DNA of 64,000 bases from NCBI RefSeq assembly GCF_041080675.1, contig NZ_CP163520.1, positions 7,903,501 through 7,967,500 on the forward strand, written 5' to 3'. Shown in pieces: positions 1-64,000 of the stretch (the first letter of the stretch is position 1; every line of letters starts with the position of its first letter). The notes beneath the pieces are model-generated. The model saw only the letters and a list, made by a program, of their open reading frames with translations. It searched no databases and was not told the origin of the DNA. The DNA comes from Streptomyces sp. cg36. Its GTDB lineage: Bacteria; Actinomycetota; Actinomycetes; Streptomycetales; Streptomycetaceae. Both the position numbers and the translations under genes were made by a program.

Positions 1-217
1 GATCTCTCGTAGGGCCTTCAAGGTGGTTCGTCGCGAGGATACCCTCCGAGAGGCTTGACCTGGTGATGCGGCTGCGGCGGCGTGAGGGAACGCGTGTAGC
101 GGACGTAAGCAAGTCGACGTACCCACTGGTGAGTTGAACTGAGGGGACCGCCTCCCATCGATTCGCATGCATGTAGGGGCGGTGTGAGGGCACCCGGTTG
201 GCAGGAGGTTGATATCG

Positions 218-388
218 ATGGTTCCCCTGCTTCTGGTTCTTCTGCTGGCTCTGCTTCTCTTCGGTGCGGGTTTTGCGCTGCAGGCGCTGTGGTGGGTCGC
301 GGTGATCGTGCTGGCGGTGTGGGTGCTCGGCTTCGTTGCCCGGGCGGCTGACAGTGGTGGCCGACGGGGTCGCTGGTACCGCTGGTAG
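218..388 (+). CDS. small hydrophobic membrane protein
   Basis: A 56-residue protein beginning MVPLLLVLLLALLLFGAG and ending in an Arg/Trp/Tyr-rich tail (GRRGRWYRW). Two hydrophobic stretches, roughly residues 3-20 and 24-42, should form one or two membrane helices with the basic tail on the cytoplasmic side. The ATG is preceded by GCAGGAGG about 9 bases upstream, which fixes the start. I recognise the sequence type as the short 'hydrophobic protein' found widely in Streptomyces; its function is unknown. It stands alone and is followed by a strong hairpin. Confidence 0.8.
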   Translation: MVPLLLVLLLALLLFGAGFALQALWWVAVIVLAVWVLGFVARAADSGGRRGRWYRW

Positions 389-452
389 ACGGGTGGCAGT
401 CGACGGGTGCCCCTTGGGTGTGTGGCCCCTGTCGGTGACACAGGTGGGCGTG

Positions 453-478
453 GGGCCCGGCCGGGGACGGCCGGGCCC
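453..478 (+). terminator. hairpin terminator after small hydrophobic protein gene
   Basis: A perfect 10-bp stem (GGGCCCGGCC paired with GGCCGGGCCC) around a 6-nt loop, 65 bases past the stop codon. There is no T-run, as is usual for Streptomyces terminators. Confidence 0.6.
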
Positions 479-595
479 TCGCCGTGCGTGCGGACACCTG
501 CGCCCGCACGGCCAGGAAGAGGGAGGGGCGGATGGGTGTCCGTCCCAGGGAGTTGATGGAGCGGCCGAAACCCCGGTAGCGGTGTGGGGCAGGGA

Positions 596-2764
596 TCAGA
601 AGAAGGTCTGGAAGCGGGTGGAGTCGCCTCGCAGGGGCAGGGCGTAGGCAGGTTCGAAGGGGCGGGTGGTGTCGTCGCGGCCGGTGTAGAGCGCGGAGCC
701 GGAGGTGCCGATGGCGTAGAGGTCGGCGATGCCCCTGCCGTTTCTGCCCGCCGGGATGATGTGGGTGTACTTCTGCCAGCCGCCGCCGACCTCGCGGCGG
801 GCGGTGAAGGTGCCGTCGCCCTTGCCCAGGTAGAGCCAGAGGACACCGTCCTTGTCGCGCGCGAGGAGGTCGCCGCCGGAGGCGCCCGCGATGTTGCCGG
901 GAGCGGTGAGGAGGTTGTAGCCGCCCCAGCCGCCGCCGACCTTCTGGCGGGGCTTGAAGGGGGCGGCGGCGTCGCCGGTGGACGCGTAGAACCACAGCAC
1001 GCCGTCCTTGTCGGTGGCGAGGAGGTCGCCCCGGCCGTCGCCGTTCAGGTCGGAGCCGCCGGTTATCTTGTCGTAGACGTTCCAGCCGCCGCCGACCTTC
1101 GTGCGCGGCAGGAGCTTCTGGTGGTCGCTCTGGTGGAGCCAGAGCACCCCGTCGCGGTCCCGGCCGACGACGTCGTCCGAGGCCGAACCCGCCAGGTTTC
1201 CGGGGGAGGCCATGAGGGTGTACGTGTTCCAGCCGGTGCCCAGCACGTCCGGCTTCGGGTCGCGGACGACCGGCGGGCAGCCCTCGTCACGGCAGTCGGG
1301 GCTGTTGCCCATGGCGCGCAGATGGCTGAGGTCGTAGGCCGACAGATTGCCCGAGCTGTCGCGGACGAGGGCGTCCGGACGCGCGTTGTCGTTGAAGTCG
1401 CGCGGGGCGGTGGCACGGTCCACCGTGGTGGTGCCGGTCTTCACGCCGACGGGTCCGACCCCGGAGCCGGGGTTGGCGGTCAGTTTCCAGGTGTACGCAC
1501 CGTTGTAGGCGCCGACCACCTCGTCGAAGTCGCCGTTCCACCTGATGAAGGTGTCGTAGTAGCTCCAGAGCCTCACCGTGCGGCCGGTGGCCACATGGGT
1601 CAGCTCCAGCGAAACGCCCAGGTCCGGCTGGCTGGTCTGCCACGTCACCGGCTTGTCGGTGCCGTCGAAGCGGAACACGCTGGGGATGTCGACGTGCTCG
1701 ACGGTCATCTCCAGGGGGCTCTGCCCGTCCCCGATCATGGTGGACGCCGGGGTGCCGCTCGCGTCGAGCGCGATGCGGAAGAGGCCCCGGCCCTGCGCGA
1801 AGGTGCCGCCGGACACCAGGAGGGTGCCGTCGTCGGGTGAGGCCACCTGGCTCGCGAGGTCGAGGAGGGGGACCTTCCGGCCGTCCTTGAGGGACTTCAG
1901 GACGACCGGCTTGTTCGGGTAGGCCACCCCGTCGACGACGACCTTGTCCTGGCCGGTGATCGCCAGCCAGTCGCCGCCCAGGGCGAACTGTGCCCGGTAG
2001 GGCAGGGTCTGGGCCTGCTTGGTCTTCCGGTCCACGACCTTGGTCTGGCCGTACGCGGGCTCCCAGAGCACGCGGTCCGGTGTGACCTGTGCGAACCCGG
2101 CGTGCCGGTCGAGGGCGTACGTCTCGACGGTGGTGGCCGTGGCCACGTCGACCAGGGCGAGCTGGAAGCGATCCGCCTGCGAGGTCTCCACGGCGACGGT
2201 ACCGGGTGTGGAACCGTAGAACTGCCAGGCCACTCCGGACGGCATCCCCGTCACCTTGCGGTCGACGACCTCGCCTCCGGGAACCCGGCTCACCAGGTGC
2301 AGCTCGCGGGTGGCCCGGTCGGTCATCACCAGGGTCGAGCCGTTGACCTCACGCAGTTCGTAGGGGCTGTCGATGACGACCGGGGCGCCGCCGACGGCCA
2401 TGTCGTGAAGGGTGTGGCGGGTCCCTTCGCTGGCCACGACGACGTCGGCTCCGGCGGCGCCGCGGTAGGTGACCGCGGGGCTCTTCGGGAACGTGGTGGT
2501 GGAACCGTCCGCGTACCGCGTCCAGGCGACGTCACCCGTCCGGACGGCGAGGAAACCGGTGGGTCCGGCGGTCGTGAGAACGCTGTCGCGGAACGGGAAC
2601 GCCCCCTCATGTGCGCCCTGTTGGGCGGTGCAGGCAGCCGGGGCGGGAGCTACCGGTGCGGCGGCGGCCGGACCGGCGAGCGTGGCGGCGGTGGTGGCCG
2701 CCAGCGCGACGGTGACGGCAGCGGTCAGCCGGAAGCGGGGGGTGTGAACCTGCGTGCGTGACAT
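596..2764 (-). CDS. secreted FG-GAP/VCBS repeat protein
   Basis: A 722-residue exported protein. The start is set at MSRTQVHTP because AGGAG lies just upstream and a classical signal peptide (hydrophobic core then AAAAPVAPAPA) follows. The middle is a beta-rich region of unknown fold. The last third carries at least four repeats of the FG-GAP/VCBS kind, each with a calcium-binding-like DxNxDGxxD or DxDGxLW segment (for example DLNGDGRGDLL and DKDGVLWLY), which would build a beta-propeller. It probably acts outside the cell as a binding module. No catalytic motif was seen. The gene is divergent from the secreted protease. Confidence 0.75.
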   Translation of the reverse strand: MSRTQVHTPRFRLTAAVTVALAATTAATLAGPAAAAPVAPAPAACTAQQGAHEGAFPFRDSVLTTAGPTGFLAVRTGDVAWTRYADGSTTTFPKSPAVTYRGAAGADVVVASEGTRHTLHDMAVGGAPVVIDSPYELREVNGSTLVMTDRATRELHLVSRVPGGEVVDRKVTGMPSGVAWQFYGSTPGTVAVETSQADRFQLALVDVATATTVETYALDRHAGFAQVTPDRVLWEPAYGQTKVVDRKTKQAQTLPYRAQFALGGDWLAITGQDKVVVDGVAYPNKPVVLKSLKDGRKVPLLDLASQVASPDDGTLLVSGGTFAQGRGLFRIALDASGTPASTMIGDGQSPLEMTVEHVDIPSVFRFDGTDKPVTWQTSQPDLGVSLELTHVATGRTVRLWSYYDTFIRWNGDFDEVVGAYNGAYTWKLTANPGSGVGPVGVKTGTTTVDRATAPRDFNDNARPDALVRDSSGNLSAYDLSHLRAMGNSPDCRDEGCPPVVRDPKPDVLGTGWNTYTLMASPGNLAGSASDDVVGRDRDGVLWLHQSDHQKLLPRTKVGGGWNVYDKITGGSDLNGDGRGDLLATDKDGVLWFYASTGDAAAPFKPRQKVGGGWGGYNLLTAPGNIAGASGGDLLARDKDGVLWLYLGKGDGTFTARREVGGGWQKYTHIIPAGRNGRGIADLYAIGTSGSALYTGRDDTTRPFEPAYALPLRGDSTRFQTFF

Positions 2765-3103
2765 GTGGTGTGGCTCCTGGGAGACGGGCCTGCGGGTGCC
2801 GTCGAAGAGAACGACATCCACCAAGACCTGCGAGAAGACATGACAGTTGTATGGCTATGCCATGAAATATTCTGGGATCGGCCCGTCATGAGGCAGCTGC
2901 CGACGGGGTTCGTGCCCGTGGGCCTTCCACCGCGACGCGGTTGCAAGATGGCCGGAAGCAGAGCCAAGCAACTCGCCACTCCCGTCACACTATTGATCAC
3001 CTTTCACATGCGTCACATACTGCGCTGACCGGCGGTGGGTGAGGTTCCGCTCGCGGTCGGGAGATGACCAGTCGACTTCATCCCGAAAGCTCCTGGGGGA
3101 GAT
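2765..3103. promoter_or_regulatory. divergent promoter region of two secreted proteins
   Basis: 339 bases without a gene. The region is clearly poorer in GC than its flanks. It contains the inverted repeat ATGGC-TAT-GCCAT at 2851-2863 and, between about 2984 and 3020, three related copies of the direct repeat (G/T)TCACA(C/T). Both are candidate regulator sites, but none was matched to a known regulator. Confidence 0.4.
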
Positions 3104-6100
3104 TTGCGCGGAAAAGTGAAGAGATCGAGTGTTGTCCTGACCGTCGCGGCGGCCACATCGGTGGCCCTCGTAGCAGGTATGACGGGCCCCGCCATGGCGA
3201 TCGGCACGGCCGCGACGGCCACCCCGCAGACGGCCCGCGTCGGCGGCGACCAGCGGATCCAGCTCATCACGGGCGACCGTGTGAGGGTCGGTGCCCAGGG
3301 CCAGGTGGTGGGCTTCGAGGCCGCCAAGGGCCGTGAGCGCATACCCGTACAAGTACAGCGCGCGGGCGGCCACACCCTCGTGCTGCCCAGCGACGCCCAG
3401 GCACTGATCGCCGCCGGCAGACTCGACCAGCGGCTCTTCGACATGAACGAGCTGACCGACCCGCTGCTGCGCAAGAGCCACGGCGACGGGCTCAAACTCA
3501 TCGTGCGGTACGAGGGCGACCCCGCCGGCGTCGGCGCGGCCCGGGCCGGGCTGCGCGCGGCCGGTGACACCCGGGTCCGGCGCACGTTCTCCACCATCAA
3601 CGCCGATGCCATCCGTACGTCACAGGACGACGTGGCCAGTGTGTGGGGCGCGTTGACCCGTCGTGGATCGAGCGGTGTGCGCGCGAGCGCCTCCGGCATC
3701 GGCAAGGTGTGGCTGGACGGCGTGCGCCGGGCCAGTCTGGATCGCAGCGTCCGGCAGATCGGTGCCGACAAGGCGTGGGAAGCCGGATACGACGGCAAGG
3801 GCGTCAAGATCGCCGTCCTCGACACCGGCGTGGACAAGACGCACGAGGATCTGAAGACCCAGGTCGTCGAGGAGAAGAACTTCTCCGCCTCCGCCGACGC
3901 CCAGGACCACTTCGGCCATGGCACGCATGTGGCCTCGATCGCCGCCGGGACCGGGGCCGCGTCGGGCGGCAAGTACAAGGGTGTCGCGCCCGGTGCCCGG
4001 ATCATCAGCGGCAAGGTGCTGGACGACGAGGGCAACGGCGACGACTCCGCCATCATCGCGGGCATGGAGTGGGCCGCCGCCGAGGGTGCGGACGTGATCA
4101 ACCTCAGCCTCGGCAAGCCGGATTCGCCCGGAGTGGACCCGATGGAGGAGACGGTCAACAAGCTCTCCGCCGACAAGGGCGTCCTCTTCGCGATCGCGGC
4201 GGGCAACGAGGGCGAGGCCGGCGGCTCGACGGTGGACTCCCCGGCCAGCGCGGACGCCGCGCTGAGCGTGGGCGCCGTCGACAAGGACGACGAACTCGCG
4301 GGATTCTCCAGCACCGGCCCGCGCGCGGGCGACGGCGCGATCAAGCCGGACGTGACCGCGCCCGGCGTCGCCATCACCGCGGCGGCGGCCTCGGGCAGCG
4401 AACTCGACACCCGCCCCGGTATGCCGCATCCGGCCCCCGGCTATCTGCGGCTCGACGGCACCTCGATGGCCACCCCGCACGTCGCGGGCGCGGCGGCGAT
4501 CCTGAAGCAGCGGCACCCGGACTGGAAGGCCGCCGAGCTCAAGGGCGCGCTGACCGCGTCCACCAAGGGCGGCCCGTACACCGCCTTCCAGCAGGGCTCG
4601 GGCCGTATCCAGGTCGACCGGGCGCTGGGCCAGAGCGTGATCGCCGATCCCGTCTCGCTGAACTTCGGCGTCGCCCAGTGGCCGCACACCGACGACCGGC
4701 CCGTGACCCGGAAGCTCGGCTACCGCAACCTCACGACCAGCGACGTCACCCTTGACCTGTCGGTGTCCGGCCTCGACCCGGCGGGCAAGCCGGTCCCCTC
4801 CGGATTCTTCGCGCTGGGCGCGACCAAGGTGACGGTGCCCGCGGGCGGCCGGGCCGAGGTCGACCTGACGGCCGACACCAAGATCGGTGACGCCGACGGC
4901 ACCTATTCCGGCTATGTGACCGCCACGGCGGCCGGCGCGGGCCAGTCCGTCCGTACCGCCGCGGTCGCCGTCCGCGAGGCGGAGTCCTACGACCTCACGG
5001 TCAGGACCCTCGACCGGGACGGCAGTGATGCCCGCAGCTTCTTCAACTCCCTCTTCGGGATCGCCGGGCCGGGCAAGGACTTCCAGGCCCGCATCGACAA
5101 CGAGCCGGGTACGCACAAGATCCGTGTGCCCAAGGGCTCGTACACCTTCAACGCGGGCGTCTACCAGGACCCGCAGGATCTCACCAAGGGCACCGACTGG
5201 ATCGTCCAGCCGAAGCTGGACATCACGGCCGACACCTCGGTCACGTTCGACGCGCGTACCGCCAAGCCGGTGGCGATGAGCGTGCCCGGCCTGGACAGGG
5301 CGGACTTCGGCGGGACGTACTACGAGCGCGCGAGTGACCTGGGCGGCGTGGGCAACGGCTGGGTGCTGCGTGGATTCACCGGATTCCGTACCGCCCACAT
5401 GGGGCCGGCCGTGACCGACGGCTCGCTCATGCAGACCTGGGACGCGCACTTCGTCAAGGACGCCACCACCCAGTACTCGGTGGCCTTCGGCGGCAAGGTG
5501 CGGCAGGTCGCGACCGGCTACAGCAGGCAGGTGAAGGCGAACGAACTCGCCACGCTGAAGGTCGGCCTGGGCGCGTCGGCTCCCGGCAAGACGACGCTGA
5601 CCTCGCCGTTCGCTCATCTGCCGGGCGCTCCGGAGGGCAACGGCTTCTCGGCGTACCAGGCGGCGCCGGGCACGCGCACCTTCTACGTCTCCACCGCCGA
5701 CGGCGTTCAGTGGGTGACCAAGTCCAGCCAGTACGGCACACCGGACGAGAGCGGCTACCCGCCCTTCGAGGGTGACTACGAGATGGTCGCCCCGAAGCGG
5801 TACGAGGCGGGGAAGACGTATCACGAGACGTTCTACACCGGCGTCTTCGGACCGCTGCTGGGCGACGGGATGGGGGTCTTCCGCACCGCGCCCGACGCGT
5901 CGACGGGCGAGCAGCTGATCATGGGCGCCCTGCCCATGTTCTCCGACGGCGAGGGACATCGGGGAGCCTCCGTCTACAGTGCGGCCACCTCGACCCTCTA
6001 CCGCAATGGAGTCAAGGTCGGCGAGAACGACGACCCGCTGGGAGGCAGGAAGCCCTTCAAGGTGGACGGCGCCGACGCCGAGTACCGGCTGACGACCTCG

Positions 6101-6493
6101 GTGGACCGCCCGGCAGCGGTCGCTTCGGTCGCCAGCCGCATCGAGACCAGCTTCACGTTCCGCTCCCAGCAGGTCGCGGTGACCACCGCGCTGCCGGTGT
6201 CCACGGCGCGCTTCGACGCCCCCGTCGACCTGGCGTCACGCGCGCCGGCGGGCGCCTGGGCGCGCATCCCGGTGACCGTGCAGGGTGCGGCGAGCGGCTC
6301 GAACCTCAAGTCGCTGAGCGTATACGCGAGTTACGACGACGGCAAGACCTGGCAGGTGGTGAAGGTCGACAAGGGTGCGGCGTCGGTGAAGAACCCGGCG
6401 AAGGACAAGGCCGTCGCACTCCGCGCCGAGATCGCGGACAAGCAGGGCAACACCTCGATGGTGACGATCCACCAGGCGTACTTCGGGAAGTGA
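3104..6493 (+). CDS. secreted subtilisin-family (S8) serine protease
   Basis: An 1129-residue exported protease. TTG is chosen as start because a GGGGGAG ribosome binding site lies directly before it and a signal peptide follows (KRSSVVLTVAAATSVALVAG). The S8 triad is visible: Asp240 in LDTGVD, His272 in HGTH and Ser454 in DGTSMATPH, with the oxyanion Asn368 in AAGNEG. A pro-region of about 200 residues precedes the catalytic domain. The roughly 600 residues after it are beta-rich repeats of unknown role. It is likely a nutrient-scavenging or development-linked extracellular protease. A terminator-like hairpin follows. Confidence 0.9.
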   Translation: MRGKVKRSSVVLTVAAATSVALVAGMTGPAMAIGTAATATPQTARVGGDQRIQLITGDRVRVGAQGQVVGFEAAKGRERIPVQVQRAGGHTLVLPSDAQALIAAGRLDQRLFDMNELTDPLLRKSHGDGLKLIVRYEGDPAGVGAARAGLRAAGDTRVRRTFSTINADAIRTSQDDVASVWGALTRRGSSGVRASASGIGKVWLDGVRRASLDRSVRQIGADKAWEAGYDGKGVKIAVLDTGVDKTHEDLKTQVVEEKNFSASADAQDHFGHGTHVASIAAGTGAASGGKYKGVAPGARIISGKVLDDEGNGDDSAIIAGMEWAAAEGADVINLSLGKPDSPGVDPMEETVNKLSADKGVLFAIAAGNEGEAGGSTVDSPASADAALSVGAVDKDDELAGFSSTGPRAGDGAIKPDVTAPGVAITAAAASGSELDTRPGMPHPAPGYLRLDGTSMATPHVAGAAAILKQRHPDWKAAELKGALTASTKGGPYTAFQQGSGRIQVDRALGQSVIADPVSLNFGVAQWPHTDDRPVTRKLGYRNLTTSDVTLDLSVSGLDPAGKPVPSGFFALGATKVTVPAGGRAEVDLTADTKIGDADGTYSGYVTATAAGAGQSVRTAAVAVREAESYDLTVRTLDRDGSDARSFFNSLFGIAGPGKDFQARIDNEPGTHKIRVPKGSYTFNAGVYQDPQDLTKGTDWIVQPKLDITADTSVTFDARTAKPVAMSVPGLDRADFGGTYYERASDLGGVGNGWVLRGFTGFRTAHMGPAVTDGSLMQTWDAHFVKDATTQYSVAFGGKVRQVATGYSRQVKANELATLKVGLGASAPGKTTLTSPFAHLPGAPEGNGFSAYQAAPGTRTFYVSTADGVQWVTKSSQYGTPDESGYPPFEGDYEMVAPKRYEAGKTYHETFYTGVFGPLLGDGMGVFRTAPDASTGEQLIMGALPMFSDGEGHRGASVYSAATSTLYRNGVKVGENDDPLGGRKPFKVDGADAEYRLTTSVDRPAAVASVASRIETSFTFRSQQVAVTTALPVSTARFDAPVDLASRAPAGAWARIPVTVQGAASGSNLKSLSVYASYDDGKTWQVVKVDKGAASVKNPAKDKAVALRAEIADKQGNTSMVTIHQAYFGK

Positions 6494-6525
6494 CGCCGTT
6501 CCGGTAACGGTGACGCACCGGGCGT

Positions 6526-6556
6526 GGGCCCGCACGGCCAAGGCGTGTGCGGGCCC
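6526..6556 (+). terminator. hairpin terminator after S8 protease gene
   Basis: A 10-bp perfect stem (GGGCCCGCAC with GTGCGGGCCC) and an 11-nt loop, 33 bases past the protease stop codon. Confidence 0.6.
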
Positions 6557-6753
6557 CTCGCGGTGGTCGCGCGGCGGGCGATACGGCTCACCGGGAGGGC
6601 GGAGCCGGGACGTGGGCGGGGCATTCGCCGGCCGCGAGGGCGCGCCTCATCGCGCGGGCGTGCGCGGGGCCCGTAACGTGGTGCGGGCGTCACTCCCATT
6701 GCGTACGCCGTGATCAGCTGACTCAGGTCCCCCCTGCGCCGGAGAACACCCCC

Positions 6754-7140
6754 ATGAAGATTCACCTCACCAGCGTCTTCGTCGACGACCAGGAGCACGC
6801 GCTCGGCTTCTACACCGAGAAGCTGGGCTTCGTGAAGAAGCACGACATCCCCCTGGGACAGGCCCGGTGGCTGACCGTGGTCTCGCCGGAGGAGCCGGAG
6901 GGTACGGAACTCCTGCTGGAGCCGTCCGGCCATCCCGCGGTCCAGCCGTACAAAACGGCGCTGGTCCGGGACGGCATCCCGGTCGCCTCCTTCGCCGTGG
7001 ACGACGTTCGAGCGGAGTTCGACCGGCTGCGTGGACTCGGGGTGCGCTTCACCCAGGAGCCGCAGGACATGGGCACGGTCACCACCGCGGTCCTCGACGA
7101 CACCTGCGGCAACCTCATCCAGATCGCGCACGGCGGGTAG
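6754..7140 (+). CDS. VOC (glyoxalase/dioxygenase fold) family protein
   Basis: A 128-residue single-module VOC protein. The start is placed at MKIHLTSVFVDD because the beta-strand that opens the fold begins here; longer in-frame extensions upstream look non-coding. It has the two beta-alpha-beta-beta-beta halves: HALGFYTEKLGF near residue 15 and the second half from about residue 76 (ASFAVDDVRAEF), ending with the typical D-xx-GN-x-IQI segment (DDTCGNLIQIAH). Members include glyoxalases, antibiotic-binding proteins and dioxygenases. Substrate cannot be told from sequence. Confidence 0.8.
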   Translation: MKIHLTSVFVDDQEHALGFYTEKLGFVKKHDIPLGQARWLTVVSPEEPEGTELLLEPSGHPAVQPYKTALVRDGIPVASFAVDDVRAEFDRLRGLGVRFTQEPQDMGTVTTAVLDDTCGNLIQIAHGG

Positions 7141-7330
7141 GGCCTCGGGGCCTCGGCGGAGGCCAGGGACAAGGCGGAGGGTGCGCCCGCTCGGCTCGCG
7201 GTTCGGGGCTCTCGGGTACGGCGCCCGGTGCCCCGGCCGCCTTCGCACACCTGCGCCAAGTGGCCGCAATCCCACCCAAACGCTACCGAGCGCCTGCTTC
7301 AACTGACCAATGGCGGGTACACATAACCGC

Positions 7331-7450
7331 ATGACGTTTCTGCTGCTCACCCTGTTGCCCCTGGGCCTCGCCCTGGTGCTTCTTGGCACCAGCACCCCAC
7401 GCCACCGTGGCCGCCACCGTCACATCGGTACCGGTAATCCATACGAGTAA
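7331..7450 (+). CDS. possible small membrane protein
   Basis: A 39-codon ORF with a hydrophobic start (MTFLLLTLLPLGLALVLLG) and a short Arg/His-rich tail. The hydrophobic-then-basic layout suggests a single-span membrane microprotein. No good ribosome binding site precedes the ATG, so this is a candidate only. Confidence 0.35.
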   Translation: MTFLLLTLLPLGLALVLLGTSTPRHRGRHRHIGTGNPYE

Positions 7451-7575
7451 TCCCCACGGGGAGAACAAGCATCCGCAGCGGTGGCGCGGGCTGAGGCGGC
7501 GGCTCGGTCCTCGAACGCGGGGCTCCGACCTGCCTCCCGTGCCGCCGTACTGGGGGCTCCCGGGTTCCCTGTCTC

Positions 7576-8235
7576 CTACTCCGAGCCCTCAAGGTCCACT
7601 GCCTGGCCCGCTGGGGCGTAGCGCCGGGCGGCCTCGTGCTCCTGGGCGAGGCGGCGCAGGGTGGCGAGTATCGGCTCCAGGAGCACCGTTTGGACGATGG
7701 CCCGCTCGGCCATGTCGATGCGGTTCTCGATCCCGGCGGTTTGGTCCAGATCCAGCCGTGCCGCCGCGTGCGCGAGCTTCGCGTACGGGAGCAGGTCCTT
7801 CGCGGTCCATTTGATGCCGAGCCGGGACAGCGCTTTCTGTCCGGCGGCCAGGGACGCGATGCCGGGGGTGTTGCCGACGATCGTCCAGCCTGCGGCTTCG
7901 ACGAGGGCGTGGGCTTCGGCGTTGAACTCCTCCTCCACGTCCTCGTGGGCCTCGGTGGGGAAGGGGGGCGGCAGGGCGCAGTGCGCCATGCCCAGGCTCT
8001 TGAAGAGGGTGACCGGTTCGTCAATGGCCCGCAGGACATTGCCGGTTGCGGCGATGGACAGCCCTCCGACGGCGATGAGCGCGCGGGTCAGGCGGAGCCG
8101 GTGCAGGGTGCTCTCGGGGTATTCGGCCTGGTTGCGTGCCGTGTGTGTGCCGGGCGGCAGCAGTCCTTCCCGTAAGTAGTACTTGATCGTTCCGATGGGT
8201 ACGCCGCTGCGGCGACTCAGTTCGGAGATCTTCAT
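7576..8235 (-). CDS. MerR-family transcriptional regulator
   Basis: A 219-residue regulator with an N-terminal MerR winged helix: MKISELSRRSGVPIGTIKYY and then the wing REGLLPPG. The start is fixed by AAAGGAG just upstream. The C-terminal 140 residues are helical with no recognised ligand domain; no conserved Cys cluster is seen, so metal sensing is unlikely. A perfect inverted repeat in its upstream region (8317-8339) is a likely autoregulatory site. It is divergent from the ECF sigma factor gene. Confidence 0.85.
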   Translation of the reverse strand: MKISELSRRSGVPIGTIKYYLREGLLPPGTHTARNQAEYPESTLHRLRLTRALIAVGGLSIAATGNVLRAIDEPVTLFKSLGMAHCALPPPFPTEAHEDVEEEFNAEAHALVEAAGWTIVGNTPGIASLAAGQKALSRLGIKWTAKDLLPYAKLAHAAARLDLDQTAGIENRIDMAERAIVQTVLLEPILATLRRLAQEHEAARRYAPAGQAVDLEGSE

Positions 8236-8316
8236 GCAGCTCCTTTGCCTCCGCGTGCGCGTTCCCGGTGCCCCTGGCCGGATTCCCCCTGTGGACGCTC
8301 GGGACCCCTCGGTTAA

Positions 8317-8339
8317 AGTGGAAAGTCGCAGTTTCCACT
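8317..8339. promoter_or_regulatory. inverted repeat, candidate MerR operator
   Basis: Perfect 8-bp arms AGTGGAAA and TTTCCACT with a 7-nt spacer, about 80 bases upstream of the MerR start. Size and symmetry fit a MerR dimer site. The 340 bases between this site and the sigma factor gene hold no convincing gene. Confidence 0.5.
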
Positions 8340-8676
8340 ATTGGGTAGGCACTATATCCGTTCCGGTGACTCTGAGGAGAGTAAATGTTTACGCTTCCTT
8401 GAATCACTTCGAGCCGGAAGTGAAGTCCTGCGCCGCGTTCCGATCTTCCGCGAGGCTCCCAGTCGCCTGATCAGGCCACTTACCCAGAGTCCGGGGTGCG
8501 TTGAGCGCTCTTGATCGCCGAGGGCTTCGCGAGCTCGTTCGAACGCCTGCCGCCTGGTAACGAATTCAAAGAGCCGAGCCATCGCCGTTCGGGAACCGGA
8601 GACCCCGGATCTCCTTGGCGGCTGAATTTGGCAGTATCTGGCATATGGACATGCGGGGGGCTACGGAGAGGAATTC

Positions 8677-9309
8677 ATGGGGGACTCCGATATAGGGAAC
8701 GGTGGAGGGAAACTCGGGATGCGAACGGCCCAGGCCGACGCCCCGGAGGAGGAGTCGGCCGATCCGGGTCGGCTGATCGACCGCTGTCGAGCGGGAGACG
8801 GCGGAGCGTGGGAGCAGTTGATCCATGTGTACAGCCCGGTCGTGTGGACAGTTGCCCGCTCACACGGTCTCAAACAGGCTGACTGCGAGGACGTGTACCA
8901 GCTCACCTGGCAGAGGCTGGTCGAGCACATAGACACGCTGAAGCAGCCCGGCAGGGTGGCGGCCTGGCTCGTCACCGTCGCCAAGCGCGAGTCCATCGGC
9001 CGGGCCAGGCAGAGCAGATGGACCATCAGCGTCGCCGAGCCGACGGACCTCCTCCGTCCGGCGGACCTGACCGCTCCCGCGCCGGAGGAGTGGGCCATCG
9101 CCCGCTCCGACAGCGAGCGGTTGCACGCCGCCATCAGAAGCCTGCCCGCCGAGCACCAGGCCCTCCTGGGCCTGCTCTTCGCCGAGCCACCCCTCAGCTA
9201 CGACTGCATCGCCGACGCGGTAGGTATGGCCCGGGGGTCGATCGGCCCCACGCGCCGTCGCATCCTGGCCAGGATGAGGGGCGAACTGGCAGGTGAGGGC
9301 CGGGACTGA
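8677..9309 (+). CDS. ECF-type RNA polymerase sigma factor
   Basis: A 210-residue sigma-70 family protein. After a short acidic N-terminus, region 2 spans about residues 33-105 (LIDRCRAGDGGAWEQLIHVYSP; DCEDVYQLTWQRLVEHID; AAWLVTVAKRESI) and region 4 about residues 150-205 (LPAEHQALLGLLF then the helix-turn-helix IADAVGMARGSIGPTRRRIL). There is no region 1 or 3, as expected for ECF factors. GGAGAGG precedes the ATG. No anti-sigma gene of standard form is adjacent; only a 58-residue convergent ORF follows. Confidence 0.9.
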   Translation: MGDSDIGNGGGKLGMRTAQADAPEEESADPGRLIDRCRAGDGGAWEQLIHVYSPVVWTVARSHGLKQADCEDVYQLTWQRLVEHIDTLKQPGRVAAWLVTVAKRESIGRARQSRWTISVAEPTDLLRPADLTAPAPEEWAIARSDSERLHAAIRSLPAEHQALLGLLFAEPPLSYDCIADAVGMARGSIGPTRRRILARMRGELAGEGRD

Positions 9310-9325
9310 GGTAGGGGACCGACGG

Positions 9326-9502
9326 TCACTCAAGGAGTTCGGCGCACTGCTCTCCGGACTCCCGCAAACGCTGCTGCACCGCCGCCACGGTCCGGTCCAC
9401 CGCCGTGGCCGGCGGGTGGCCGATGTCCGCGCGGAGCAGTTCGAGCAGGGCGTCCTCGTCCGACGCCTCCGAACCCTCACCCACCCAGCTTGTGTCACCC
9501 AT
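9326..9502 (-). CDS. short acidic hypothetical protein
   Basis: A 58-residue protein (starts MGDTSWVGEGSEASDEDAL) that converges on the ECF sigma factor gene with 16 bases between the stop codons. It is acidic and predicted helical, with a DALLELLRADIGHPPATAV segment. An AGAGGCGG stretch lies about 8 bases before the ATG. I do not recognise it. The position next to a sigma factor makes a partner role thinkable, but nothing in the sequence shows it. Confidence 0.45.
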   Translation of the reverse strand: MGDTSWVGEGSEASDEDALLELLRADIGHPPATAVDRTVAAVQQRLRESGEQCAELLE

Positions 9503-9969
9503 CCTGGACCGCCGCCTCTGTGAGTCTCCGATGCCACCACGATGCCACTCGAATGAGCCGGTGTGATACGTCGAGAACGCCAACTCTACGTCGCGGCGCA
9601 GCGATTGAGAGGCCAGTGTGCGTATTGGGCCGGAACCGGCGTAGCGCAGCGAGGAATGGGCGAGCCGGCCCTGCCGCGCCGACGGCCACTCTTCGGGTCC
9701 CGCAGGAGGCGGCTGCCGAAAAAAACCGCACCGGATGTATCTGATGCGGCACTCGCTCCTCTGTGTGGGGTGAGCAAGGCGCGCCGTTGCGTTGCCAGTG
9801 GGGAGCGAGGGGATGGGGCCGTGAGCGGAAACAGACAGGGACGGTGTGCTCCAGCGTCCGGGACGCGTCAAGTGTGAGGCGTGTCCGGCTTATTGGGGCA
9901 GCTGGAACGATCCCCCGCGATGTGTCTTCCCGCCGGGGCCCGCGCGATGACATCTGAAGGGAACGGCAC
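9503..9969. other. intergenic region upstream of the P450-pentapeptide cluster
   Basis: 467 bases with no convincing gene on either strand. The last 30 bases contain the ribosome binding site (AAGGGA) of the P450. The promoter of the cluster should lie here, but no clear -35/-10 pair was seen. Confidence 0.4.
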
Positions 9970-11115
9970 GTGACGGACACGAACATCTTGAGCCTGCTGG
10001 AACCGGCCGCCCTGCTCGATCCTCATCCGATATACCGGCGATGGAAAGAGCAGTCCACGGTTCTGTGGGACTCGGACATCGAAGCATGGCTGGTGACCGG
10101 CTACGACGAAGCCTTCACCGCACTGCGGGACGTGGAGAACTTCTGCCAGGACTGGCGCCGGATCGGGGTGGACACCCCGCCGTCCCTGCTCAGCCTCCAG
10201 ACCCTCGACCCGCCGGAGCACACCCGCATCCGCCACTTGATGCTCGAGGGCTTCAAGGCGGCGGACCCGGAGGTTCTGGAGCGCACCGTACAGAACACCC
10301 TCGACGAGCTGCTGGCCGCCGTGGAGGGGGAGAAGACCTTCGACTTCGTCTCCAAGGTGGCCGAACCCCTCACCTTGCGGGCCGTCACCCAGTTGCTGGG
10401 TGTTCCCCAGCCCGACAAGGACTGGTTCATCCCCTTGTCGAACACCATCGTGGACGGAATGGACTCCAGCCTCCGGCCCGAGTGCTACCAGCCCGGCGTC
10501 GAGGCCCGCGCGATTCTCACCGAACTGGCCGGGGAGTGGCTCAAGTCCCCGCTGCCGGACGGATTCGCCGCCCACGTCGTCAAGAGGGCCCCGAGCGCGG
10601 GAGTCGACCACGACGTGCTCCTCAACTCCTTGCGCGTCGTGCTGCAAGCCGGCTTCCAGACGGCCAGCCGCTTCCTCGTCACGGGGTTGCTCACGCTGCT
10701 CCGCATACCGCCCGAGCGGCGGGTCCCCGTGGACACCGACCAGGCGGTCAACGAGCTCGTCAGGTTCGCCGGACCCGTGCACGTGGAGAGCCGGGCCTGC
10801 GTCCAGGACACCGTCCTCGGCGAGCAGAAGATCCGCAAGGGCGAGGTCGTCTCGATGTTCCTCGGTGCGGCGAACAGGGACCCCCGGATGTTCGAGGACC
10901 CCGAATCCCTGCGGTGGGACCGGACGCCCAACCGCCACCTCGGTTTCGGCCGCGGCCCGCACGCCTGCCTCGGAGCACAGGTCGCCGTGCAGGTCGCCCG
11001 CAGCACCTTCGGGACCATCGGCCGCCGATATCCGGACGCCCGGCTCGTCTCCGAGCCCGTACCGCGTCCCAACGTGACCGAGCACGGGATGTACAGCCTC
11101 GAGATTTCGTTCTGA
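9970..11115 (+). CDS. cytochrome P450, likely peptide cross-linking enzyme
   Basis: A 381-residue class I bacterial P450. The heme loop is FGRGPHACLG with the thiolate ligand Cys333; an ExxR-containing K helix and the I helix are present. In the I helix the usual acid before Thr is Gln (AGFQT, Ala227-Thr231). The GTG start has AAGGGA upstream. It is followed at 73 bases by three tiny ORFs that each encode MRHVH and then by an exporter. The known precedent is BytO of biarylitide biosynthesis, a P450 that links two aromatic side chains of a pentapeptide encoded by an 18-nt gene. By analogy this enzyme probably cross-links residues 3 and 5 of MRHVH. Confidence 0.85.
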   Translation: MTDTNILSLLEPAALLDPHPIYRRWKEQSTVLWDSDIEAWLVTGYDEAFTALRDVENFCQDWRRIGVDTPPSLLSLQTLDPPEHTRIRHLMLEGFKAADPEVLERTVQNTLDELLAAVEGEKTFDFVSKVAEPLTLRAVTQLLGVPQPDKDWFIPLSNTIVDGMDSSLRPECYQPGVEARAILTELAGEWLKSPLPDGFAAHVVKRAPSAGVDHDVLLNSLRVVLQAGFQTASRFLVTGLLTLLRIPPERRVPVDTDQAVNELVRFAGPVHVESRACVQDTVLGEQKIRKGEVVSMFLGAANRDPRMFEDPESLRWDRTPNRHLGFGRGPHACLGAQVAVQVARSTFGTIGRRYPDARLVSEPVPRPNVTEHGMYSLEISF

Positions 11116-11188
11116 GGAACGGCCCCGCCGCTGCGGGAGACCGCCCCGGAACGAGCCCCGCACAGGTGACAGGAGAGGGGGAAAGGCC

Positions 11189-11206
11189 ATGCGTCACGTC
11201 CACTGA
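11189..11206 (+). CDS. pentapeptide precursor MRHVH, copy 1
   Basis: An 18-nt ORF: ATG CGT CAC GTC CAC TGA, encoding MRHVH. It is preceded by a purine-rich ribosome binding site (AGGAGAGGGGGAAAGG) ending 2 bases before the ATG. It is the first of three such ORFs between the P450 and the exporter. Minimal RiPP precursors of exactly this length (MRYYH type) are known from biarylitide clusters. The Met-Arg start and C-terminal His match that pattern; position 3 is His instead of Tyr. Confidence 0.8.
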   Translation: MRHVH

Positions 11207-11258
11207 ACCAGCAGCACGCAGATCCTCAGCCCGTCCTGGTTGTTGGAGAGGAGGAGCC

Positions 11259-11276
11259 ATGCGCCACGTTCACTGA
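11259..11276 (+). CDS. pentapeptide precursor MRHVH, copy 2
   Basis: An 18-nt ORF: ATG CGC CAC GTT CAC TGA. It encodes the same MRHVH as copies 1 and 3, although two codons differ at the third base (CGC for CGT, GTT for GTC). GGAGAGGAGGAG lies immediately upstream. Identical peptide with silent changes is what selection on the peptide would leave. The bases after the stop (AATCCGCG, counting from the A of TGA) are shared with copy 3. Confidence 0.82.
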   Translation: MRHVH

Positions 11277-11353
11277 ATCCGCGTCGCACGCGAGCACACC
11301 GGAGGGATCAACCACCCTCGATGAGGGAACTCGATGGGGGAAGGAGAACCATC

Positions 11354-11371
11354 ATGCGTCACGTCCACTGA
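11354..11371 (+). CDS. pentapeptide precursor MRHVH, copy 3
   Basis: An 18-nt ORF identical in sequence to copy 1, with GGGGGAAGGAGA about 6 bases before the ATG. A second in-frame ATG at 11321 would give a 16-residue form (MRELDGGRRTIMRHVH), but copies 1 and 2 lack such an extension, so the pentapeptide is the common product. It lies 100 bases before the exporter gene. Confidence 0.8.
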   Translation: MRHVH

Positions 11372-11406
11372 ATCCGCGGGTAGCGGGAGTCTGAAGTGAG
11401 ATTCCC

Positions 11407-11441
11407 GGTGGACCCGGTGGGTCGCTCCCGCCGGGTCCACC
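11407..11441 (+). terminator. strong hairpin between precursor genes and exporter
   Basis: Arms GGTGGACCCGG (11407-11417) and CCGGGTCCACC (11431-11441) pair perfectly. Inside them a T-G wobble and GGG/CCC extend the stem to 15 bp around the loop TCGCT. There is no T-run. It may partly stop or process the transcript so that P450 and precursor mRNA exceed exporter mRNA. Confidence 0.6.
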
Positions 11442-11471
11442 AGGATCAACCGGGAAAGGTGAGGGCAGTCT

Positions 11472-12680
11472 GTGCGGGATTCCGCTGTCCGTACGGCTCC
11501 GGCGCCAGGGGTCAGGTCGGTGCTCCGCGTGCCGGGCATGCGTGCCGTGTTCGTCGCGCACGCCGTGTCCATGGTGGGCACGTTGGCCGCCGAGGTGGCC
11601 CTGTCGATCCTCATCTTCCAGCGGACCGGCTCCGCCCTGTGGTCGGCGCTGGTCCTCGTCTGCTCGTTCCTTCCCTACGCCGTGGGCGGCACCGTACTGT
11701 CGTCACTCGCCGACCGGTTCCGGCCGCGGCGCGTCCTGGTCACCTGCGACCTGCTCAGCGCCGCCTGCATCGCGGCCATGCTGATCCCGGGAATGCCGAC
11801 GCTCGGCCTGCTGGGACTCCTGCTCGTCACCGGGTTCGTGGCGCCGCTCTTCCAGGGCGCCCGGGCGGCGAGCCTGTCCCACCTGCTGGACGCGGATCTC
11901 TTCCCGATCGGCCGTTCGCTGCTGCGGACCATCAGCCAGAGCGCCGTCGTGACCGGATTCGCCGTGGGCAGTGTGCTGGTGGCCGCTGTCGGACCGCTGT
12001 GGCTCCTGGCGGTGGACGCGTGCAGTTTCGTGGTCTCCGCCGCACTCATCGGATACCGCACACCGGCCGCCCCCGCCGGCGATCCCGGTGGTGAGCGCAC
12101 GCTGCGGGCCGTGATGAAGGGCTCGGCGGAAGGGCTGCAGCACATCCGGGCCAACCGGCCGCTGCGCCGACTGATCCTGCTGACCTGGGCCGTGCCCGGC
12201 TTCTCGTCCGTGGGCGACGGTCTGGCCGTCGCCTACACCGCCGAAGCGGGCTCGGCGGCCACCGCGGCGGGCTGGCTCTTCACCGGGTACGCCGTGGGCA
12301 CGGTCATCGGCGAACTCGTGGTGGCGCGGCTGTCCCCCGACGCCCGCCGCCGTCTCATCACGGCTCTGGCCGTCGGCTCCCAGATCCCGCTGACCGGCTT
12401 CCTCCTCGGCCCGTCCGTTCCCGTGGCGGCAGCGCTGCTGGCGCTCTCCGGCGCGGGCTTCGCGTGCAACCAGGGCATCGACCCGCTGATCCTGGCGGCG
12501 ACGGACCCCGGCTACCGGGGCCGCCTGTTCACGGTGCAGACGAGCGGGCTCATGACGGTGCAAGGCGTGGGGGTCGCTCTGTCCGGCGCCCTGGGGACAC
12601 AGCTGAACCCCGGCGTCGTCATCGGCGCGACCGGGCTTGTGGGGGCGCCGGCCGTCTGGCTCCTGGCCCGTCGGCGGTGA
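11472..12680 (+). CDS. MFS transporter, probable exporter of the pentapeptide product
   Basis: A 402-residue major facilitator superfamily protein with about 11-12 hydrophobic segments. The loop after the second helix carries the motif-A-like sequence SLADRFRPRRVL. A central cytoplasmic loop lies near residues 196-225. The GTG start has AAAGGTGAGG upstream. Because it follows the P450 and the three precursor ORFs on the same strand, export of and self-protection from their product is the natural guess. It resembles drug-efflux MFS proteins in general; substrate is not visible in the sequence. Confidence 0.85.
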   Translation: MRDSAVRTAPAPGVRSVLRVPGMRAVFVAHAVSMVGTLAAEVALSILIFQRTGSALWSALVLVCSFLPYAVGGTVLSSLADRFRPRRVLVTCDLLSAACIAAMLIPGMPTLGLLGLLLVTGFVAPLFQGARAASLSHLLDADLFPIGRSLLRTISQSAVVTGFAVGSVLVAAVGPLWLLAVDACSFVVSAALIGYRTPAAPAGDPGGERTLRAVMKGSAEGLQHIRANRPLRRLILLTWAVPGFSSVGDGLAVAYTAEAGSAATAAGWLFTGYAVGTVIGELVVARLSPDARRRLITALAVGSQIPLTGFLLGPSVPVAAALLALSGAGFACNQGIDPLILAATDPGYRGRLFTVQTSGLMTVQGVGVALSGALGTQLNPGVVIGATGLVGAPAVWLLARRR

Positions 12681-12685
12681 CCCGT

Positions 12686-12703
12686 ACCGGTGTCTTCACC
12701 GGT
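12686..12703 (+). terminator. hairpin after MFS gene
   Basis: 7-bp stem ACCGGTG/CACCGGT with loop TCTT, starting 6 bases past the stop codon. It is a candidate terminator for the P450-pentapeptide-MFS unit. Confidence 0.45.
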
Positions 12704-12804
12704 TGCCGGGGCCGGCCGGCTGAGCGGATCCGAAGACTGTCAGTGCCCCGATCCATACTGGTTCCGCGGTGCCACCCTGGCAGCGCGGTACGAGGGGGAT
12801 CGTC

Positions 12805-13383
12805 ATGGCTGAGGTGCTGGTTCTTCATCACGGGCACGGGCTGACCGCGGGCGTACGGGAGTTCGCCGAGCGGCTGCGGGAGGCCGGGCACATCGTCCAT
12901 GCCCCGGACCTGTTCGAGGGGCGGGTCTTCGAGAAGCTCGAAGAGGGCATCGAGTACGCCGAGCGCACCGGCTTCGAGACGATCACCGCGCGCGGGATCG
13001 CCGCCGCCGAGGAGCTGCCCGCGGGGCTCGTGTGCCTGGGGTTCTCGCTCGGCGTCCTGCCGGCGCAGCGGCTGGCCCAGACCTGCGCCGGGGTGAAGGG
13101 CGCGCTGCTGCTGGAGGCGTGCCTGCCGGTCTCGGAGTTCGGCGGTTCCTGGCCGCAGGGCGTCCCGGTCCAGGTCCACGGCATGGACGCGGATCCGTTC
13201 TTCGCCAGGGAGGGTGATGCGGATGCCGCCCGCGCGTTCGTCGGGGTGGCGACGGATGCCGAGCTCTTTCTCTATCCCGGCGACAGGCATCTGTTCACCG
13301 ACAGCAGCCTCCCGTCCTACGACGAGCAGGCCGCCAAGCGGGTGGAGCATCGGGTGCTGGAGTTCCTTGAACGCGTCCGATAG
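12805..13383 (+). CDS. dienelactone-hydrolase-like alpha/beta hydrolase
   Basis: A 192-residue alpha/beta hydrolase of the dienelactone hydrolase group. The nucleophile elbow is GFSLG with Ser81, where classical dienelactone hydrolases have Cys. The acid is likely the Asp in HGMDADPF and the base the His in YPGDRHLF near residue 160. The start at MAEVLVLHHG is supported by GAGGGGGA upstream. It follows the exporter at about 125 bases behind a hairpin, so it is probably a separate unit. Substrate unknown. Confidence 0.75.
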   Translation: MAEVLVLHHGHGLTAGVREFAERLREAGHIVHAPDLFEGRVFEKLEEGIEYAERTGFETITARGIAAAEELPAGLVCLGFSLGVLPAQRLAQTCAGVKGALLLEACLPVSEFGGSWPQGVPVQVHGMDADPFFAREGDADAARAFVGVATDAELFLYPGDRHLFTDSSLPSYDEQAAKRVEHRVLEFLERVR

Positions 13384-13518
13384 CCCGGCTTGCCCGCGGC
13401 GAGCTGCCATCTCATGGGGGCTCTGCACGGCGGCGCAGGAATCCCGTCGGCGCGCGGCGCGCACTGTCCGTGGTGTGGGCCACCGCCTCGCGGCCACCGG
13501 GGGTGATGTGACGCTGTG

Positions 13519-14103
13519 TCAGGCGCCTGGCTCCGGCGCGGCCAGCGGCCGTCCGAGCCGGAGGTTCCAGCGCCCGGCCCGGCCGCTGAGGTCCGTCGCC
13601 GTCAGTGGCAGCACGTCGAGCCGCCAGAACGCGGTCGCCGGCAGGCCGACGGCATGTACGGCCGCGGCCCGCACGACTTCCGGTTCGACGACGGCGAGGA
13701 GGCGGCCATCGGTCTCCTGTGCCCCGTCGAGCCAGCGCCCGACCCGCTCGCACACGTCCCGTACGGACTCGCCGCCGTGCGCCGCCCAGTCGGGGTCGCC
13801 GATCCAGCGGCCCACTTCTTCCGGCTCGGCAACCGCCACTTCGTCCAGGGTGCACCCCCGCCAGCGGCCCACGTCCAGCCCTCGCAGCTCGGGCACCTCC
13901 ACCCCGTCGAGACCGAGCGCCGACGCCGTCTCCCGGCAGCGGACGCTGGGGGACACGCTCACCAGGCTGGACGTGGGCAGCGAGGGGGCCGCCGAGCGGG
14001 CGCGGGCCGCACCGGTGGCGTCGATGGAGTCGCCGTCGTAGAAGCGGGCCTGCCGCTGTGAAGGGCTCATGGCGGGCGAGATGAGGGTGACGCGGGTGGT
14101 CAC
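13519..14103 (-). CDS. histidine-phosphatase-fold protein lacking the catalytic histidines
   Basis: A 194-residue protein with the scaffold of the histidine phosphatase (phosphoglycerate mutase) superfamily: GLDVGRWRG, the PDWAAHGGESVRDV segment and the C-terminal strand layout. The defining RHG motif after the first strand is replaced by SPAMSP, and the second conserved His region reads VVEPEVVRAA rather than SHGGVIR. It should therefore be inactive as a phosphatase. The GTG start with AGGAG upstream is preferred to a longer form. It is the last gene behind the cobalamin ECF transporter genes, where a CobC-like phosphatase would be expected. Confidence 0.75.
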   Translation of the reverse strand: MTTRVTLISPAMSPSQRQARFYDGDSIDATGAARARSAAPSLPTSSLVSVSPSVRCRETASALGLDGVEVPELRGLDVGRWRGCTLDEVAVAEPEEVGRWIGDPDWAAHGGESVRDVCERVGRWLDGAQETDGRLLAVVEPEVVRAAAVHAVGLPATAFWRLDVLPLTATDLSGRAGRWNLRLGRPLAAPEPGA

Positions 14104-14173
14104 GGGTGCTCCTGTCGGCTCGGCTGTCCTGGGGTGAGGAGGCAAGTCTCCCCGGAATGCGGTTCGTCGTTCT

Positions 14174-14992
14174 CTACGCCCGGCGGGCGCCGTCGCCCTC
14201 GGGGGCGAAGCGGACGGGTGCTTGGAAGCGGGCCTTGCGGGCGGCGCGGCGGAAGACCGTGAGGACGGCCGGTCCGGCCAGGCAGATGCAGACGAAGTTG
14301 GTGACCGCGCGGCCGGTGTCCCAGCCCAGGGAGGTGGCGAGGTCGAAGGCCAGGTACCGGTGGAACTGCTCGGTGAAGGGCAGGCCGGGCAGGTAGGCGA
14401 TGGAGCTGTTGGGGTCCAGCGAGAAGGGCCAGAAGGACAGGTTGAGGAGGAAGCCGAAGAGATAGCCGGAGAGCGAGCCGTAGCCGGCCAGCAGGGCGAC
14501 CTCCCGCCTGCCGGTGGCCCTGGGCAGGAAGCCCGCGAGCATGCCGACGAAGGCGCAGCCGAACATCTGGTAGGGCATCCACGGTCCGACGCCGCCGGTG
14601 ATGAGGGCGGAGGCGAACAGGGAGGTGCAGCCGAGGGTGAATCCGAAGCCCGGCCCGAAGACCCGGCCGGACAGGACGAGGATGAAGAAGACCGTCTCGA
14701 TGCCTGCGGTCCCGGCGCCCAGGGGGCGGATGGCGGCGTTGACGGCGGACAGGACGCCCAGCATGGCCAGGGCCTTGGAGTTGATGCCGCCCTCGGAGAT
14801 CTCCGAGATGACCACCGACAGCACGATCACCAGGAGTACGCCGAAGATCAGCGGAGGCGCGTAGTTCGAGCCGAACTTTCCCGGGGCCACGAGGAACGGC
14901 CAGAAGAACGCGACGATCCCGAGGAAGGCGGCCATCGCGATGACGACGGCCGCGCGCGGGCGGATCCGGATGGCGGGGCCGGCGGCGCTCAT
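14174..14992 (-). CDS. ECF transporter substrate-binding (S) component, probably for cobalamin
   Basis: A 272-residue membrane protein with six or more hydrophobic segments and a basic C-terminus. It resembles the large CbrT-like S components that bind cobalamin in ECF transporters. The ATG overlaps the stop of the ATPase gene by 4 bases (ATGA), so translation is coupled. Substrate is inferred from the cobalamin riboswitch at the head of the operon and the intrinsic-factor-like genes, not from binding residues. Confidence 0.75.
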   Translation of the reverse strand: MSAAGPAIRIRPRAAVVIAMAAFLGIVAFFWPFLVAPGKFGSNYAPPLIFGVLLVIVLSVVISEISEGGINSKALAMLGVLSAVNAAIRPLGAGTAGIETVFFILVLSGRVFGPGFGFTLGCTSLFASALITGGVGPWMPYQMFGCAFVGMLAGFLPRATGRREVALLAGYGSLSGYLFGFLLNLSFWPFSLDPNSSIAYLPGLPFTEQFHRYLAFDLATSLGWDTGRAVTNFVCICLAGPAVLTVFRRAARKARFQAPVRFAPEGDGARRA

Positions 14993-16644
14993 GAGGCGGT
15001 GTCCGTCGCGGTGCCGCGGCCCAGGGCGGCGACTGCCTGGGCGACGGTGAGGTAGGGGAGCGGCGCGAGGATCTTCGCGGTCTGCGGGGCGAAGACCGGG
15101 GAGGCGACGATGACTTCCGTGGTGGGTCCGTCGGCCACGATGTCGCCCTCGGCCATGACGACGACCCGGTCGGCGGCGCGGGCCACGAACTCCACGTCGT
15201 GGGTGGAGATGACCACGGCCCGGCCCTCGGCGGCGAGGTCGTCGACGATGCGGACGAGCTGTTCCTTGGCCCGGTAGTCCAGGCCGCGGGTGGGCTCGTC
15301 CAGGAGCAGGATGTCCGGGGCCGCGGCCAGTTGGATGGCGAGGACGAGGGCGAGCTTCTGGCCCTCCGACAGGTCGCGCGGGTGCGTGGTGTCCGCGATG
15401 CCGGGGGCCAGCCGGTCCAGGAGCGCGCGGGCCGTGGTGCCGGTCGCGGTTACGGCCGACTCGGCGTCCGCCTGGTCGAGTTCCTGTTTCACCGTCTCCA
15501 GGTACAGCAGGTCGGTGGGGGTCTGCGGGACCAGGCCCACCAGCTTGCGCGCCTGGGTGGCGGGGAGCTTGCGGGGGTCGGCGGTGCCGGTGGGGCCCGT
15601 GGGGATGCGCACGGAGCCCGCCGTACGGGGCCCCGAGCCCTGGAGCGCCCACAGCAGGGAGGACTTGCCGGAGCCGTTGCGGCCCATGAGGGCGGTCACC
15701 TCGCCGCCGTGCAGGGCCAGGTCGACGGCGCGGACGGCCGGTACGCCGTGGTAGCTCACGGTGACGCCGTGCGCGGTGAGGAGGGTGGGCCGGTCGGCGG
15801 CCAGTGGCGGTCGGGCGGGTGCGGGCTCGGTGTCGGCGAGTTCCCCGCGTACCGGAGCTGCGGCGCGGCGGGCGTCGCGGATGGACAGGGGCAGCGGGTC
15901 CCAGCCGGCCGCGCGGCCGAGCTCCACGATGGGCGGCGCGATGGACGTCGTGCGGAACACCGTCGCGGGCGGCCCCGAGACGACGCGGCCGTCGCCGGGC
16001 AGCTGGATGACGCGGTCGGCGTACTGCACGACGCGTTCCAGGCGGTGTTCGGCCAGCAGGACGGTGACGCCGAGGTCGTGGACGAGGCGGGTGACCGCGG
16101 CCAGGACCTCCTCGGCGGCGGTCGGGTCGAGCGCGGAGGTGGGTTCGTCCAGGACGAGGACGCGGGGGTGCGCGGTGAGCACCGAGCCGATGGCGACGCG
16201 CTGCTGCTGGCCCCCGGAGAGCTCGTGCAGGGCGCGGTGGCGCAGGTCGGCCAAGCCGAGGAGGTCGAGGGTCTCCTCCACCCGCTTGCGCATGGTGGCC
16301 GGGGGAACCGCCAACTGCTCCATGGTGTAGGCGAGTTCCTCCTCGACCGTGTCGGTGACGAAGGAGTCGAGCGGGTCCTGGCCCACCACGCCGACCACGT
16401 CGGCCAGTTCGCGCGGCGGGTGCTCGGCGGTGTCGCGGCCGTCGACGGTCACCCGCCCGTAGAGGGTGCCTCCGGTGAAGTGCGGTACGAGGCCGTTGAC
16501 GGCGCCGAGGAGCGTGGACTTGCCGACGCCGGTGTGGCCGACGACGAGGCACAGTTCGCCCTCCTCGACGGTCAGGTCCACATCGCGCAGGACCGGTCCG
16601 TCCGCGTCCTCGTAGTGGACGCTGACCTGGTCGAAGGTGATCAC
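14989..16644 (-). CDS. ECF transporter ATPase with two fused ABC domains
   Basis: A 551-residue double ATPase. Domain 1 has Walker A GHTGVGKST (residues 36-44), signature LSGGQQQRVAIG and Walker B VLVLDEPTSALD. Domain 2 has Walker A GRNGSGKSS with Lys327, signature LSEGQKLALVLA and Walker B ILLLDEPTRGLD. It corresponds to EcfA1-EcfA2 in one chain and would drive the T and S subunits encoded on either side. The GTG start overlaps the upstream T-component stop by 4 bases and the stop overlaps the S-component start by 4 bases. Confidence 0.9.
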   Translation of the reverse strand: MITFDQVSVHYEDADGPVLRDVDLTVEEGELCLVVGHTGVGKSTLLGAVNGLVPHFTGGTLYGRVTVDGRDTAEHPPRELADVVGVVGQDPLDSFVTDTVEEELAYTMEQLAVPPATMRKRVEETLDLLGLADLRHRALHELSGGQQQRVAIGSVLTAHPRVLVLDEPTSALDPTAAEEVLAAVTRLVHDLGVTVLLAEHRLERVVQYADRVIQLPGDGRVVSGPPATVFRTTSIAPPIVELGRAAGWDPLPLSIRDARRAAAPVRGELADTEPAPARPPLAADRPTLLTAHGVTVSYHGVPAVRAVDLALHGGEVTALMGRNGSGKSSLLWALQGSGPRTAGSVRIPTGPTGTADPRKLPATQARKLVGLVPQTPTDLLYLETVKQELDQADAESAVTATGTTARALLDRLAPGIADTTHPRDLSEGQKLALVLAIQLAAAPDILLLDEPTRGLDYRAKEQLVRIVDDLAAEGRAVVISTHDVEFVARAADRVVVMAEGDIVADGPTTEVIVASPVFAPQTAKILAPLPYLTVAQAVAALGRGTATDTAS

Positions 16645-17825
16645 TTGGGTTCCTCGGTGCGCGGTGCGGCGACGGTGGGCCGGGTGGCGGGGGCGGGCGG
16701 CGGGGCCAGGAATCCGGCGGCGCCCGCCAGGAGGATGGCCGCGGCGGGCACCAGCGGCAGGGTGGGCCAGCTGAGCGGGTAGATGGACGGGTTGAGCTCG
16801 GCGGCGTCGAAGCCGACGTTGGTGAAGAGCAGGACGGCGGAGAGCATCCCGCACCCGGCCACCGCCCACTCGGCGAACTGCCAGGGGTCGGGCCGGTAGC
16901 TGGTGCGGGTGATGCGGCGCCCGCCCAGGCGCAGGCCCGCGAAGCACAGCAGGGCGCCCGCGCCCATGGCGGGCAGGCCCAGCAGCCGGGGTGCGGTGGC
17001 GTCGAGCAGGCCGTAGGACCCGGCGCACAGGCCGCACATGCCCAGCAGCATCAGGGCACCGGTCAGGCGGCGCGAGCCCCGGGTGGCGGTCCCGGCGCGA
17101 CCGTAGCCGCGGGAGTCCATGGCGGCGGCCAGCCGCAGCGAGCGCTCCAGGGCGTCTTCGAGTACGGGGACGACGATGCCGCGCAGCGCCCGCAGCCCTT
17201 TGGAACGGCTGGCCCGCAGCCGCTTGGCCCGGTGCACGCGCTGCACGCTCTGGACGAGCTGCGGGGCGACGCTGATGGAGACGGTGACGGCGACGCCGAG
17301 TTCGTACAGGGCGCCCGGCAGGACGCGCAGGGCCCGTTTGGGGTTGGCGAGGGTGTTGGCGGCGCCGACGCAGCACAGCATGCAGGCCAGGCGCAGCCCG
17401 TCGGTGGCGGCGGAGAGCAGCGCCTCCAGGGAGACGGGGCCGCCGAGTTGGATGCCCGCGTACCAGTCGGGGGTGGGGATGTGGGGCAGGGAGAAGAGGA
17501 AGTGGTCGCGGGGGGTGATGCCGGTCGCGAAGACGGCGCGGAAGGTGACGCGGATCGCGACGACGCTCAGCGCGAGGTAGAGGTAGTACTTGAAGCCGCG
17601 TGCCCAGGGGGCCTCGGTGCGGCGCATGGTGATCACGTAGCCGAGGACCGCGAGGACGAGGAAGAGCAGCAGCGGGTTGTTGGTGCGGCTGACGGCGGTG
17701 GCCAGGGCCAGGGCCCAGACCCACCAGGCGACCGGGTGCAGGGTGCGGGGCAGACGGCGTCCGCCCGTGTCCGCGGCGGGCGGGGACACGGGCGGCGAGG
17801 CCGCGGCCGTGGTGGTGCGGGACAC
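16641..17825 (-). CDS. ECF transporter transmembrane (T) component, CbiQ/EcfT family
   Basis: A 394-residue membrane protein with several hydrophobic helices. The region around residues 195-250 holds the EcfT coupling helices, with short Ala-Arg-Gly-type motifs (ERSLRLAAAMDSRGYGR is the clear signature) that contact the ATPases. The GTG start follows the previous stop by 4 bases. Together with the two neighbours it completes a dedicated ECF transporter. Confidence 0.85.
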   Translation of the reverse strand: MSRTTTAAASPPVSPPAADTGGRRLPRTLHPVAWWVWALALATAVSRTNNPLLLFLVLAVLGYVITMRRTEAPWARGFKYYLYLALSVVAIRVTFRAVFATGITPRDHFLFSLPHIPTPDWYAGIQLGGPVSLEALLSAATDGLRLACMLCCVGAANTLANPKRALRVLPGALYELGVAVTVSISVAPQLVQSVQRVHRAKRLRASRSKGLRALRGIVVPVLEDALERSLRLAAAMDSRGYGRAGTATRGSRRLTGALMLLGMCGLCAGSYGLLDATAPRLLGLPAMGAGALLCFAGLRLGGRRITRTSYRPDPWQFAEWAVAGCGMLSAVLLFTNVGFDAAELNPSIYPLSWPTLPLVPAAAILLAGAAGFLAPPPAPATRPTVAAPRTEEPK

Positions 17826-17829
17826 CAGG

Positions 17830-18765
17830 CTACTCCGTACGGCGGCGGCGCTTGGCCGCGTACGCGGCGGCGGCGCCGATCAGCAGGACCACGGCCCCGG
17901 TGGCGACGGCGGGCAGGTAGGAGCCGGTGTCGTGGGCGGCGTCGGCGGCGGGTTCGGCGTTGAGGACCTTGGTGCCCGAGGCGGAGTTGCCCGCCGCGGT
18001 GTTCGGCGTCGGCGCTCCCGAGGTGGCCGGTGAGGCGCTGGGCGAGGCGCTCGCGCTGGGGCTCGGCGAGGCGGTGGGGCTCGGCGGCGTGGAGGCGGTC
18101 GGGGCCGGGGCGGCCGGGGGCGGGTTCTCGGGCTTGGGGCCGGTGTTGACGCCCGGCGGCAGCGGAGCGGCCGTGCGGGTGTCCTTGGGGACCGTTTGGC
18201 CCCCGCCAGTGGGCCGGGCGTTCTTGGCGCGCAGCTGGTCGGGGGTGACGACGGGGCGGCCCTTGGTGCCCTGGACGTCGGTGCCGCCGAAGATCCACAG
18301 GTCCACGCTGCCGGGCTTCGGCTTGTAGAGCATCGCGCCGAGCTGGCTGTACTGCCAGCTGTTCTGGCCCGGGTCGGCGTGCCAGTAGGACCAGTAGGCG
18401 GAGGCCGGCGGGGTCAGGACGCAGTCGTCCTGCTGGGAGGTGGGGTACTGCTTGCCGCCCTGGTAGCCGCTGTAGCCGATGCGGCAGATGAAGGCGGGCC
18501 CGTCGTGGCCGGTGCCGGTGGTGGCCCAGCCGCCCTGGTTGAGGAGTTCGTAGCCGGTGGTGGGGGTGGTTCCGCAGGAGCGGTAGATGGGTCCGCCCCA
18601 GTGGCTGAAGTCCACGGCGAGGACGGCGCCGGAGCTGGTGGTGCACTGGCCCATCGGCTGCGGGGCGGCGCCCGCGGGGGCCGTGGCGGCGGCGAAGGCC
18701 GCCACCGTCAGCCCGAGGGCCGCCGCTGTGCGGGCGAGGGCGCGCCCGACCCGGTCGCCGCTCAT
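17830..18765 (-). CDS. SCO2322-type surface protein of the cobalamin locus
   Basis: A 311-residue exported protein: signal peptide (about residues 1-33), one domain of about 130 residues with four conserved cysteines (CTTSSGAVLAVDF, RSCGTTPTTGYELL, FICRIGY, DDCVLTP), a Pro/Ser/Thr-rich spacer, then a transmembrane helix and a basic tail (AAKRRRRTE). The same Cys domain occurs at the N-terminus of the next upstream gene, with about half of its residues alike. I recall this as the SCO2322 family. The stop lies just before the EcfT start, and the ATG overlaps the upstream stop (ATGA). Confidence 0.75.
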   Translation of the reverse strand: MSGDRVGRALARTAAALGLTVAAFAAATAPAGAAPQPMGQCTTSSGAVLAVDFSHWGGPIYRSCGTTPTTGYELLNQGGWATTGTGHDGPAFICRIGYSGYQGGKQYPTSQQDDCVLTPPASAYWSYWHADPGQNSWQYSQLGAMLYKPKPGSVDLWIFGGTDVQGTKGRPVVTPDQLRAKNARPTGGGQTVPKDTRTAAPLPPGVNTGPKPENPPPAAPAPTASTPPSPTASPSPSASASPSASPATSGAPTPNTAAGNSASGTKVLNAEPAADAAHDTGSYLPAVATGAVVLLIGAAAAYAAKRRRRTE

Positions 18766-21518
18766 GCGTCGCTGCCCGGGTTCGGGCGGCGGCGCCTGGC
18801 GGCGCGGGTGACGCTCCAGCCGCCGAGGGTGAGCAGCACGGCCGCGCAGGCGAGGGCGCCGGCCTGGGTGCCGGTGGAGGCCAGCGGGCCGGTCCCGGAC
18901 GAGGTGCCGCCGGTGCTGCCCGTGCCGCCCGCGGCGTCGCCCGGGGTCACGATGGCGGGTGCGCCGGTGCTGCCGGTGGAGGTGCCCGGGGTGGCGCCGG
19001 TGGTGGGCAGCGGCTGGGGGCTGGTGCCCTTCAGGTCGCGGGTCAGCAGGCCGAAGGAGATGCCGGTGGCGCCGCCGACGGCCTGCGTGGAGGCGCGGAC
19101 GTCGGATCCGGGCTGGCCCTCCTTGGCGATCCGGAAGCCGCCGTCGCCGTTCTGCTGGCTCGCCAGGAACGTGCGCGCCTTGGCGATCTGCGTCCGGTAC
19201 TTGACCGCGTCCAGGGAGAGCCCCTGGACGGCGAGGGCGGCGGAGTTCACGGAGTTGCCGGAGGCGCCGGGGAAGCCGCCGTCCGGCTTCTGCTGGGTGG
19301 CCAGCCAGGCGAGGGCCTTGTCGACCGCCTGCCGGGAGTCGGCGTCGGGCAGCAGGGCCACCGCCATGGCGGCCATCGCGGTGGAGTCGACCTCGATGTC
19401 GCTGGCCTTGCCGATGAGGCTGGGCCAGGCGCCCGAGGACTGCTGGACGCTCTTGAGGTAGGCGGCCGGGCCGCTCGCGGCGGTCGCGTCGCCCGCGCGG
19501 AGCTGGGCGATGACGCCGAGGGACTGGTCGAAGACGGACTTGGCGTTCTGGTAGGCGCCCTTGCCCGCGCAGTACGGGGTGGACGTGGTGTCCTTGGCCC
19601 CGCACCGGCCCGCGGCCAGGGCGGAGATGAGGTTCTTCCCGGCGAAGTCGCGCGGGTTGCGTCCGACGGCCTCGGCGAGCAGCGCGGTCTTGCCGATGGA
19701 ACCGCCGCCGGCGTACTTGGTGCCGATCAGCATGTAGTCGTTGACGGTGCGGCCCTTGCCGTCCTTGCCGCCCTTGTCGAGGAAGTCGACGATGTTGCGC
19801 AGGACGGTGTTGTCGCCGCCGGTCGCGGCGAGGGCGAACGCGCCGTCGACGGTCAGGCCGTAGTCCGCGAAGCGGGTGCCGGGGCCGCTCTCGTAGTAGC
19901 GGCCCTGGATCAGGCGCGAGGTGTCGGTGAGGTAGGCGACGCCCTTCTTGAGGTCGGGTCCGTCGCCGGGCCGGGGAGTGGTCGGCGGGTCGCTCGCCTT
20001 CGTGGTCAGTGCGACCAGGTCGCTCTTGACGGCGGCGACGGTGGCGGGCGAGGTGGCGAACAGGCGCGACGCGGTGTCGTCCTCCTCGAAGCCGAAGCCG
20101 CCCTCGGGGAACTGGTGCCGGGAGAGCCAGGAGGTACCGGCGTCCGCGAACGCCGTGTCGCCCAGGGCGCGCAGGGCCTGCGCGGCCCAGGCGGTGGAGG
20201 CGGGACTGCCGGTGGTCGAGGTGGCGGAGGAGGGCCAGGCGCCGGTGGCGAGCTGGGTCTTCTTGAGGTAGGCGCGGGCCTTCTGCACGGCGGTGTTGTG
20301 GCCGCCCGCGTGCTGGAGGGCGAGGGTGATCAGGCCGGTGGAGTTCGCGTCGCTGTCGCACCAGCCGCCGGAGCGGATGAGGACGGAGGTGAAGCCGCCG
20401 TTCTCGCACTGCAGGCCGGTGAGGCGGTTCACGGCGATGGCGGGGAGGGTGGCGCCGCCGTTGGACAGGGCGATGACGGCCATGGCCTGGGCGTCGGACT
20501 GCCCGGTCGTGCGGAAGTCGCCCTTGGTGAGGCAGCCGTCGACGGTGTCGCCGTCGCCGATGTCACGCGGGCAGAGGTACTTGAGGAGATCGCCGAGCAG
20601 GTCGTGGCCGCCGAAGGCGCGGGGGTCCTTGCCGGTGGCTTCGGCGACCAGGGCGAGGCGGGAGGCGGCGGTGGCGTCGGGAACCGCGTTCTTGCCGGCC
20701 GGGTAGGCGTAGGCGTCGGTCTGCTCGGGCTCGGCGAGGAAGTCCGCGGCCTTCTTGGCGGCCGGGCTCTTCGGGTCGGCGCCCGCCAGGGCGAACACGG
20801 CCTCGGTGGTGAGGAAGTAGTTGGTGTCCGAGCCGTCCACGACCCGCTTGCCGTCCTTGAGCTGGCTGGTGATCCAGCGGGTGGCGGCCGGGACGTCGAC
20901 CTTTCCGGCGGGCACCTTGGGCGGCTCGGTGGGGACGGTCGGGTCCGGGGTGATGGCGTCGGCGGAGCGGACGTCGTCGGGGGAGAACGCGGGCCTGCCG
21001 GAGGTGCCGCCGACGTCCGTGCCGCCGAACACCCAGGCGTCCACGTCACCCGGCTTGGGCGTGCGGGCCATCGCGCCGAGCGGGCTGTAGGTCCAGCTCT
21101 TCTGCCCCAGGGAGGCGATCCAGTACGACCAGTAGGCGGTGGCCTGCGGGGTGAGGACGCAGTCCTCCTTGTCCGGGGTGGGGTACTGCGTACCGGAACC
21201 CTTGCCGATGCGGCAGACGAACGCGTCCCCGTCGTGGACCGTGCCGGTGGTGGTGAACCCGCCGGTGCGCAGCAGCTCGTACCCGGTGGTCGGGGTCGTG
21301 TCGCAGCCGCGCTCGACCTTGCCGCCGAAGGGGCCGAAATCCACGGCGACGATGGCGCCGGTGGTGGCCGTGCACTTCTCGAGGGGGTCGGCGGAGGCGG
21401 GGGAGGTCCCGCTCACGAAGGTCACGCCCGCGGCGACGGTCAGCACCGCCGCCGATACGAGCGACAGGAGCCGTCTGCGCCCCGTGCGCTGCTCTGGTTG
21501 CTGTGCGGTCCCCACCAC
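18762..21518 (-). CDS. wall-anchored intrinsic-factor-like protein with two alpha/alpha-barrel domains
   Basis: A 918-residue exported protein. Order: signal peptide (about 1-43), a SCO2322-type Cys domain (about 44-180), two successive prenyltransferase/squalene-cyclase-type helical repeat domains (about 210-530 and 545-800; repeats such as AWLATQQKPDGGFPG and FLASQQNGDGGFR), a Gly/Ser/Thr-rich stalk, and a sorting signal LASTG (residues 879-883) followed by a membrane helix and an Arg-rich tail. LAXTG is the class E sortase motif of Streptomyces. In animal transcobalamin and intrinsic factor the same helical barrel fold binds cobalamin. A cobalamin riboswitch precedes it, so corrinoid capture at the wall is likely. 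GTG start with GAGGGG upstream. Confidence 0.75.
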   Translation of the reverse strand: MVGTAQQPEQRTGRRRLLSLVSAAVLTVAAGVTFVSGTSPASADPLEKCTATTGAIVAVDFGPFGGKVERGCDTTPTTGYELLRTGGFTTTGTVHDGDAFVCRIGKGSGTQYPTPDKEDCVLTPQATAYWSYWIASLGQKSWTYSPLGAMARTPKPGDVDAWVFGGTDVGGTSGRPAFSPDDVRSADAITPDPTVPTEPPKVPAGKVDVPAATRWITSQLKDGKRVVDGSDTNYFLTTEAVFALAGADPKSPAAKKAADFLAEPEQTDAYAYPAGKNAVPDATAASRLALVAEATGKDPRAFGGHDLLGDLLKYLCPRDIGDGDTVDGCLTKGDFRTTGQSDAQAMAVIALSNGGATLPAIAVNRLTGLQCENGGFTSVLIRSGGWCDSDANSTGLITLALQHAGGHNTAVQKARAYLKKTQLATGAWPSSATSTTGSPASTAWAAQALRALGDTAFADAGTSWLSRHQFPEGGFGFEEDDTASRLFATSPATVAAVKSDLVALTTKASDPPTTPRPGDGPDLKKGVAYLTDTSRLIQGRYYESGPGTRFADYGLTVDGAFALAATGGDNTVLRNIVDFLDKGGKDGKGRTVNDYMLIGTKYAGGGSIGKTALLAEAVGRNPRDFAGKNLISALAAGRCGAKDTTSTPYCAGKGAYQNAKSVFDQSLGVIAQLRAGDATAASGPAAYLKSVQQSSGAWPSLIGKASDIEVDSTAMAAMAVALLPDADSRQAVDKALAWLATQQKPDGGFPGASGNSVNSAALAVQGLSLDAVKYRTQIAKARTFLASQQNGDGGFRIAKEGQPGSDVRASTQAVGGATGISFGLLTRDLKGTSPQPLPTTGATPGTSTGSTGAPAIVTPGDAAGGTGSTGGTSSGTGPLASTGTQAGALACAAVLLTLGGWSVTRAARRRRPNPGSDA

Positions 21519-21609
21519 GGCCCCTCGTGTCGGCCGGGCGGACCAGTGCGTGGCAAAGGGGCTTCCGCGGCCCGAGGGGGCCCGGGGAAACCGGTGGCAC
21601 CACGCCGTA

Positions 21610-21765
21610 GTCCGCGACGGCGTTTCTCGCTGCAAAACCTGGCTCCAGGCATTCCGACTCGCCCGGACGGTGCCGGGCCCACGGTTGCGGGTCAGTGCCG
21701 GATTTCGACCGGCTTCCCCTGGAGCTGAGTGCTTATCAGTCGGAGTGGACCACGTGGATAAAGAC
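21610..21765 (-). promoter_or_regulatory. cobalamin riboswitch upstream of the ECF operon
   Basis: Read on the minus strand, positions 21717-21681 carry the conserved core GGAAGCCGGTCGAAATCC followed by GGCACTGACCCGCAACCGT, which matches the B12-riboswitch pattern (GGGAA, GGTGNGAA, GCTGNCCCGCAACGGT). Downstream comes a GAGTCGGAATGCC ... GCCAGG block, also typical. Outer limits are estimates. It lies 90 bases before the GTG of the wall-anchored protein. Confidence 0.85.
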
Positions 21766-21844
21766 AGCGTCAAGGTGGGCTGCGTCTCACCTCGCGGGCC
21801 GAACTCCCCACGCGGCAGAATCCGTTCGGCGTGGCTGGCGGACC

Positions 21845-21990
21845 CCTGATCGCTCGGGTAGCGTCCTGGCCTGCCACATGGGGGAACCTGGTGCGAATCC
21901 GGGGCTGACGCGCAGCGGTGTGGAACGGCAGGGGGCCGTTTCCGAGCCCGAATGCCCATATGGCCAGGCAATGCACAAGCCGTACCACGC
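21845..21990 (+). promoter_or_regulatory. cobalamin riboswitch upstream of the secreted intrinsic-factor-like gene
   Basis: On the plus strand 21889-21920 read GGGGGAACCTGGTGCGAATC then CGGGGCTGACGCGCAGCGGT, again the cobalamin riboswitch core. A GAGCCCGAATGCC ... GGCCAGGC block follows at 21944-21969, homologous to the block in the divergent riboswitch. Outer limits are estimates. It ends about 80 bases before the ATG. Confidence 0.83.
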
Positions 21991-22072
21991 GTTCGGACGG
22001 CCGCTGCCGGGCTCCGGGCGCCGTCCGCGTGAGCCCCGGTCAGGTCGGCGTCCCTCATTCCAGGAGCAGGCC

Positions 22073-23485
22073 ATGTCCCGACCCCGCACCTCCCGCCGTC
22101 TGGCGCTCGCACTGCCCGCGGCGCTCGGCGCCCTCGCCCTCACCGCGCTGCCCGCCTTCGCCACGTCCTCGCCCGCACAGATCGCCACCTCCAAGACCAA
22201 CGGTGTGAACTACCTCAAGTCCCTTCAGGCGGCGGACGGTTCGTACGCCGGCTCCGGACTGTCCAACGAGTGGGCGTTCAGCGCCTTCGCGGCCACCGGC
22301 ACGGCCGTCGTCGACGTCTACCCGGGGGGCGACACGTCGAAGAACGCCCGGACCGTCTACCGCAACCTGCTGTCCACGGCGGGCTGGCCGCAGGCATCGC
22401 CGGTCGTGACCGACTACGAGCGCGGCACGCTCAACGCCTACGCCGCCGGCATCGACCCGGCCCGCGTCTCGGACTCGCGCAATCTCGTCGCGAACGTCTA
22501 CTCCTACTGGCAGACGGCCGAGGCGGGTTACTTCGGTCCGTCGGGCAACTTCAACGGCACGGTCTTCGCGGCCCTTTCGCTGGGCGGCGCCAAGACCCAG
22601 AGCGGCGGCAAGCGCGTGCCGCAGGCGCTCACCGACTCCATGGTCACCCGCATCCGCGCCAACCAGCACGTGGACGGCGGCTGGACCTTCCAGAAGGGCG
22701 AGGGCAACCCCACCGTCCTGAACTCCGCGAGCGACGTCGACATGACCGGCGCCGCCATGGCCGCCCTGTGCGTCTCGGGCGTGCCCAGCACCGACACGGG
22801 CGTCGTGAAGGCGAAGAACTTCCTCAAGAGCACCCTCGTCTCGGGGACCGGCGCGTTCAACTCCCTGTACGGGGTCAACACCAGCTCCAACGGCTGGGGC
22901 GTGGCCGGTCTGAACGCGTGCGGCTTCAACCCGCAGACGGGTGACTTCCTGACGTCCAGCGGCAAGACGCCGGTCGACTTCCTGATAGCCAACCAGTACA
23001 ACCCGGCGGGCGGCTTCAAGTACCAGCCCTCCGACACCACCCCCTCCGCGTACTCCTCGATCGACGCGCTGCGCGCCGTCGCGGGCGGTGGCTTCACCAC
23101 GGCTCCGCCGGTGCCGGTGACCCCCGGCGCCCCGCAGTGGGTCGCCCAGCCCACCTTCACTGCCGGTACGGCCACCAAGCTGGCGCTGACCGTCGACGAC
23201 GGTGCGGGCAGCCTCAAGGTGTGCTCGGTGGCGTTCACCCCGACCGGGACGACCACCACCCTCGGCGATGTGCTGGCCGCCGCCACCAGCGGCGCCAGCC
23301 CCTCGGGCTGTGTCACGGGGGTGACCCCGTCGTCGGGCACCGGAACCATCACCGCGGTCAACGGCAAGGCCAACAGCGGCTCGAACACCTGGAAGGTCGG
23401 CGTCGACGGCTCGGCCTTCGCCGGGGCCCTGCGGGAGAAGGTCATCAACGTGGGCGACACCATCGCCCTGCGCTGGGGCGTCTGA
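22073..23485 (+). CDS. secreted intrinsic-factor/transcobalamin-like protein
   Basis: A 470-residue exported protein: signal peptide (about residues 1-31), an alpha/alpha-barrel domain of prenyltransferase/cyclase type (about 35-345; repeats such as GVNYLKSLQAADGSYAG and IRANQHVDGGWTF), and a C-terminal beta domain of about 110 residues ending TWKVGVDGS...VINVGDTIALRWGV, which fits DUF4430. Helical barrel plus DUF4430 is the architecture of intrinsic factor and transcobalamin. No anchor is present, so it should be released. CAGGAG precedes the ATG. The upstream cobalamin riboswitch supports a corrinoid-binding role. Confidence 0.75.
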   Translation: MSRPRTSRRLALALPAALGALALTALPAFATSSPAQIATSKTNGVNYLKSLQAADGSYAGSGLSNEWAFSAFAATGTAVVDVYPGGDTSKNARTVYRNLLSTAGWPQASPVVTDYERGTLNAYAAGIDPARVSDSRNLVANVYSYWQTAEAGYFGPSGNFNGTVFAALSLGGAKTQSGGKRVPQALTDSMVTRIRANQHVDGGWTFQKGEGNPTVLNSASDVDMTGAAMAALCVSGVPSTDTGVVKAKNFLKSTLVSGTGAFNSLYGVNTSSNGWGVAGLNACGFNPQTGDFLTSSGKTPVDFLIANQYNPAGGFKYQPSDTTPSAYSSIDALRAVAGGGFTTAPPVPVTPGAPQWVAQPTFTAGTATKLALTVDDGAGSLKVCSVAFTPTGTTTTLGDVLAAATSGASPSGCVTGVTPSSGTGTITAVNGKANSGSNTWKVGVDGSAFAGALREKVINVGDTIALRWGV

Positions 23486-23497
23486 TCGTCGCCTGTC

Positions 23498-23534
23498 GGT
23501 GAGGGCCGCGGCCCGCGGGTTCGCGGCCCTCACC
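23498..23534. terminator. bidirectional terminator between convergent genes
   Basis: A perfect 13-bp stem (GGTGAGGGCCGCG with CGCGGCCCTCACC) and an 11-nt loop, between convergent stop codons at 23485 and 23577. Confidence 0.7.
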
Positions 23535-23576
23535 GCTGTGCCGCCGCAGAGCGGCACACACAGGGGCTTGGTGTTG

Positions 23577-24017
23577 TCAGTGCAGTTCCTGTGCGAGTCC
23601 GACGATGATGCCGTCGGGGCCGCGGAGGTAGCAGAGCAGGTAACTGTCCTGGAACTGGGCGATTTTGCCCAGGACTTCGCCGCCATGGGGGCGCAGGCGG
23701 GTGACGGTGTCCTGGATGTCGTCCACGGCGAACATGACGCGGTGCGTGCCCGCGATGTTGTGCGGCCGGTTTCCCGGTCCGCCGCTGATGACCGCGGGGC
23801 TGAGGTACTTGGCCAGTTCGAGGCGGCTGTGGCCGTCCGGGGTCCTGAGCATCGCGATGTCGCAGCGGACGCCGTCGAGTCCGGTGCACTCGTCGGCGAC
23901 CGGACCTTCGATCCGTGTCCGGCCCTCCAGTTCCAAACCCAGTTCCGTGAAGAACGCGACGGCGGCGTCCATGTCCTGGACGACAATGCCGACGTTGTCC
24001 ATCCGCTCGATCGCCAT
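23577..24017 (-). CDS. VOC (glyoxalase fold) family protein
   Basis: A 146-residue VOC protein. The start MAIERMDNVGIVVQDMDAAV is fixed by AAGGAG upstream and by the opening strand of the fold. His-like and Glu-like metal positions typical of the family are visible (HNIAGTHRVMFAVDDI in the second half, and E in RLELAKY). It ends DGIIVGLAQEL. It most resembles glyoxalase/bleomycin-resistance-type proteins; substrate unknown. It converges on the intrinsic-factor-like gene across a terminator. Confidence 0.8.
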   Translation of the reverse strand: MAIERMDNVGIVVQDMDAAVAFFTELGLELEGRTRIEGPVADECTGLDGVRCDIAMLRTPDGHSRLELAKYLSPAVISGGPGNRPHNIAGTHRVMFAVDDIQDTVTRLRPHGGEVLGKIAQFQDSYLLCYLRGPDGIIVGLAQELH

Positions 24018-24250
24018 ACGGTCTCTCCTTGCTTCCCCAACGGCCCCTTGTGGTCCGCCGATGTACCTGGGACGGAGCCGGTGGCACGATTTCGACATCG
24101 GCCTGGACGGTGCGGGGCCGGGTCACACGGACGGGGGGCCGGGGCCGGGTGCGCCCGGCGGCATTCCGCTATGAGCCGATGTTCATGGCAAGGTCGTCAC
24201 GTACGAAGGGTACCTCCGGGAGAGCGTCCCGTGCCGTTAAGCTCGCCCGC

Positions 24251-25003
24251 GTGGGCGAAATCGCAGTCGCGCGGGAGGGGCACGGGCCGGAGGTCCTGCT
24301 GGTGCACGGCGGTGCCGGCCCGCGGACGACCTGGGGTGCTCTCGCCGCGCTCTCCGAGCGGTGGACCATGGCGTACGTACACCGCCGGGGCTATCCGCCG
24401 AGCCCACCGCCCGAAGAACGCCAGGACTTCGAAGTCGATGCCCTGGACCTGGCACCGCTGCTCGTCGGCCGCCCTCACGTGGTCGCGCACTCCTACGGCG
24501 TTCTGGGGACGTTGATCGCGACCGCTGCCGATCCGGGCAGCGTGCGCTCGCTGACGTTGATCGAGCCGCCGCTCAACTATCTCGTTCCGGGCGATGCCGA
24601 GGTGGCGCGGCTTGAGCGCATCGGCGACGCCGTCCTCACACAGGGGATGGAGGCGGACCCGGCCGAGCTGCGGGAGTTCCTGCGTCTCACGGGCGCGCCG
24701 CTGGGCGACGGCCCGATTCCGGAGAAGGTGATCGCAGGTGTGCGGCGGGCGCACGGCGCTCGGCCGACCAGTCAGGCGCGCCCACGGCTGGATGCGATCC
24801 GGGAGGCCGGTGTTCCCGTACTCGTCGCCTCGGGAGGTCATGCGGCGGCGCTGGAGCGCATCTGCGACGCACTCGCGGCCGTACTCGCTGCCCGGCGCGG
24901 CGTGCACCCGGGCGCCGGTCACTTCGTCGCCGCGGCACCGGGCTTCGCACCACACCTCGAAGCCTTCTGGCGCATGAGCGAGCCACGCGGAGCAGGCACC
25001 TAG
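24251..25003 (+). CDS. alpha/beta hydrolase
   Basis: A 250-residue alpha/beta hydrolase with the oxyanion segment LLVHGGAGPRTTW, nucleophile elbow AHSYG (Ser81; first Gly of GxSxG is Ala) and a C-terminal His in HPGAGHFV. The start is uncertain: the GTG chosen here has no ribosome binding site but lies 7 bases after a -10-like TAAGCT, which fits a leaderless transcript; an ATG at 24182 is the alternative. Substrate unknown. It is divergent from the VOC gene. Confidence 0.75.
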   Translation: MGEIAVAREGHGPEVLLVHGGAGPRTTWGALAALSERWTMAYVHRRGYPPSPPPEERQDFEVDALDLAPLLVGRPHVVAHSYGVLGTLIATAADPGSVRSLTLIEPPLNYLVPGDAEVARLERIGDAVLTQGMEADPAELREFLRLTGAPLGDGPIPEKVIAGVRRAHGARPTSQARPRLDAIREAGVPVLVASGGHAAALERICDALAAVLAARRGVHPGAGHFVAAAPGFAPHLEAFWRMSEPRGAGT

Positions 25004-25033
25004 GCACGCTCGGCGTGCAACGCGAAATTGTGC

Positions 25034-25064
25034 GGGGCCGCCGCACCCCCGTGGCGGCGGCCCC
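25034..25064. terminator. bidirectional terminator between convergent genes
   Basis: An 11-bp stem (GGGGCCGCCGC with GCGGCGGCCCC) between the hydrolase stop and the TipAS-type regulator stop. Confidence 0.6.
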
Positions 25065-25071
25065 TGCCCGC

Positions 25072-25833
25072 TCAGCGCAGCCGGGTCGCGGCGTACGCGT
25101 CGATGGCGGCCCGCTGGTACGCGGCCAGGCCCGGCGCGATCGCCTCGTACACCGCGCGCCAGTGCTCGTTCTCCACACAGGTACGTCCGATCGCGCGGTA
25201 CTCCTCAGCGGTGGCCGCCCGGACCCGGGACAGCGTGCGGTACTGGGCGTCGATCTCGGCCTGCACCGCTTCGGCGTCGGCGGGCAGGCCGGCGGCCAGC
25301 AGCTCGGCCAGCCGGATCATCTGCGCCGTGCGCTCGCGCTCGTCGGCCTCGCTCTCGGCCTCGGTCCACGTCGACGTCTGCCGCTCGAAGGCCCCGACCA
25401 GTTCCGGGTAGTCGTGCAGGACCTTCATGCAGTGGGCGGGCCGGACGCCCTCGAAGAGGTTCTCCGGCCGGCTGATGGTGATCATGGCTGTGCCGTCCTT
25501 CCTGGACTGCTCCAGTTCGGTGATCGTGCGGGCCACGGTGCCGGCGAGGGCGTGGAGCCGGTCGCGTTCGTCGAGCAGCCGACGGTGGTGGCCCCGCAGG
25601 GCCTCCAGCTCGTCCACCTGCGAGGCCAGGATCCGGTCGATCTCGGGCAACCCCACGCCCAGTGCCCGCAGTACGAGGATCTGCTGCAGCCGCAGGAGTT
25701 GGCGGTCCTCGTAGTAGCGGTGGCCGTTGGCCCCGATCCAGGCCGGTGGCAGCAGGCCGATGTCGTCGTAGTGCCGCAGTGTCCGGGCAGTCACCCCCGA
25801 CATCCGGGCGACCTCCGCGATCGGCCAGGCCAT
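25072..25833 (-). CDS. MerR-family regulator with TipAS-like domain
   Basis: A 253-residue regulator. MerR winged helix at residues 1-70 (WPIAEVARMSGVTARTLRHY; GLLPPAWIG), a dimerising coiled coil to about residue 110, then a TipAS-like helical drug-binding domain (about 125-250; the HWRAVYEAIAPGLAAYQRAAIDAY end is typical). TipA proteins bind thiopeptide-type and other drugs and switch on their own promoter. The ATG with GGGGGAGG upstream is preferred over a GTG five codons earlier. Confidence 0.85.
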   Translation of the reverse strand: MAWPIAEVARMSGVTARTLRHYDDIGLLPPAWIGANGHRYYEDRQLLRLQQILVLRALGVGLPEIDRILASQVDELEALRGHHRRLLDERDRLHALAGTVARTITELEQSRKDGTAMITISRPENLFEGVRPAHCMKVLHDYPELVGAFERQTSTWTEAESEADERERTAQMIRLAELLAAGLPADAEAVQAEIDAQYRTLSRVRAATAEEYRAIGRTCVENEHWRAVYEAIAPGLAAYQRAAIDAYAATRLR

Positions 25834-26067
25834 CGCCGCCTCCCCCACACGTATCTCACCGGGCCGGATTCTCCGGCCCTGCTCAAGACGGTAGAGGCTT
25901 CCGCTACGGCAGCTTCAAGCCCGGCCGGCGAAACATCCCGTACCGCAGTCACCGCCACGGCCGGAGCCACCGCCGGGCATTCCGCTCGCCCGTTCTGTCC
26001 GGCAAGTCGCCTGACTACAATCCGGCTTGACCTGTGATCTTTTCATTGCAGCCAGGCGAGGAGAACC

Positions 26068-27183
26068 ATGAAGGCCCTCAGAAGACTGAGCATCATCGCC
26101 GCGGTGTGCGGCCTCGGACTGACCGCCGGTCTCACCCCGGCCACCGCAGCGGTCCCGGAGGCAGCCGTGGCGCTCAAGGCCGGAGCCGACAGGGGCATAG
26201 CCGACGGCTATCCCGGCATCGTCGGCCTGGTGCGCGACGGCAGCCAGACGCAGTACATACAGGCGGGTGTCGGTGACCGCGGCACCCGTACTCCCGCCGA
26301 TCCCAAGGCGAAGTTCCGCATCGGCAGCAACACCAAGTCCTTCACGGCCGCCACCGTCCTCCTGCTGGAGGCCGACGGCCTGCTCTCCCTCGACGACACC
26401 GTGGCGAAGTGGCTGCCGAACGCGGTCAACGCCAACGGCTACGACGGCTCGAAGATCACCGTCCGGCAACTGCTCAACCAGACGTCAAACCTGCCGGACT
26501 ACACCATGAACATCGACGGATACACCGTCAACCCCAACTGGACGCCGCAGCGGTTGGTCGACGGCGCGCTGCGCAAGCGCCCGCCGAACGCCCAGCCGGG
26601 CCAGAAGTGGGAGTACGCCAACACCAACTACGTGCTGGCCGGCATGGTCATCCGTGCGGTGACCGGCAATGAGCCCGCCGCCGAGATGAAGACCCGGATC
26701 TTCGACCGCCTCGGCCTCGCCGACACCAGCCTGCCCACCACCGACAACAACATCTACGGCAACTTCCTGCACGGCTACTACCTGGCCGGGCCGGTCATGC
26801 TGGACATGACCGTGACCAGCGTCCAGGCCACCCAGACCGCCGGTGCCATCATTTCCACCCTGGACGACCTGGGCACCTTCGAACGCGCCCTCGTCGGCGG
26901 CACCCTGCTGCCGCCCGCGCAGCAGGCCGAACTCAAGACCACGGTTCCCACCGGTATCGCGGGCTCCACCTACGGCCTGGGCCTGATGCGCGTCGACACC
27001 TCCTGCGGCCGAACCGCCTGGTACCACAATGGTGCCGTCCCCGGTTACTACAGCTTCCACATCACCAGCGACGACGGAAGCAAGCAGGTGGTCGAGGCGA
27101 ACAACGAGAACCACCTGGTCCAGGGCACCCCTGGCCAGACCCACACCCAGGAGGGCGCACTCAACGCTTTCTGCGCACTCTGA
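26068..27183 (+). CDS. secreted serine hydrolase, class C beta-lactamase / D-Ala-D-Ala carboxypeptidase fold
   Basis: A 371-residue exported enzyme. Signal peptide at about residues 1-28 (LSIIAAVCGLGLTAG...ATAA). The three active-site motifs of the R61-type family are present: SxxK as Ser87-Asn-Thr-Lys90, YxN as Tyr183-Ala-Asn185 and the third motif His320-Asn-Gly. The family includes peptidoglycan DD-carboxypeptidases, esterases and class C beta-lactamases; the sequence alone does not decide. CGAGGAG precedes the ATG. Confidence 0.88.
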   Translation: MKALRRLSIIAAVCGLGLTAGLTPATAAVPEAAVALKAGADRGIADGYPGIVGLVRDGSQTQYIQAGVGDRGTRTPADPKAKFRIGSNTKSFTAATVLLLEADGLLSLDDTVAKWLPNAVNANGYDGSKITVRQLLNQTSNLPDYTMNIDGYTVNPNWTPQRLVDGALRKRPPNAQPGQKWEYANTNYVLAGMVIRAVTGNEPAAEMKTRIFDRLGLADTSLPTTDNNIYGNFLHGYYLAGPVMLDMTVTSVQATQTAGAIISTLDDLGTFERALVGGTLLPPAQQAELKTTVPTGIAGSTYGLGLMRVDTSCGRTAWYHNGAVPGYYSFHITSDDGSKQVVEANNENHLVQGTPGQTHTQEGALNAFCAL

Positions 27184-27197
27184 GCTGCCGTCCCCTG

Positions 27198-27314
27198 GCC
27201 GTGCGGGAGATGTGGGACGGTCTGCCGACCACGTGGTGATCCGCGTGAGCGTCCCCTGCCGGGCCGACCGGCCATGGGCCGGTGTGCCCCCGGTCCGGCT
27301 GTCTCCCGCACGGC
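27198..27314. terminator. long inverted repeat between convergent genes
   Basis: Perfect 13-bp arms GCCGTGCGGGAGA (27198-27210) and TCTCCCGCACGGC (27302-27314) separated by 91 bases that contain further short palindromes such as ACCACGTGGT. It sits between the serine hydrolase and the convergent methyltransferase and may end both transcripts. Confidence 0.5.
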
Positions 27315-27336
27315 GTCATACAGGCCGCTGGAGCGG

Positions 27337-28206
27337 TCAGATGCGGTCGGCTGCGATCAGGAGGTACTGGAACGAGCCGTCCCTGTAGGAGTTGATGAAC
27401 GCCTCCTCGATGCCCGTGGTGAGGGACGAGGTGGCGCGCAGCTCCCAGTAGGGGAGGGTCGCCGGGGTGAGGTCCGTGATGGTCTGGGGGACGAGGCGGT
27501 TGTCGGCCATGGCCCGCAGGTATTCGCGGCGCGAGTGGATGTTGCACTCGAAGTGGGCGTTGATCTGGGAGACCCACTTGGAGGGTTGCCCGTAGACCGG
27601 GTTCCAGCAGCCGGTGATGGTCACGTACCGGCCGCTGGGGGCGAGGACGCGGGCGTGTTCGGCGAAGAGGTCGTGCAGGTCGACGTACATGCTCGACTCG
27701 TTGTTCCAGGAGGCCGCCGCCTGCCCGGTGGCGAAGGGCATGTCGAGCATGTTGCGGACGTGGGCGCGCACCGAGCCCTCGATGCCCAGTTCCTTGGCGC
27801 GCTGGTTGGCGAAGTCGGCCTGCTTGGCGGAGAGGGTGACGCCCTCGACCGAGCAGCCGAAGCGTTGATGCGCCATCACCATGGACCCGCCGCGGCCACA
27901 ACCCGCGTCCACCAGAAGGTCGTTGGACTGGATGTCTCCCAGGTTGTCCAGCAGCAGATCGGCCTGCGCGGACTCCAGGCGGTGCAGCTCCGCGATGAGC
28001 TTCGCCTCGCGGTCGCCGTCCGTGGCATCGCCGAGCGCGGATTCGTCGACGGCCCCGATGCCGTAGTGGTGGTGGTAGAGACCGTCCACGTCACCGAGGC
28101 GCAGGTTCACCGGCCGTGCCTCGTTGTTCCAGTAGCGGGCGATGTCCCCCTGGTAGGGGGTCGCCGGGCCGGGGATGGTGACGGTGGGAGCGGCGGTGTT
28201 GGACAA
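27337..28206 (-). CDS. geranyl diphosphate 2-C-methyltransferase
   Basis: A 289-residue SAM-dependent methyltransferase that I recognise as the GPP 2-methyltransferase of 2-methylisoborneol synthesis. Typical segments: PATPYQGDIARYWNNEARPV, GDVDGLYHHHYGIG, and the SAM motif VDAGCGRGGS around Asp100. It methylates C2 of geranyl diphosphate to give 2-methyl-GPP, the substrate of the synthase encoded just upstream. A TTG start is chosen because AAGGAG lies 6 bases before it and no ATG or GTG is nearby. It is 14 bases from the synthase stop, so one operon. Confidence 0.93.
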   Translation of the reverse strand: MSNTAAPTVTIPGPATPYQGDIARYWNNEARPVNLRLGDVDGLYHHHYGIGAVDESALGDATDGDREAKLIAELHRLESAQADLLLDNLGDIQSNDLLVDAGCGRGGSMVMAHQRFGCSVEGVTLSAKQADFANQRAKELGIEGSVRAHVRNMLDMPFATGQAAASWNNESSMYVDLHDLFAEHARVLAPSGRYVTITGCWNPVYGQPSKWVSQINAHFECNIHSRREYLRAMADNRLVPQTITDLTPATLPYWELRATSSLTTGIEEAFINSYRDGSFQYLLIAADRI

Positions 28207-28220
28207 GATGTTCTCCTTGG

Positions 28221-29546
28221 TTACCAGAAATCGGGAAGGCCGTAGCGGTAGGTGTTGGTCTGGTGCCAGTGGTGGTTGCCGTCGACCCACGTCGCCACCC
28301 CGCGCAGGAAGCGGGCGACCTGGGGGAGGGGGCAGACGAGGGCCAGGGCGGCGGCCTCGGATTCGAAGGCGCGCATCAGGTCGTTGTGGACCTCGATGGC
28401 CTTGAGGTACGCCTCGCGCTCGTCGAGGTCCTCGCGGTCGGCGAGCACCACGGGCAGGTTCATGTGCCGGCCGGGGCTGGCGAGCTCCTTGGTGTAGGAG
28501 TACAGGTCGTTGACGATGGTGGTGGCGTTGGACGCCAGTGCGATGACCCGTTGCATGGCCGGCTGGGCGTGGAGGTCGGCGGGCAGTTCGTAACCGCCGA
28601 CGGTGTCCGTGATGGTGGGGCAGGGGCGGAAGTTGTTGAACTGCCGCATCGCCAGGTACTCCCACACCTGCGGTACGTACTCGGTCTGGGCCCAGGCGGC
28701 CTCGGCGAGGTAGCCCAGGTGCAGCCGGGCCATGTCGTGGCGGAACCGGTCGGCCTGGGAGGCGCTGGCGGCCTGGAGGAAGTAGTCCATGGCGGAGCGG
28801 TAGGCCCGCCTGGGTGCGTCGCTGTGGAGCGAGTCGGCCCAAGTGGCCTGGTACTCCTGCGTGGTGTGCACCGGGTCCAGCGCGGTGTGCGCCAGCAGGA
28901 GTCGTCCGCCGAGGCCCACCGGTGAGCCGCCGTGGTCCTCGCAGTAGCAGTCGTCCACCGCGTTCTCCGCGGCCATCAGCCGGGTGGCGACCATCAGATG
29001 CTCGATGGTGGGGGCGTCCGGATGGCAGGCGACCATGTATCGCCCCAGGGAGAACCCGTCGAACTGGTCCTCCCACTCGGGCGGATACAGCTTCACCTCG
29101 TCGACGGCCCAGTCCTTGATCCGGCGGCTCACCTCTGCGACCCGTACGGGATCGGGCTCGGGTACGGGGTGGTAGTAGAGGCCGGGGATCACCCGGCACG
29201 GCGCCGGCACCGGCGGCTGGGCGCGGCGGGCCAGGCTCAGGCCCGCCGTCCCCAGGCCGGTCGGGCCGCCCAGAACGCGCTCCAGCACATTGTCGGTGGG
29301 GGCGGGATCATCTAGTGCGCTCTCTTCCCGCGCCTCTTCGACCTCGCAGCACGGTGACTCTGCGGCCGGTGTGGTGCCGTCGGCCAGTTCGGTGTCGTCG
29401 GCCGGTGCGGTGGCGCAGTTCTCCGTGGACTCTTCGGCGCACACCGCGTCGTCCTCGCGGCAATCGTCGGCTTCCCCTGGTGGGGCGGACACGGTCAGGG
29501 CCTGTGGGCCTCGCGTCGGCACCGCGTAGTGAGTGGGACCGGACAT
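28221..29546 (-). CDS. 2-methylisoborneol synthase
   Basis: A 441-residue class I terpene cyclase that converts 2-methyl-GPP to the earthy odorant 2-methylisoborneol. The aspartate-rich metal motif is DDCYCED at residues 198-204 and the second Mg-binding triad is NDLYSYTKE (Asn346, Ser350, Glu354). The first 110 residues are low-complexity, acidic and Pro-rich, as usual for MIB synthases. The ATG at 29546 has AAGGAG 6 bases upstream; another ATG four bases earlier is too close to it. The cyclic-nucleotide-binding gene often found in MIB operons is absent here. Confidence 0.93.
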   Translation of the reverse strand: MSGPTHYAVPTRGPQALTVSAPPGEADDCREDDAVCAEESTENCATAPADDTELADGTTPAAESPCCEVEEAREESALDDPAPTDNVLERVLGGPTGLGTAGLSLARRAQPPVPAPCRVIPGLYYHPVPEPDPVRVAEVSRRIKDWAVDEVKLYPPEWEDQFDGFSLGRYMVACHPDAPTIEHLMVATRLMAAENAVDDCYCEDHGGSPVGLGGRLLLAHTALDPVHTTQEYQATWADSLHSDAPRRAYRSAMDYFLQAASASQADRFRHDMARLHLGYLAEAAWAQTEYVPQVWEYLAMRQFNNFRPCPTITDTVGGYELPADLHAQPAMQRVIALASNATTIVNDLYSYTKELASPGRHMNLPVVLADREDLDEREAYLKAIEVHNDLMRAFESEAAALALVCPLPQVARFLRGVATWVDGNHHWHQTNTYRYGLPDFW

Positions 29547-30223
29547 CCATGACTCCTTGGTGAGCGGATGGGTGCAAGCACACTGACGGCGCCCGGGAAC
29601 TCCGGGCGGGCGTGCGGGGTACTGCCGTGTCCGGGAGACGGGGATCCCCGAGGCGGGGCGGGCGCCGCATCCATGCGGCCCGGCACTGCTCTCGGCTCAG
29701 CACATGTACAGCCACAGGGTCGGCCGGTCGCAGCGATCAGCGAGGGCGGGCTTCCGCATCCCCGACGCGGCCCAAACCGTAACGGCCGGACGCTGGTTGT
29801 CACCGAGGTGTGTCCCACGTGCACCGGCGACTCCTGCTGTGGGCTGGCAGCCACGGGCATCGGCGGGTTCCTTGTCGGTGATGGGCAACGGGCCTGTGTG
29901 CAGGCCGACTTGTCGAATGAGAAACAAAGGCTGACTGGCGGGCGCCACTCAGATCCAGAGAAAGGTTAGGTCGGATCCCGGACCGGGCGAGGAAGGGCGG
30001 CGGCCTGTCATTCGATTTAGTGATATTGCCTGCCCGTACGTTTGCCCGCCGCAGGTGTACGCATCGCGTGCCGGTCGCGTATGCCGTCGTGCCTCAAGTC
30101 GCGCCTCAAGGGGTTTATGTCTTGGGTGTGTTCACAGGGTCAGCCGACGCCCGAGGCTGGTGTGGCGGTGTGGCGGTGTCGCGGACGGCCGGAAGGGCCG
30201 TGCCGGTGAGGGGCGAGAATCTG
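29547..30223. other. intergenic region upstream of the MIB operon
   Basis: About 680 bases with no convincing gene. It should hold the promoter of the 2-methylisoborneol genes. A stretch with reduced GC lies around 29905-30060. No clear promoter hexamers were recognised. Confidence 0.4.
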
Positions 30224-30306
30224 CCGCAGACCGCAGACCGCAGACCGCAGACCGCAGACCGCAGACCGCAGACCGCAGACCGCAGACCGCAGACCGCAGA
30301 CCGCAG
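30224..30306. repeat. 7-bp tandem repeat, 11.9 copies of CCGCAGA
   Basis: Eleven perfect consecutive copies of CCGCAGA followed by a partial copy CCGCAG, with no variant unit. It lies 48 bases beyond the stop of the MerR gene and outside any convincing ORF. Such perfect arrays change copy number easily. Confidence 0.95.
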
Positions 30307-30354
30307 GTGTGGTGTCCGGCCCACGAGCGGTCTGCGGGCGCGCCCACCCGCGAT

Positions 30355-30732
30355 CTACGGGTGCGTTTCCGTGATCGCGATGACCTGGTTGAGGCGGTCC
30401 AGCGCGGCCTGGAGTTCGTCCACCTTGACCTGGATGCGGTCGCGCTCGGCGTGCAGCATCGCGCGTTGCTCGGCGTTGGTCTGCCCGGAGTTCCAGCAGG
30501 GAAGGAGTTCGGTGATCCTGCGGCTGGTCAGGCCGGCGGCGAACATCTGCTGGAAGAAGTGGATCAGGGGGATGGCGTCCTGCCGGTACAGGCGCTGGCC
30601 GGACGGGCTGCGCTCCGGGGTGAGCAGTCCCTGCTGCTCGTAGTAGCGCACGGCGCGCACCGAGACCCCGGCACCCCGTGCCACCTGGCCGATGCGGATC
30701 AGCCGCTCGGCACCGGCCTCTGCGACGGTCAT
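30355..30732 (-). CDS. MerR-family transcriptional regulator
   Basis: A 125-residue MerR protein: winged helix (IRIGQVARGAGVSVRAVRYYEQ; GLLTPERSPSGQRLY) then a long dimerisation helix (residues about 80-120, QRAMLHAERDRIQVKVDELQAAL). No ligand domain follows, as in short MerR members. The start with GAGAGGAG upstream is preferred. It is divergent from the SDR gene, whose promoter contains a perfect MerR-style operator; regulation of that gene is inferred. Confidence 0.9.
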   Translation of the reverse strand: MTVAEAGAERLIRIGQVARGAGVSVRAVRYYEQQGLLTPERSPSGQRLYRQDAIPLIHFFQQMFAAGLTSRRITELLPCWNSGQTNAEQRAMLHAERDRIQVKVDELQAALDRLNQVIAITETHP

Positions 30733-30768
30733 GGTGACTCCTCTCACATCGGCGCTGATCAGCGGCAC

Positions 30769-30800
30769 TTGCCTCTGACGTCAACGTCAGGTTTTAGCGT
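30769..30800 (+). promoter_or_regulatory. MerR-type promoter with operator in a 20-bp spacer
   Basis: A -35-like TTGCCT (30769-30774) and a -10-like TAGCGT (30795-30800) are separated by 20 bases. The spacer holds the palindrome CTGACGT-CA-ACGTCAG (30775-30790). Overlong spacers filled by a dyad are the hallmark of MerR-activated promoters. The SDR start lies 7 bases after the -10, so the mRNA should be leaderless. Confidence 0.75.
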
Positions 30801-30807
30801 ACCGGGC

Positions 30808-31536
30808 ATGGACATCAACAACTCAGTCGCCCTTGTCACCGGAGCCAACCGCGGCCTGGGCCGCGCCTTCGCCCAGCGCCTGCTCGACCGGGGTGCCCGC
30901 AAGGTCTACGCGACGGCCCGTCGGCCCGAGAGCGTGGATCTTCCCGGGGTCGAGGTGCTGCCCCTGGACATCGCCGATCCCGTGTCCGTGCGGGCCGCCG
31001 CCGAGGCTGCCCGGGACGTCTCGCTGCTCATCAACAACGCGGGGATCCAGACGGGGACGGACCTGGTGACCGGACCGCTGGACGCGGTGCGGCACGAACT
31101 GGAGACGAATGTGCTCGGCCACCTGGCGATGATCCGGGAGTTCGCGCCGACGCTCGCCGGCAACGGCGGGGGTGCCATCGTGAACGTCCTCTCCGCCATG
31201 TCGTGGTTCGGGGGCAAGCAGGCCAATGCCTACCACCTGAGCAAGGCCGCGGCCTGGGCCATGACCAACGGCGTCCGTCTGGAGCTCGCCGAGCAGGGCA
31301 CGCTCGTGACGGCGGTGCACCTCGGCCTGGCCGACACCGACATGGCCGCGGGCTGGCCCGTGGACAAGCTCGCGCCGTCGGACCTGGCCGACGCGGCGCT
31401 CGACGGGGTCGAGGCGGGCTCCGCCGAGGTGCTCGCGGACCAGTGGAGCCGGGACGTCAAGTCCCGGCTTCCGCTGGCGCCGGAGGAGTTCAACGCCGCG
31501 ATGGACCGTGCCCTGGCGGCGCTGACGGCGGGATGA
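30808..31536 (+). CDS. short-chain dehydrogenase/reductase (SDR)
   Basis: A 242-residue classical SDR. The NAD(P)-binding motif is TGANRGLG (about residues 11-18), the NNAG motif is present (LLINNAG), and the active site is Ser in VLSAMS, Tyr142 and Lys146 (YHLSK). The ATG lies 7 bases after the MerR-type promoter. Substrate unknown; control by an adjacent MerR suggests a detoxification or stress role. Confidence 0.88.
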   Translation: MDINNSVALVTGANRGLGRAFAQRLLDRGARKVYATARRPESVDLPGVEVLPLDIADPVSVRAAAEAARDVSLLINNAGIQTGTDLVTGPLDAVRHELETNVLGHLAMIREFAPTLAGNGGGAIVNVLSAMSWFGGKQANAYHLSKAAAWAMTNGVRLELAEQGTLVTAVHLGLADTDMAAGWPVDKLAPSDLADAALDGVEAGSAEVLADQWSRDVKSRLPLAPEEFNAAMDRALAALTAG

Positions 31537-31649
31537 GGGGTTCCGCGGGCCGCACTGATCTCACGGCCGACCGCTGGTGAGGCCGGATGCCGGAGCTGTC
31601 TGCACGGCCCCATGGGGGGCGGCTCCGGCGTCCGGGCGTGGGCGCGGGA

Positions 31650-32114
31650 TCAGGTGTCCGTCGGGCCGTCCGCCCGCATGGGTTCCAGCACGAAGACGGG
31701 GATGACGCGGTCGGTCGCCGTCTGGTACTCGGCGTACGGCGGGTACGCGGCGACGGCACGCTCCCACCACTGGGCCTTCTCCTCCCCGGTCACCTCACGG
31801 GCCGTCATGTCCTGGCGCACGGGGCCGTCTTGCAGCTCCACATGGGGATCGGACTTGATGTTGAAGTACCAGACAGGGTGACGGGGGAAGCCGCCCTTCG
31901 AGGCCACGGCCGCGTACCGTCCCTCGTGTTCCACGCGCATCAGCGGGATCTTGCGGATCTTGCCGCTCTTCGCGCCGCGCGTCGTGAGAATGATGACGGG
32001 CAGGCCCGTGTCCCAGAGCGTGCCCCCCTCTTTGCCGTCCGAGCTCTCGTACAACTCGACCTGTTCGCGCACCCACTGCGCCGGGCTCGGCTCGTACTCG
32101 CCCTCAAGAGGCAT
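31650..32114 (-). CDS. deazaflavin (F420)-dependent nitroreductase-family oxidoreductase
   Basis: A 154-residue protein of the Ddn/DUF385 split-barrel group. The diagnostic segment is [23 protein letters not shown], followed by [15 protein letters not shown] and [24 protein letters not shown]. Family members use coenzyme F420 to reduce quinones and nitro compounds. The ATG chosen here opens the domain and has GGGTGGA upstream. Confidence 0.88.
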
Positions 32115-32127
32115 CGCGGTCCACCCA

Positions 32128-32436
32128 TCATCGCGTGCGGATTGTGTTGCACGGTGCGACACAAGCGTCGCACGCGGACGGGGCCGCCGTCCCCCGCTCC
32201 GCCGACACTGTGTGCCAGATGTCGCCGGCGCGGACGATGCCGCAGGAGGGGTCCGCCGGGCAGCGCGCGTACTCGTGAACGCCAGGCCACGTGAGGAGTC
32301 TACGAGCGGCGGCGAGGCCCGCGATGTGTTTCGGCCCGTGGACGCGCTCGCAGGCGAGTTTGCTGACGCTTATGCCCGCGCCACCCAACGGCTCTTGGTG
32401 CACGCCGTATCTACCGGTTGGTAGATGCGGCCCCAC
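32128..32436 (-). other. doubtful Cys-containing ORF or gene remnant
   Basis: An open frame whose last 50 codons have Streptomyces-like third positions and encode [19 protein letters not shown] and CDACVAPC, suggestive of a small zinc-binding module. The upstream half has poor codon use, and no ribosome binding site or sensible start was found. It could be a remnant. The rest of 32115-32530 shows nothing further. Confidence 0.25.
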
Positions 32437-32530
32437 GAGCCGTGGGGTGCTGGCATATCAGCATGTAACGGGTCGTATTGCTTCAGCGCCCGATGGCTGA
32501 AGTTGCCCCCTGCGAGGCTCCGGTCCCTGA

Positions 32531-34180
32531 GTGTCGTGCTTGCATGTATTCATGATCGTTAATTCGCAGGAAACAACTCAATCGCGGACGTACCTGGACC
32601 ACATCCTGGAGCACTGGGAGCAGAACGAGGACGCCGAGGCGCTCGTCCAGGAGGCGCAGCGGCTGACCCGCGGGGAGGCGCGGCGGCGGCTGTTCGGCTT
32701 GGGGCACGCACTGATACGGCAGGGCCTCGCGCCCGGCGACGGTGTGGGGTTGTTCCTGGCCAACCGCGTGGATTCCGTACTGGTGCAACTCGCCGTCCAC
32801 CTCATCGGCTGCCGCGTGGTGTTCCTGCCGCCCGAGCCGGGTCCCGGCGAACTCGCCGCGCTGGTCGAGCAGTCCAAGGCGCGCGTCGTCGTCACCGACC
32901 CGCTCTTCGCGGCGCGCGCGGCGGACGCGGCCGGCCGCAGCGTCCACGCCCCCGCGCTGCTCAGCATCGGCCCCTGCGAGCAGGAGTGCGCGGACCTGCT
33001 GGCCGTGGCGGCCGAATGCCCCGTGGTGCGCCCCGAGCGCGTGCCCGTGCCGCGCGCGGACGAGGCCGTCACGGTCCTCTACACCGGCGGCACCCTGGGC
33101 CGCCCCAAGCTCGCCGCGCACAACCACCGGCTGTACGACGTGCTCCTGGACTTCGTGGAGGACGCCCCGCAGTCCGCTTCCAGCAGGGGTTTCTTCCCGT
33201 CCATGGACCCGGGCGCGGACCGGGTGCTCGTCTCCACGCTGCTCACGCACGCCAGTGGCCACCTCACGTCGATCCAGGCGCTGGTCACGGGCTGCGCCCT
33301 CGTCGTGCTGCCCGAGTTCGAGGCGGGCGCGGCGCTGAAGGTGCTGCGCGAGGAGCGGATCACCGCCACCATGTTCGTACCGCCCATGCTGTACGCGCTG
33401 TTGGACCACCCGCGTTGCGAGCCGGGGGCGCTGCCCGCGGTGCGGCGCATCGTCGTCGGCGGCGCGGCCTCGTCGCCCACCCGGCTCCAGCAGGTGGTCG
33501 ACGTCTTCGGCCCGGTGATCAGTCAGGGCTACGGGCAGTCGGAGGCGCTCGGCATCACCGCGTTCGGCGCGGAGGACCTCGCCTCGGAGGCGGCCCGGCG
33601 GCCCGAGCTCTGGCGCAGCTGCGGTCGCGCGATCTCCGACACCGAGATCGAGATCCGCGGGGAGGACGGTACGACGGCGCTGCCCGCCCGCCAGGTCGGC
33701 GAGGTGTGCGTCCGGGGCAAGACGGTGATGCTCGGCTACTACGAGGACCCGGAGCGCACCGCGGAATCCTTCTATGGCGACTGGCTGCGGACCGGGGACA
33801 TGGGCTACCTCGACGCCGAGGGGTACCTCTATCTCGTCGACCGGGCCAAGGACATCATCGTCACCGGCAGCACCAGTGACAACGTCTACTCCCGGGTCCT
33901 GGAGGACTTCCTCCTCACGCTGCCCGGCGTGCGCAACGCGGCGGCGCTGGGCGTGCCGGACGAGGAGTACGGGGAGGCCGTGCAGATCTTCCTGGCCACG
34001 GCGGACGGCGCCGATGTCGACCCGGACGCGGTCGGCGCCGCGGTGACCGCCGAACTGGGGGACCTGTACACGCCCCGCAAGACGGTCCTGCTCGACCGGC
34101 TGCCGATGACCAAGGTCGGCAAGGTGGACAAGAAGGCGCTGCGCGCCGCGTGGACGAGCGCGGGTTCGGACGCCCGGTAG
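32531..34180 (+). CDS. class I adenylate-forming enzyme (acyl-CoA synthetase-like)
   Basis: A 549-residue AMP-forming ligase. Core motifs: A3 phosphate loop VLYTGGTLGRPK, A5 YGQSE, A7 LRTGDMGYLDAEGY, A8 hinge VDRAKDIIVTG and the C-terminal catalytic Lys in MTKVGKVDKKAL. It would activate a carboxylic acid as the adenylate, probably for CoA transfer. The start is uncertain: GTG at 32531 (used here) or ATG at 32552; neither has a strong ribosome binding site. It stands alone, so the acid cannot be guessed. Confidence 0.85.
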   Translation: MSCLHVFMIVNSQETTQSRTYLDHILEHWEQNEDAEALVQEAQRLTRGEARRRLFGLGHALIRQGLAPGDGVGLFLANRVDSVLVQLAVHLIGCRVVFLPPEPGPGELAALVEQSKARVVVTDPLFAARAADAAGRSVHAPALLSIGPCEQECADLLAVAAECPVVRPERVPVPRADEAVTVLYTGGTLGRPKLAAHNHRLYDVLLDFVEDAPQSASSRGFFPSMDPGADRVLVSTLLTHASGHLTSIQALVTGCALVVLPEFEAGAALKVLREERITATMFVPPMLYALLDHPRCEPGALPAVRRIVVGGAASSPTRLQQVVDVFGPVISQGYGQSEALGITAFGAEDLASEAARRPELWRSCGRAISDTEIEIRGEDGTTALPARQVGEVCVRGKTVMLGYYEDPERTAESFYGDWLRTGDMGYLDAEGYLYLVDRAKDIIVTGSTSDNVYSRVLEDFLLTLPGVRNAAALGVPDEEYGEAVQIFLATADGADVDPDAVGAAVTAELGDLYTPRKTVLLDRLPMTKVGKVDKKALRAAWTSAGSDAR

Positions 34181-34221
34181 CCACCGCTGCCGCCGAGGGC
34201 CCCTGCCGCTCCAAAGGTTGT

Positions 34222-34309
34222 ACTTGGCACCCAAGTGGCGGCGCGGACGGCCCGGTCCTCCCCGTCGGTGTAAAGGACGCTTGACACCCCCACGTGTAAA
34301 GCATACTTT
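34222..34309 (+). promoter_or_regulatory. promoter and repeats upstream of XRE gene
   Basis: TTGACA (34281-34286) and TACTTT (34304-34309) are spaced 17 bases, a near-consensus vegetative promoter. Two direct repeats GTGTAAAG (34268-34275 and 34294-34301) flank the -35, and the perfect palindrome ACTTGG-CAC-CCAAGT lies at 34222-34236. The repeats are candidate sites for the XRE protein itself. Confidence 0.65.
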
Positions 34310-34315
34310 CCATCC

Positions 34316-34507
34316 ATGCGGAATGATCTACGTCAGCTACGCCTGGCCCAGGGCCTGTCCCAGCAGGAGCTGGGCCAGGCCCTCGGTGTGTCCCGGCAGA
34401 CGATCAACGCCATTGAACAGGGGCGTTACGACCCCTCACTGCCCCTGGCGATCCGTATGGCCCGCTACTTCGCACAGACGGTGGAGGAGATCTTTCATGT
34501 CGATTGA
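34316..34507 (+). CDS. small XRE-family HTH regulator
   Basis: A 63-residue protein that is almost only a Cro/C1-type helix-turn-helix (LRQLRLAQGLSQQELGQALG and VSRQTINAIEQGRYDPS), ending TVEEIFHVD. This short type is usually paired with a membrane protein gene, as here: the next gene starts 11 bases before this stop. The ATG lies 7 bases after the -10, so it is probably leaderless. Confidence 0.9.
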   Translation: MRNDLRQLRLAQGLSQQELGQALGVSRQTINAIEQGRYDPSLPLAIRMARYFAQTVEEIFHVD

Positions 34508-34904
34508 GCACAAGCCCGAGGCCGCGCGCGGCCAGCGCTGGGTCGTCCCGGCCGTGGGCCTGGCCATGGGCGTCGGCTACATCGCGATCTTCCTGGCGAG
34601 GGACGAACCCGTGATGGCGGCCGTCGGGTTCCTCATCATGGCCGTCTACGTACTGATCCTCGTCACCGCGTCCCGCCGCTCCGAGGCCGCGGCGATGCTG
34701 CGCGGCGAGACGACGGACGAGCGCCGCAACGCCATCAACCAGCGCGCTTCCGCGTTCACCATGCACGTGCTCGTCCTGGTGCTGGTGACCGGGTTCGTGA
34801 CGGAACTGATCCGTGGCCGCAGCGGCCACCCCTGGGACGTGCTGTGCGGGGTGGGCGGCGTGACGTACGTCCTGGCGACCATAGTGTTCTCGCGCCGGGG
34901 CTGA
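34497..34904 (+). CDS. small membrane protein paired with XRE regulator
   Basis: A 135-residue membrane protein with about four hydrophobic segments (residues 15-31, 37-54, 82-97, 112-130) and a charged stretch in the middle (GETTDERRNAINQRASAFT). Proteins of this layout (DUF2178-like) commonly follow short XRE regulators. Start and stop overlap the XRE gene, so expression is coupled. Function unknown. Confidence 0.8.
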   Translation: MSIEHKPEAARGQRWVVPAVGLAMGVGYIAIFLARDEPVMAAVGFLIMAVYVLILVTASRRSEAAAMLRGETTDERRNAINQRASAFTMHVLVLVLVTGFVTELIRGRSGHPWDVLCGVGGVTYVLATIVFSRRG

Positions 34905-35008
34905 CCTCGGCGGGCGACGGCAACGGGCGGCCGTCCGGGCGCGTCGTGGTGCCATGGGCCACGGCAGCCGGTTCTCGTGCTCTTTCGCCGTGGTGGTGCA
35001 GGGCGGTT

Positions 35009-36454
35009 CTATCGGCCGATGCTCCGGCGGGTGCCGCGCTGCCACCGCAGCACACGGCGTACAGCCTCCAGGAAGGGCGAGTTGCGCTCACCCGTCCCGG
35101 CGTCAGCCGCTGTGGAAGTGGGGATCGCCGGTGCCGTGACCGCCGCGCCGCCGTTGCGGGGGCCCTCGTCCGGTCCCGCCGGGCGTGCCGGTTCAGCAGG
35201 GTGCGGGGCGTGCGCCCCAGCGGCTCGCGTCAGCCGGATCGCCGCCACGTGCTGGTGGCGCGGACGGTCCTCGGCCATGAGCGCGTGCAGCAGTTCATGC
35301 GGAAGGCGGGCGGCCCACGGCAGCAGGGCGGCGGTCGCCTGTCGGACCACCGCCGGTGACGGGTCCTCCAGGAGCGGCCGTACGTCGTCGACGCGTACGA
35401 CGTCCAGCGCCCGCAACCCGGCCACCGCGCAGGCGCGTACGGCGGGCGCGGGATGGGCGAGCAGCGTACGGATCAGTTCCGCGTCCTCGCGCACTCCGCA
35501 CTCGCCGAGCCCCACTGCGGCGGCGGGCCGCGTGGTGGGGTCGGCGCACAGCGCGCGGTACAGCGGTGCCGGGTCGGTGCCGTCCTGCCGCAGGATCCAG
35601 CGGGCGCAGGCCCGGACCAGGGCCGAGCGGTCGGTGAGGTACGGCTCCGCATCGGCGTGCCGCCCGGCCCGGCGCAACGCGGTGACCCCCGCCGAGCGGA
35701 CTTGGGGGCTTCGGGACGCGAGCAGCGGCGCCACGATCGCGGTGAACCCGTCGTCGGCGCCCTCGCCGAGGGCGGCCACGGCTGCCTCGGCGCACAGGCT
35801 CTGCACCACGACGTCGCCGTGGCGGGCGGCGATCCGGGCGAGCTGCGCCGGAGGGAGGAGGCGCCGTTCGGCGGCGATGCGGTGGGCGAGGCGGGCGATG
35901 GCCCGGTCCTCGCTGCTCAGCAGCGCCTCGATGGGGGCGGCGGGGCCGGCTCGCAGCGCCTCGGTGAGCAGCTCTTGGGCGTGGCTGCCGCGCGGGCGGC
36001 GGCCGATCCGCAGAATGAGCGCGGTGTGCGCGGCCAGCTGGTGCCGGGGCGTCGCGGCCAGGAGCGCGCGGGCGCGTTCGCGTACCGGCTCCGCCCAGTC
36101 CGCCGACCGGATGACGACCAGTGGCAGCAGTTCGGGGCGGCCCTCGGCGTGGGCCAGGGCGGCTTCGCGGATCCGGCCGTCGCGGTGGCAGAGGGCGAGG
36201 GCGAGCTCGCCGTCCTTTGGGGTGCCGGGCCACTCGACGGCCGGCAGCGACGTAGTCCGATGCCCCATCAGCCGCCGCCCGGACGCCGAGGCGTTCGAGT
36301 GGAACAATTCCGGCCGCTGCCAGGCCAGCTCTCGTACTCCGCAGTCGAGGTGGATCCAGGCGTCCGGGTCCGTCACATCGAGCGCCTGGTCCAATGCGGC
36401 TCCGGCGGCCAGTCGCCCGACTGCCTCGTACGCGTCGTCTTCGCTGGTCAGCAT
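35009..36454 (-). CDS. HEAT-repeat protein
   Basis: A 481-residue soluble protein made of at least eight HEAT-like helical pairs between residues 75 and 415, with repeated A-x-A-x-x-x-L patterns (for example SPQVRSAGVTALRRAG, SALVRACARWILRQ, APAVRACAVAGLRAL). The N-terminal 70 residues and the Pro/Ala-rich C-terminus are different. It probably acts as a scaffold; no enzymatic motif was seen. The ATG has no ribosome binding site but sits 6 bases after a -10-like TAGGCT, so it is likely leaderless. Confidence 0.8.
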   Translation of the reverse strand: MLTSEDDAYEAVGRLAAGAALDQALDVTDPDAWIHLDCGVRELAWQRPELFHSNASASGRRLMGHRTTSLPAVEWPGTPKDGELALALCHRDGRIREAALAHAEGRPELLPLVVIRSADWAEPVRERARALLAATPRHQLAAHTALILRIGRRPRGSHAQELLTEALRAGPAAPIEALLSSEDRAIARLAHRIAAERRLLPPAQLARIAARHGDVVVQSLCAEAAVAALGEGADDGFTAIVAPLLASRSPQVRSAGVTALRRAGRHADAEPYLTDRSALVRACARWILRQDGTDPAPLYRALCADPTTRPAAAVGLGECGVREDAELIRTLLAHPAPAVRACAVAGLRALDVVRVDDVRPLLEDPSPAVVRQATAALLPWAARLPHELLHALMAEDRPRHQHVAAIRLTRAAGAHAPHPAEPARPAGPDEGPRNGGAAVTAPAIPTSTAADAGTGERNSPFLEAVRRVLRWQRGTRRSIGR

Positions 36455-36460
36455 GGGTGA

Positions 36461-36466
36461 AGCCTA
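36461..36466 (-). promoter_or_regulatory. -10 element of leaderless HEAT-repeat gene
   Basis: TAGGCT on the minus strand, 6 bases before the ATG. The same hexamer at the same distance precedes the methyltransferase at 39731. Confidence 0.45.
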
Positions 36467-36927
36467 GCCGCCGGGGTCAGCGGCCCCTGCCGCTGCCCAC
36501 CGAGGAGCCCCGCCCGCACTCGGGGGAGTGTCAGAACAGCACGGTGCACCAGCGGTTGTAACTGGCCATGGCTGCGGGAGCCGCTGTCGCCGACCGCTCG
36601 GGTACGTCGTCGGGATGAGCCCGCTGGCGCGGCAGCGGTGCCGTGGTCTTCTGCGGTGGCGTGGTAGAGGTTTCGCGCGGTCGACGAGGGCCGTTGATCC
36701 GATGATCGTCTTCTCTCACGGTTGGTGAACGACGGACCGGCGGGAAAGGTTGCGGGCTTCGGCGTGCGCGCGCCGCCGAGGGAGCCGGGCCTCGGCTGTG
36801 ACGTGCGCTTTTACTGTGCGGCCGACCCTCATCCGTGGAGGCGCGCTGACACGGACGTGTGACTGTCTCGCAATTCGCTCGTTTGAGGGTCATCGTGACA
36901 GCCGCAGTTCACGGAAGGTGTTCGCTT
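36467..36927. other. intergenic region
   Basis: About 460 bases between a divergent pair of genes. No convincing gene. The last 15 bases hold the GGAAGG ribosome binding site of the next gene. Confidence 0.4.
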
Positions 36928-38865
36928 GTGCCAGTGTCCAGACGCGCCCGAGGATTCCGCCTGCCGACGTCACCCCGCGCGGCCGACGGGAGTGCAGCCG
37001 CGCTGAACGAGGACTATCCGGTGCTCGTTCGCGTCGCGTACGTGATCCTCCCGCCCTCACTGGGGCGTCATCGCCGCGTTCTCGCGGCGCATGCCATCGC
37101 GCAGAACGCCCTGTCCGCCCGGCCCGGAGTGATCCAGAAGGCCGGGAGCCACGCGCCGTCCGGTGACGCGGCTCCCAGCGCGGACTCGATAGTCGCGGCC
37201 GTGACGCGCGCCGCACTCGGGTACGAGCGACGCCCGGCCCGCTGGCGCCGTGCCGTGTGGCCGGTGCTGCCCGCCGTGTGGGGGCTGAAACTGACGCCGC
37301 AGATCGGCGGTGCGGACGAACTCGCCTTCGACCAGCAGATGGCGGGCGTGCCCGCTGCGGTGCGGGCCGCCTTCGTGCTGCGGCATCTGAAGGGGCTCAC
37401 CGACAGCGCCATCGGTGAGGTCCTGGCGGCGGCCGGCGTGGAGGCGCCGAAGGCGGCGGTGCGCGGCGCCGGTGAGCTCGGGCCCACCGAAGACAGCCGG
37501 AAGGCAATCCTGCTGGAGTCCGGCGAGTTCGACCCCTGCACGCTCCAGGCGAGGCCCAGCGACCTGTCCCGCCGCCGGTTCCGCCGCCGGGGGCTGGTGG
37601 GCCTCGCCGTCGTGGCGGCGGTGTCGCTGATGCTCGTCCAAAGCGGATCGCAGGCGTCGTCGCCGAACCCCGCAGCGCGTTCCGGCACGGGCGGGGCCCC
37701 GCTGGACTCGGCGTCCCTGGCCCGCGCGGTGGCCGGTACGTGGCAGTCGAGCTCGCGCATGGACTTCACGGTCTGGCCCGTGCGAGGGAACCTCGTGGAC
37801 GACCGGGGCCTACTGGAGCGGGCACTGGGCGCGTGGGCGCATTCCGGTACGCGCGTACGCATGTCGGCAGCCGCCGACACACCCACAGGGCCTGCGGCGC
37901 GGCCACCGCAGCTGCTGTACGCGGGCCGGGTGGACGATGCCGAGGTGGTGCTCCTGCACGACGACCAGCGTGTGGTGCGCTACACGGAAGCCGACGGGCA
38001 GGCGCCGGAGCTGGACATGGCCCGCAGCGACAACGCCGATGTCACGACCGCGGCCGCCGTCGTACTGAGCCGCACCGCGCGGCACACCCGCTTCCTGCTC
38101 GCGCCGTGGATCGCGGAATCGACCACGCGCGACCTCCTGGAGCCGGACACCGCGGCCCAGCCGCTGCACGTCACCGACGACGGGGTCACCGACGCGGTGC
38201 CCCGCCCCGCTCTGACCGGACCGTGCTCCAACTGGCCCGCGATGCAACTGCGTTCGTCGGATCGCATCGCCGAGAAACACGCCTTCGTGCTCACCGATCT
38301 CGGCGACCTCCTGCCCGTGCACCTGACCTACACCCCCGCGCCGAACACCGGCCCTCCGGCTCGCCAGCCCCGTGAAGCCACGAGCTCGGCAGCCCTGGTG
38401 AGCTGGGGGCATTCGGCATGTACGCTGCGGGCGCTGCACGGCGACGGGGTACGAGCCGTCAACAACTGGGTCTTCTCGACACAGCAACTGCCCGAGAACG
38501 CGGGCCAGGCCACTTGGCTGTGCGCCAGGGCGGACACCTGGAGCGGGCCGGGCAGCGTCGCCGTACGTTTTCAGCCGCCCACCACCCCGTCCAGGGACCC
38601 GGGCGTGTTGCTCGCCGCCGTGCGGGACACCTCGCACTGCAGCAGATTCAGCCAGCACATCCTGGCGACCACGCGATGGAACGCGCCCTCCGGCGCGCGC
38701 TACCTGCTGGCCGCCGGGAGCCGCGCGGTGACCCGGATCGAGGTCACCGGCCCGGAGCACGCGGAAGGTTCCGGTACGACCCTCGCCGTCAAGGCGCCAG
38801 AGGGCAGCGGTGAGACCGTGACCGCCAGGCTCTCCAACGGAGGAACACTGGCAGCCGTCCGCTGA
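36928..38865 (+). CDS. membrane-tethered protein with sigma-factor-like N-terminus
   Basis: A 645-residue protein. The cytoplasmic N-terminus (about 1-215) resembles a decayed ECF sigma factor: LNEDYPVLVRVAYVILPPS then a region-4-like segment, VPAAVRAAFVLRHLKGLTDSA and IGEVLAAAGV. One transmembrane helix follows at about residues 222-240 (LVGLAVVAAVSLMLVQ), preceded by RRRFRRRG, then an extracellular part of about 400 residues without recognised domain. GTG is chosen because GGAAGG lies 9 bases upstream; longer in-frame starts exist at 36859 and 36895. Function unknown. Confidence 0.7.
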   Translation: MPVSRRARGFRLPTSPRAADGSAAALNEDYPVLVRVAYVILPPSLGRHRRVLAAHAIAQNALSARPGVIQKAGSHAPSGDAAPSADSIVAAVTRAALGYERRPARWRRAVWPVLPAVWGLKLTPQIGGADELAFDQQMAGVPAAVRAAFVLRHLKGLTDSAIGEVLAAAGVEAPKAAVRGAGELGPTEDSRKAILLESGEFDPCTLQARPSDLSRRRFRRRGLVGLAVVAAVSLMLVQSGSQASSPNPAARSGTGGAPLDSASLARAVAGTWQSSSRMDFTVWPVRGNLVDDRGLLERALGAWAHSGTRVRMSAAADTPTGPAARPPQLLYAGRVDDAEVVLLHDDQRVVRYTEADGQAPELDMARSDNADVTTAAAVVLSRTARHTRFLLAPWIAESTTRDLLEPDTAAQPLHVTDDGVTDAVPRPALTGPCSNWPAMQLRSSDRIAEKHAFVLTDLGDLLPVHLTYTPAPNTGPPARQPREATSSAALVSWGHSACTLRALHGDGVRAVNNWVFSTQQLPENAGQATWLCARADTWSGPGSVAVRFQPPTTPSRDPGVLLAAVRDTSHCSRFSQHILATTRWNAPSGARYLLAAGSRAVTRIEVTGPEHAEGSGTTLAVKAPEGSGETVTARLSNGGTLAAVR

Positions 38866-38882
38866 CCAGGCGGGGGAGTGGG

Positions 38883-39731
38883 CTACCGGCGGACTGCCGA
38901 GATCAGTCCGCCGGGCCCCTCGTCGTGCTGTGGTGGTGCGCTGATCGGGCGGCCGTAGGCGGCGGCGCGTTCGCGCAGGGTGTGGCCGGCGGCCTCCCAG
39001 CCGTGCCCGGCCAGCCAGCCGATCGGATCGTCGGGCATCTCCGAGACCCACATGGACGCCGCGGAGCCCGGTACGGCGTCCGCGCCGAACCGCTCGATCA
39101 CACCGCGCGAGCCCAGCGTCAGCCCCATGCGGCTGCCCACCGCCGACTGCGCGGTGATCCGGGCCAGCAGGACCTCCACCGCGTCCTCGGGCAGATAGAT
39201 CAGCAGCCCCTCGGCGATCCACACGGTCGGCGCGGCCGGGTCGTGCCCCGCGGCGGCCAGCGCGCCCGGCCAGTCCTCGCGCAGATCCACCGTGACGGTC
39301 CTCCGCTCGCAGCGCGGTACGGCCTGCTCCCGGCGCAGCACCGAAGCCTTGAAGTGCAGCGGGGCGGCGGTGTCGACCTCGAACAGCCGGGTGCCTTCGG
39401 GCCAGTCCATCCGGAAGGCCCGGCTGTCCATCCCGGCCCCGAGCAGCACGACTTGGCGGATCCCGGACGCGGAAGCCTGCCGCAACAGGTCGTCCAGGAA
39501 CTTCGTCCTGATGACGATGGAGAACGCGACGCCCAGTCGACGGCGTCGAGCGGCCTCGTCATCGGGAAGCGGCGCGGAGGGCCACAGGCCCCCTGCGGCG
39601 GCGAACGCCTGGGCGAGTGGATCGCGGAACAGCGCGTTCTCCCGCGCGCTCTCCAGCGCCCGCACCCGGGCCACTCCCACCGCCGTGGCCCACACTCCCG
39701 ACGGCTGCACCTGCTCCTGCTCATCAGTCAT
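38883..39731 (-). CDS. SAM-dependent methyltransferase, PPM/LCM (TIGR00027-like) group
   Basis: A 282-residue methyltransferase of the leucine-carboxyl-methyltransferase-like group common in actinobacteria. SAM motif VVLLGAGMDSRAFRM, the acidic loop FEVDTAAPLHFK and the later WIAEGLLIYLP motif are typical. Substrate unknown; relatives methylate polyketide O-groups or carboxyls. The ATG lies 6 bases after a -10-like TAGGCT and lacks a ribosome binding site, so it is probably leaderless. Confidence 0.85.
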   Translation of the reverse strand: MTDEQEQVQPSGVWATAVGVARVRALESARENALFRDPLAQAFAAAGGLWPSAPLPDDEAARRRRLGVAFSIVIRTKFLDDLLRQASASGIRQVVLLGAGMDSRAFRMDWPEGTRLFEVDTAAPLHFKASVLRREQAVPRCERRTVTVDLREDWPGALAAAGHDPAAPTVWIAEGLLIYLPEDAVEVLLARITAQSAVGSRMGLTLGSRGVIERFGADAVPGSAASMWVSEMPDDPIGWLAGHGWEAAGHTLRERAAAYGRPISAPPQHDEGPGGLISAVRR

Positions 39732-39856
39732 CGCGCCAGCCTAGAGGGTCGGTTCCGGGGGCCTCATGAGGGGAGGCGGACGGGAGGGCGGTCTGCGGGA
39801 ACGCGCTGCTGGGGCGCACGCGGCACAACTGCCACGGCATGGCTACGGCACGGCCT

Positions 39857-40987
39857 CTACCGGTAGTTGAGTTCGGCGAGGTTCGTGGCCAGGTTCCGGC
39901 GGAAGGCGGGGACGCGGCCGAGGAGGGGGAGGGCCGTGTTGCGCAGGGCGCGTACCGGGCCGGTGACCGTGGAGACGCGGGTCATCCGGTCGGTGAAGGC
40001 GACGACCTTCTCGGCGACCGGGCGGCGGCGTGCCTCGTACGCGTCCAGGTCGCCGGTGGTGAACGCCTGGCCGAGGTAGTGGGCGTCCTGGATGCCGGTG
40101 TTCATGCCCTGGCCGCCGGCCGGACTGTGGACGTGGGCGGCGTCGCCCGCCAGGAAGAGGCGGTCGGCCCGGTAGCGGTCGGCGACCCGGTGGTGGACCC
40201 GGAAGCGCGAAGACCACACCAGGCCGGTGACGTGGGCCTGGCCGGGGGCGCGCTCGTCGAGCAACTGCTGGACGAAGGGAAGGCCGGGCTCGGCCGGTGC
40301 CTCCCGCACGGTGGCGACCACCCGGTAGCGCTCGCCCGGCAGCGGGGCGACGACGAAGAGCCCGGCGGCGCCGAAGGCCAGGGCCACTTCCCCGGGACCC
40401 GGTGCCCACGCCATGGTGACGTCGGCCAGCACGAAGGACTGGCTGTAGGCGCCGCCGGTGAAGCCGATGCCCGCCGCGTCGCGGACCGCGCTGTGCATCC
40501 CGTCCGCGCCGACCGCGTACGCGGCCCGGAGGCGCTCGCCGGTGCGCATGGTGAGGGTGACGCCGTCCGCGTTCTGCTCGATGGCGGCGGCCTCGTACGG
40601 GCGGTGGACGTCGCCGCCGAGTTCGCGCAGCCGCGCCAGCAGCACGGCCTCGGTCTCGTACTGGGGTGTCAGCAGGGTGTAGGGGTAGCGCGTGGGAAGG
40701 TCGCCGAAGGGGATGGTGAGCAGGCGGCGGGTGCCGTCGCGGACGGTGAAGCGGTTCAGCCGCAGCCCGCGGGCGATCAGTGCGTCGGCGGCGCCGAGTT
40801 CCTCCAGGACTTCCAGGGTGCGGGCGTGCACCACGCCGGCGCGGGAGGTGTTGGCACCCTCGGCGAGGCGGTCGAGGAGGACGAAGTCGATGCCGGACTG
40901 CGCCAGGTGGACGGCGAGGGCCAGGCCGGTGGGACCTGCGCCGACGATGGCGACGTGAGTGGACTCGGGGAGTGCGGTACCGGTCAT
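39857..40987 (-). CDS. FAD-dependent monooxygenase
   Basis: A 376-residue aromatic-hydroxylase-type flavoprotein. GxGxxG in VAIVGAGPTGLALA (about residues 12-25), the DG motif YAVGADGMHSAVR and the GD motif FLAGDAAHVHSPAGGQGMN are all present. It is shorter than PheA/TfdB enzymes because the C-terminal thioredoxin-like domain is missing. GGGAGATC precedes the ATG. It is divergent from a TetR gene, with four operator-like palindromes between them, so it is probably induced by a drug or aromatic ligand. Confidence 0.88.
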   Translation of the reverse strand: MTGTALPESTHVAIVGAGPTGLALAVHLAQSGIDFVLLDRLAEGANTSRAGVVHARTLEVLEELGAADALIARGLRLNRFTVRDGTRRLLTIPFGDLPTRYPYTLLTPQYETEAVLLARLRELGGDVHRPYEAAAIEQNADGVTLTMRTGERLRAAYAVGADGMHSAVRDAAGIGFTGGAYSQSFVLADVTMAWAPGPGEVALAFGAAGLFVVAPLPGERYRVVATVREAPAEPGLPFVQQLLDERAPGQAHVTGLVWSSRFRVHHRVADRYRADRLFLAGDAAHVHSPAGGQGMNTGIQDAHYLGQAFTTGDLDAYEARRRPVAEKVVAFTDRMTRVSTVTGPVRALRNTALPLLGRVPAFRRNLATNLAELNYR

Positions 40988-41008
40988 GGCGGATCTCCCT
41001 TCATGCAA

Positions 41009-41093
41009 GCCAACGCTTGTTGGCCAACCTTTGTTGACCACCATGGACCTGCGGCAACATCAAGTCAACGCTTGTTGGCCTACGGGTGTTGGC
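41009..41093. promoter_or_regulatory. four TetR-operator-like palindromes in two pairs
   Basis: Consensus GCCAAC-N4-GTTGGC. Sites at 41009-41024 (perfect), 41023-41038 (GTTGAC right arm), 41064-41079 (GTCAAC left arm) and 41078-41093 (GCCTAC left arm). Each pair is offset by 14 bases and overlaps by two. One pair lies next to the monooxygenase start, the other next to the tetR start. Confidence 0.85.
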
Positions 41094-41107
41094 CTACTCT
41101 TCTCGGC

Positions 41108-41722
41108 ATGACGAACAGTGCACCGTCCGCGCGGCGGTCGTCCGAGGCCACACGGGCCGCCATCCTGCGGGCCGCGCGCGATCGCTTCGCCGCCCAGGGG
41201 TACGAGCGCACCACCATCCGGGCGGTCGCCGCCGATGCCGGGATCGACCCGTCGATGGTCATGCGCTACTTCGGCAACAAGGAGCAGCTCTTCGACACCG
41301 CCCTGGCGATCGACCTGCGGCTGCCCGCCCTGACCGAGGTCGAGCCGGCGGCGCTCGCGGGAGTGATGGTGCGGCACTTCCTGGACCGCTGGGAGGGGGA
41401 CCCGTCCGACGACGCGCTCCTGGTGCTGCTCCGCTCGGCCGTCACCAACGAGCGGGCCGCCGGGCGCCTGCACGACATCTTCGCCTCCCAGGTCGGGCCG
41501 GTCCTGGCGTCCGCACTCGGCCCGGACGCGGCGGCCCGTGCGGGCGGTCTGGTGGCGAGTCAACTGCTCGGGCTGGCGGTGACCCGCTATCTGCTCAAGT
41601 TGCCCGAAGTGGTGGCGCTGACCCGCGAGCAGATCATCGAGACCTTCACCCCAGCCATCCGGGCCACGCTGGTGGGGGCGCCGGACGCTGAGGGGCTGGA
41701 TGCCGGAGCGGGTGGACGCTGA
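41108..41722 (+). CDS. TetR-family repressor
   Basis: A 204-residue TetR protein. The DNA-binding domain is clear (ILRAARDRFAAQGYERTTIRAVAADAGIDPSMVMRYFGNKEQLF, read in two blocks, residues 19-62). The C-terminal domain is of the TetR_C_17-like type common in Streptomyces. It probably represses itself and the divergent monooxygenase through the four palindromes between them. No ribosome binding site is evident before the ATG. Confidence 0.9.
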   Translation: MTNSAPSARRSSEATRAAILRAARDRFAAQGYERTTIRAVAADAGIDPSMVMRYFGNKEQLFDTALAIDLRLPALTEVEPAALAGVMVRHFLDRWEGDPSDDALLVLLRSAVTNERAAGRLHDIFASQVGPVLASALGPDAAARAGGLVASQLLGLAVTRYLLKLPEVVALTREQIIETFTPAIRATLVGAPDAEGLDAGAGGR

Positions 41723-41761
41723 GGGGCCGGCCCACCGTCGCTCCGGCGCTCGTCAGGCTCG

Positions 41762-42525
<764 letters not shown>

Positions 42526-43104
42526 ATGAGTGCCCGAGCGACCACACGCCCCGGCGGGCGCAGCGCCCGCGTCCAGCAGTCCGTGCATCAGGCCGTCCGC
42601 GATCTGGAGGCGGAGGTGGGGCGGGACGCGCTCACCGTGCCGCTGATCGCCGCCCGCGCGGGCGTGACGCCGTCCACCGTCTACCGGCGCTGGGGAGACC
42701 TGCGGGAACTGCTGTCCGACGTGGCCGTGGAGCGGCTGCGACCCGATGCTGAGCCCGCCGACCACGGCAGCCTGCGGGCGGACTTGGAGGCGTGGGCGGT
42801 GCAGTTCGCGGAGGAGATGTCCTCGACGGCGGGCCGTACGTACATCCGTGACGCCCTGCTGGGCGACCCCGAGCAGGGCAACGCGGTCCGCTGTTCCGAT
42901 TACGCCGCCGAGCAGTTGAAGGCCATCGGTGTGCGGGCGGCCGGGCGCGGGGAGGCCGTGCCCGATGTGGAGAGCCTGCTGGACGTCGTGGTCGCGCCCC
43001 TGATGTACCGCATTCTGTTCCGCCCCTCGGAACTTTCGGCGGCCTATACCGACGGTCTCGTCGCGGCAGTGCTCGGCCCGGGATCCGCGTCCGCCCGTAC
43101 CTGA
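42526..43104 (+). CDS. TetR/AcrR-family regulator
   Basis: A 192-residue TetR protein: helix-turn-helix VPLIAARAGVTPSTVYRRWG at residues 38-57 and a TetR_C_16-like C-terminal domain. It is transcribed towards the interrupted MFS efflux gene; two AT-rich imperfect palindromes between the two genes (43119-43191) are probable operators. It would have controlled that pump. Confidence 0.88.
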   Translation: MSARATTRPGGRSARVQQSVHQAVRDLEAEVGRDALTVPLIAARAGVTPSTVYRRWGDLRELLSDVAVERLRPDAEPADHGSLRADLEAWAVQFAEEMSSTAGRTYIRDALLGDPEQGNAVRCSDYAAEQLKAIGVRAAGRGEAVPDVESLLDVVVAPLMYRILFRPSELSAAYTDGLVAAVLGPGSASART

Positions 43105-43118
43105 CATGCCTCCGCCCA

Positions 43119-43191
43119 CCTAAAAGCTAAGTGTTTGCGTTTTGGGAGATGACACGGCTACTCTCTCTAAAGCAAAGCGTTCGCCTTTAGG
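43119..43191 (+). promoter_or_regulatory. promoter and two operator-like sites of the interrupted efflux gene
   Basis: Two related imperfect palindromes, each CTAAA-n-GC with a matching GC-n-TTT-n-GG half, lie at about 43119-43145 and 43167-43191. Between and across them are TTGCGT (43135-43140) and TACTCT (43159-43164) spaced 18 bases. A bound TetR dimer would cover the -35 and the start region. Confidence 0.65.
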
Positions 43192-43221
43192 TGTGAGAGG
43201 TGCTCCATGTTCAGCGTCTTA

Positions 43222-44071
43222 GAGATCATCTCATTTGGTGAGTCTGCGGTAGCAGATGAGTGTGCAGGCAATGCTGGTGAAAGCGAGGAAGTGGATTGCT
43301 TTGCGCTCGTAGCGGCGGTGCAGGCGGCGGCATCCGGCAAGCCAGGACATCGTGCGTTCGATGGTCCAGCGGTGGCGCCCGAGTCGTTCGGAGGATTCGA
43401 TGCCTTTGCGGGCGATGCGGGGTGTGATGTGCCGGGAGCGGAGCCATTGCCGCAGGTGGCGGTTGTCGTAGGCCTTGTCAGCGTGGAGCTTGGCGGGACG
43501 GCGTCGACGCGGCCCGCGGCGGGACCGGATGGGCGGTATGCCGCGCACGAGCGGCTCAAGTGCCTGGCTGTCGTGAAGATTCGCGCCGGAGACGCCGATG
43601 GAAAGGGGCAGGCCCGTCCGATCGGTGATCAAGTGGATCTTCGAGCCGTACTTGCCCCGATCCACAGGATTCGGGCCCGTCAGGTCCCCTTTTTCAAAGC
43701 CCGCATGTTCACCGAGTCGATCGCACACCGCGACCAGTCCAGCTCGCCACAGGCGCCGAGTTCGTCGAGCACCAGGCGGTGCAGCTTCGCCCACACCCGC
43801 AGCCGGCTCCACTCCATGAACCGACGGTGGGCCGTCGCCCCGGAAGGCCCGAACACCGGCGGGACCTGCGACCACGTACACCCCGTCGTCGCCACGAAGA
43901 TGATCGACGCCAGCACCTCACGGTCCCCGTACCGACGCCGGCCACCACCCTGCGGACGCGTCGGCGCCTCCGGCACCACCCGCTGGAACAACTCCCACAA
44001 CCCGTCCGGCACCAACCGCTCAACCATCAACACACCTACAGGCTACCGGATTCTCCAAATGAGATGATCTC
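43222..44071 (-). mobile_element. IS5-family insertion sequence (850 bp)
   Basis: The terminal inverted repeats begin GAGATCATCTCATTTGG at both ends (17 of 17, then a mismatch and partial identity). TTA flanks both sides (43219-43221 and 44072-44074) as a 3-bp target duplication. It contains a two-frame transposase. Complete ends and a clean duplication suggest recent insertion. Confidence 0.92.
43231..44033 (-). CDS. IS5-family transposase made by -1 frameshift
   Basis: Two overlapping frames. The first (from ATG 44033) encodes MLMVERLVPDGLWELFQRVV up to AIDSVNMRALKKGT and stops at 43680. The second continues one base back as KGDLTGPNPVDRGKYGSK to the stop at 43231, which lies inside the left terminal repeat. 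Frames join at the run AAAAAGGGG (43686-43694 region). DDE residues are visible: Asp in AIDSV, Asp in LHADKAYD and Glu in IERTMSWL. The layout fits the IS427-like group, in which transposase is made by ribosomal slippage. Confidence 0.88.
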
Positions 44072-45332
44072 TTAGCCCCGCAGTCCCCGCTCCACCGCTT
44101 GCCCGTGCTCAGTCGCCGCAGTGCCTTTCCCCTCCACGCCTCCGTCCTGGTCGCCCTGCTGGCCGCCTCCAGCGCGCCGACCCCTCTATACGCCCTCTAC
44201 CAGGCCGAATGGCACTTCTCGGCGATGACGGTCACCGTCGTGTTCAGCGCCTACGCGCTCGCCCTGCTCGGAGCGCTGCTGACCGCGGGCACCCTCTCGG
44301 ACCACCTGGGGCGGCGCCCGGTTCTCTTCGGTGCACTGCTCGCCGAGGCCGTCGCGATGGCTGCCTTCGCCACCGCCCAAGGCGTCGCGGCACTGATCGC
44401 CGCCCGGGTCGTGCAGGGTCTGGCCACCGGCGTCGCCACCAGCGCCGCCGGAGCGGCCCTGCTCGACTTCGAGGACCCCGGCCGCCCCGGACGGGCGACC
44501 CTCGCCAACGGCATCACGCCCGTGGCCGGCATGGCGGCCGGAGTGCTGGCCTCCACCGCCCTCGTGCAGTACGCCCCCGCTCCGACCCGTACCGTCTACC
44601 TCCTGCTGCTCACGGTGTTCGCCGCGCAGGCTGCCGCCGTGCTCCTCACCACCGAGACCGCGCACCCCCGCTCCGGCGCGTGGCGCTCCCTGCGTCCCGG
44701 CATCGCCGTCGCCCCCGCCTCCCGCCCGGCCATGAAACTGCTCGCCCCCGGTGTCGTCGCCGCCTGGGCGCTGGGCGGCTTCTACTCCTCGCTCGGCCCC
44801 TCGCTCGCCCGGCTCATCGCCCCGCACGCCTCCCGCGCCACCGGCGGCCTGGTCTTCTTCACCCTGACGGCCGCGGCCGGTCTCGCCGTCCTCGCCGCGC
44901 GGACACTGCCCGCCCGCACCGCGAGCTTCGCCGGCACCGCGCTCCTGATCCCGGGAGCCCTGCTGACCCTGAGCGCGCCCCATCCGCACAGCCTGCTCGC
45001 CCTGTTCGCGGGCACCGTGCTCGCGGGCACCGGCTTCGGTGCCGTCAGCCAGGGAGCCCTGCGCCTGCTGCTGTCTCCGGCCGCCCCGGACGAACGCGCC
45101 GGAACGCTCGCCGCCTACTACGTCCTCAGCTACCTGGCCATGAGCATCCCCGCCGTCCTCGCCGGGCTGCTGACCAACCTGTACGGCCTGCAGAGGGCCG
45201 TCTCGCTCTACGCCGTGACGGTCATCGTGCTGACCCTCGCCGGTCTCGCCCGCACCGCGCGGCAGCCGAGCAGCGTCTGACCCGCGTCCTGCCCTTCCTG
45301 CGTCACGCCGTCCCTTCCGTAAGGACCCACCG

Positions 45333-46265
45333 ATGAACACCGCCGTACCCCAGCAGGCCACTCCCTTCACCAGCACGCGGTGGAGCCTCGGCGACATCGC
45401 CGTACGCCGCGTCGACGAGATCGAACTGCCCCGCCAGACCGGCCCCTGGCTGCTCCCGGACGCCACCAAGGAGGTGCTGGACGAGGCGTCGTGGCTGCGG
45501 CCCGACTTCGCCGACGCCGACGTCCCGCGCCTGGCCAGCCACAGCTTCGCGGTGGAGGCGGGCGGGCTGCGGATCGTCGTGGACACCGGCATCGGCAACG
45601 CCAAGCCGCGCGCCAACCCGGCCTGGAACGGCCTGGAGACCGACTTCCCGCAGCGTCTCACGGCGGCCGGCTTCCCGCCCGAGTCCGTGGACCTGGTGAT
45701 CACCACGCACCTGCACACCGACCACGTGGGCTGGAACACCCGTCTCGCCGGTGAGGACTGGGTGCCCACCTTCCCCAACGCCCGCTACCTCACCAGCCGC
45801 ACGGAGTGGGACCACTGGGCCGCCACCGACCTCGACGCGGCCCGAAGCCAGATGTTCCGCGACTCCGTCACCCCCGTCCGCGACGCCGGACAGTACGACC
45901 TCGTGGACGTGCCCGACCAGGGGCGCGAAGTGGCACCGGGCGTCTTCCTGGTCCCCGCCCCGGGCCACACCCCGGGCCAGGTCGCCGTGGAACTGCGCGG
46001 CAACGACCGCCGTGCGGTGATCACCGGCGACAGCATCCACCACCCCGTGCAACTCTCCCACCCCCACGTACACAGCTGCGTCGACATCGACCCCGCCCAG
46101 GCCATCCGCACCCGCGCCCGCCTCCTCGACGGCCTCGCCGACACCGACGCACTGCTCCTGGGCACCCACTTCCCGCGGCCCACGGGCGGCACCGTCCGCC
46201 GTGAGAGCGGCCGTTACCGGCTGCTCGCCGAACCCGGCGCGGAGCTCCCGGCCACCACGGCCTGA
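45333..46265 (+). CDS. MBL-fold metallo-hydrolase, lactonase-like
   Basis: A 310-residue metallo-beta-lactamase-fold enzyme. The metal motif is HLHTDH (His126, His128, Asp130, His131), with further ligands in PGHTPGQ and TGDSIHH. The layout resembles AHL-lactonase/AttM-type and related hydrolases. It begins 52 bases after the efflux gene; AAGGA precedes the ATG. Since it is downstream of the IS-broken gene its expression may also be altered. Confidence 0.85.
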   Translation: MNTAVPQQATPFTSTRWSLGDIAVRRVDEIELPRQTGPWLLPDATKEVLDEASWLRPDFADADVPRLASHSFAVEAGGLRIVVDTGIGNAKPRANPAWNGLETDFPQRLTAAGFPPESVDLVITTHLHTDHVGWNTRLAGEDWVPTFPNARYLTSRTEWDHWAATDLDAARSQMFRDSVTPVRDAGQYDLVDVPDQGREVAPGVFLVPAPGHTPGQVAVELRGNDRRAVITGDSIHHPVQLSHPHVHSCVDIDPAQAIRTRARLLDGLADTDALLLGTHFPRPTGGTVRRESGRYRLLAEPGAELPATTA

Positions 46266-46392
46266 CCCGCGAGTGCGGCCCCGCTCGGCCGTCTCCGCGC
46301 GGGCCGCCGCCCCTGCGGCAACACACTGCGAATCTTTGGCCTTTGGGGCGCTGGTCAGTGCGCGCCCACATCCACCTAGAGGGAGAAGCCCC

Positions 46393-46602
46393 ATGTCCGC
46401 CGCCGAACTCACACCGTCGGAGGCCGCCCGCTGGGCCGCCCGTGCCGGTCTCGCGCTGCCCGCCGAACGCCACACCGCGGTCGCCGCCGTCGCCAACCAC
46501 ATCCACAGCGTCGTCTCGGTCCTGCGGGAGCTGGACTTCGCGGACGCGCCGCCCGCGACTGCCTACCGCGCGGAAGGAGAGAAGTCCGATGCAGCCGTAT
46601 GA
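46393..46602 (+). CDS. AtzG-like small amidase subunit
   Basis: A 69-residue helical protein (SEAARWAARAGLALP, then AAVANHIHSVVSVLRELDF) resembling DUF4089/AtzG and, more distantly, GatC. Such proteins wrap the amidase subunit encoded next to them. The ATG has AGAGGGAG upstream, and the stop lies 14 bases inside the following amidase gene, so the two are translated together. Confidence 0.8.
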   Translation: MSAAELTPSEAARWAARAGLALPAERHTAVAAVANHIHSVVSVLRELDFADAPPATAYRAEGEKSDAAV

Positions 46603-47980
46603 GCTGACCCTCGCCGCCGCCGCGGACGCGATACAGGCCCGGCGACTGTCCCCGGTCGAACTCGTCGAGTCCGTCCTCGGCCGCGTCGAGGAGGTGGAAC
46701 CGCACCTCGGCGCCTACGTCACGGTCGCCGCGCGGCAGGCGCGCCAGGCGGCGGGTGAAGCCGCGCACGAAGCGGCGCACGGGCGTCACCGGGGCCCGCT
46801 GCACGGCATCCCGATGGGACTCAAGGACCTGATCGACGTCGCGGGAATGGCCACCACGGCCAGCTCCCGGGTCCGCGCCGGGCACCGCGCGACGGCGGAC
46901 AGCACCGTCACCGCACGTCTGAACGCGGCCGGTGCGATCCTGCTCGGAAAGACCCACACCCACGAATTCGCGTTCGGCCTGACCACCCCGCAGACCCGCA
47001 ACGCCTGGGACCTCGGCCGGGTCGCGGGCGGCTCCAGCGGCGGCTCCGCGGTCGCCGTCGCGTCGGGCACCGCTACCTTCGCCCTGGGCACCGACACCGG
47101 AGGGTCGATCCGGGTGCCCGCCGCGCTCAACGGGGTCGTCGGCCTCAAGCCGACCTACGGCCTCGTGCCGCGTCACGGCGTCACCTCCCTGTCCTGGTCA
47201 CTGGACCACGTCGGCCCGATCACCCGCACCGTGGAGGACGCGGCCCTGGTGCTGGGCGCGCTGGTCGGACACGATCCGCGCGACCCCGCCTCGCTGTCCG
47301 CGCCCGCCGTGGACTACCGGCCCGCTGCCACGACGGATCTGACCGGGCTGCGCATCGGTGTGCCGCGTACGTACTACTTCGAGAACGTCCACCCGCAGGT
47401 GGAAAAGGCCGTCCGGGACGCCATCGGGGAGCTCCAAGCCCTGGGCGCGCGGCTCGTCGAGGTCGACATCCCGATGACCCGCTACATCCAGGCCACCCAG
47501 TGGGGCTTGATGGTCCCGGAGGCCGGCGCGTACCACGAAGGGAGCCTGCGTACGGTTCCCGAGCTCTATCAGGACGACGTCCGAATCCTCCTGGAGGCAA
47601 GCGAGTTGATGAGCGCCGGTGACTACCTGCGTGCCCAACGCGCCCGCGCGCTCATGCGCGCCGAGTGGGCACGGATGCTGGAGGAGGTCGACGTGATCGC
47701 CGCCCCGAGCGTCCCGATGCCCGCGGCCGGGGCGGACGAGCAGACGGTCACCTGGCCCGACGGCACGGTCGAGAGCGTCTCCGACGCCTATGTACGCCTG
47801 AGCGCACCCGCCAACATCACCGGAGTGCCCGCGTTGAGCCTTCCGGTCGGCCATGACACGGCGGGCCTGCCCATCGGGATGCAACTGCTCGGCAAACCCC
47901 TCGGCGAGCCCACGCTTCTGCGGGTCGGCCACGCCTACGAGCAGACACAGCCCGCCCGTCCGCTCGCCACGGCCGCCTGA
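46589..47980 (+). CDS. amidase signature family hydrolase
   Basis: A 463-residue amidase. The Ser-cisSer-Lys triad is visible: Lys79 in GLKDLID, the serine pair Ser149-Ser150 in GGSSGGSA and Ser173 in GTDTGGSIR. AAGGAG lies before the ATG, which overlaps the small-subunit gene. Together they resemble AtzE/AtzG (carboxybiuret hydrolase) and GatA/GatC-like pairs; a lone amidase acting on a small amide is the safest reading. A strong terminator follows. Confidence 0.9.
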   Translation: MQPYELTLAAAADAIQARRLSPVELVESVLGRVEEVEPHLGAYVTVAARQARQAAGEAAHEAAHGRHRGPLHGIPMGLKDLIDVAGMATTASSRVRAGHRATADSTVTARLNAAGAILLGKTHTHEFAFGLTTPQTRNAWDLGRVAGGSSGGSAVAVASGTATFALGTDTGGSIRVPAALNGVVGLKPTYGLVPRHGVTSLSWSLDHVGPITRTVEDAALVLGALVGHDPRDPASLSAPAVDYRPAATTDLTGLRIGVPRTYYFENVHPQVEKAVRDAIGELQALGARLVEVDIPMTRYIQATQWGLMVPEAGAYHEGSLRTVPELYQDDVRILLEASELMSAGDYLRAQRARALMRAEWARMLEEVDVIAAPSVPMPAAGADEQTVTWPDGTVESVSDAYVRLSAPANITGVPALSLPVGHDTAGLPIGMQLLGKPLGEPTLLRVGHAYEQTQPARPLATAA

Positions 47981-47985
47981 CCCGT

Positions 47986-48012
47986 GAGGCTGCCCGGTCA
48001 ACGGGCAGCCTC
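47986..48012 (+). terminator. hairpin terminator after amidase gene
   Basis: Perfect 11-bp stem GAGGCTGCCCG/CGGGCAGCCTC, loop of 5, followed by GTTT, 6 bases past the stop codon. Confidence 0.8.
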
Positions 48013-48125
48013 GTTTGGCCGGACCTCCTGCCCGGTGCAGGTGCCGACACGGCCGAGAGGCACGGGGTCCGGCCGGTCGGGAGTCCTGATCACACGGCGC
48101 GGAAAAGAAGTGGACGAGTCGATGC

Positions 48126-48147
48126 GGGGGCTTGTACCTTGCAGCTG
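48126..48147 (+). promoter_or_regulatory. candidate rifamycin-associated element upstream of rox
   Basis: GGGGGCTTGTACCTTGCAGC lies about 30 bases before the upstream ORF, with a CTTG direct repeat and CAGCTG. Rifamycin-inactivating genes of actinobacteria are preceded by a conserved rifamycin-associated element; I cannot recall its exact consensus, so this is only a candidate by position and look. Confidence 0.4.
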
Positions 48148-48177
48148 ACCGTGACACCGCCCGAGGAGGTGAGACCC

Positions 48178-49828
<1,651 letters not shown>

Positions 49829-49933
49829 CGGGTGCAGAGGGGCTGACCCCGGGTCCTCGCATACGTTCGCGACGGTCCCGGAGCGGTGAAAACCTGGTGT
49901 GCGGGGTCTGCGGAACCGTGTAACGTCGTCGCT

Positions 49934-49963
49934 ATGTTCTTCCAGACGCCGATTTACGAGTGA
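49934..49963 (+). CDS. possible 9-residue peptide ORF
   Basis: ATG to TGA encoding MFFQTPIYE. No ribosome binding site is present, but a -10-like TAACGT ends 7 bases before the ATG, as in leaderless genes. It lies between rox and the DUF6243 gene. It could be chance. Confidence 0.3.
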   Translation: MFFQTPIYE

Positions 49964-50059
49964 GAGCGTGACGGGCCCCCGCTGACGTCCTTCGATGTGG
50001 CCGCGCCCGTCCCCCACCGATGAATCCGTAGATCATTTCACTTCATTCCGGGAGAACCC

Positions 50060-50269
50060 GTGAGCAAGAACATCAACAACCCCGTCGGCATGGGCGGCGG
50101 CCAGCGCAAGAAGCTGTCCCGCGCGGAGCGGCAGAACAACGGCCCGCACCGCAACCTCGACCGTCAGGGCGCCGCGGCACAGAAGGCCGAGCTGCTGCGC
50201 AAGATGCGTGAGAAGACCGGCTCGGGCGAGGGCGCCGAGCAGACGGGCGACGACACCGCCCAGAGCTGA
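50060..50269 (+). CDS. DUF6243-like small basic protein
   Basis: A 69-residue highly charged protein (MSKNINNPVGMGGGQRKKLS; helical middle with Lys/Arg/Glu/Gln). I recall the family as DUF6243, common and conserved in Streptomyces; function unknown. GTG start with CGGGAGA upstream. A strong hairpin follows. Confidence 0.75.
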   Translation: MSKNINNPVGMGGGQRKKLSRAERQNNGPHRNLDRQGAAAQKAELLRKMREKTGSGEGAEQTGDDTAQS

Positions 50270-50302
50270 CGTACCGCCGCCGCTGGGCGGCACCCCACAC
50301 GA

Positions 50303-50342
50303 GGCAGGGCCCGGACCGCGACATCGCGGCCCGGGCCCTGCC
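50303..50342 (+). terminator. hairpin terminator after DUF6243 gene
   Basis: A 12-bp stem GGCAGGGCCCGG/CCGGGCCCTGCC with an inner GCG/CGC pair, 33 bases past the stop codon. Confidence 0.7.
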
Positions 50343-50453
50343 GGCGTCCGGGACCTTGAGAACGTCGGCTTCGCCGGGCGAGGACGGCCTTCTCCGGGCT
50401 GGGCGACCACGGCCCTCGCCGAGTAGAACGGGGCGGTACCCGCAGACGTCACC

Positions 50454-51518
50454 TCAGCTGCTGCGCCCTGACAAACAGCCGATCAGCGCGTGCCACTGCG
50501 TGCGCACGTCTTCCGCCACTTCCGCCTCGTCGAGTGCTGTGAGGGCCGAGGCCATGTGCCGGGCGGCGATGGCCTCGGCGTACTCACGCGCACCGGTGTC
50601 CGCCAGCAGGCGCATCACGTCCTGGAGGCGGTGGGCGGGCAGCGGGGAGCGGTTGACCAGGGCGGCGAGTTGCCGGCCGGCGGTCGTGTCGGAACGGGCG
50701 GCCAGGATGAGGGGGAGCGTCTTCTTGCCGCGCCGCAGGTCCCCGCCCACTGGCTTGCCGGTGAGAGCCGGATCGCCCCACAGCCCCAGCACGTCGTCGA
50801 GGATCTGGAACGCCGTGCCCAGATCCCGTCCCGCGCTGCGCAGAGCCCGCACCGTGGGTTCCGGGGCCTGGCACAGGACGGCGCCGAGTGCCGCCGCGCA
50901 ACCGAAGAGCGCACCGGTCTTCCCACCCGCCATGGACATGTAGCGGTCCGCGGAGATCTCCCGAAGGTCGGCCTGCTCCAGAGCCAGGTCTTCTGCCTGC
51001 CCGTCCACCATCGCTTCCACGGTGACGACGAGGTCCTCCGTGGCGGCCTGGGCACCCGGCGCCTGGGCCCGGACCACCGTACGCACCGCCTGGACGATCA
51101 GGGCGTCGCCCGCGAGCACGGCGGCCCCGGTACCGAACCGGGCCCATGCCGCGGCCTGCCCGCGCCGCTCCGCGTCGCCGTCCATGATGTCGTCGTGGAG
51201 CAAGGACAGCTGGTGTACGAGCTCGACAGCGGTCCCGGCGATCCCGGCCAGCTGTTCCGGCGCCCCCACGGAGCGGACCGACAGCAGCGCCAGCGCCGCG
51301 CGTACCCGCTTGCCGGTGCGCACCGGCAGGGCCGACGCGGCCGGGGTGTCCCAGCCCAGGTGGTAGCGGCAGACCGTGGCCATGGACGGGTGCAGTCGTC
51401 CTACCGCCTCGCGCAGCAGCGGATCGACCAGAGCCGTCCCCCGTCTCAGCGTTTCCTCGCCGTCCGCCTCCGGTGAGGAGTGCAGCAGACCAGTCGTGTC
51501 GGGCGGCAGATGTGTCAT
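50454..51518 (-). CDS. polyprenyl diphosphate synthase
   Basis: A 354-residue trans-prenyltransferase. The first Asp-rich motif is LLHDDIMD (Asp109, Asp110, Asp113) and the second is ILDDVLGLWGD (Asp241, Asp242), with the GK(R/K)xR motif TGKRVRAAL near residue 70. It condenses IPP with allylic diphosphates; chain length is not certain, and the residues before the first motif (LVHQLSL) do not settle it. The ATG with GGAGAGG upstream is preferred over a TTG one codon earlier. It is divergent from a P450, which hints at a terpenoid product. Confidence 0.88.
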   Translation of the reverse strand: MTHLPPDTTGLLHSSPEADGEETLRRGTALVDPLLREAVGRLHPSMATVCRYHLGWDTPAASALPVRTGKRVRAALALLSVRSVGAPEQLAGIAGTAVELVHQLSLLHDDIMDGDAERRGQAAAWARFGTGAAVLAGDALIVQAVRTVVRAQAPGAQAATEDLVVTVEAMVDGQAEDLALEQADLREISADRYMSMAGGKTGALFGCAAALGAVLCQAPEPTVRALRSAGRDLGTAFQILDDVLGLWGDPALTGKPVGGDLRRGKKTLPLILAARSDTTAGRQLAALVNRSPLPAHRLQDVMRLLADTGAREYAEAIAARHMASALTALDEAEVAEDVRTQWHALIGCLSGRSS

Positions 51519-51867
51519 CAAGTCCTCTCCGGCGCCGTCGGCGCGACCCTGGGTCCTTCGGGGAGACGTCGCCTACGCTCAACGAAAGTGATAGCGCCGG
51601 GTTGCGGGCTGCGGCAAGGCGCGTTGTGCGGAGGAGAGGGCCGTCGCCGAGCTCGTCAGCCGCCCCCACCGCTTCCCGCGTGCCGTATGGCGCCGGTCGG
51701 ATGTGCGGGGGAGTCCCCGCCGACCGGCTATTTTGTCAGGAGGTGGATCGGGTGGTCGTACGGAGAAGGTGTCGGGGCTGAGACTGTTGGGTGGGGCAGG
51801 CGGATCGAAGTCGTCTCGCAGATCGGCCAACGAAGCGACACGGGCACGGAGTTCACGGACACACGCC

Positions 51868-51894
51868 ATGAGTCGTTGGAGTCTGAAGTCATGA
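51868..51894 (+). CDS. possible 8-residue ORF overlapping the P450 start
   Basis: ATG to TGA encoding MSRWSLKS; its TGA overlaps the P450 ATG (ATGA). No strong ribosome binding site. It may simply help translation of the P450 by coupling, or be chance. Confidence 0.2.
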   Translation: MSRWSLKS

Positions 51895-53069
51895 CCGAAC
51901 CGGCTCAAGATCCCCGCGTCCTGCGGGACCCCTATGCGACGTACGCGGCCATGCGTTCCGTCTGCCCGGTACAGTCCCTGCCCGCCGGTGGGGGAGGGCG
52001 TACCGACTATCTGGTCACCGGCTACGCGGAGGCCCGGGCGGCCCTCAATGACCCGCGTCTGTCGAAGGACACGAGCGTCTTCTTCGCGGGCAAGGAGTCG
52101 CGGCGCCGACTGCACCCGGCGGTGGCCCGCACCATGCTGGCGACCGACCCGCCCCGGCACACCCGGCTGCGGCAGTTGGTGACCAGGGAGTTCACGACGG
52201 GGGCCGTCAAGCAGTTGCGTCCCTTCATCGCCCGGACCACCGACGAGCTGCTGGACCAGTGGCCCGCCGACGGGCCACTCGACTTCGTGGCCCGCCTGGC
52301 GGTGCCGCTCCCGGTCATGGTGATCTGCCAGCTGCTCGGAGTGCCGCGGGCGGACCGGCCGACGGTCCAGGGCTGGTCCGCGGAACTGTTCGCGGCGGGA
52401 GAGCCCGACGTCATCGACGCGGCCTCCCACGCGCTGGCCGGATACCTGGAAGACCTGATCGCCGCCAAACGTATGCACCCCGGCGACTCGCTCCTGGACC
52501 GGCTCGTCGCGGCTCGGGACGGAGAGGACCGCCTGAGCGAGGAGGAACTGGTCTCCCTGGCCGTGCTGTTGCTCGTGGCCGGGCACGAGACCACCACCAA
52601 CGCGCTCGGCAACGCCCTGTTGGCGCTGTTCCAGCACCCGGACGTACTGCGTCGCCTCCGCGACGCGCCTCACGAGATCCCTGCCGCGCTCGACGAACTG
52701 CTCCGCTTCGACTCGGCGGTGGGCGTGGCCACCTTCCGGTTCACCACACAGGCCGTCGTGCTCGGCGGCACGGAGGTCCCGGCGGGTGTCCCGGTCCTGG
52801 TCGCGCTGGGTGCGGCCAACCGGGACCCGGCCCGGTTCCCGGAGCCGGACCGCCTCGATCCGGGCCGGGACGCGGCTGCTCATCTCGCGTTCGGCCACGG
52901 CGTCCACCGCTGTGTCGGCGCCCCCTTGGCCATGGCCGAGATGGAGATCGCCCTGCGGGCGGTACTGACCAGATTCCCCCGGATCCGCCTCGCCCTGCCA
53001 CCCGACAGACTGGAGTGGCGGCGCACCCGTCTCGTACGGGGACTCGCGTCGCTTCCCGTGCTGGTTTAG
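51891..53069 (+). CDS. cytochrome P450
   Basis: A 392-residue class I bacterial P450 of the CYP105/107-like kind. I helix with the full acid-Thr pair (VAGHETTTN), ExxR in DELLRF, heme loop FGHGVHRCVG with the thiolate Cys341. Unlike the P450 at 9970 it has canonical oxygen-activation residues. It is divergent from the polyprenyl synthase gene; a role in oxidising a terpenoid is possible but unproven. A ribosome binding site is weak (TTGGAG). Confidence 0.88.
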   Translation: MTEPAQDPRVLRDPYATYAAMRSVCPVQSLPAGGGGRTDYLVTGYAEARAALNDPRLSKDTSVFFAGKESRRRLHPAVARTMLATDPPRHTRLRQLVTREFTTGAVKQLRPFIARTTDELLDQWPADGPLDFVARLAVPLPVMVICQLLGVPRADRPTVQGWSAELFAAGEPDVIDAASHALAGYLEDLIAAKRMHPGDSLLDRLVAARDGEDRLSEEELVSLAVLLLVAGHETTTNALGNALLALFQHPDVLRRLRDAPHEIPAALDELLRFDSAVGVATFRFTTQAVVLGGTEVPAGVPVLVALGAANRDPARFPEPDRLDPGRDAAAHLAFGHGVHRCVGAPLAMAEMEIALRAVLTRFPRIRLALPPDRLEWRRTRLVRGLASLPVLV

Positions 53070-53103
53070 GCGGTTTCGTCAAGGCCCTGGCCTCAGTGAG
53101 GGT

Positions 53104-53481
53104 TTACGTGTGGATGAGGGCGTGGACCAACTCCGGGTTCCATTCGACGTACTCGATGCCCGCTCCGTCTGCGTGGCGGGCGTAGAGGAACCGGCCCGTC
53201 GGGCCGTCGGTCGCGGGGGTGGTGATGGTCGCGTCGGCGGATTCCAGGGCCGTCTGGAGAGCGTCGAGGTCGTCGACGACGACAGTGGCGGAGGCATGGG
53301 CGTACTTCGCACGCTCCTCGGCGGGTCCCGCGATCACCAGGAAGTTGCCGATGGCGGCGAGGCCGACCTCGTGGAATCCCAGCCGCAAGTGGGGCTGCTC
53401 ACCGGTCAGTTGCTCCAGGAGCGGCAGTGCGCCGTCCAGGTCATCGGTCCACAGGCGTGCGTAGGTCCTGAGAATGGTCAC
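53104..53481 (-). CDS. VOC-family protein
   Basis: A 125-residue single-domain VOC protein (VTILRTYARLWTDDLDGALP; second half VVVDDLDALQTALESADATI; end GAGIEYVEWNPEL). GTG start with GGGAGAG upstream. It is divergent from an HxlR gene, which probably regulates it. Substrate unknown. Confidence 0.8.
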   Translation of the reverse strand: MTILRTYARLWTDDLDGALPLLEQLTGEQPHLRLGFHEVGLAAIGNFLVIAGPAEERAKYAHASATVVVDDLDALQTALESADATITTPATDGPTGRFLYARHADGAGIEYVEWNPELVHALIHT

Positions 53482-53577
53482 AAGTACTCTCCCTCGGCTC
53501 TCAACTGGCTGTTCGCAAAACGTAGGTGAGTAGGCTCTGACGTGGAAGGACGCACTTTTTGGTGAGAGGGGCACCTG

Positions 53578-53979
53578 ATGGAAACCGAGCAGGTCGAGCC
53601 CGTGTCCGAGGGCGCGGACGCGATGCGTGTCGCGTCCTTGGCGCAGGAGATCTTCACGGGGGTGGCCAACAAGTGGGCCCTGCTGATCATCAATGTCCTG
53701 GGGACGCGGACGCTGCGGTTCACCGAGCTGAGGAACGAGGTGGAGGGCATCAGCCACAAGATGCTCACCCAGACTCTGCGTGAGCTGGAGAGGGACGGGG
53801 CGGTGCACAGGACCGTGTACGCGACGGTGCCGCCTCGCGTGGACTACCGCCTCACCGAGGCGGGCGCGGCGCTGCGCGACACGGTCAATGGCATGTGCAC
53901 CTGGACCCGCCGCTACCTGGACGAGATCGAGGCGGCACGGCGCCGCTTCGACGAACAGGGCCACGACACCGGGAGATGA
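53578..53979 (+). CDS. HxlR-family regulator
   Basis: A 133-residue HxlR winged-helix protein: NKWALLIINVLGTRTLRFTE, then VEGISHKMLTQTLRELERDG and VPPRVDYRLTEAG. It lacks the N-terminal Cys of redox-sensing HypR types. HxlR proteins often control divergent oxidoreductase or glyoxalase genes, as the arrangement suggests here. GAGAGG precedes the ATG. Confidence 0.9.
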   Translation: METEQVEPVSEGADAMRVASLAQEIFTGVANKWALLIINVLGTRTLRFTELRNEVEGISHKMLTQTLRELERDGAVHRTVYATVPPRVDYRLTEAGAALRDTVNGMCTWTRRYLDEIEAARRRFDEQGHDTGR

Positions 53980-54061
53980 GGTTTGCCCCCGCACGTGCCC
54001 CGAGGCCGGTTCGGGTGGCCGGCCGCGCATATCGTCCCGGCCGTGGGACATGCTCCCGCGT

Positions 54062-54982
54062 ATGAAGCGCAGCCGGACGCGCGTCCTGGTTCTTGTGGTG
54101 CTGGCGGTGGTCTTCGTCGGGTACGCCTTGCTGTTGTGGCGGGGCCCGTGGTGGCTGGACGGTGACCGGCTGCGCCAGCATGATCTGCAGCCCGCCGACG
54201 GTGTGGTGATCACCGGGTTCCGTACGACGCTGGTCGCCCTCGGGGCCGGAGCCGTCGCCGGTGCGGGCCTCTACTACACCGACCGGACGCTGCGCCACAC
54301 CCGCGAACGCGACCGCGAGCAGGCCGAGATCGCCCGCGACGGCCAGGTCACCGGCCGCTATGTGGAGGCGATCAAGCTGCTCGCCTCGGAGCGTACGGTC
54401 GAGCGGCTCGGCGGTATCTACGCGCTGGAGCGGATCATGCGGGACTCCGTCAAGGACCACCCTACGGTGGTCGAGGTGCTGGCCGCGTTCGTCCGGGACC
54501 AGGTGCCGGTGCCGCTCGGTGCGGAGCTGCCCGAGAAGGGGCTGCCGGAGGAGTCCGTGCAGGCCGCGCTGACGGTCCTGGGGCGACGCCCGCAGGTGGC
54601 CGAGCCCTTCCGCATCGACCTGCGGCACACGGATCTGCGCGGGGCGGACCTCCAGAACGCCCGGCTGGAGCGCGTCCGCCTCGGCGGCTCCCGCCTGGAC
54701 AGGGCCAACCTGATCGGCGCCCATCTGGAAGAGAGCTGGCTGCGCGACTCCGTCTTCACTGGCGCCTGGCTCGATGGCACGCATCTGGAAGGCGCGGTGA
54801 TCAGGGGCACGGATCTGCGTGGAGCGCGCATGCAGGGCGCGCACTTCAACGGCACTCGGCTGGTGGACGCGGATCTGTCGACGGCGATCGGCCTGACCGC
54901 TCCCCAGCTCGCCGAGGCGATGCGTGACGGGGAGACGAGGCTGCCCGATGCGGTGGCGCGAGTGCTTCGGGCAGCGCCGTGA
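54062..54982 (+). CDS. membrane-anchored pentapeptide-repeat protein
   Basis: A 306-residue protein with two N-terminal transmembrane helices (about 7-25 and 55-75), a cytoplasmic linker resembling signalling adaptors (VEAIKLLASERTVERLGGIY, ALERIMRDS) and about ten pentapeptide repeats near residues 185-285 (A[D/N]LxG pattern: LRGADLQNARLERVRL, RANLIGAHLEES). This architecture is common in Streptomyces; role unknown. Start uncertain: ATG 54062 or ATG 54050. Confidence 0.78.
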   Translation: MKRSRTRVLVLVVLAVVFVGYALLLWRGPWWLDGDRLRQHDLQPADGVVITGFRTTLVALGAGAVAGAGLYYTDRTLRHTRERDREQAEIARDGQVTGRYVEAIKLLASERTVERLGGIYALERIMRDSVKDHPTVVEVLAAFVRDQVPVPLGAELPEKGLPEESVQAALTVLGRRPQVAEPFRIDLRHTDLRGADLQNARLERVRLGGSRLDRANLIGAHLEESWLRDSVFTGAWLDGTHLEGAVIRGTDLRGARMQGAHFNGTRLVDADLSTAIGLTAPQLAEAMRDGETRLPDAVARVLRAAP

Positions 54983-55060
54983 GCACCCGGGTCTGAAGTC
55001 CCGGTGGGCATGCGAGTACTCCTACCGGGCGGGCGCCCCCGAAGAAGGGCGGCAGCTCGG

Positions 55061-55705
55061 TCAGTGCGGGGTGGCCAACTGGGCGCGTTCCAGGGCGCGG
55101 AGCGCGGCCTCCCGGTCCGCTGGCGTGCACTCGTCGTCCGCGTCGAGCAGTGCCGCGATGTCGGACGTGGTGAGGCGGTAGGTCTCGGCGGCGGTCAGCG
55201 ATTCCTCCGCCTGCTCGCGGGGCATGCGTTCGCAGTCCTTCACCAGGCCCAGCGCCTCCTCGCGCTCGGCGAAGCGAGTCATGCCGCAGTCGAGGCCGTC
55301 GTCGTCGAGAGCTGCGGGGTACGGGGCGCGGGCCCAGGCGCCGTCCTCGTACCAGTACACGCAGCCCAGCTCGTACCCTTCCAGCAGGTCGCGCAGCCGC
55401 TCGAACGGAAGCCAGTGGGGTGCCCGCGCCAGCATGTCGATCGTCGGCCTGTGCCATTTGACGCCGCTCGACTCGTCCTCGCCGTACAGCACATAGCGGC
55501 CCTGCCCCATCGGCGCGAGGGTCCACCAGGTGCAGCCGCAGTCGTCGAGGTGCAGTCCCCGCTCGTCGATCCAGGTGCCGGTGCGGTGGACGCCGTGCGT
55601 CTCGGCATCGGCGGTGGCCTCCAAGACGGCGACCAAGGCCCAGCGCGCCCACAGCAGTTCGGCCGCCGGCAGGTTCTCGGGCTTCCCCGGCCTCTCGATC
55701 GCCAT
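55061..55705 (-). CDS. hypothetical protein
   Basis: A 214-residue acidic soluble protein, MAIERPGKPENLPAAELLWA..., with a Trp-rich middle (CTWWTLAPMGQG, YVLYGEDESS) and a helical C-terminus. GAGGGAG precedes the ATG. I do not recognise a family. It stands alone between the pentapeptide-repeat gene and the glyoxylate regulator. Confidence 0.6.
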   Translation of the reverse strand: MAIERPGKPENLPAAELLWARWALVAVLEATADAETHGVHRTGTWIDERGLHLDDCGCTWWTLAPMGQGRYVLYGEDESSGVKWHRPTIDMLARAPHWLPFERLRDLLEGYELGCVYWYEDGAWARAPYPAALDDDGLDCGMTRFAEREEALGLVKDCERMPREQAEESLTAAETYRLTTSDIAALLDADDECTPADREAALRALERAQLATPH

Positions 55706-55806
55706 GCGGTGTCGCTCCCTCGTTCCTCGTGTGATGACTCCCCGTGATCGTAGGACAGCCGTGTCCGAGGCCCGGGACTCGGGGGCTGGTCGGCTCGGGA
55801 CGGTCC

Positions 55807-57210
55807 TCAATTCCGGTCCGGTGACACCGGATAGGGGATGAACGTGCTGCTGTTCTCGTCCACGGCGAGGGTCCGGCCGAGTGGCGGGACGGCGCGCTGG
55901 GGGCAGTCGAGGCGTTCGCAGAGGCGGCAGCCCATGCCGATGGGGGTGGCGGCGGAGGCGTTGTCGAGGTCGAGGCCGTCGGAGTAGACGAGCCGGGGCG
56001 CGTGGCGGATCTCGCAGCCGAGGCCGATGGCGAAGGTCTTGCCGGGCTCGCCCCAGCCGCCGCGGTGCCGGGTGACGGCGCGGGCGGTCCACAAGTGGCG
56101 CTGGCCGTCGGGCATGGCGGCGACCTGGACGTGGATGCGGCCGGGCGCGGCGAACGCCTCGTAGACGTTCCAGAGCGGGCAGGTGCCGCCCGCGCGGGAG
56201 AAGTGGAAGCCGGTCGCGGACTGCCGTTTGGACATGTTCCCGGCGCGGTCGACGCGGACGAAGGAGAAGGGGACTCCGCGCAGTCTGGGGCGTTGCAGCG
56301 TGCTCAGGCGGTGGCAGACGGTCTCGTAGCCGATGCCGAAGTGGTCGGTGAGCCGCTCGATGTCGTACCGGAACTCCTCGGCGGCCGTGTGGAAGGCGCG
56401 GTAGGGGAGGATCAGCGCGGCGGCGTAGTAGTTGGCGATGCCGATGCGGGCCAGGCCGTGGGCGGGGGAGCCCGGCTCGAAGTCCTCGGCGGCCAGCCGG
56501 TCCAGCTCGGCTCCGTGCTCCAGCAGGGCCAGTTGGGTGGCCATCCGGAACGCCTGCTGGCCGGGCCGGAGCCGGCCGGACAGGTGCAGGACGCGGGTCC
56601 GCCGGTCGTAGTGGTGGAGGCGGTCGGAGCCGGGGGCGAGGCGGATCCCGTGGTGTTCGGTGAGGCGGTCCGACAGCAGGCGGACCACTTCTCCGGGGCG
56701 GATGGCGATGTCGTGGGCGAGTGTTTCGGCGGCGAGGTCGGTGTCGTGGAGGTAGTTCTGCCGCCGGTAGAAGAACTCGCGGATCTCCTCGTGGGGCGAG
56801 CGTGGCGCGCCGTGGTCCGTGTCCCGGCCGTCCGCGGTGTCGGCCAGCCGTTCCGCCAGGAGTTGGGTGCGCCGTCCCAGGTCGAGCAGGACGGCGGCGA
56901 CGGCCGGCATCCGGGTGGCCAGTTCGGCCAGGTCGGAGGGGGAGACGCGGGCCTCGGCGACTTCGTTCGCGAGGGCTTCGCGCAGATCGGCCACCAGGCG
57001 GCTGGTGTCGCGTTCGGAGAAGAACCCGGGGTCGACGCCGAACGCCTCGGTCAGCCGCAGGAGGACGGGCACGGTGAGGGGGCGGGAGTCGTGCTCCATC
57101 TGGTTCAGATAGCTCGGGGAGATGCCGAGGACCCGGGCGAGCTCGGCCTGGCTCATCCTGCGGTCCTCGCGCAGCCGTCGCAGTCGCGCGCCCGCGTACG
57201 TCTTGCTCAC
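55807..57210 (-). CDS. ramB: RamB-like XRE/ScfR-family regulator of the glyoxylate bypass
   Basis: A 467-residue regulator: N-terminal XRE helix-turn-helix (LRRLREDRRMSQAELARVLG, SPSYLNQMEHDSRPL), an IrrE-like middle and the C-terminal ScfR/DUF2083 domain with conserved cysteines (GGTCPLWNVYEAF, GLGCEI, MGCRLCERLDCPQR). RamB of Corynebacterium and Mycobacterium has this layout and controls isocitrate lyase and malate synthase. It is divergent from those genes here, which supports the call. GTG start with AAGGAG upstream. Confidence 0.88.
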   Translation of the reverse strand: MSKTYAGARLRRLREDRRMSQAELARVLGISPSYLNQMEHDSRPLTVPVLLRLTEAFGVDPGFFSERDTSRLVADLREALANEVAEARVSPSDLAELATRMPAVAAVLLDLGRRTQLLAERLADTADGRDTDHGAPRSPHEEIREFFYRRQNYLHDTDLAAETLAHDIAIRPGEVVRLLSDRLTEHHGIRLAPGSDRLHHYDRRTRVLHLSGRLRPGQQAFRMATQLALLEHGAELDRLAAEDFEPGSPAHGLARIGIANYYAAALILPYRAFHTAAEEFRYDIERLTDHFGIGYETVCHRLSTLQRPRLRGVPFSFVRVDRAGNMSKRQSATGFHFSRAGGTCPLWNVYEAFAAPGRIHVQVAAMPDGQRHLWTARAVTRHRGGWGEPGKTFAIGLGCEIRHAPRLVYSDGLDLDNASAATPIGMGCRLCERLDCPQRAVPPLGRTLAVDENSSTFIPYPVSPDRN

Positions 57211-57268
57211 CTGAGCTCCTTCGGCCTCGTCGGTGTTGAGCGTACGCGTGTCGCGGGTGTGGTAAACG

Positions 57269-57315
57269 TTCGCAACCTTGGCAATTCTCCGGCGGAAGAT
57301 TCGCAGAACTTGGCA
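57269..57315. promoter_or_regulatory. direct repeats, candidate RamB sites
   Basis: TTCGCA-ACC-TTGGCA (57269-57283) and TTCGCA-GAAC-TTGGCA (57300-57315), 31 bases apart (three helical turns), lie in the divergent region between the regulator and isocitrate lyase. Spacing on one helix face suggests cooperative binding. Confidence 0.6.
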
Positions 57316-57585
57316 CATATACCTCATTGATGGCACTGCGTGCCGCTGTCAGAGTCTGTTCTGCGACCGCCGGAGACGGCAGCCGAGACGGCCAGTGCGG
57401 GCACGGCGCACGCCCTGACGTCGGTGATCCCGACCGTCCTGGGCTCGGCTGACCTGCAGCATTGCTCAGTTCCCTCCGCAGGCTCCGGCGGTCGCCACCC
57501 GCAAAGTGCGGCACAGAGTGCCACCCATTCGTCCAGAGGGCGAACGCGTTGGCAGACGAACCGATTCATGGAGACGGTGACGGTC

Positions 57586-58872
57586 ATGGCAGACACGAAC
57601 ACGACGGCGGCGGCCGAGCGGCTCGCGCGGCGCTGGGCCACCGACCCACGCTGGCAGGGCATCGAGCGCACCTACTCGGCCGAGGACGTCGTCCGGCTGT
57701 CCGGCAGCGTGCGCGAGGAGTCCACCCTGGCCCGGCGCGGGGCCGAGCGGCTGTGGCGGCAGCTGCACGAGCTCGACTACGTCCACGCGCTCGGTGCGCT
57801 GACCGGTGGTCAGGCGGTGCAGCAGGTGCGGGCCGGGCTCCAGGCCATCTACCTGTCGGGCTGGCAGGTCGCGGCGGACGCCAACCAGGCCGGTCACACC
57901 TACCCCGACCAGAGCCTCTACCCGGTCAACTCGGTGCCGCAGGTGGTGCGCCGCATCAACAACGCCCTGCTGCGCGCCGACCAGATCGCCACCGCCGAGG
58001 GCGCGGGGGACACCACCGACTGGCTGGCGCCGATCGTGGCCGACGCCGAGGCCGGGTTCGGCGGCCCGCTGAACGCCTTCGAGCTCACCAAGGCGATGAT
58101 CGCGGCGGGCGCGTCCGGTATCCACTACGAGGACCAGCTGGCCTCGGAGAAGAAGTGCGGCCACCTCGGCGGCAAGGTCCTCGTCCCCACCTCCCAGCAC
58201 ATCCGCACCCTCAACGCGGCCCGGCTGGCCGCCGACATCGCCGATGTGCCCACCCTGATCATCGCCCGCACCGACGCGCTCGCCGCCAACCTGCTGACCA
58301 GTGACGTGGACGAGCGCGACGCCGAGTTCACCACCGGCGAGCGCACCGCGGAGGGCTTCCACCGCGTCCGCAACGGCATGGCGCCGGTCATCGCCCGTGG
58401 TCTGGCCTACGCCCCGTACGCGGATCTGATCTGGGTCGAGACCGGCACCCCCGACCTGGCCCAGGCCCGCGAGTTCGCCGAGGCCGTCCACGCGCGGTAC
58501 CCGGACCAGATGCTTGCCTACAACTGCTCGCCCTCCTTCAACTGGAAGGCCGCCCTGGACGACGACCAGATCGCCAAGTTCCAGCGGGAGCTGGGCGCGA
58601 TGGGCTATCGCTTCCAGTTCATCACCCTGGCCGGCTTCCACTCGCTCAACCACGGCATGTTCGACCTCGCCCGCGGTTACGCCGAGCACGGCATGACCGC
58701 CTATGTCGACCTCCAGGAGCGCGAGTTCGCCGCCCAGGCGCACGGCTTCACCGCGGTCAGGCACCAGCGCGAGGTCGGCACCGGTTACTTCGACCTCGTC
58801 TCCACCGCCGTCAACCCGGCCTCCTCCACCACGGCGCTCAACGGATCCACCGAGGAGGAGCAGTTCCACTGA
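57586..58872 (+). CDS. aceA: isocitrate lyase
   Basis: A 428-residue isocitrate lyase, the first glyoxylate-bypass enzyme, which splits isocitrate into glyoxylate and succinate. Signature KKCGHLGG with catalytic Cys191, and YNCSPSFNW later in the chain. ATG at 57586 is chosen by comparison with family starts; ATG 57568 (METVTV...) is an alternative. It forms a cluster with malate synthase and a 3-hydroxyacyl-CoA dehydrogenase. Confidence 0.95.
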
Positions 58873-58905
58873 TCACGCCCGATCGGCCTCTCGGCCGCCC
58901 GCGAC

Positions 58906-58943
58906 GGGCCGGGCCGGACGTCCGTTTCCGTCCGGCCCGGCCC
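58906..58943 (+). terminator. hairpin between isocitrate lyase and malate synthase genes
   Basis: A perfect 15-bp stem (GGGCCGGGCCGGACG with CGTCCGGCCCGGCCC) and 8-nt loop, ending 18 bases before the malate synthase start. It may reduce read-through or protect the upstream mRNA. Confidence 0.7.
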
Positions 58944-58961
58944 CATCCGTCAGGAGACCGT

Positions 58962-60554
58962 ATGACCACCACCGTCACCACCCACCGGGCCCGGGTCCTC
59001 GCGGCGCCGGGGGACCGCCACGACGAGATCCTCACGCCGGAGGCGCTCGACTTCATCGGCCGCCTGGCCGGCGCGTTCGGCGACCGCCGCCAGGACCTGC
59101 TCAGGGAACGGCGCCGACAGGCCCTGCGGCTGGCCACCGGCTCCCCGCTGGACTTCCCGATCGCCACCGCCGCGATACGCGCGGACCCCGACTGGCGGGT
59201 GGCGGCACCGGCCCCGGGGCTGGAGGACCGAACCGTGGAGATCACCGGCCCGCCCGAGCGGCGGATGGCGGTCAACGCCCTGAACTCCGGTGCGAAGGTG
59301 TGGATGGCGGACTTCGAGGACGCCACCGCACCCACCTGGACCAATGTCATCGGCGGCCAGCTGACCCTGCTCGACGCCGTCGAGCGGCGGATCGACTTCA
59401 CGACGCCCGAAGGCAAGGAGTACCGCCTCGGCTTACAGCTCCCCGCCATCGTCGTCCGGCCCCGGGGCTGGCACCTGCTGGAAGAGCACCTGGAGTGCGA
59501 CGGGCAGCCCGTCCCCGCGTCCCTGGTCGACTTCGGCCTGTACTTCTTCCACTGCGCCCAGCGGCAGATCGACGCCGGGTACGGCCCGTACTTCTACCTC
59601 CCCAAACTGGAGAACCGCTATGAGGCCCGACTGTGGAACGACGTCTTCGTCCTCGCCCAGGACCTCCTGGGCATCCCGCGCGGCACGGTCCGCGCCACCG
59701 TCCTGATCGAGACGATCACGGCCGCGTTCGAGATGGAGGAGATCCTCCACGAGCTGCGCGAGCACAGCGCCGGTCTCAACGCGGGCCGCTGGGACTACCT
59801 GTTCAGCCTGATCAAGACCTTCGGACACCGCCCCGACTTCCTGCTGTCCGACCGCGCCCAGGTCACCATGACGGCCCCCTTCCTGCGGGCCTACACCGAA
59901 CTCCTGGTCCGCACCTGCCACAAGCGCGGCGCCCACGCCATCGGCGGCATGTCCGCCCACGTCCCCGCCAAGGACCCGGAGGCGAACGACGCGGCCCTGG
60001 CGAAGATGCGCCTGGACAAGGAGCGCGAGGCCGAGGACGGCTTCGACGGCTCCTGGGTCGCCCACCCCGGCCTGGTGCCCGTGTGCCAGGAGGTCTTCGA
60101 CCACGTCCTGGGCGGACGGCCGCACCAGCTCGACCGCACCCGGGCGGACGTCCGGGTCGGGGCCCGGGACCTGCTCTCCGTGCGGCGGATCAGCGGGCCG
60201 CCCACCGAGCAGGGGGTGCGGACCAACATCGCCGTCGCCCTGCGCTATTTCGACGCCTGGCTGCGCGGCCAGGGTGCCGTGGCGCTGTACGGGCTGATGG
60301 AGGACGCCGCCACGGCGGAGATCGCCCGGGTCCAGATCTGGCAGTGGCTGCGGCACCGGGTCATCGACCGTGACACCGTGCTGCGCATCCTGGACGAGGA
60401 ACTCGCCGATCTCGGAGCCGAACACCCCTGGGCGGCCGTCGACGACGTGCGGGAGCTGTTCGAGCGCACCGCCCTCACCGGGGAGCTCCCGCTCTTCTTC
60501 ACCCCCGACGCCTACACCCGCCACCTCGTGCGCATCCCGGAGGCACGGTCATGA
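58962..60554 (+). CDS. aceB: malate synthase A
   Basis: A 530-residue malate synthase of the A type, which condenses glyoxylate with acetyl-CoA. Typical segments: VWMADFEDATAPTW, YFYLPKLENRYEARLWN, RATVLIETITAAFEMEEIL and the C-terminal FTPDAYTRHLV. CAGGAG precedes the ATG. The stop overlaps the next gene's start by 4 bases. Confidence 0.95.
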   Translation: MTTTVTTHRARVLAAPGDRHDEILTPEALDFIGRLAGAFGDRRQDLLRERRRQALRLATGSPLDFPIATAAIRADPDWRVAAPAPGLEDRTVEITGPPERRMAVNALNSGAKVWMADFEDATAPTWTNVIGGQLTLLDAVERRIDFTTPEGKEYRLGLQLPAIVVRPRGWHLLEEHLECDGQPVPASLVDFGLYFFHCAQRQIDAGYGPYFYLPKLENRYEARLWNDVFVLAQDLLGIPRGTVRATVLIETITAAFEMEEILHELREHSAGLNAGRWDYLFSLIKTFGHRPDFLLSDRAQVTMTAPFLRAYTELLVRTCHKRGAHAIGGMSAHVPAKDPEANDAALAKMRLDKEREAEDGFDGSWVAHPGLVPVCQEVFDHVLGGRPHQLDRTRADVRVGARDLLSVRRISGPPTEQGVRTNIAVALRYFDAWLRGQGAVALYGLMEDAATAEIARVQIWQWLRHRVIDRDTVLRILDEELADLGAEHPWAAVDDVRELFERTALTGELPLFFTPDAYTRHLVRIPEARS

Positions 60555-61423
60555 GCACGAACCTGCGCAGGGTCGGGATCGTGGGGGGCGGGCAGATGGG
60601 CGCCGGCATCGCGGAGGTCTGCGCCCGGGCCGGGCTCGACACGGTCGTCTGCGAGGCCGATGCCCTGGCCGCCATGGCGGCGCGCGAGCGGGTCGCGCTC
60701 TCTCTCGAACGTGCCGTTCAACGCGGCAAGTCGGACCGGATCACCGCTGAGGACGCCCTCGCCCGGCTGGTGTTCACCGGCAGCCTCGACGACCTGGCCG
60801 ACCGGCAGCTCGTCATCGAAGCGGTGACCGAGAACGCGGACGTCAAGACCGAGACCTTCGCCGCGCTGGACAAGATCGTCGCTGATCCGGAGGCGGTCCT
60901 CGCCACCAACACCTCCTCCCTGCCCGTGATGCGCCTGGGCATGGCCACGGACCGGGCCGACCGGGTCGTGGGCCTGCACTTCTTCAACCCGGTTCCCGTC
61001 CTGCGGCTGGTGGAGGTCGTCCCCTCACTCCACACCTCCCAGGCCACCCTCACAGCGGTGGAGTCGTTCGCCCGGGACGTCCTGGGCAAGACGGTGATCC
61101 GCTCGCAGGACCGGGCCGGGTTCGTCGTCAACGCCCTCCTCGTCCCCTACCTCCTCTCGGCGGTGCGGATGGCGGAGTCCGGCTTCGCCACCGCGGCGGA
61201 CGTCGACGCCGGTATGGAGCTCGGCTGTGCCCACCCGATGGGACCGCTGAAGCTCGCGGACCTCATCGGCCTCGACACTGTCGCGGCCATCGCGGAGTCG
61301 CTCTACGACGAGTTCAAGGAACCCCTCTACGCACCGCCCCCGCTGCTGCTGCGCATGGTGGAGGCCGGGCTGCTGGGCCGTAAGACCGGCCGGGGGTTCC
61401 ATGTGTATGAGCGGGTCTGCTGA
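60551..61423 (+). CDS. 3-hydroxybutyryl-CoA dehydrogenase
   Basis: A 290-residue 3-hydroxyacyl-CoA dehydrogenase. The NAD motif is VGIVGGGQMGAGIA and the active-site region is TNTSSLPV and GLHFFNPVPVL. It oxidises or reduces the short-chain 3-hydroxyacyl-CoA. Translation is coupled to malate synthase (ATGA overlap), so C2 and C4 acid metabolism are co-expressed. Confidence 0.92.
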   Translation: MSTNLRRVGIVGGGQMGAGIAEVCARAGLDTVVCEADALAAMAARERVALSLERAVQRGKSDRITAEDALARLVFTGSLDDLADRQLVIEAVTENADVKTETFAALDKIVADPEAVLATNTSSLPVMRLGMATDRADRVVGLHFFNPVPVLRLVEVVPSLHTSQATLTAVESFARDVLGKTVIRSQDRAGFVVNALLVPYLLSAVRMAESGFATAADVDAGMELGCAHPMGPLKLADLIGLDTVAAIAESLYDEFKEPLYAPPPLLLRMVEAGLLGRKTGRGFHVYERVC

Positions 61424-61483
61424 GAGGCGCCGCCGACCGCTCCCGGCCGCCTGGAGAGCATGGCCGGGTGGCGGGGCGGGCAG

Positions 61484-62326
61484 TCATCGGGCTGCGGTTG
61501 GTGCGTCGAGGGCGCGCAGCAGGTCCACTGTGTCGACGCAGCATCTGGCGAGGCGTTGTGCGTGCGCGTACTGCGTCGAGAGGTTCTCCGACTCGCTGTC
61601 GAGGCCGAGTTGGCGGTGGGCTTCGGTGACGCCGAGGAGGAGGCGGCTGCGCGACGGGTCGTCCGGGGACAGGCGCGCCTCGATGTTCTGGAGGGCGGGC
61701 AGCAGCACCATCAGATACCCGCGGCAGTGCAGTGTCCGCACTGCCGCGTCGTCCAGCGACAGGGTGTCGGCCCGGGCCGGGGTCCCGTCGAGGAGGCGCC
61801 CGCACTCGTGCGCGATCCTGTCCAGGTCGGGCCGGACCGGAACGGCGACGCCCCTGGGCTCGGCGGCTCGCCTGCGGCCGAGCCGGATCACGCCGTCGAC
61901 CCCGGCCGGGACGCAGTAGTCCTCCCGGCGCCGGGGCGGGCAGATCCAGTACGCGCCCGGCCGGGCGGTGCGGTGCAGGGCCGGGACGCCGAGCCAGGTG
62001 GTCTCGGGGGTGAGCAGCTGTGCATCTGGGGTGTCGTGGTGGGCACAGGTGCCGAGGGGGACGAGGGCGTAGTACCAGACGCCCGCGTCGTAGGCGTCGT
62101 GGATGACGGGCCCGTCCGCCATGTGGTTGAGGTACGCGGCGACCGTGTCCGAGTCGCCGCTCTGTGCGGCAGCGTGGACGATGGCGGCGGAGATGCGGAC
62201 GGTGTCGAAGGCCCGGCCGGTCGGCAGCATCGCCAGGCCGCCGATCATCCACTCCCCGCGGGCCGCCGGGGGTGCTGGGTGCGCGGACGCGAGCCAGTCG
62301 GTGATGGCCGTGGTCTGGTCCGTCAT
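61484..62326 (-). CDS. hypothetical protein with primase-like N-terminal and helical C-terminal parts
   Basis: A 280-residue protein. The first half (YYALVPLGTCAHHDTPDAQL, then PGAYWICPPRRREDYCVP) has a beta-rich look seen in short Streptomyces proteins related to bifunctional primase domains. The second half is helical and resembles DUF6415 proteins (AAVRTLHCRGYLMVLLPALQ; ARCCVDTVDLL). Both assignments are weak. The ATG overlaps the upstream stop (ATGA). Confidence 0.6.
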   Translation of the reverse strand: MTDQTTAITDWLASAHPAPPAARGEWMIGGLAMLPTGRAFDTVRISAAIVHAAAQSGDSDTVAAYLNHMADGPVIHDAYDAGVWYYALVPLGTCAHHDTPDAQLLTPETTWLGVPALHRTARPGAYWICPPRRREDYCVPAGVDGVIRLGRRRAAEPRGVAVPVRPDLDRIAHECGRLLDGTPARADTLSLDDAAVRTLHCRGYLMVLLPALQNIEARLSPDDPSRSRLLLGVTEAHRQLGLDSESENLSTQYAHAQRLARCCVDTVDLLRALDAPTAAR

Positions 62327-62730
62327 GAGCCCGCCTCAGCCGCCTCGACGTAACGGACCGCCACACCAAGGTCGTCGAGCCATGCGGCGAGTGCCGCCCG
62401 TTCTGTCGGTGTGGTGGCGCTCATGTGGACGGCGGCCGGCGTGATGATCTCGGCGATACGGCCCTCCTCGGCGAGGCGGCTGACGCGCATGAGCGCGGGG
62501 CGCTGGGATCGTGGCGGCCCCGACGAGCCGACGTCGTACAGCGCGGCGGTGATGGTCATCCCCCGTGCTGTGGCGTAGGCGCGTAGCGCACGCATGGCGC
62601 TCTGGGGGTCTTGGCCGTCCGGGGCGTTGACATACAGGGCGACGATCGTCGGCGTCTCGGCGAGGCCGGTCGATGCGTCGGCGAGGGCCTGCCGCCGGGC
62701 GGTGCCCTCAGCGGTGTGGCGCGTGACCAT
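62323..62730 (-). CDS. degenerate resolvase-fold protein
   Basis: A 135-residue protein with the outline of a serine-recombinase catalytic domain: IVALYVNAPDGQDPQSAM, RALRAYATARGMTITAALYD, VGSS...RPALMRVSRLAEEG. The catalytic Ser of the YxRVSTxxQ motif is absent (YVNAPDGQ), and there is no DNA-binding tail. It is probably a non-recombining relative. ATG with GGAG 6 bases upstream is preferred over two longer starts. Confidence 0.6.
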   Translation of the reverse strand: MVTRHTAEGTARRQALADASTGLAETPTIVALYVNAPDGQDPQSAMRALRAYATARGMTITAALYDVGSSGPPRSQRPALMRVSRLAEEGRIAEIITPAAVHMSATTPTERAALAAWLDDLGVAVRYVEAAEAGS

Positions 62731-62781
62731 GGTGGACTCCATGTCATCGGGGTCTGTGACGACAGGCTCCACCCACGCCAA

Positions 62782-62817
62782 GGCCCCGACTATCACGACA
62801 TGTTGATAGTCGGGGCC
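62782..62817 (-). terminator. terminator of the XRE gene
   Basis: A perfect 14-bp stem (GGCCCCGACTATCA with TGATAGTCGGGGCC) and 8-nt loop, 17 bases past the XRE stop and before the two-gene unit. Confidence 0.8.
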
Positions 62818-62833
62818 ACGGATTGGCGCTCAG

Positions 62834-64000
62834 TTATACGCCCAGCCAGGAGCCGTACGACAGGAACGAGTCCGGCAGCTGACGCTTCGCTGCCTCAAGC
62901 CCCGCGTACGTCTCCCGGACCGTGAGGTGGTAGCGGGCCTGTTGCGGTGCCACCTTCCGCGCCCGCACTAGATTCCGAAACGACTCGCTGAGGTCACCCG
63001 TCCACATCTGGGCCCGCGCGACCTCGGCGTAGTGGTGGCTCCGCCGGGATGCCGGCCAGTCCGCAGGAATAACCAGTCCCCGCGCCGCCTGTGCTGCCTC
63101 CCCGTACTCGTCCAGCTCGGCGAGCACCGAGACCCGGTGGACACTGACATTCGTCGGTCCGAACGACAGCCAGTGCACATCGACGGCCTCGCCCGTGGAC
63201 TCGGCGAACCTCTTCGCCTCGTCAAGGTGCCCGGTTGCCCGCGCTCCTTCCTTCGAGCGCCCAGCCATGACGGCAGCGCCGAGATGCAACTGGCCTGTCA
63301 ACACATCGCGTTCCCGGCCGGCGTCGGCCTGTTCCAGCGTGCGCAAGCCGAGGTCGACGAGCCGTGCCCCGGTGCGGTACTGACCGGCGCGCAGGTAGGT
63401 GAGCGCGCGCATGTAGCGGTACATGCCGCCAACGACCGCGTCTGATCCGCGTTCGGCTGCCCAGTCCATGCGCGCGAGCGCGATCGTCGCCAGGTCATGG
63501 AAACCGAGCTTCGAGGCCACGTCGTACGCGGTGCGGTACGTGTTGGCGAGGAGCAACCAGGAGTTCCGGCTCGGTGCGGTGTGTGCGGCCGTCGTTGCCT
63601 CCTGGATAAGTCCGGGAACCTGGCTTGCGACCTGCTTGATCTCGCCCGCTCGCACCGCAACAAGGAGTGCCTCGGCATCGTCAGCCAGGAGCCGGTGTGC
63701 GCGGGGCCTGATGTCCGGATCGACTCCGAGGTCGTAGACGTCGAGGGCCTCGCGGATCGGCCTTATCAGCACGTCCAGTTCGTCGGCGCGAAGCTCGGTC
63801 ATGTACGGCTGGCCGGTTACGGTGGCGACCTCGACGCCGAGGGCGCGGGCGACGGCCCCGGCAACGTACGGCGAAGCCGGGATGACACCCTGTTCCGTCT
63901 TGGTCAGGGTGCTGTACGGGATGAGGGAGAGGTCCGCCAGGGCCCTCTGGGTGAGGTGGCGCTCCTGGCGTAGACGTTTGATTCGCGCGCCGGTGTGGTC
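62834..64000 (-). CDS. XRE-family regulator with TPR-like C-terminus (5' end outside window)
   Basis: 388 residues are visible; the start lies beyond the window. The N-terminal part shows an XRE helix-turn-helix (IKRLRQERHLTQRALADLSL, PYSTLTKTEQG), followed by about 300 helical residues with TPR-like pairs (ARMDWAAERG, AGQYRTGARLVDLGLRTLEQA). This is a very common actinobacterial regulator type with unknown ligands. An internal ATG at 63802 could be mistaken for the start, but coding continues upstream of it in the same frame. Confidence 0.85.
   Translation of the reverse strand, partial: DHTGARIKRLRQERHLTQRALADLSLIPYSTLTKTEQGVIPASPYVAGAVARALGVEVATVTGQPYMTELRADELDVLIRPIREALDVYDLGVDPDIRPRAHRLLADDAEALLVAVRAGEIKQVASQVPGLIQEATTAAHTAPSRNSWLLLANTYRTAYDVASKLGFHDLATIALARMDWAAERGSDAVVGGMYRYMRALTYLRAGQYRTGARLVDLGLRTLEQADAGRERDVLTGQLHLGAAVMAGRSKEGARATGHLDEAKRFAESTGEAVDVHWLSFGPTNVSVHRVSVLAELDEYGEAAQAARGLVIPADWPASRRSHHYAEVARAQMWTGDLSESFRNLVRARKVAPQQARYHLTVRETYAGLEAAKRQLPDSFLSYGSWLGV

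Follow-up and report, generated by a model that had tools for sequence, protein, structure and literature searches.

A predicted biarylitide-type locus with three MRHVH mini-genes between a RufO-family P450 and an MFS exporter in Streptomyces

The locus described here probably makes a biarylitide-type cyclic peptide: the predicted reaction is a cross-link between His-3 and His-5 of the pentapeptide MRHVH, made by a cytochrome P450, and the resulting His-Val-His would be exported. Based on sequence comparisons, we put the probability of this reading at roughly 0.7. The locus likely represents a tyrosine-free subfamily of the biarylitides. Its standout feature is the histidine at both cross-link positions, while the number of precursor copies, their position and His-3 each have a precedent.

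Organisation of the locus and conservation of the mini-genes

In the window, i.e. the whole 64-kb stretch of DNA that was analysed, the P450 gene (9970..11115; like all features below on the + strand) starts with GTG and encodes a biarylitide/RufO family protein of 381 amino acids with V223, Q226 and Q230 in the I-helix. It is followed by three MRHVH mini-genes, copy 1 (11189..11206), copy 2 (11259..11276), which has two synonymous differences, and copy 3 (11354..11371), which is identical to copy 1; all three fall within 183 nt. The 20 nt ahead of copy 1 (11169..11188) and copy 3 (11334..11353) contain a Shine-Dalgarno-like purine run and those ahead of copy 2 (11239..11258) a full GGAGG, the best upstream matches to GGAGG being 4/5, 5/5 and 4/5 letters with a spacing of 7, 4 and 6 nt for copies 1, 2 and 3. 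A strong stem-loop (11407..11441) separates the last mini-gene from the gene for an MFS exporter (11472..12680; GTG start, 402 amino acids), which is a conserved neighbour of the P450s of this clade. The operon is preceded by a predicted ECF-type promoter, GTATC-N17-CTCTGT (9737..9764), and by the gene for an ECF-type sigma factor (8677..9309), the predicted regulator.

The sequence-only reading had described three 18-nt MRHVH ORFs with ribosome-binding sites between the P450 and the MFS gene, which is borne out by pattern matching and by the GGAGG-like sequences upstream. ATGCGNCAYGTNCAYTRR matches the window exactly three times, always on the + strand and at the three MRHVH sites, and has 0 matches in 100 shuffles of the window. 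Over the full 9.02 Mb genome, the looser ATGCGNCAYNNNCAYTGA hits nothing but the three mini-gene sites, and a backwards control pattern has 0 matches. The three copies agree with each other at 93% over the ORF versus 47% over the 20 nt on either side; the mini-genes are predicted to be translated.

Conservation of the peptides beside orthologous P450s had been named beforehand as a point on which this interpretation would stand or fall. Such conservation was found: at 8/8 other examined loci whose P450 is 71% or more identical, the same place is taken by MRH[V/A/I]H ORFs, either one or two, which are then followed by an orthologous MFS gene. All nine V/Q/Q loci (named after their I-helix triad) with DNA examined, the window included, are of the His-X-His type. 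Several copies are not the rule, as 7/9 loci possess a single mini-gene; His-3 and His-5 are kept in 11/11 mini-gene copies and the classical Tyr-3 is missing. In the locus alignment, identity peaks on the 18 nt with 91% (97% without codon 4) versus 29-46% in the flanks, and the 18 nt thus form a conserved block inside a diverged spacer. The MFS exporter behind the mini-gene(s) and the strong stem-loop ahead of it are present in 9/9 loci, and the strength of the stem-loop in the window was reached by 0/100 shuffles, with real and shuffled sequences treated equally. No known cis-regulatory RNA family scored above its gathering score in the spacer; a sub-threshold microRNA match was taken as chance.

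Across 392 genomes of the genus, 23 pattern matches were found, nine of which, in six genomes, adjoin a P450 of at least 71% identity; the remaining 14 have no such P450 in the fetched surroundings, and the backwards control pattern has 11 matches in the same genomes. Besides the window, no further orthologues of at least 71% identity were found in 394 genomes of the class or in 296 relatives, and 394 genomes of the family contained one, which was already known; these three draws overlap. Among the 39 motif-bearing loci that were scanned, position 3 is Tyr in 31, and eight are His-X-His.

The P450, its I-helix triad and the age of His-X-His

By sequence, tree and predicted fold, the P450 is a member of the biarylitide/RufO family. 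RufO, the closest solved structure, and P450Blt, some of these structures with a bound pentapeptide, are its best PDB relatives in both sequence and predicted fold. The residues that hold the pentapeptide backbone in RufO (84, 188 and 231) correspond to Q77, R180 and R222 of the window P450 and are kept in 27/27 P450s of its clade. Together with the family membership and the conservation beside orthologous P450s, these residues uphold the earlier view that the biarylitide system is the closest described case.

The I-helix triad of the window P450 is V/Q/Q (V223/Q226/Q230) versus A/H/E in P450Blt. V/Q/Q was found in 27/164 P450s, including 18 proteins from protein matches only (P0001-P0016, P0018 and P0019), of which P0004, P0008 and P0013 may coincide with the examined loci of genomes G672, G692 and G647. 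These P450s form one clade with a support of 100/100 in two trees. In a filter for class-specific changes, only L371E passed besides the triad; as the groups were defined by the triad, H226Q and E230Q are present by construction. Residue 169 is Asp in the nitrating RufO and Val in the cross-linking P450Blt (PMC12186263); in 27/27 members of the V/Q/Q clade it is Val (Val161 here), and the nitrating-type Asp is absent.

A strict one-to-one rule linking V/Q/Q to His-X-His was rejected. At locus L057, an MRHRH ORF with a GTG start and a good ribosome-binding site lies 39 nt behind the stop codon of a P450 that is 45% identical to the window P450 and has the triad V/H/E. Since this more distant V/H/E enzyme adjoins MRHRH, His-X-His is older than the V/Q/Q triad. 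In the second tree (54 rows), one group with a support of 97/91 contains the V/Q/Q clade, L057, five proteins with V/H/E and three with A or T/H/E. Because L057 and the V/Q/Q clade share this group, His-X-His may have a single origin at its base, V/Q/Q being the later change. A clade of L057 and the V/Q/Q proteins without the three A or T/H/E proteins was rejected by the same tree. Other copies of the L057 locus were absent from four genomes of its genus. The L057 assembly has a contamination of 7%, and the proteins closest to that of L057 bear the names Actinosynnema and Saccharothrix, although the genome is placed in the family of the window; the contig may therefore be foreign.

Predicted product and alternative explanations

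According to the preferred reading, the ECF sigma factor would switch on the operon from the TGTATC/CCTCTGT site, and the MRHVH ORFs would be translated and serve as substrate of the P450. Several mini-gene copies would raise the dose of the precursor, and the stem-loop would keep the precursor mRNA level above that of the exporter. The P450 would join His-3 to His-5 by an imidazole-imidazole cross-link, either C-C from C2 of His-3 or C-N. Since no leader-trimming enzyme was identified beside the cluster genes, the Met-Arg leader would then be removed by host peptidases, and the trimmed His-Val-His product would leave via the MFS exporter. A more specific proposal is that this is a subfamily free of both Tyr and Trp, in which a P450 with a rebuilt V/Q/Q active site couples two imidazole rings, yielding a cyclic bi-imidazole tripeptide (His-X-His), and that this small peptide is exported as a metal ligand, its production being turned on by the locus's own ECF sigma factor; this proposal is tentative and has a somewhat less than even chance of being correct.

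Several observations count against a ring between His-3 and His-5. V/Q/Q is not required for His-X-His, as seen in L057, and the window P450 has Gln in place of both H234 and E238, the residues that handle His-5 in P450Blt. Furthermore, Val at position 231 also occurs with Tyr-3, namely in P450s associated with MRYAY (V/L/S) and, at locus L055, with MKYWH (V/H/E), and the placement of a stem-loop and an exporter right after the mini-genes would be in keeping with a leader-peptide regulator as well. Imidazoles resist oxidation more than phenols do, and no described His-X-His cross-link was found, so the reaction may differ from known cross-linking. It has been stated from modelling that His-3 does not approach the heme closely (PMC13417212).

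An alternative, which we consider unlikely, is that the P450 acts on the pentapeptide without joining the histidines: it would hydroxylate, nitrate or otherwise oxidise one His, and the altered residue or peptide would be the product, in the way that nitrotyrosine is provided by RufO. This closest solved relative indeed nitrates Tyr-3 of MRYLH without forming a cross-link, and the loss of the His-5-handling residues to Gln fits such a reaction; however, position 169 carries the Val of the cross-linking P450Blt and lacks the Asp of RufO. The own genome and G647 do have a nitric oxide synthase gene, but it is not part of the cluster, lies 6.6 Mb off in the own genome and is absent from 6/8 cluster-bearing genomes. 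A reaction at a single residue would also need only one histidine, whereas both are kept in every one of the 11 copies.

It is far less probable that the mini-genes encode the leader peptides of an attenuator under translational control, in which ribosomes on MRHVH and the stem-loop set the expression of the exporter while the P450 acts elsewhere. The stem-loop and the exporter behind it, both found at 9/9 loci, would agree with such a role. However, the studied members of the P450 family act on such pentapeptides, other members carry the mini-gene upstream of the P450, away from an exporter, and a single attenuator does not readily explain two or three copies. In addition, the MRHRH gene of L057 and the MKYWH genes follow the P450, and their examined flank contains no orthologous MFS gene; the spacer lacks an above-threshold match to a known cis-regulatory RNA. 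That the three ORFs are functionless chance matches of 18 nt is rejected as practically negligible: the pattern does arise at random, as the 14/23 genus matches away from this P450 and the 11 of the backwards control illustrate, but the clustering of three matches within 183 nt with no other in the 9.0 Mb genome, the same peptide type at 8/8 orthologous loci and conservation confined to the ORF speak against it.

Relation to described pentapeptide systems

The closest known systems include the biarylitides (bytA/bytO; P450Blt with MRYLH, myxarylin with MNYLH), with which the locus shares an 18-nt pentapeptide gene, an aromatic residue at both position 3 and position 5, one dedicated P450 of the same family and a minimal cluster. 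The biarylitides differ by Tyr-3 and A/H/E, whereas the loci described here have His-3, V/Q/Q, a precursor behind the P450, a fixed MFS partner and up to three copies. Three of these differences, the copy number, the order of the genes and His-3, had been listed in the sequence-only reading; all are present, but each has a precedent and is less special than it seemed. Up to six pentapeptide gene copies are described for the MQWNY clusters of Lysinibacillus (PMC13417212), which differ by Trp-3/Tyr-5 and belong to another phylum. The order with the precursor behind the P450 has been described for MRYWY, and in the loci scan it is also seen for the MKYWH mini-genes, which sit at the 3' end of their P450 gene and in most cases overlap it. 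The MKYWH group (PMC13417212) is the neighbouring clade in the trees; it differs by Tyr-3, Lys-2 and an A, T or V/H/E triad and has no orthologous MFS gene in the examined 1.5 kb flanks. A relative with His-3, MRHEY, has been described, and the exchange A231V-H234L in P450Blt turns on His-X-Tyr cross-linking via imidazole C2 (PMC10929621). Both share His-3 and Val at I-helix position 231 with the loci studied here; both differ by Tyr-5, and the MRHEY P450 has Leu and Asn at 234 and 238. RufO of the rufomycin pathway (PMC12186263) differs by its nitration of Tyr-3 of MRYLH and by Asp169, which is Val in the present clade.

In the papers searched, position 3 is Tyr or Trp, plus the His of MRHEY, and no system with His at the two cross-link positions turned up in them. 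MRHVH, HVH, MRH, HAH, HIH and HXH are absent from the main text of PMC13417212, and MRH is absent from PMC12951456 and PMC8708641. Judged by their titles, the literature matches to MRHVH were irrelevant (food recommendation and cancer-driver mapping), and none of those to His-His or histidine-histidine combined with RiPP was relevant. An MRHXH entry may stand in the tables of the 2021 Planomonospora paper, the 2023 macrocyclase survey or the supplements of PMC13417212.

Natural His-X-His substrates pose the question of whether P450 chemistry extends to the coupling of two imidazoles, and they supply native enzymes and substrates for it. If the predicted cross-link is formed, the product would be a rigid two-imidazole ligand and a plausible metal binder. 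As normal gene finding does not reach down to mini-genes of this length, the P450 clade provides a handle for finding more of them; it includes P0018, a protein of Amycolatopsis azurea, which is 61% identical and has the V/Q/Q triad.

Gene layout and conservation of the pentapeptide mini-genes

In the window, a cytochrome P450 gene (9970-11115) is followed by three open reading frames (ORFs) for the pentapeptide MRHVH (11189-11206, 11259-11276 and 11354-11371) and by an MFS transporter gene (11472-12680), all on the forward strand. A GGAGG-like string, matching in four or five of five letters, lies 4-7 nt before each MRHVH ORF; the three small ORFs with ribosome-binding-site-like strings, described by the sequence-only reading between a P450 and an exporter, are thus present at 11189-11371. 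The sequence ATGCGNCAYNNNCAYTGA has three matches in the genome of 9,022,416 bases, all within this P450-MFS spacer.

A search of genome contigs first yielded three relatives of the P450, from Streptomyces sp. SW4 (L009; 75% identity, one MRHAH), from S. albogriseolus (L010; 74%, one MRHIH) and from L011, a locus whose P450 is only 25% identical and in which an MRHXH-type ORF was not found. P450 matches at E 1e-60 or better occur in 35 of 392 same-genus genomes, the window's counted in. Five of these genomes besides the window's encode a P450 with 71-84% identity, and all five carry the motif (two MRHAH in L020, one MRHVH each in L021 and L022, one MRHAH each in L023 and L024). An S. albogriseolus plasmid (L051) encodes a 73% identical P450 together with MRHIH. 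Conservation of the pentapeptides beside orthologous P450s, on which the sequence-only reading had made its claim of a RiPP-like cluster depend, therefore held: an MRHXH motif is found in all eight other loci whose P450 reaches 71% identity or more, two of which belong to one species. An MFS orthologue (67-75% identity) lies 3' of the motif in each of the eight. Among 11 mini-gene copies, the plasmid copy being omitted as a near-duplicate, mean pairwise identity is 91% over the ORF, 97% without codon 4 and 61% at codon 4, and the adjoining blocks reach 29-46%.

Across the 392 genomes, the MRHXH pattern, which demands ATG and so lets GTG-started mini-genes escape, gave 23 matches in 19 genomes; the reversed pattern, used as a control, gave 11. 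Nine matches in six genomes adjoin a P450 of the window's clade, and all nine have a Shine-Dalgarno-like sequence. Around the other 14, three of which have such a string, the fetched flanks (at most 1.5 kb per side) gave no match to the window P450 (tblastn, E 1e-5).

P450 family and active site

The closest structures are those of RufO, which nitrates Tyr-3 of MRYLH, and P450Blt, which cross-links the biarylitide precursor MRYLH. A PDB sequence search ranked RufO chains best and P450Blt next, within the first ten, and a Foldseek search with the predicted structure (mean pLDDT 96.3) placed RufO and P450Blt in the 13 best positions (E 1.3e-34 to 2.6e-30), the first match beyond them having an E of 1.3e-24. 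The proposed likeness to biarylitide systems is borne out by both searches, and every sequence feature tested is consistent with membership of the biarylitide family.

In P450Blt, A231, H234 and E238 control specificity; an A231V-H234L variant cross-links MRHLY via imidazole C2, and V, L and N occupy the three positions in a P450 that has been proposed to act on MRHEY (PMC10929621). The window clade carries V223, Q226 and Q230 (V/Q/Q) there, a triad found in 27 of 164 P450s in the alignment, each of the 27 being at least 56% identical to the window's; the alignment comprised 44 P450s of the window and the loci plus the 120 listed out of 2018 protein matches. In P450Blt, His234 interacts with the peptide's His-5, whereas the window clade has Gln (Q226) at that position; RufO residues 84, 188 and 231 grip the peptide backbone and carboxylate (PMC12186263). 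By alignment and a numbering offset of two, set from I-helix residues in that paper, the latter correspond to Q77, R180 and R222, which are kept in 27/27 members of the clade. Residue 169 is Asp in RufO but Val in P450Blt and in 27/27 of the clade. E371 (11080-11082), in an NVTEHG stretch close to the C-terminus, is Glu in 27/27 and in none of the 137 other P450s, one of which is gapped there. In a 51-row tree, 17 V/Q/Q proteins form a single clade (support 100/100) with one change of state and three A or T/H/E proteins as sister, the triad columns being included in this and in a 54-row tree.

Motif kinds and the proposed reaction

Among 42 scanned loci with a P450 match (L009, L010, L012-L045 and L052-L057), 39 contain a motif, 31 of the Tyr-3 kind and eight with His at positions 3 and 5 (His-X-His); none was found in L019, L037 and L045. 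Seven of the eight His-X-His loci have a V/Q/Q P450. The exception, L057 (G797:C894), encodes MRHRH with a GTG start and a good ribosome-binding site (2686-2703, reverse strand) beside a P450 of another clade with 45% identity to the window's and a V/H/E triad; its flank has no match to the window's MFS. The host of L057 is unsure because its assembly has 7% contamination, and the contig may be foreign to it. In the 54-row tree, a single branch (97/91) unites the L057 group, the V/Q/Q clade and three proteins without known precursor; among the rows whose motif is known, parsimony requires one change between Tyr-3 and His-X-His. Together with MRHRH beside V/H/E, this single change implies that His-X-His extends beyond the V/Q/Q clade and predates it. 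V/Q/Q cannot be the cause of His-X-His; it may tune the reaction.

RufO-like nitration is unlikely as the general reaction, since only two of eight cluster-bearing genomes (completeness known for six) encode a nitric oxide synthase (PF02898), namely G647 and the window's own, where the gene lies 6.6 Mb from the cluster. From sequence, MRHXH is very probably the substrate of the P450, and a His-His cross-link appears the probable reaction. The likely mechanism is that the P450 would join His-3 to His-5, host peptidases would trim the cross-linked peptide and the MFS transporter would export the trimmed product. The wider reading is more tentative, at about 0.43: a Tyr- and Trp-free subfamily in which a V/Q/Q P450 would make a bi-imidazole His-X-His product, exported as a metal ligand and switched on by its own ECF sigma factor. 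Confidence in the cross-link and in this reading was lowered slightly because L057 shows that triad and motif do not always go together.

A biarylitide survey of 277 clusters describes precursors in several copies and one 1.4 kb downstream, and its supplement models peptides with His-3; its main text does not name MRHXH, and its supplementary tables, outside the search, may list one (PMC13417212).

Regulation and neighbouring genes

GTATC-N16-18-CTCTGT, in its fuller form TGTATC-N16-18-CCTCTGT, lies 5' of the P450 gene in six of nine loci (the window, L009, L010, L047, L049 and L051); the shorter form occurs once in the window (9737-9764; 0.02 expected). Orthologues (62-69%) of the ECF sigma factor encoded at 8677-9309 accompany the motif in all six cases, within the locus or elsewhere in its genome, in L009 4.9 kb upstream; the genomes without the promoter motif (G672, G692 and G647) have a best sigma match of only 34-36%. 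Full agreement over nine loci has a chance of 1 in 84 if they are independent; as the loci are related, two being of one species, it only suggests a candidate sigma-promoter pair. In 9/9 loci, the stretch from the last mini-gene to the exporter contains a stem-loop that 0-2 of 100 shuffles per locus reached; MFS starts beyond the window, taken from tblastn ends, are approximate. The plasmid of L051, the 337-kb linear pSALBX2 of Streptomyces albogriseolus LBX-2, carries a copy of the cluster, made up of P450, MRHIH and MFS genes, along with the sigma gene.

Elsewhere in the window, the minus-strand genes at 14174-22112 perhaps form a cobalt or B12 uptake unit; among them are genes for the cobalt-transport protein CbiQ (16641-17825) and for a protein with toroid repeats of the squalene-cyclase type (18762-22112). 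A cobalamin riboswitch (Rfam, just above threshold) lies at 21881-21957 on the plus strand, opposite to the toroid-repeat gene. A second cytochrome P450 (51480-53069) is 32% identical to the first.
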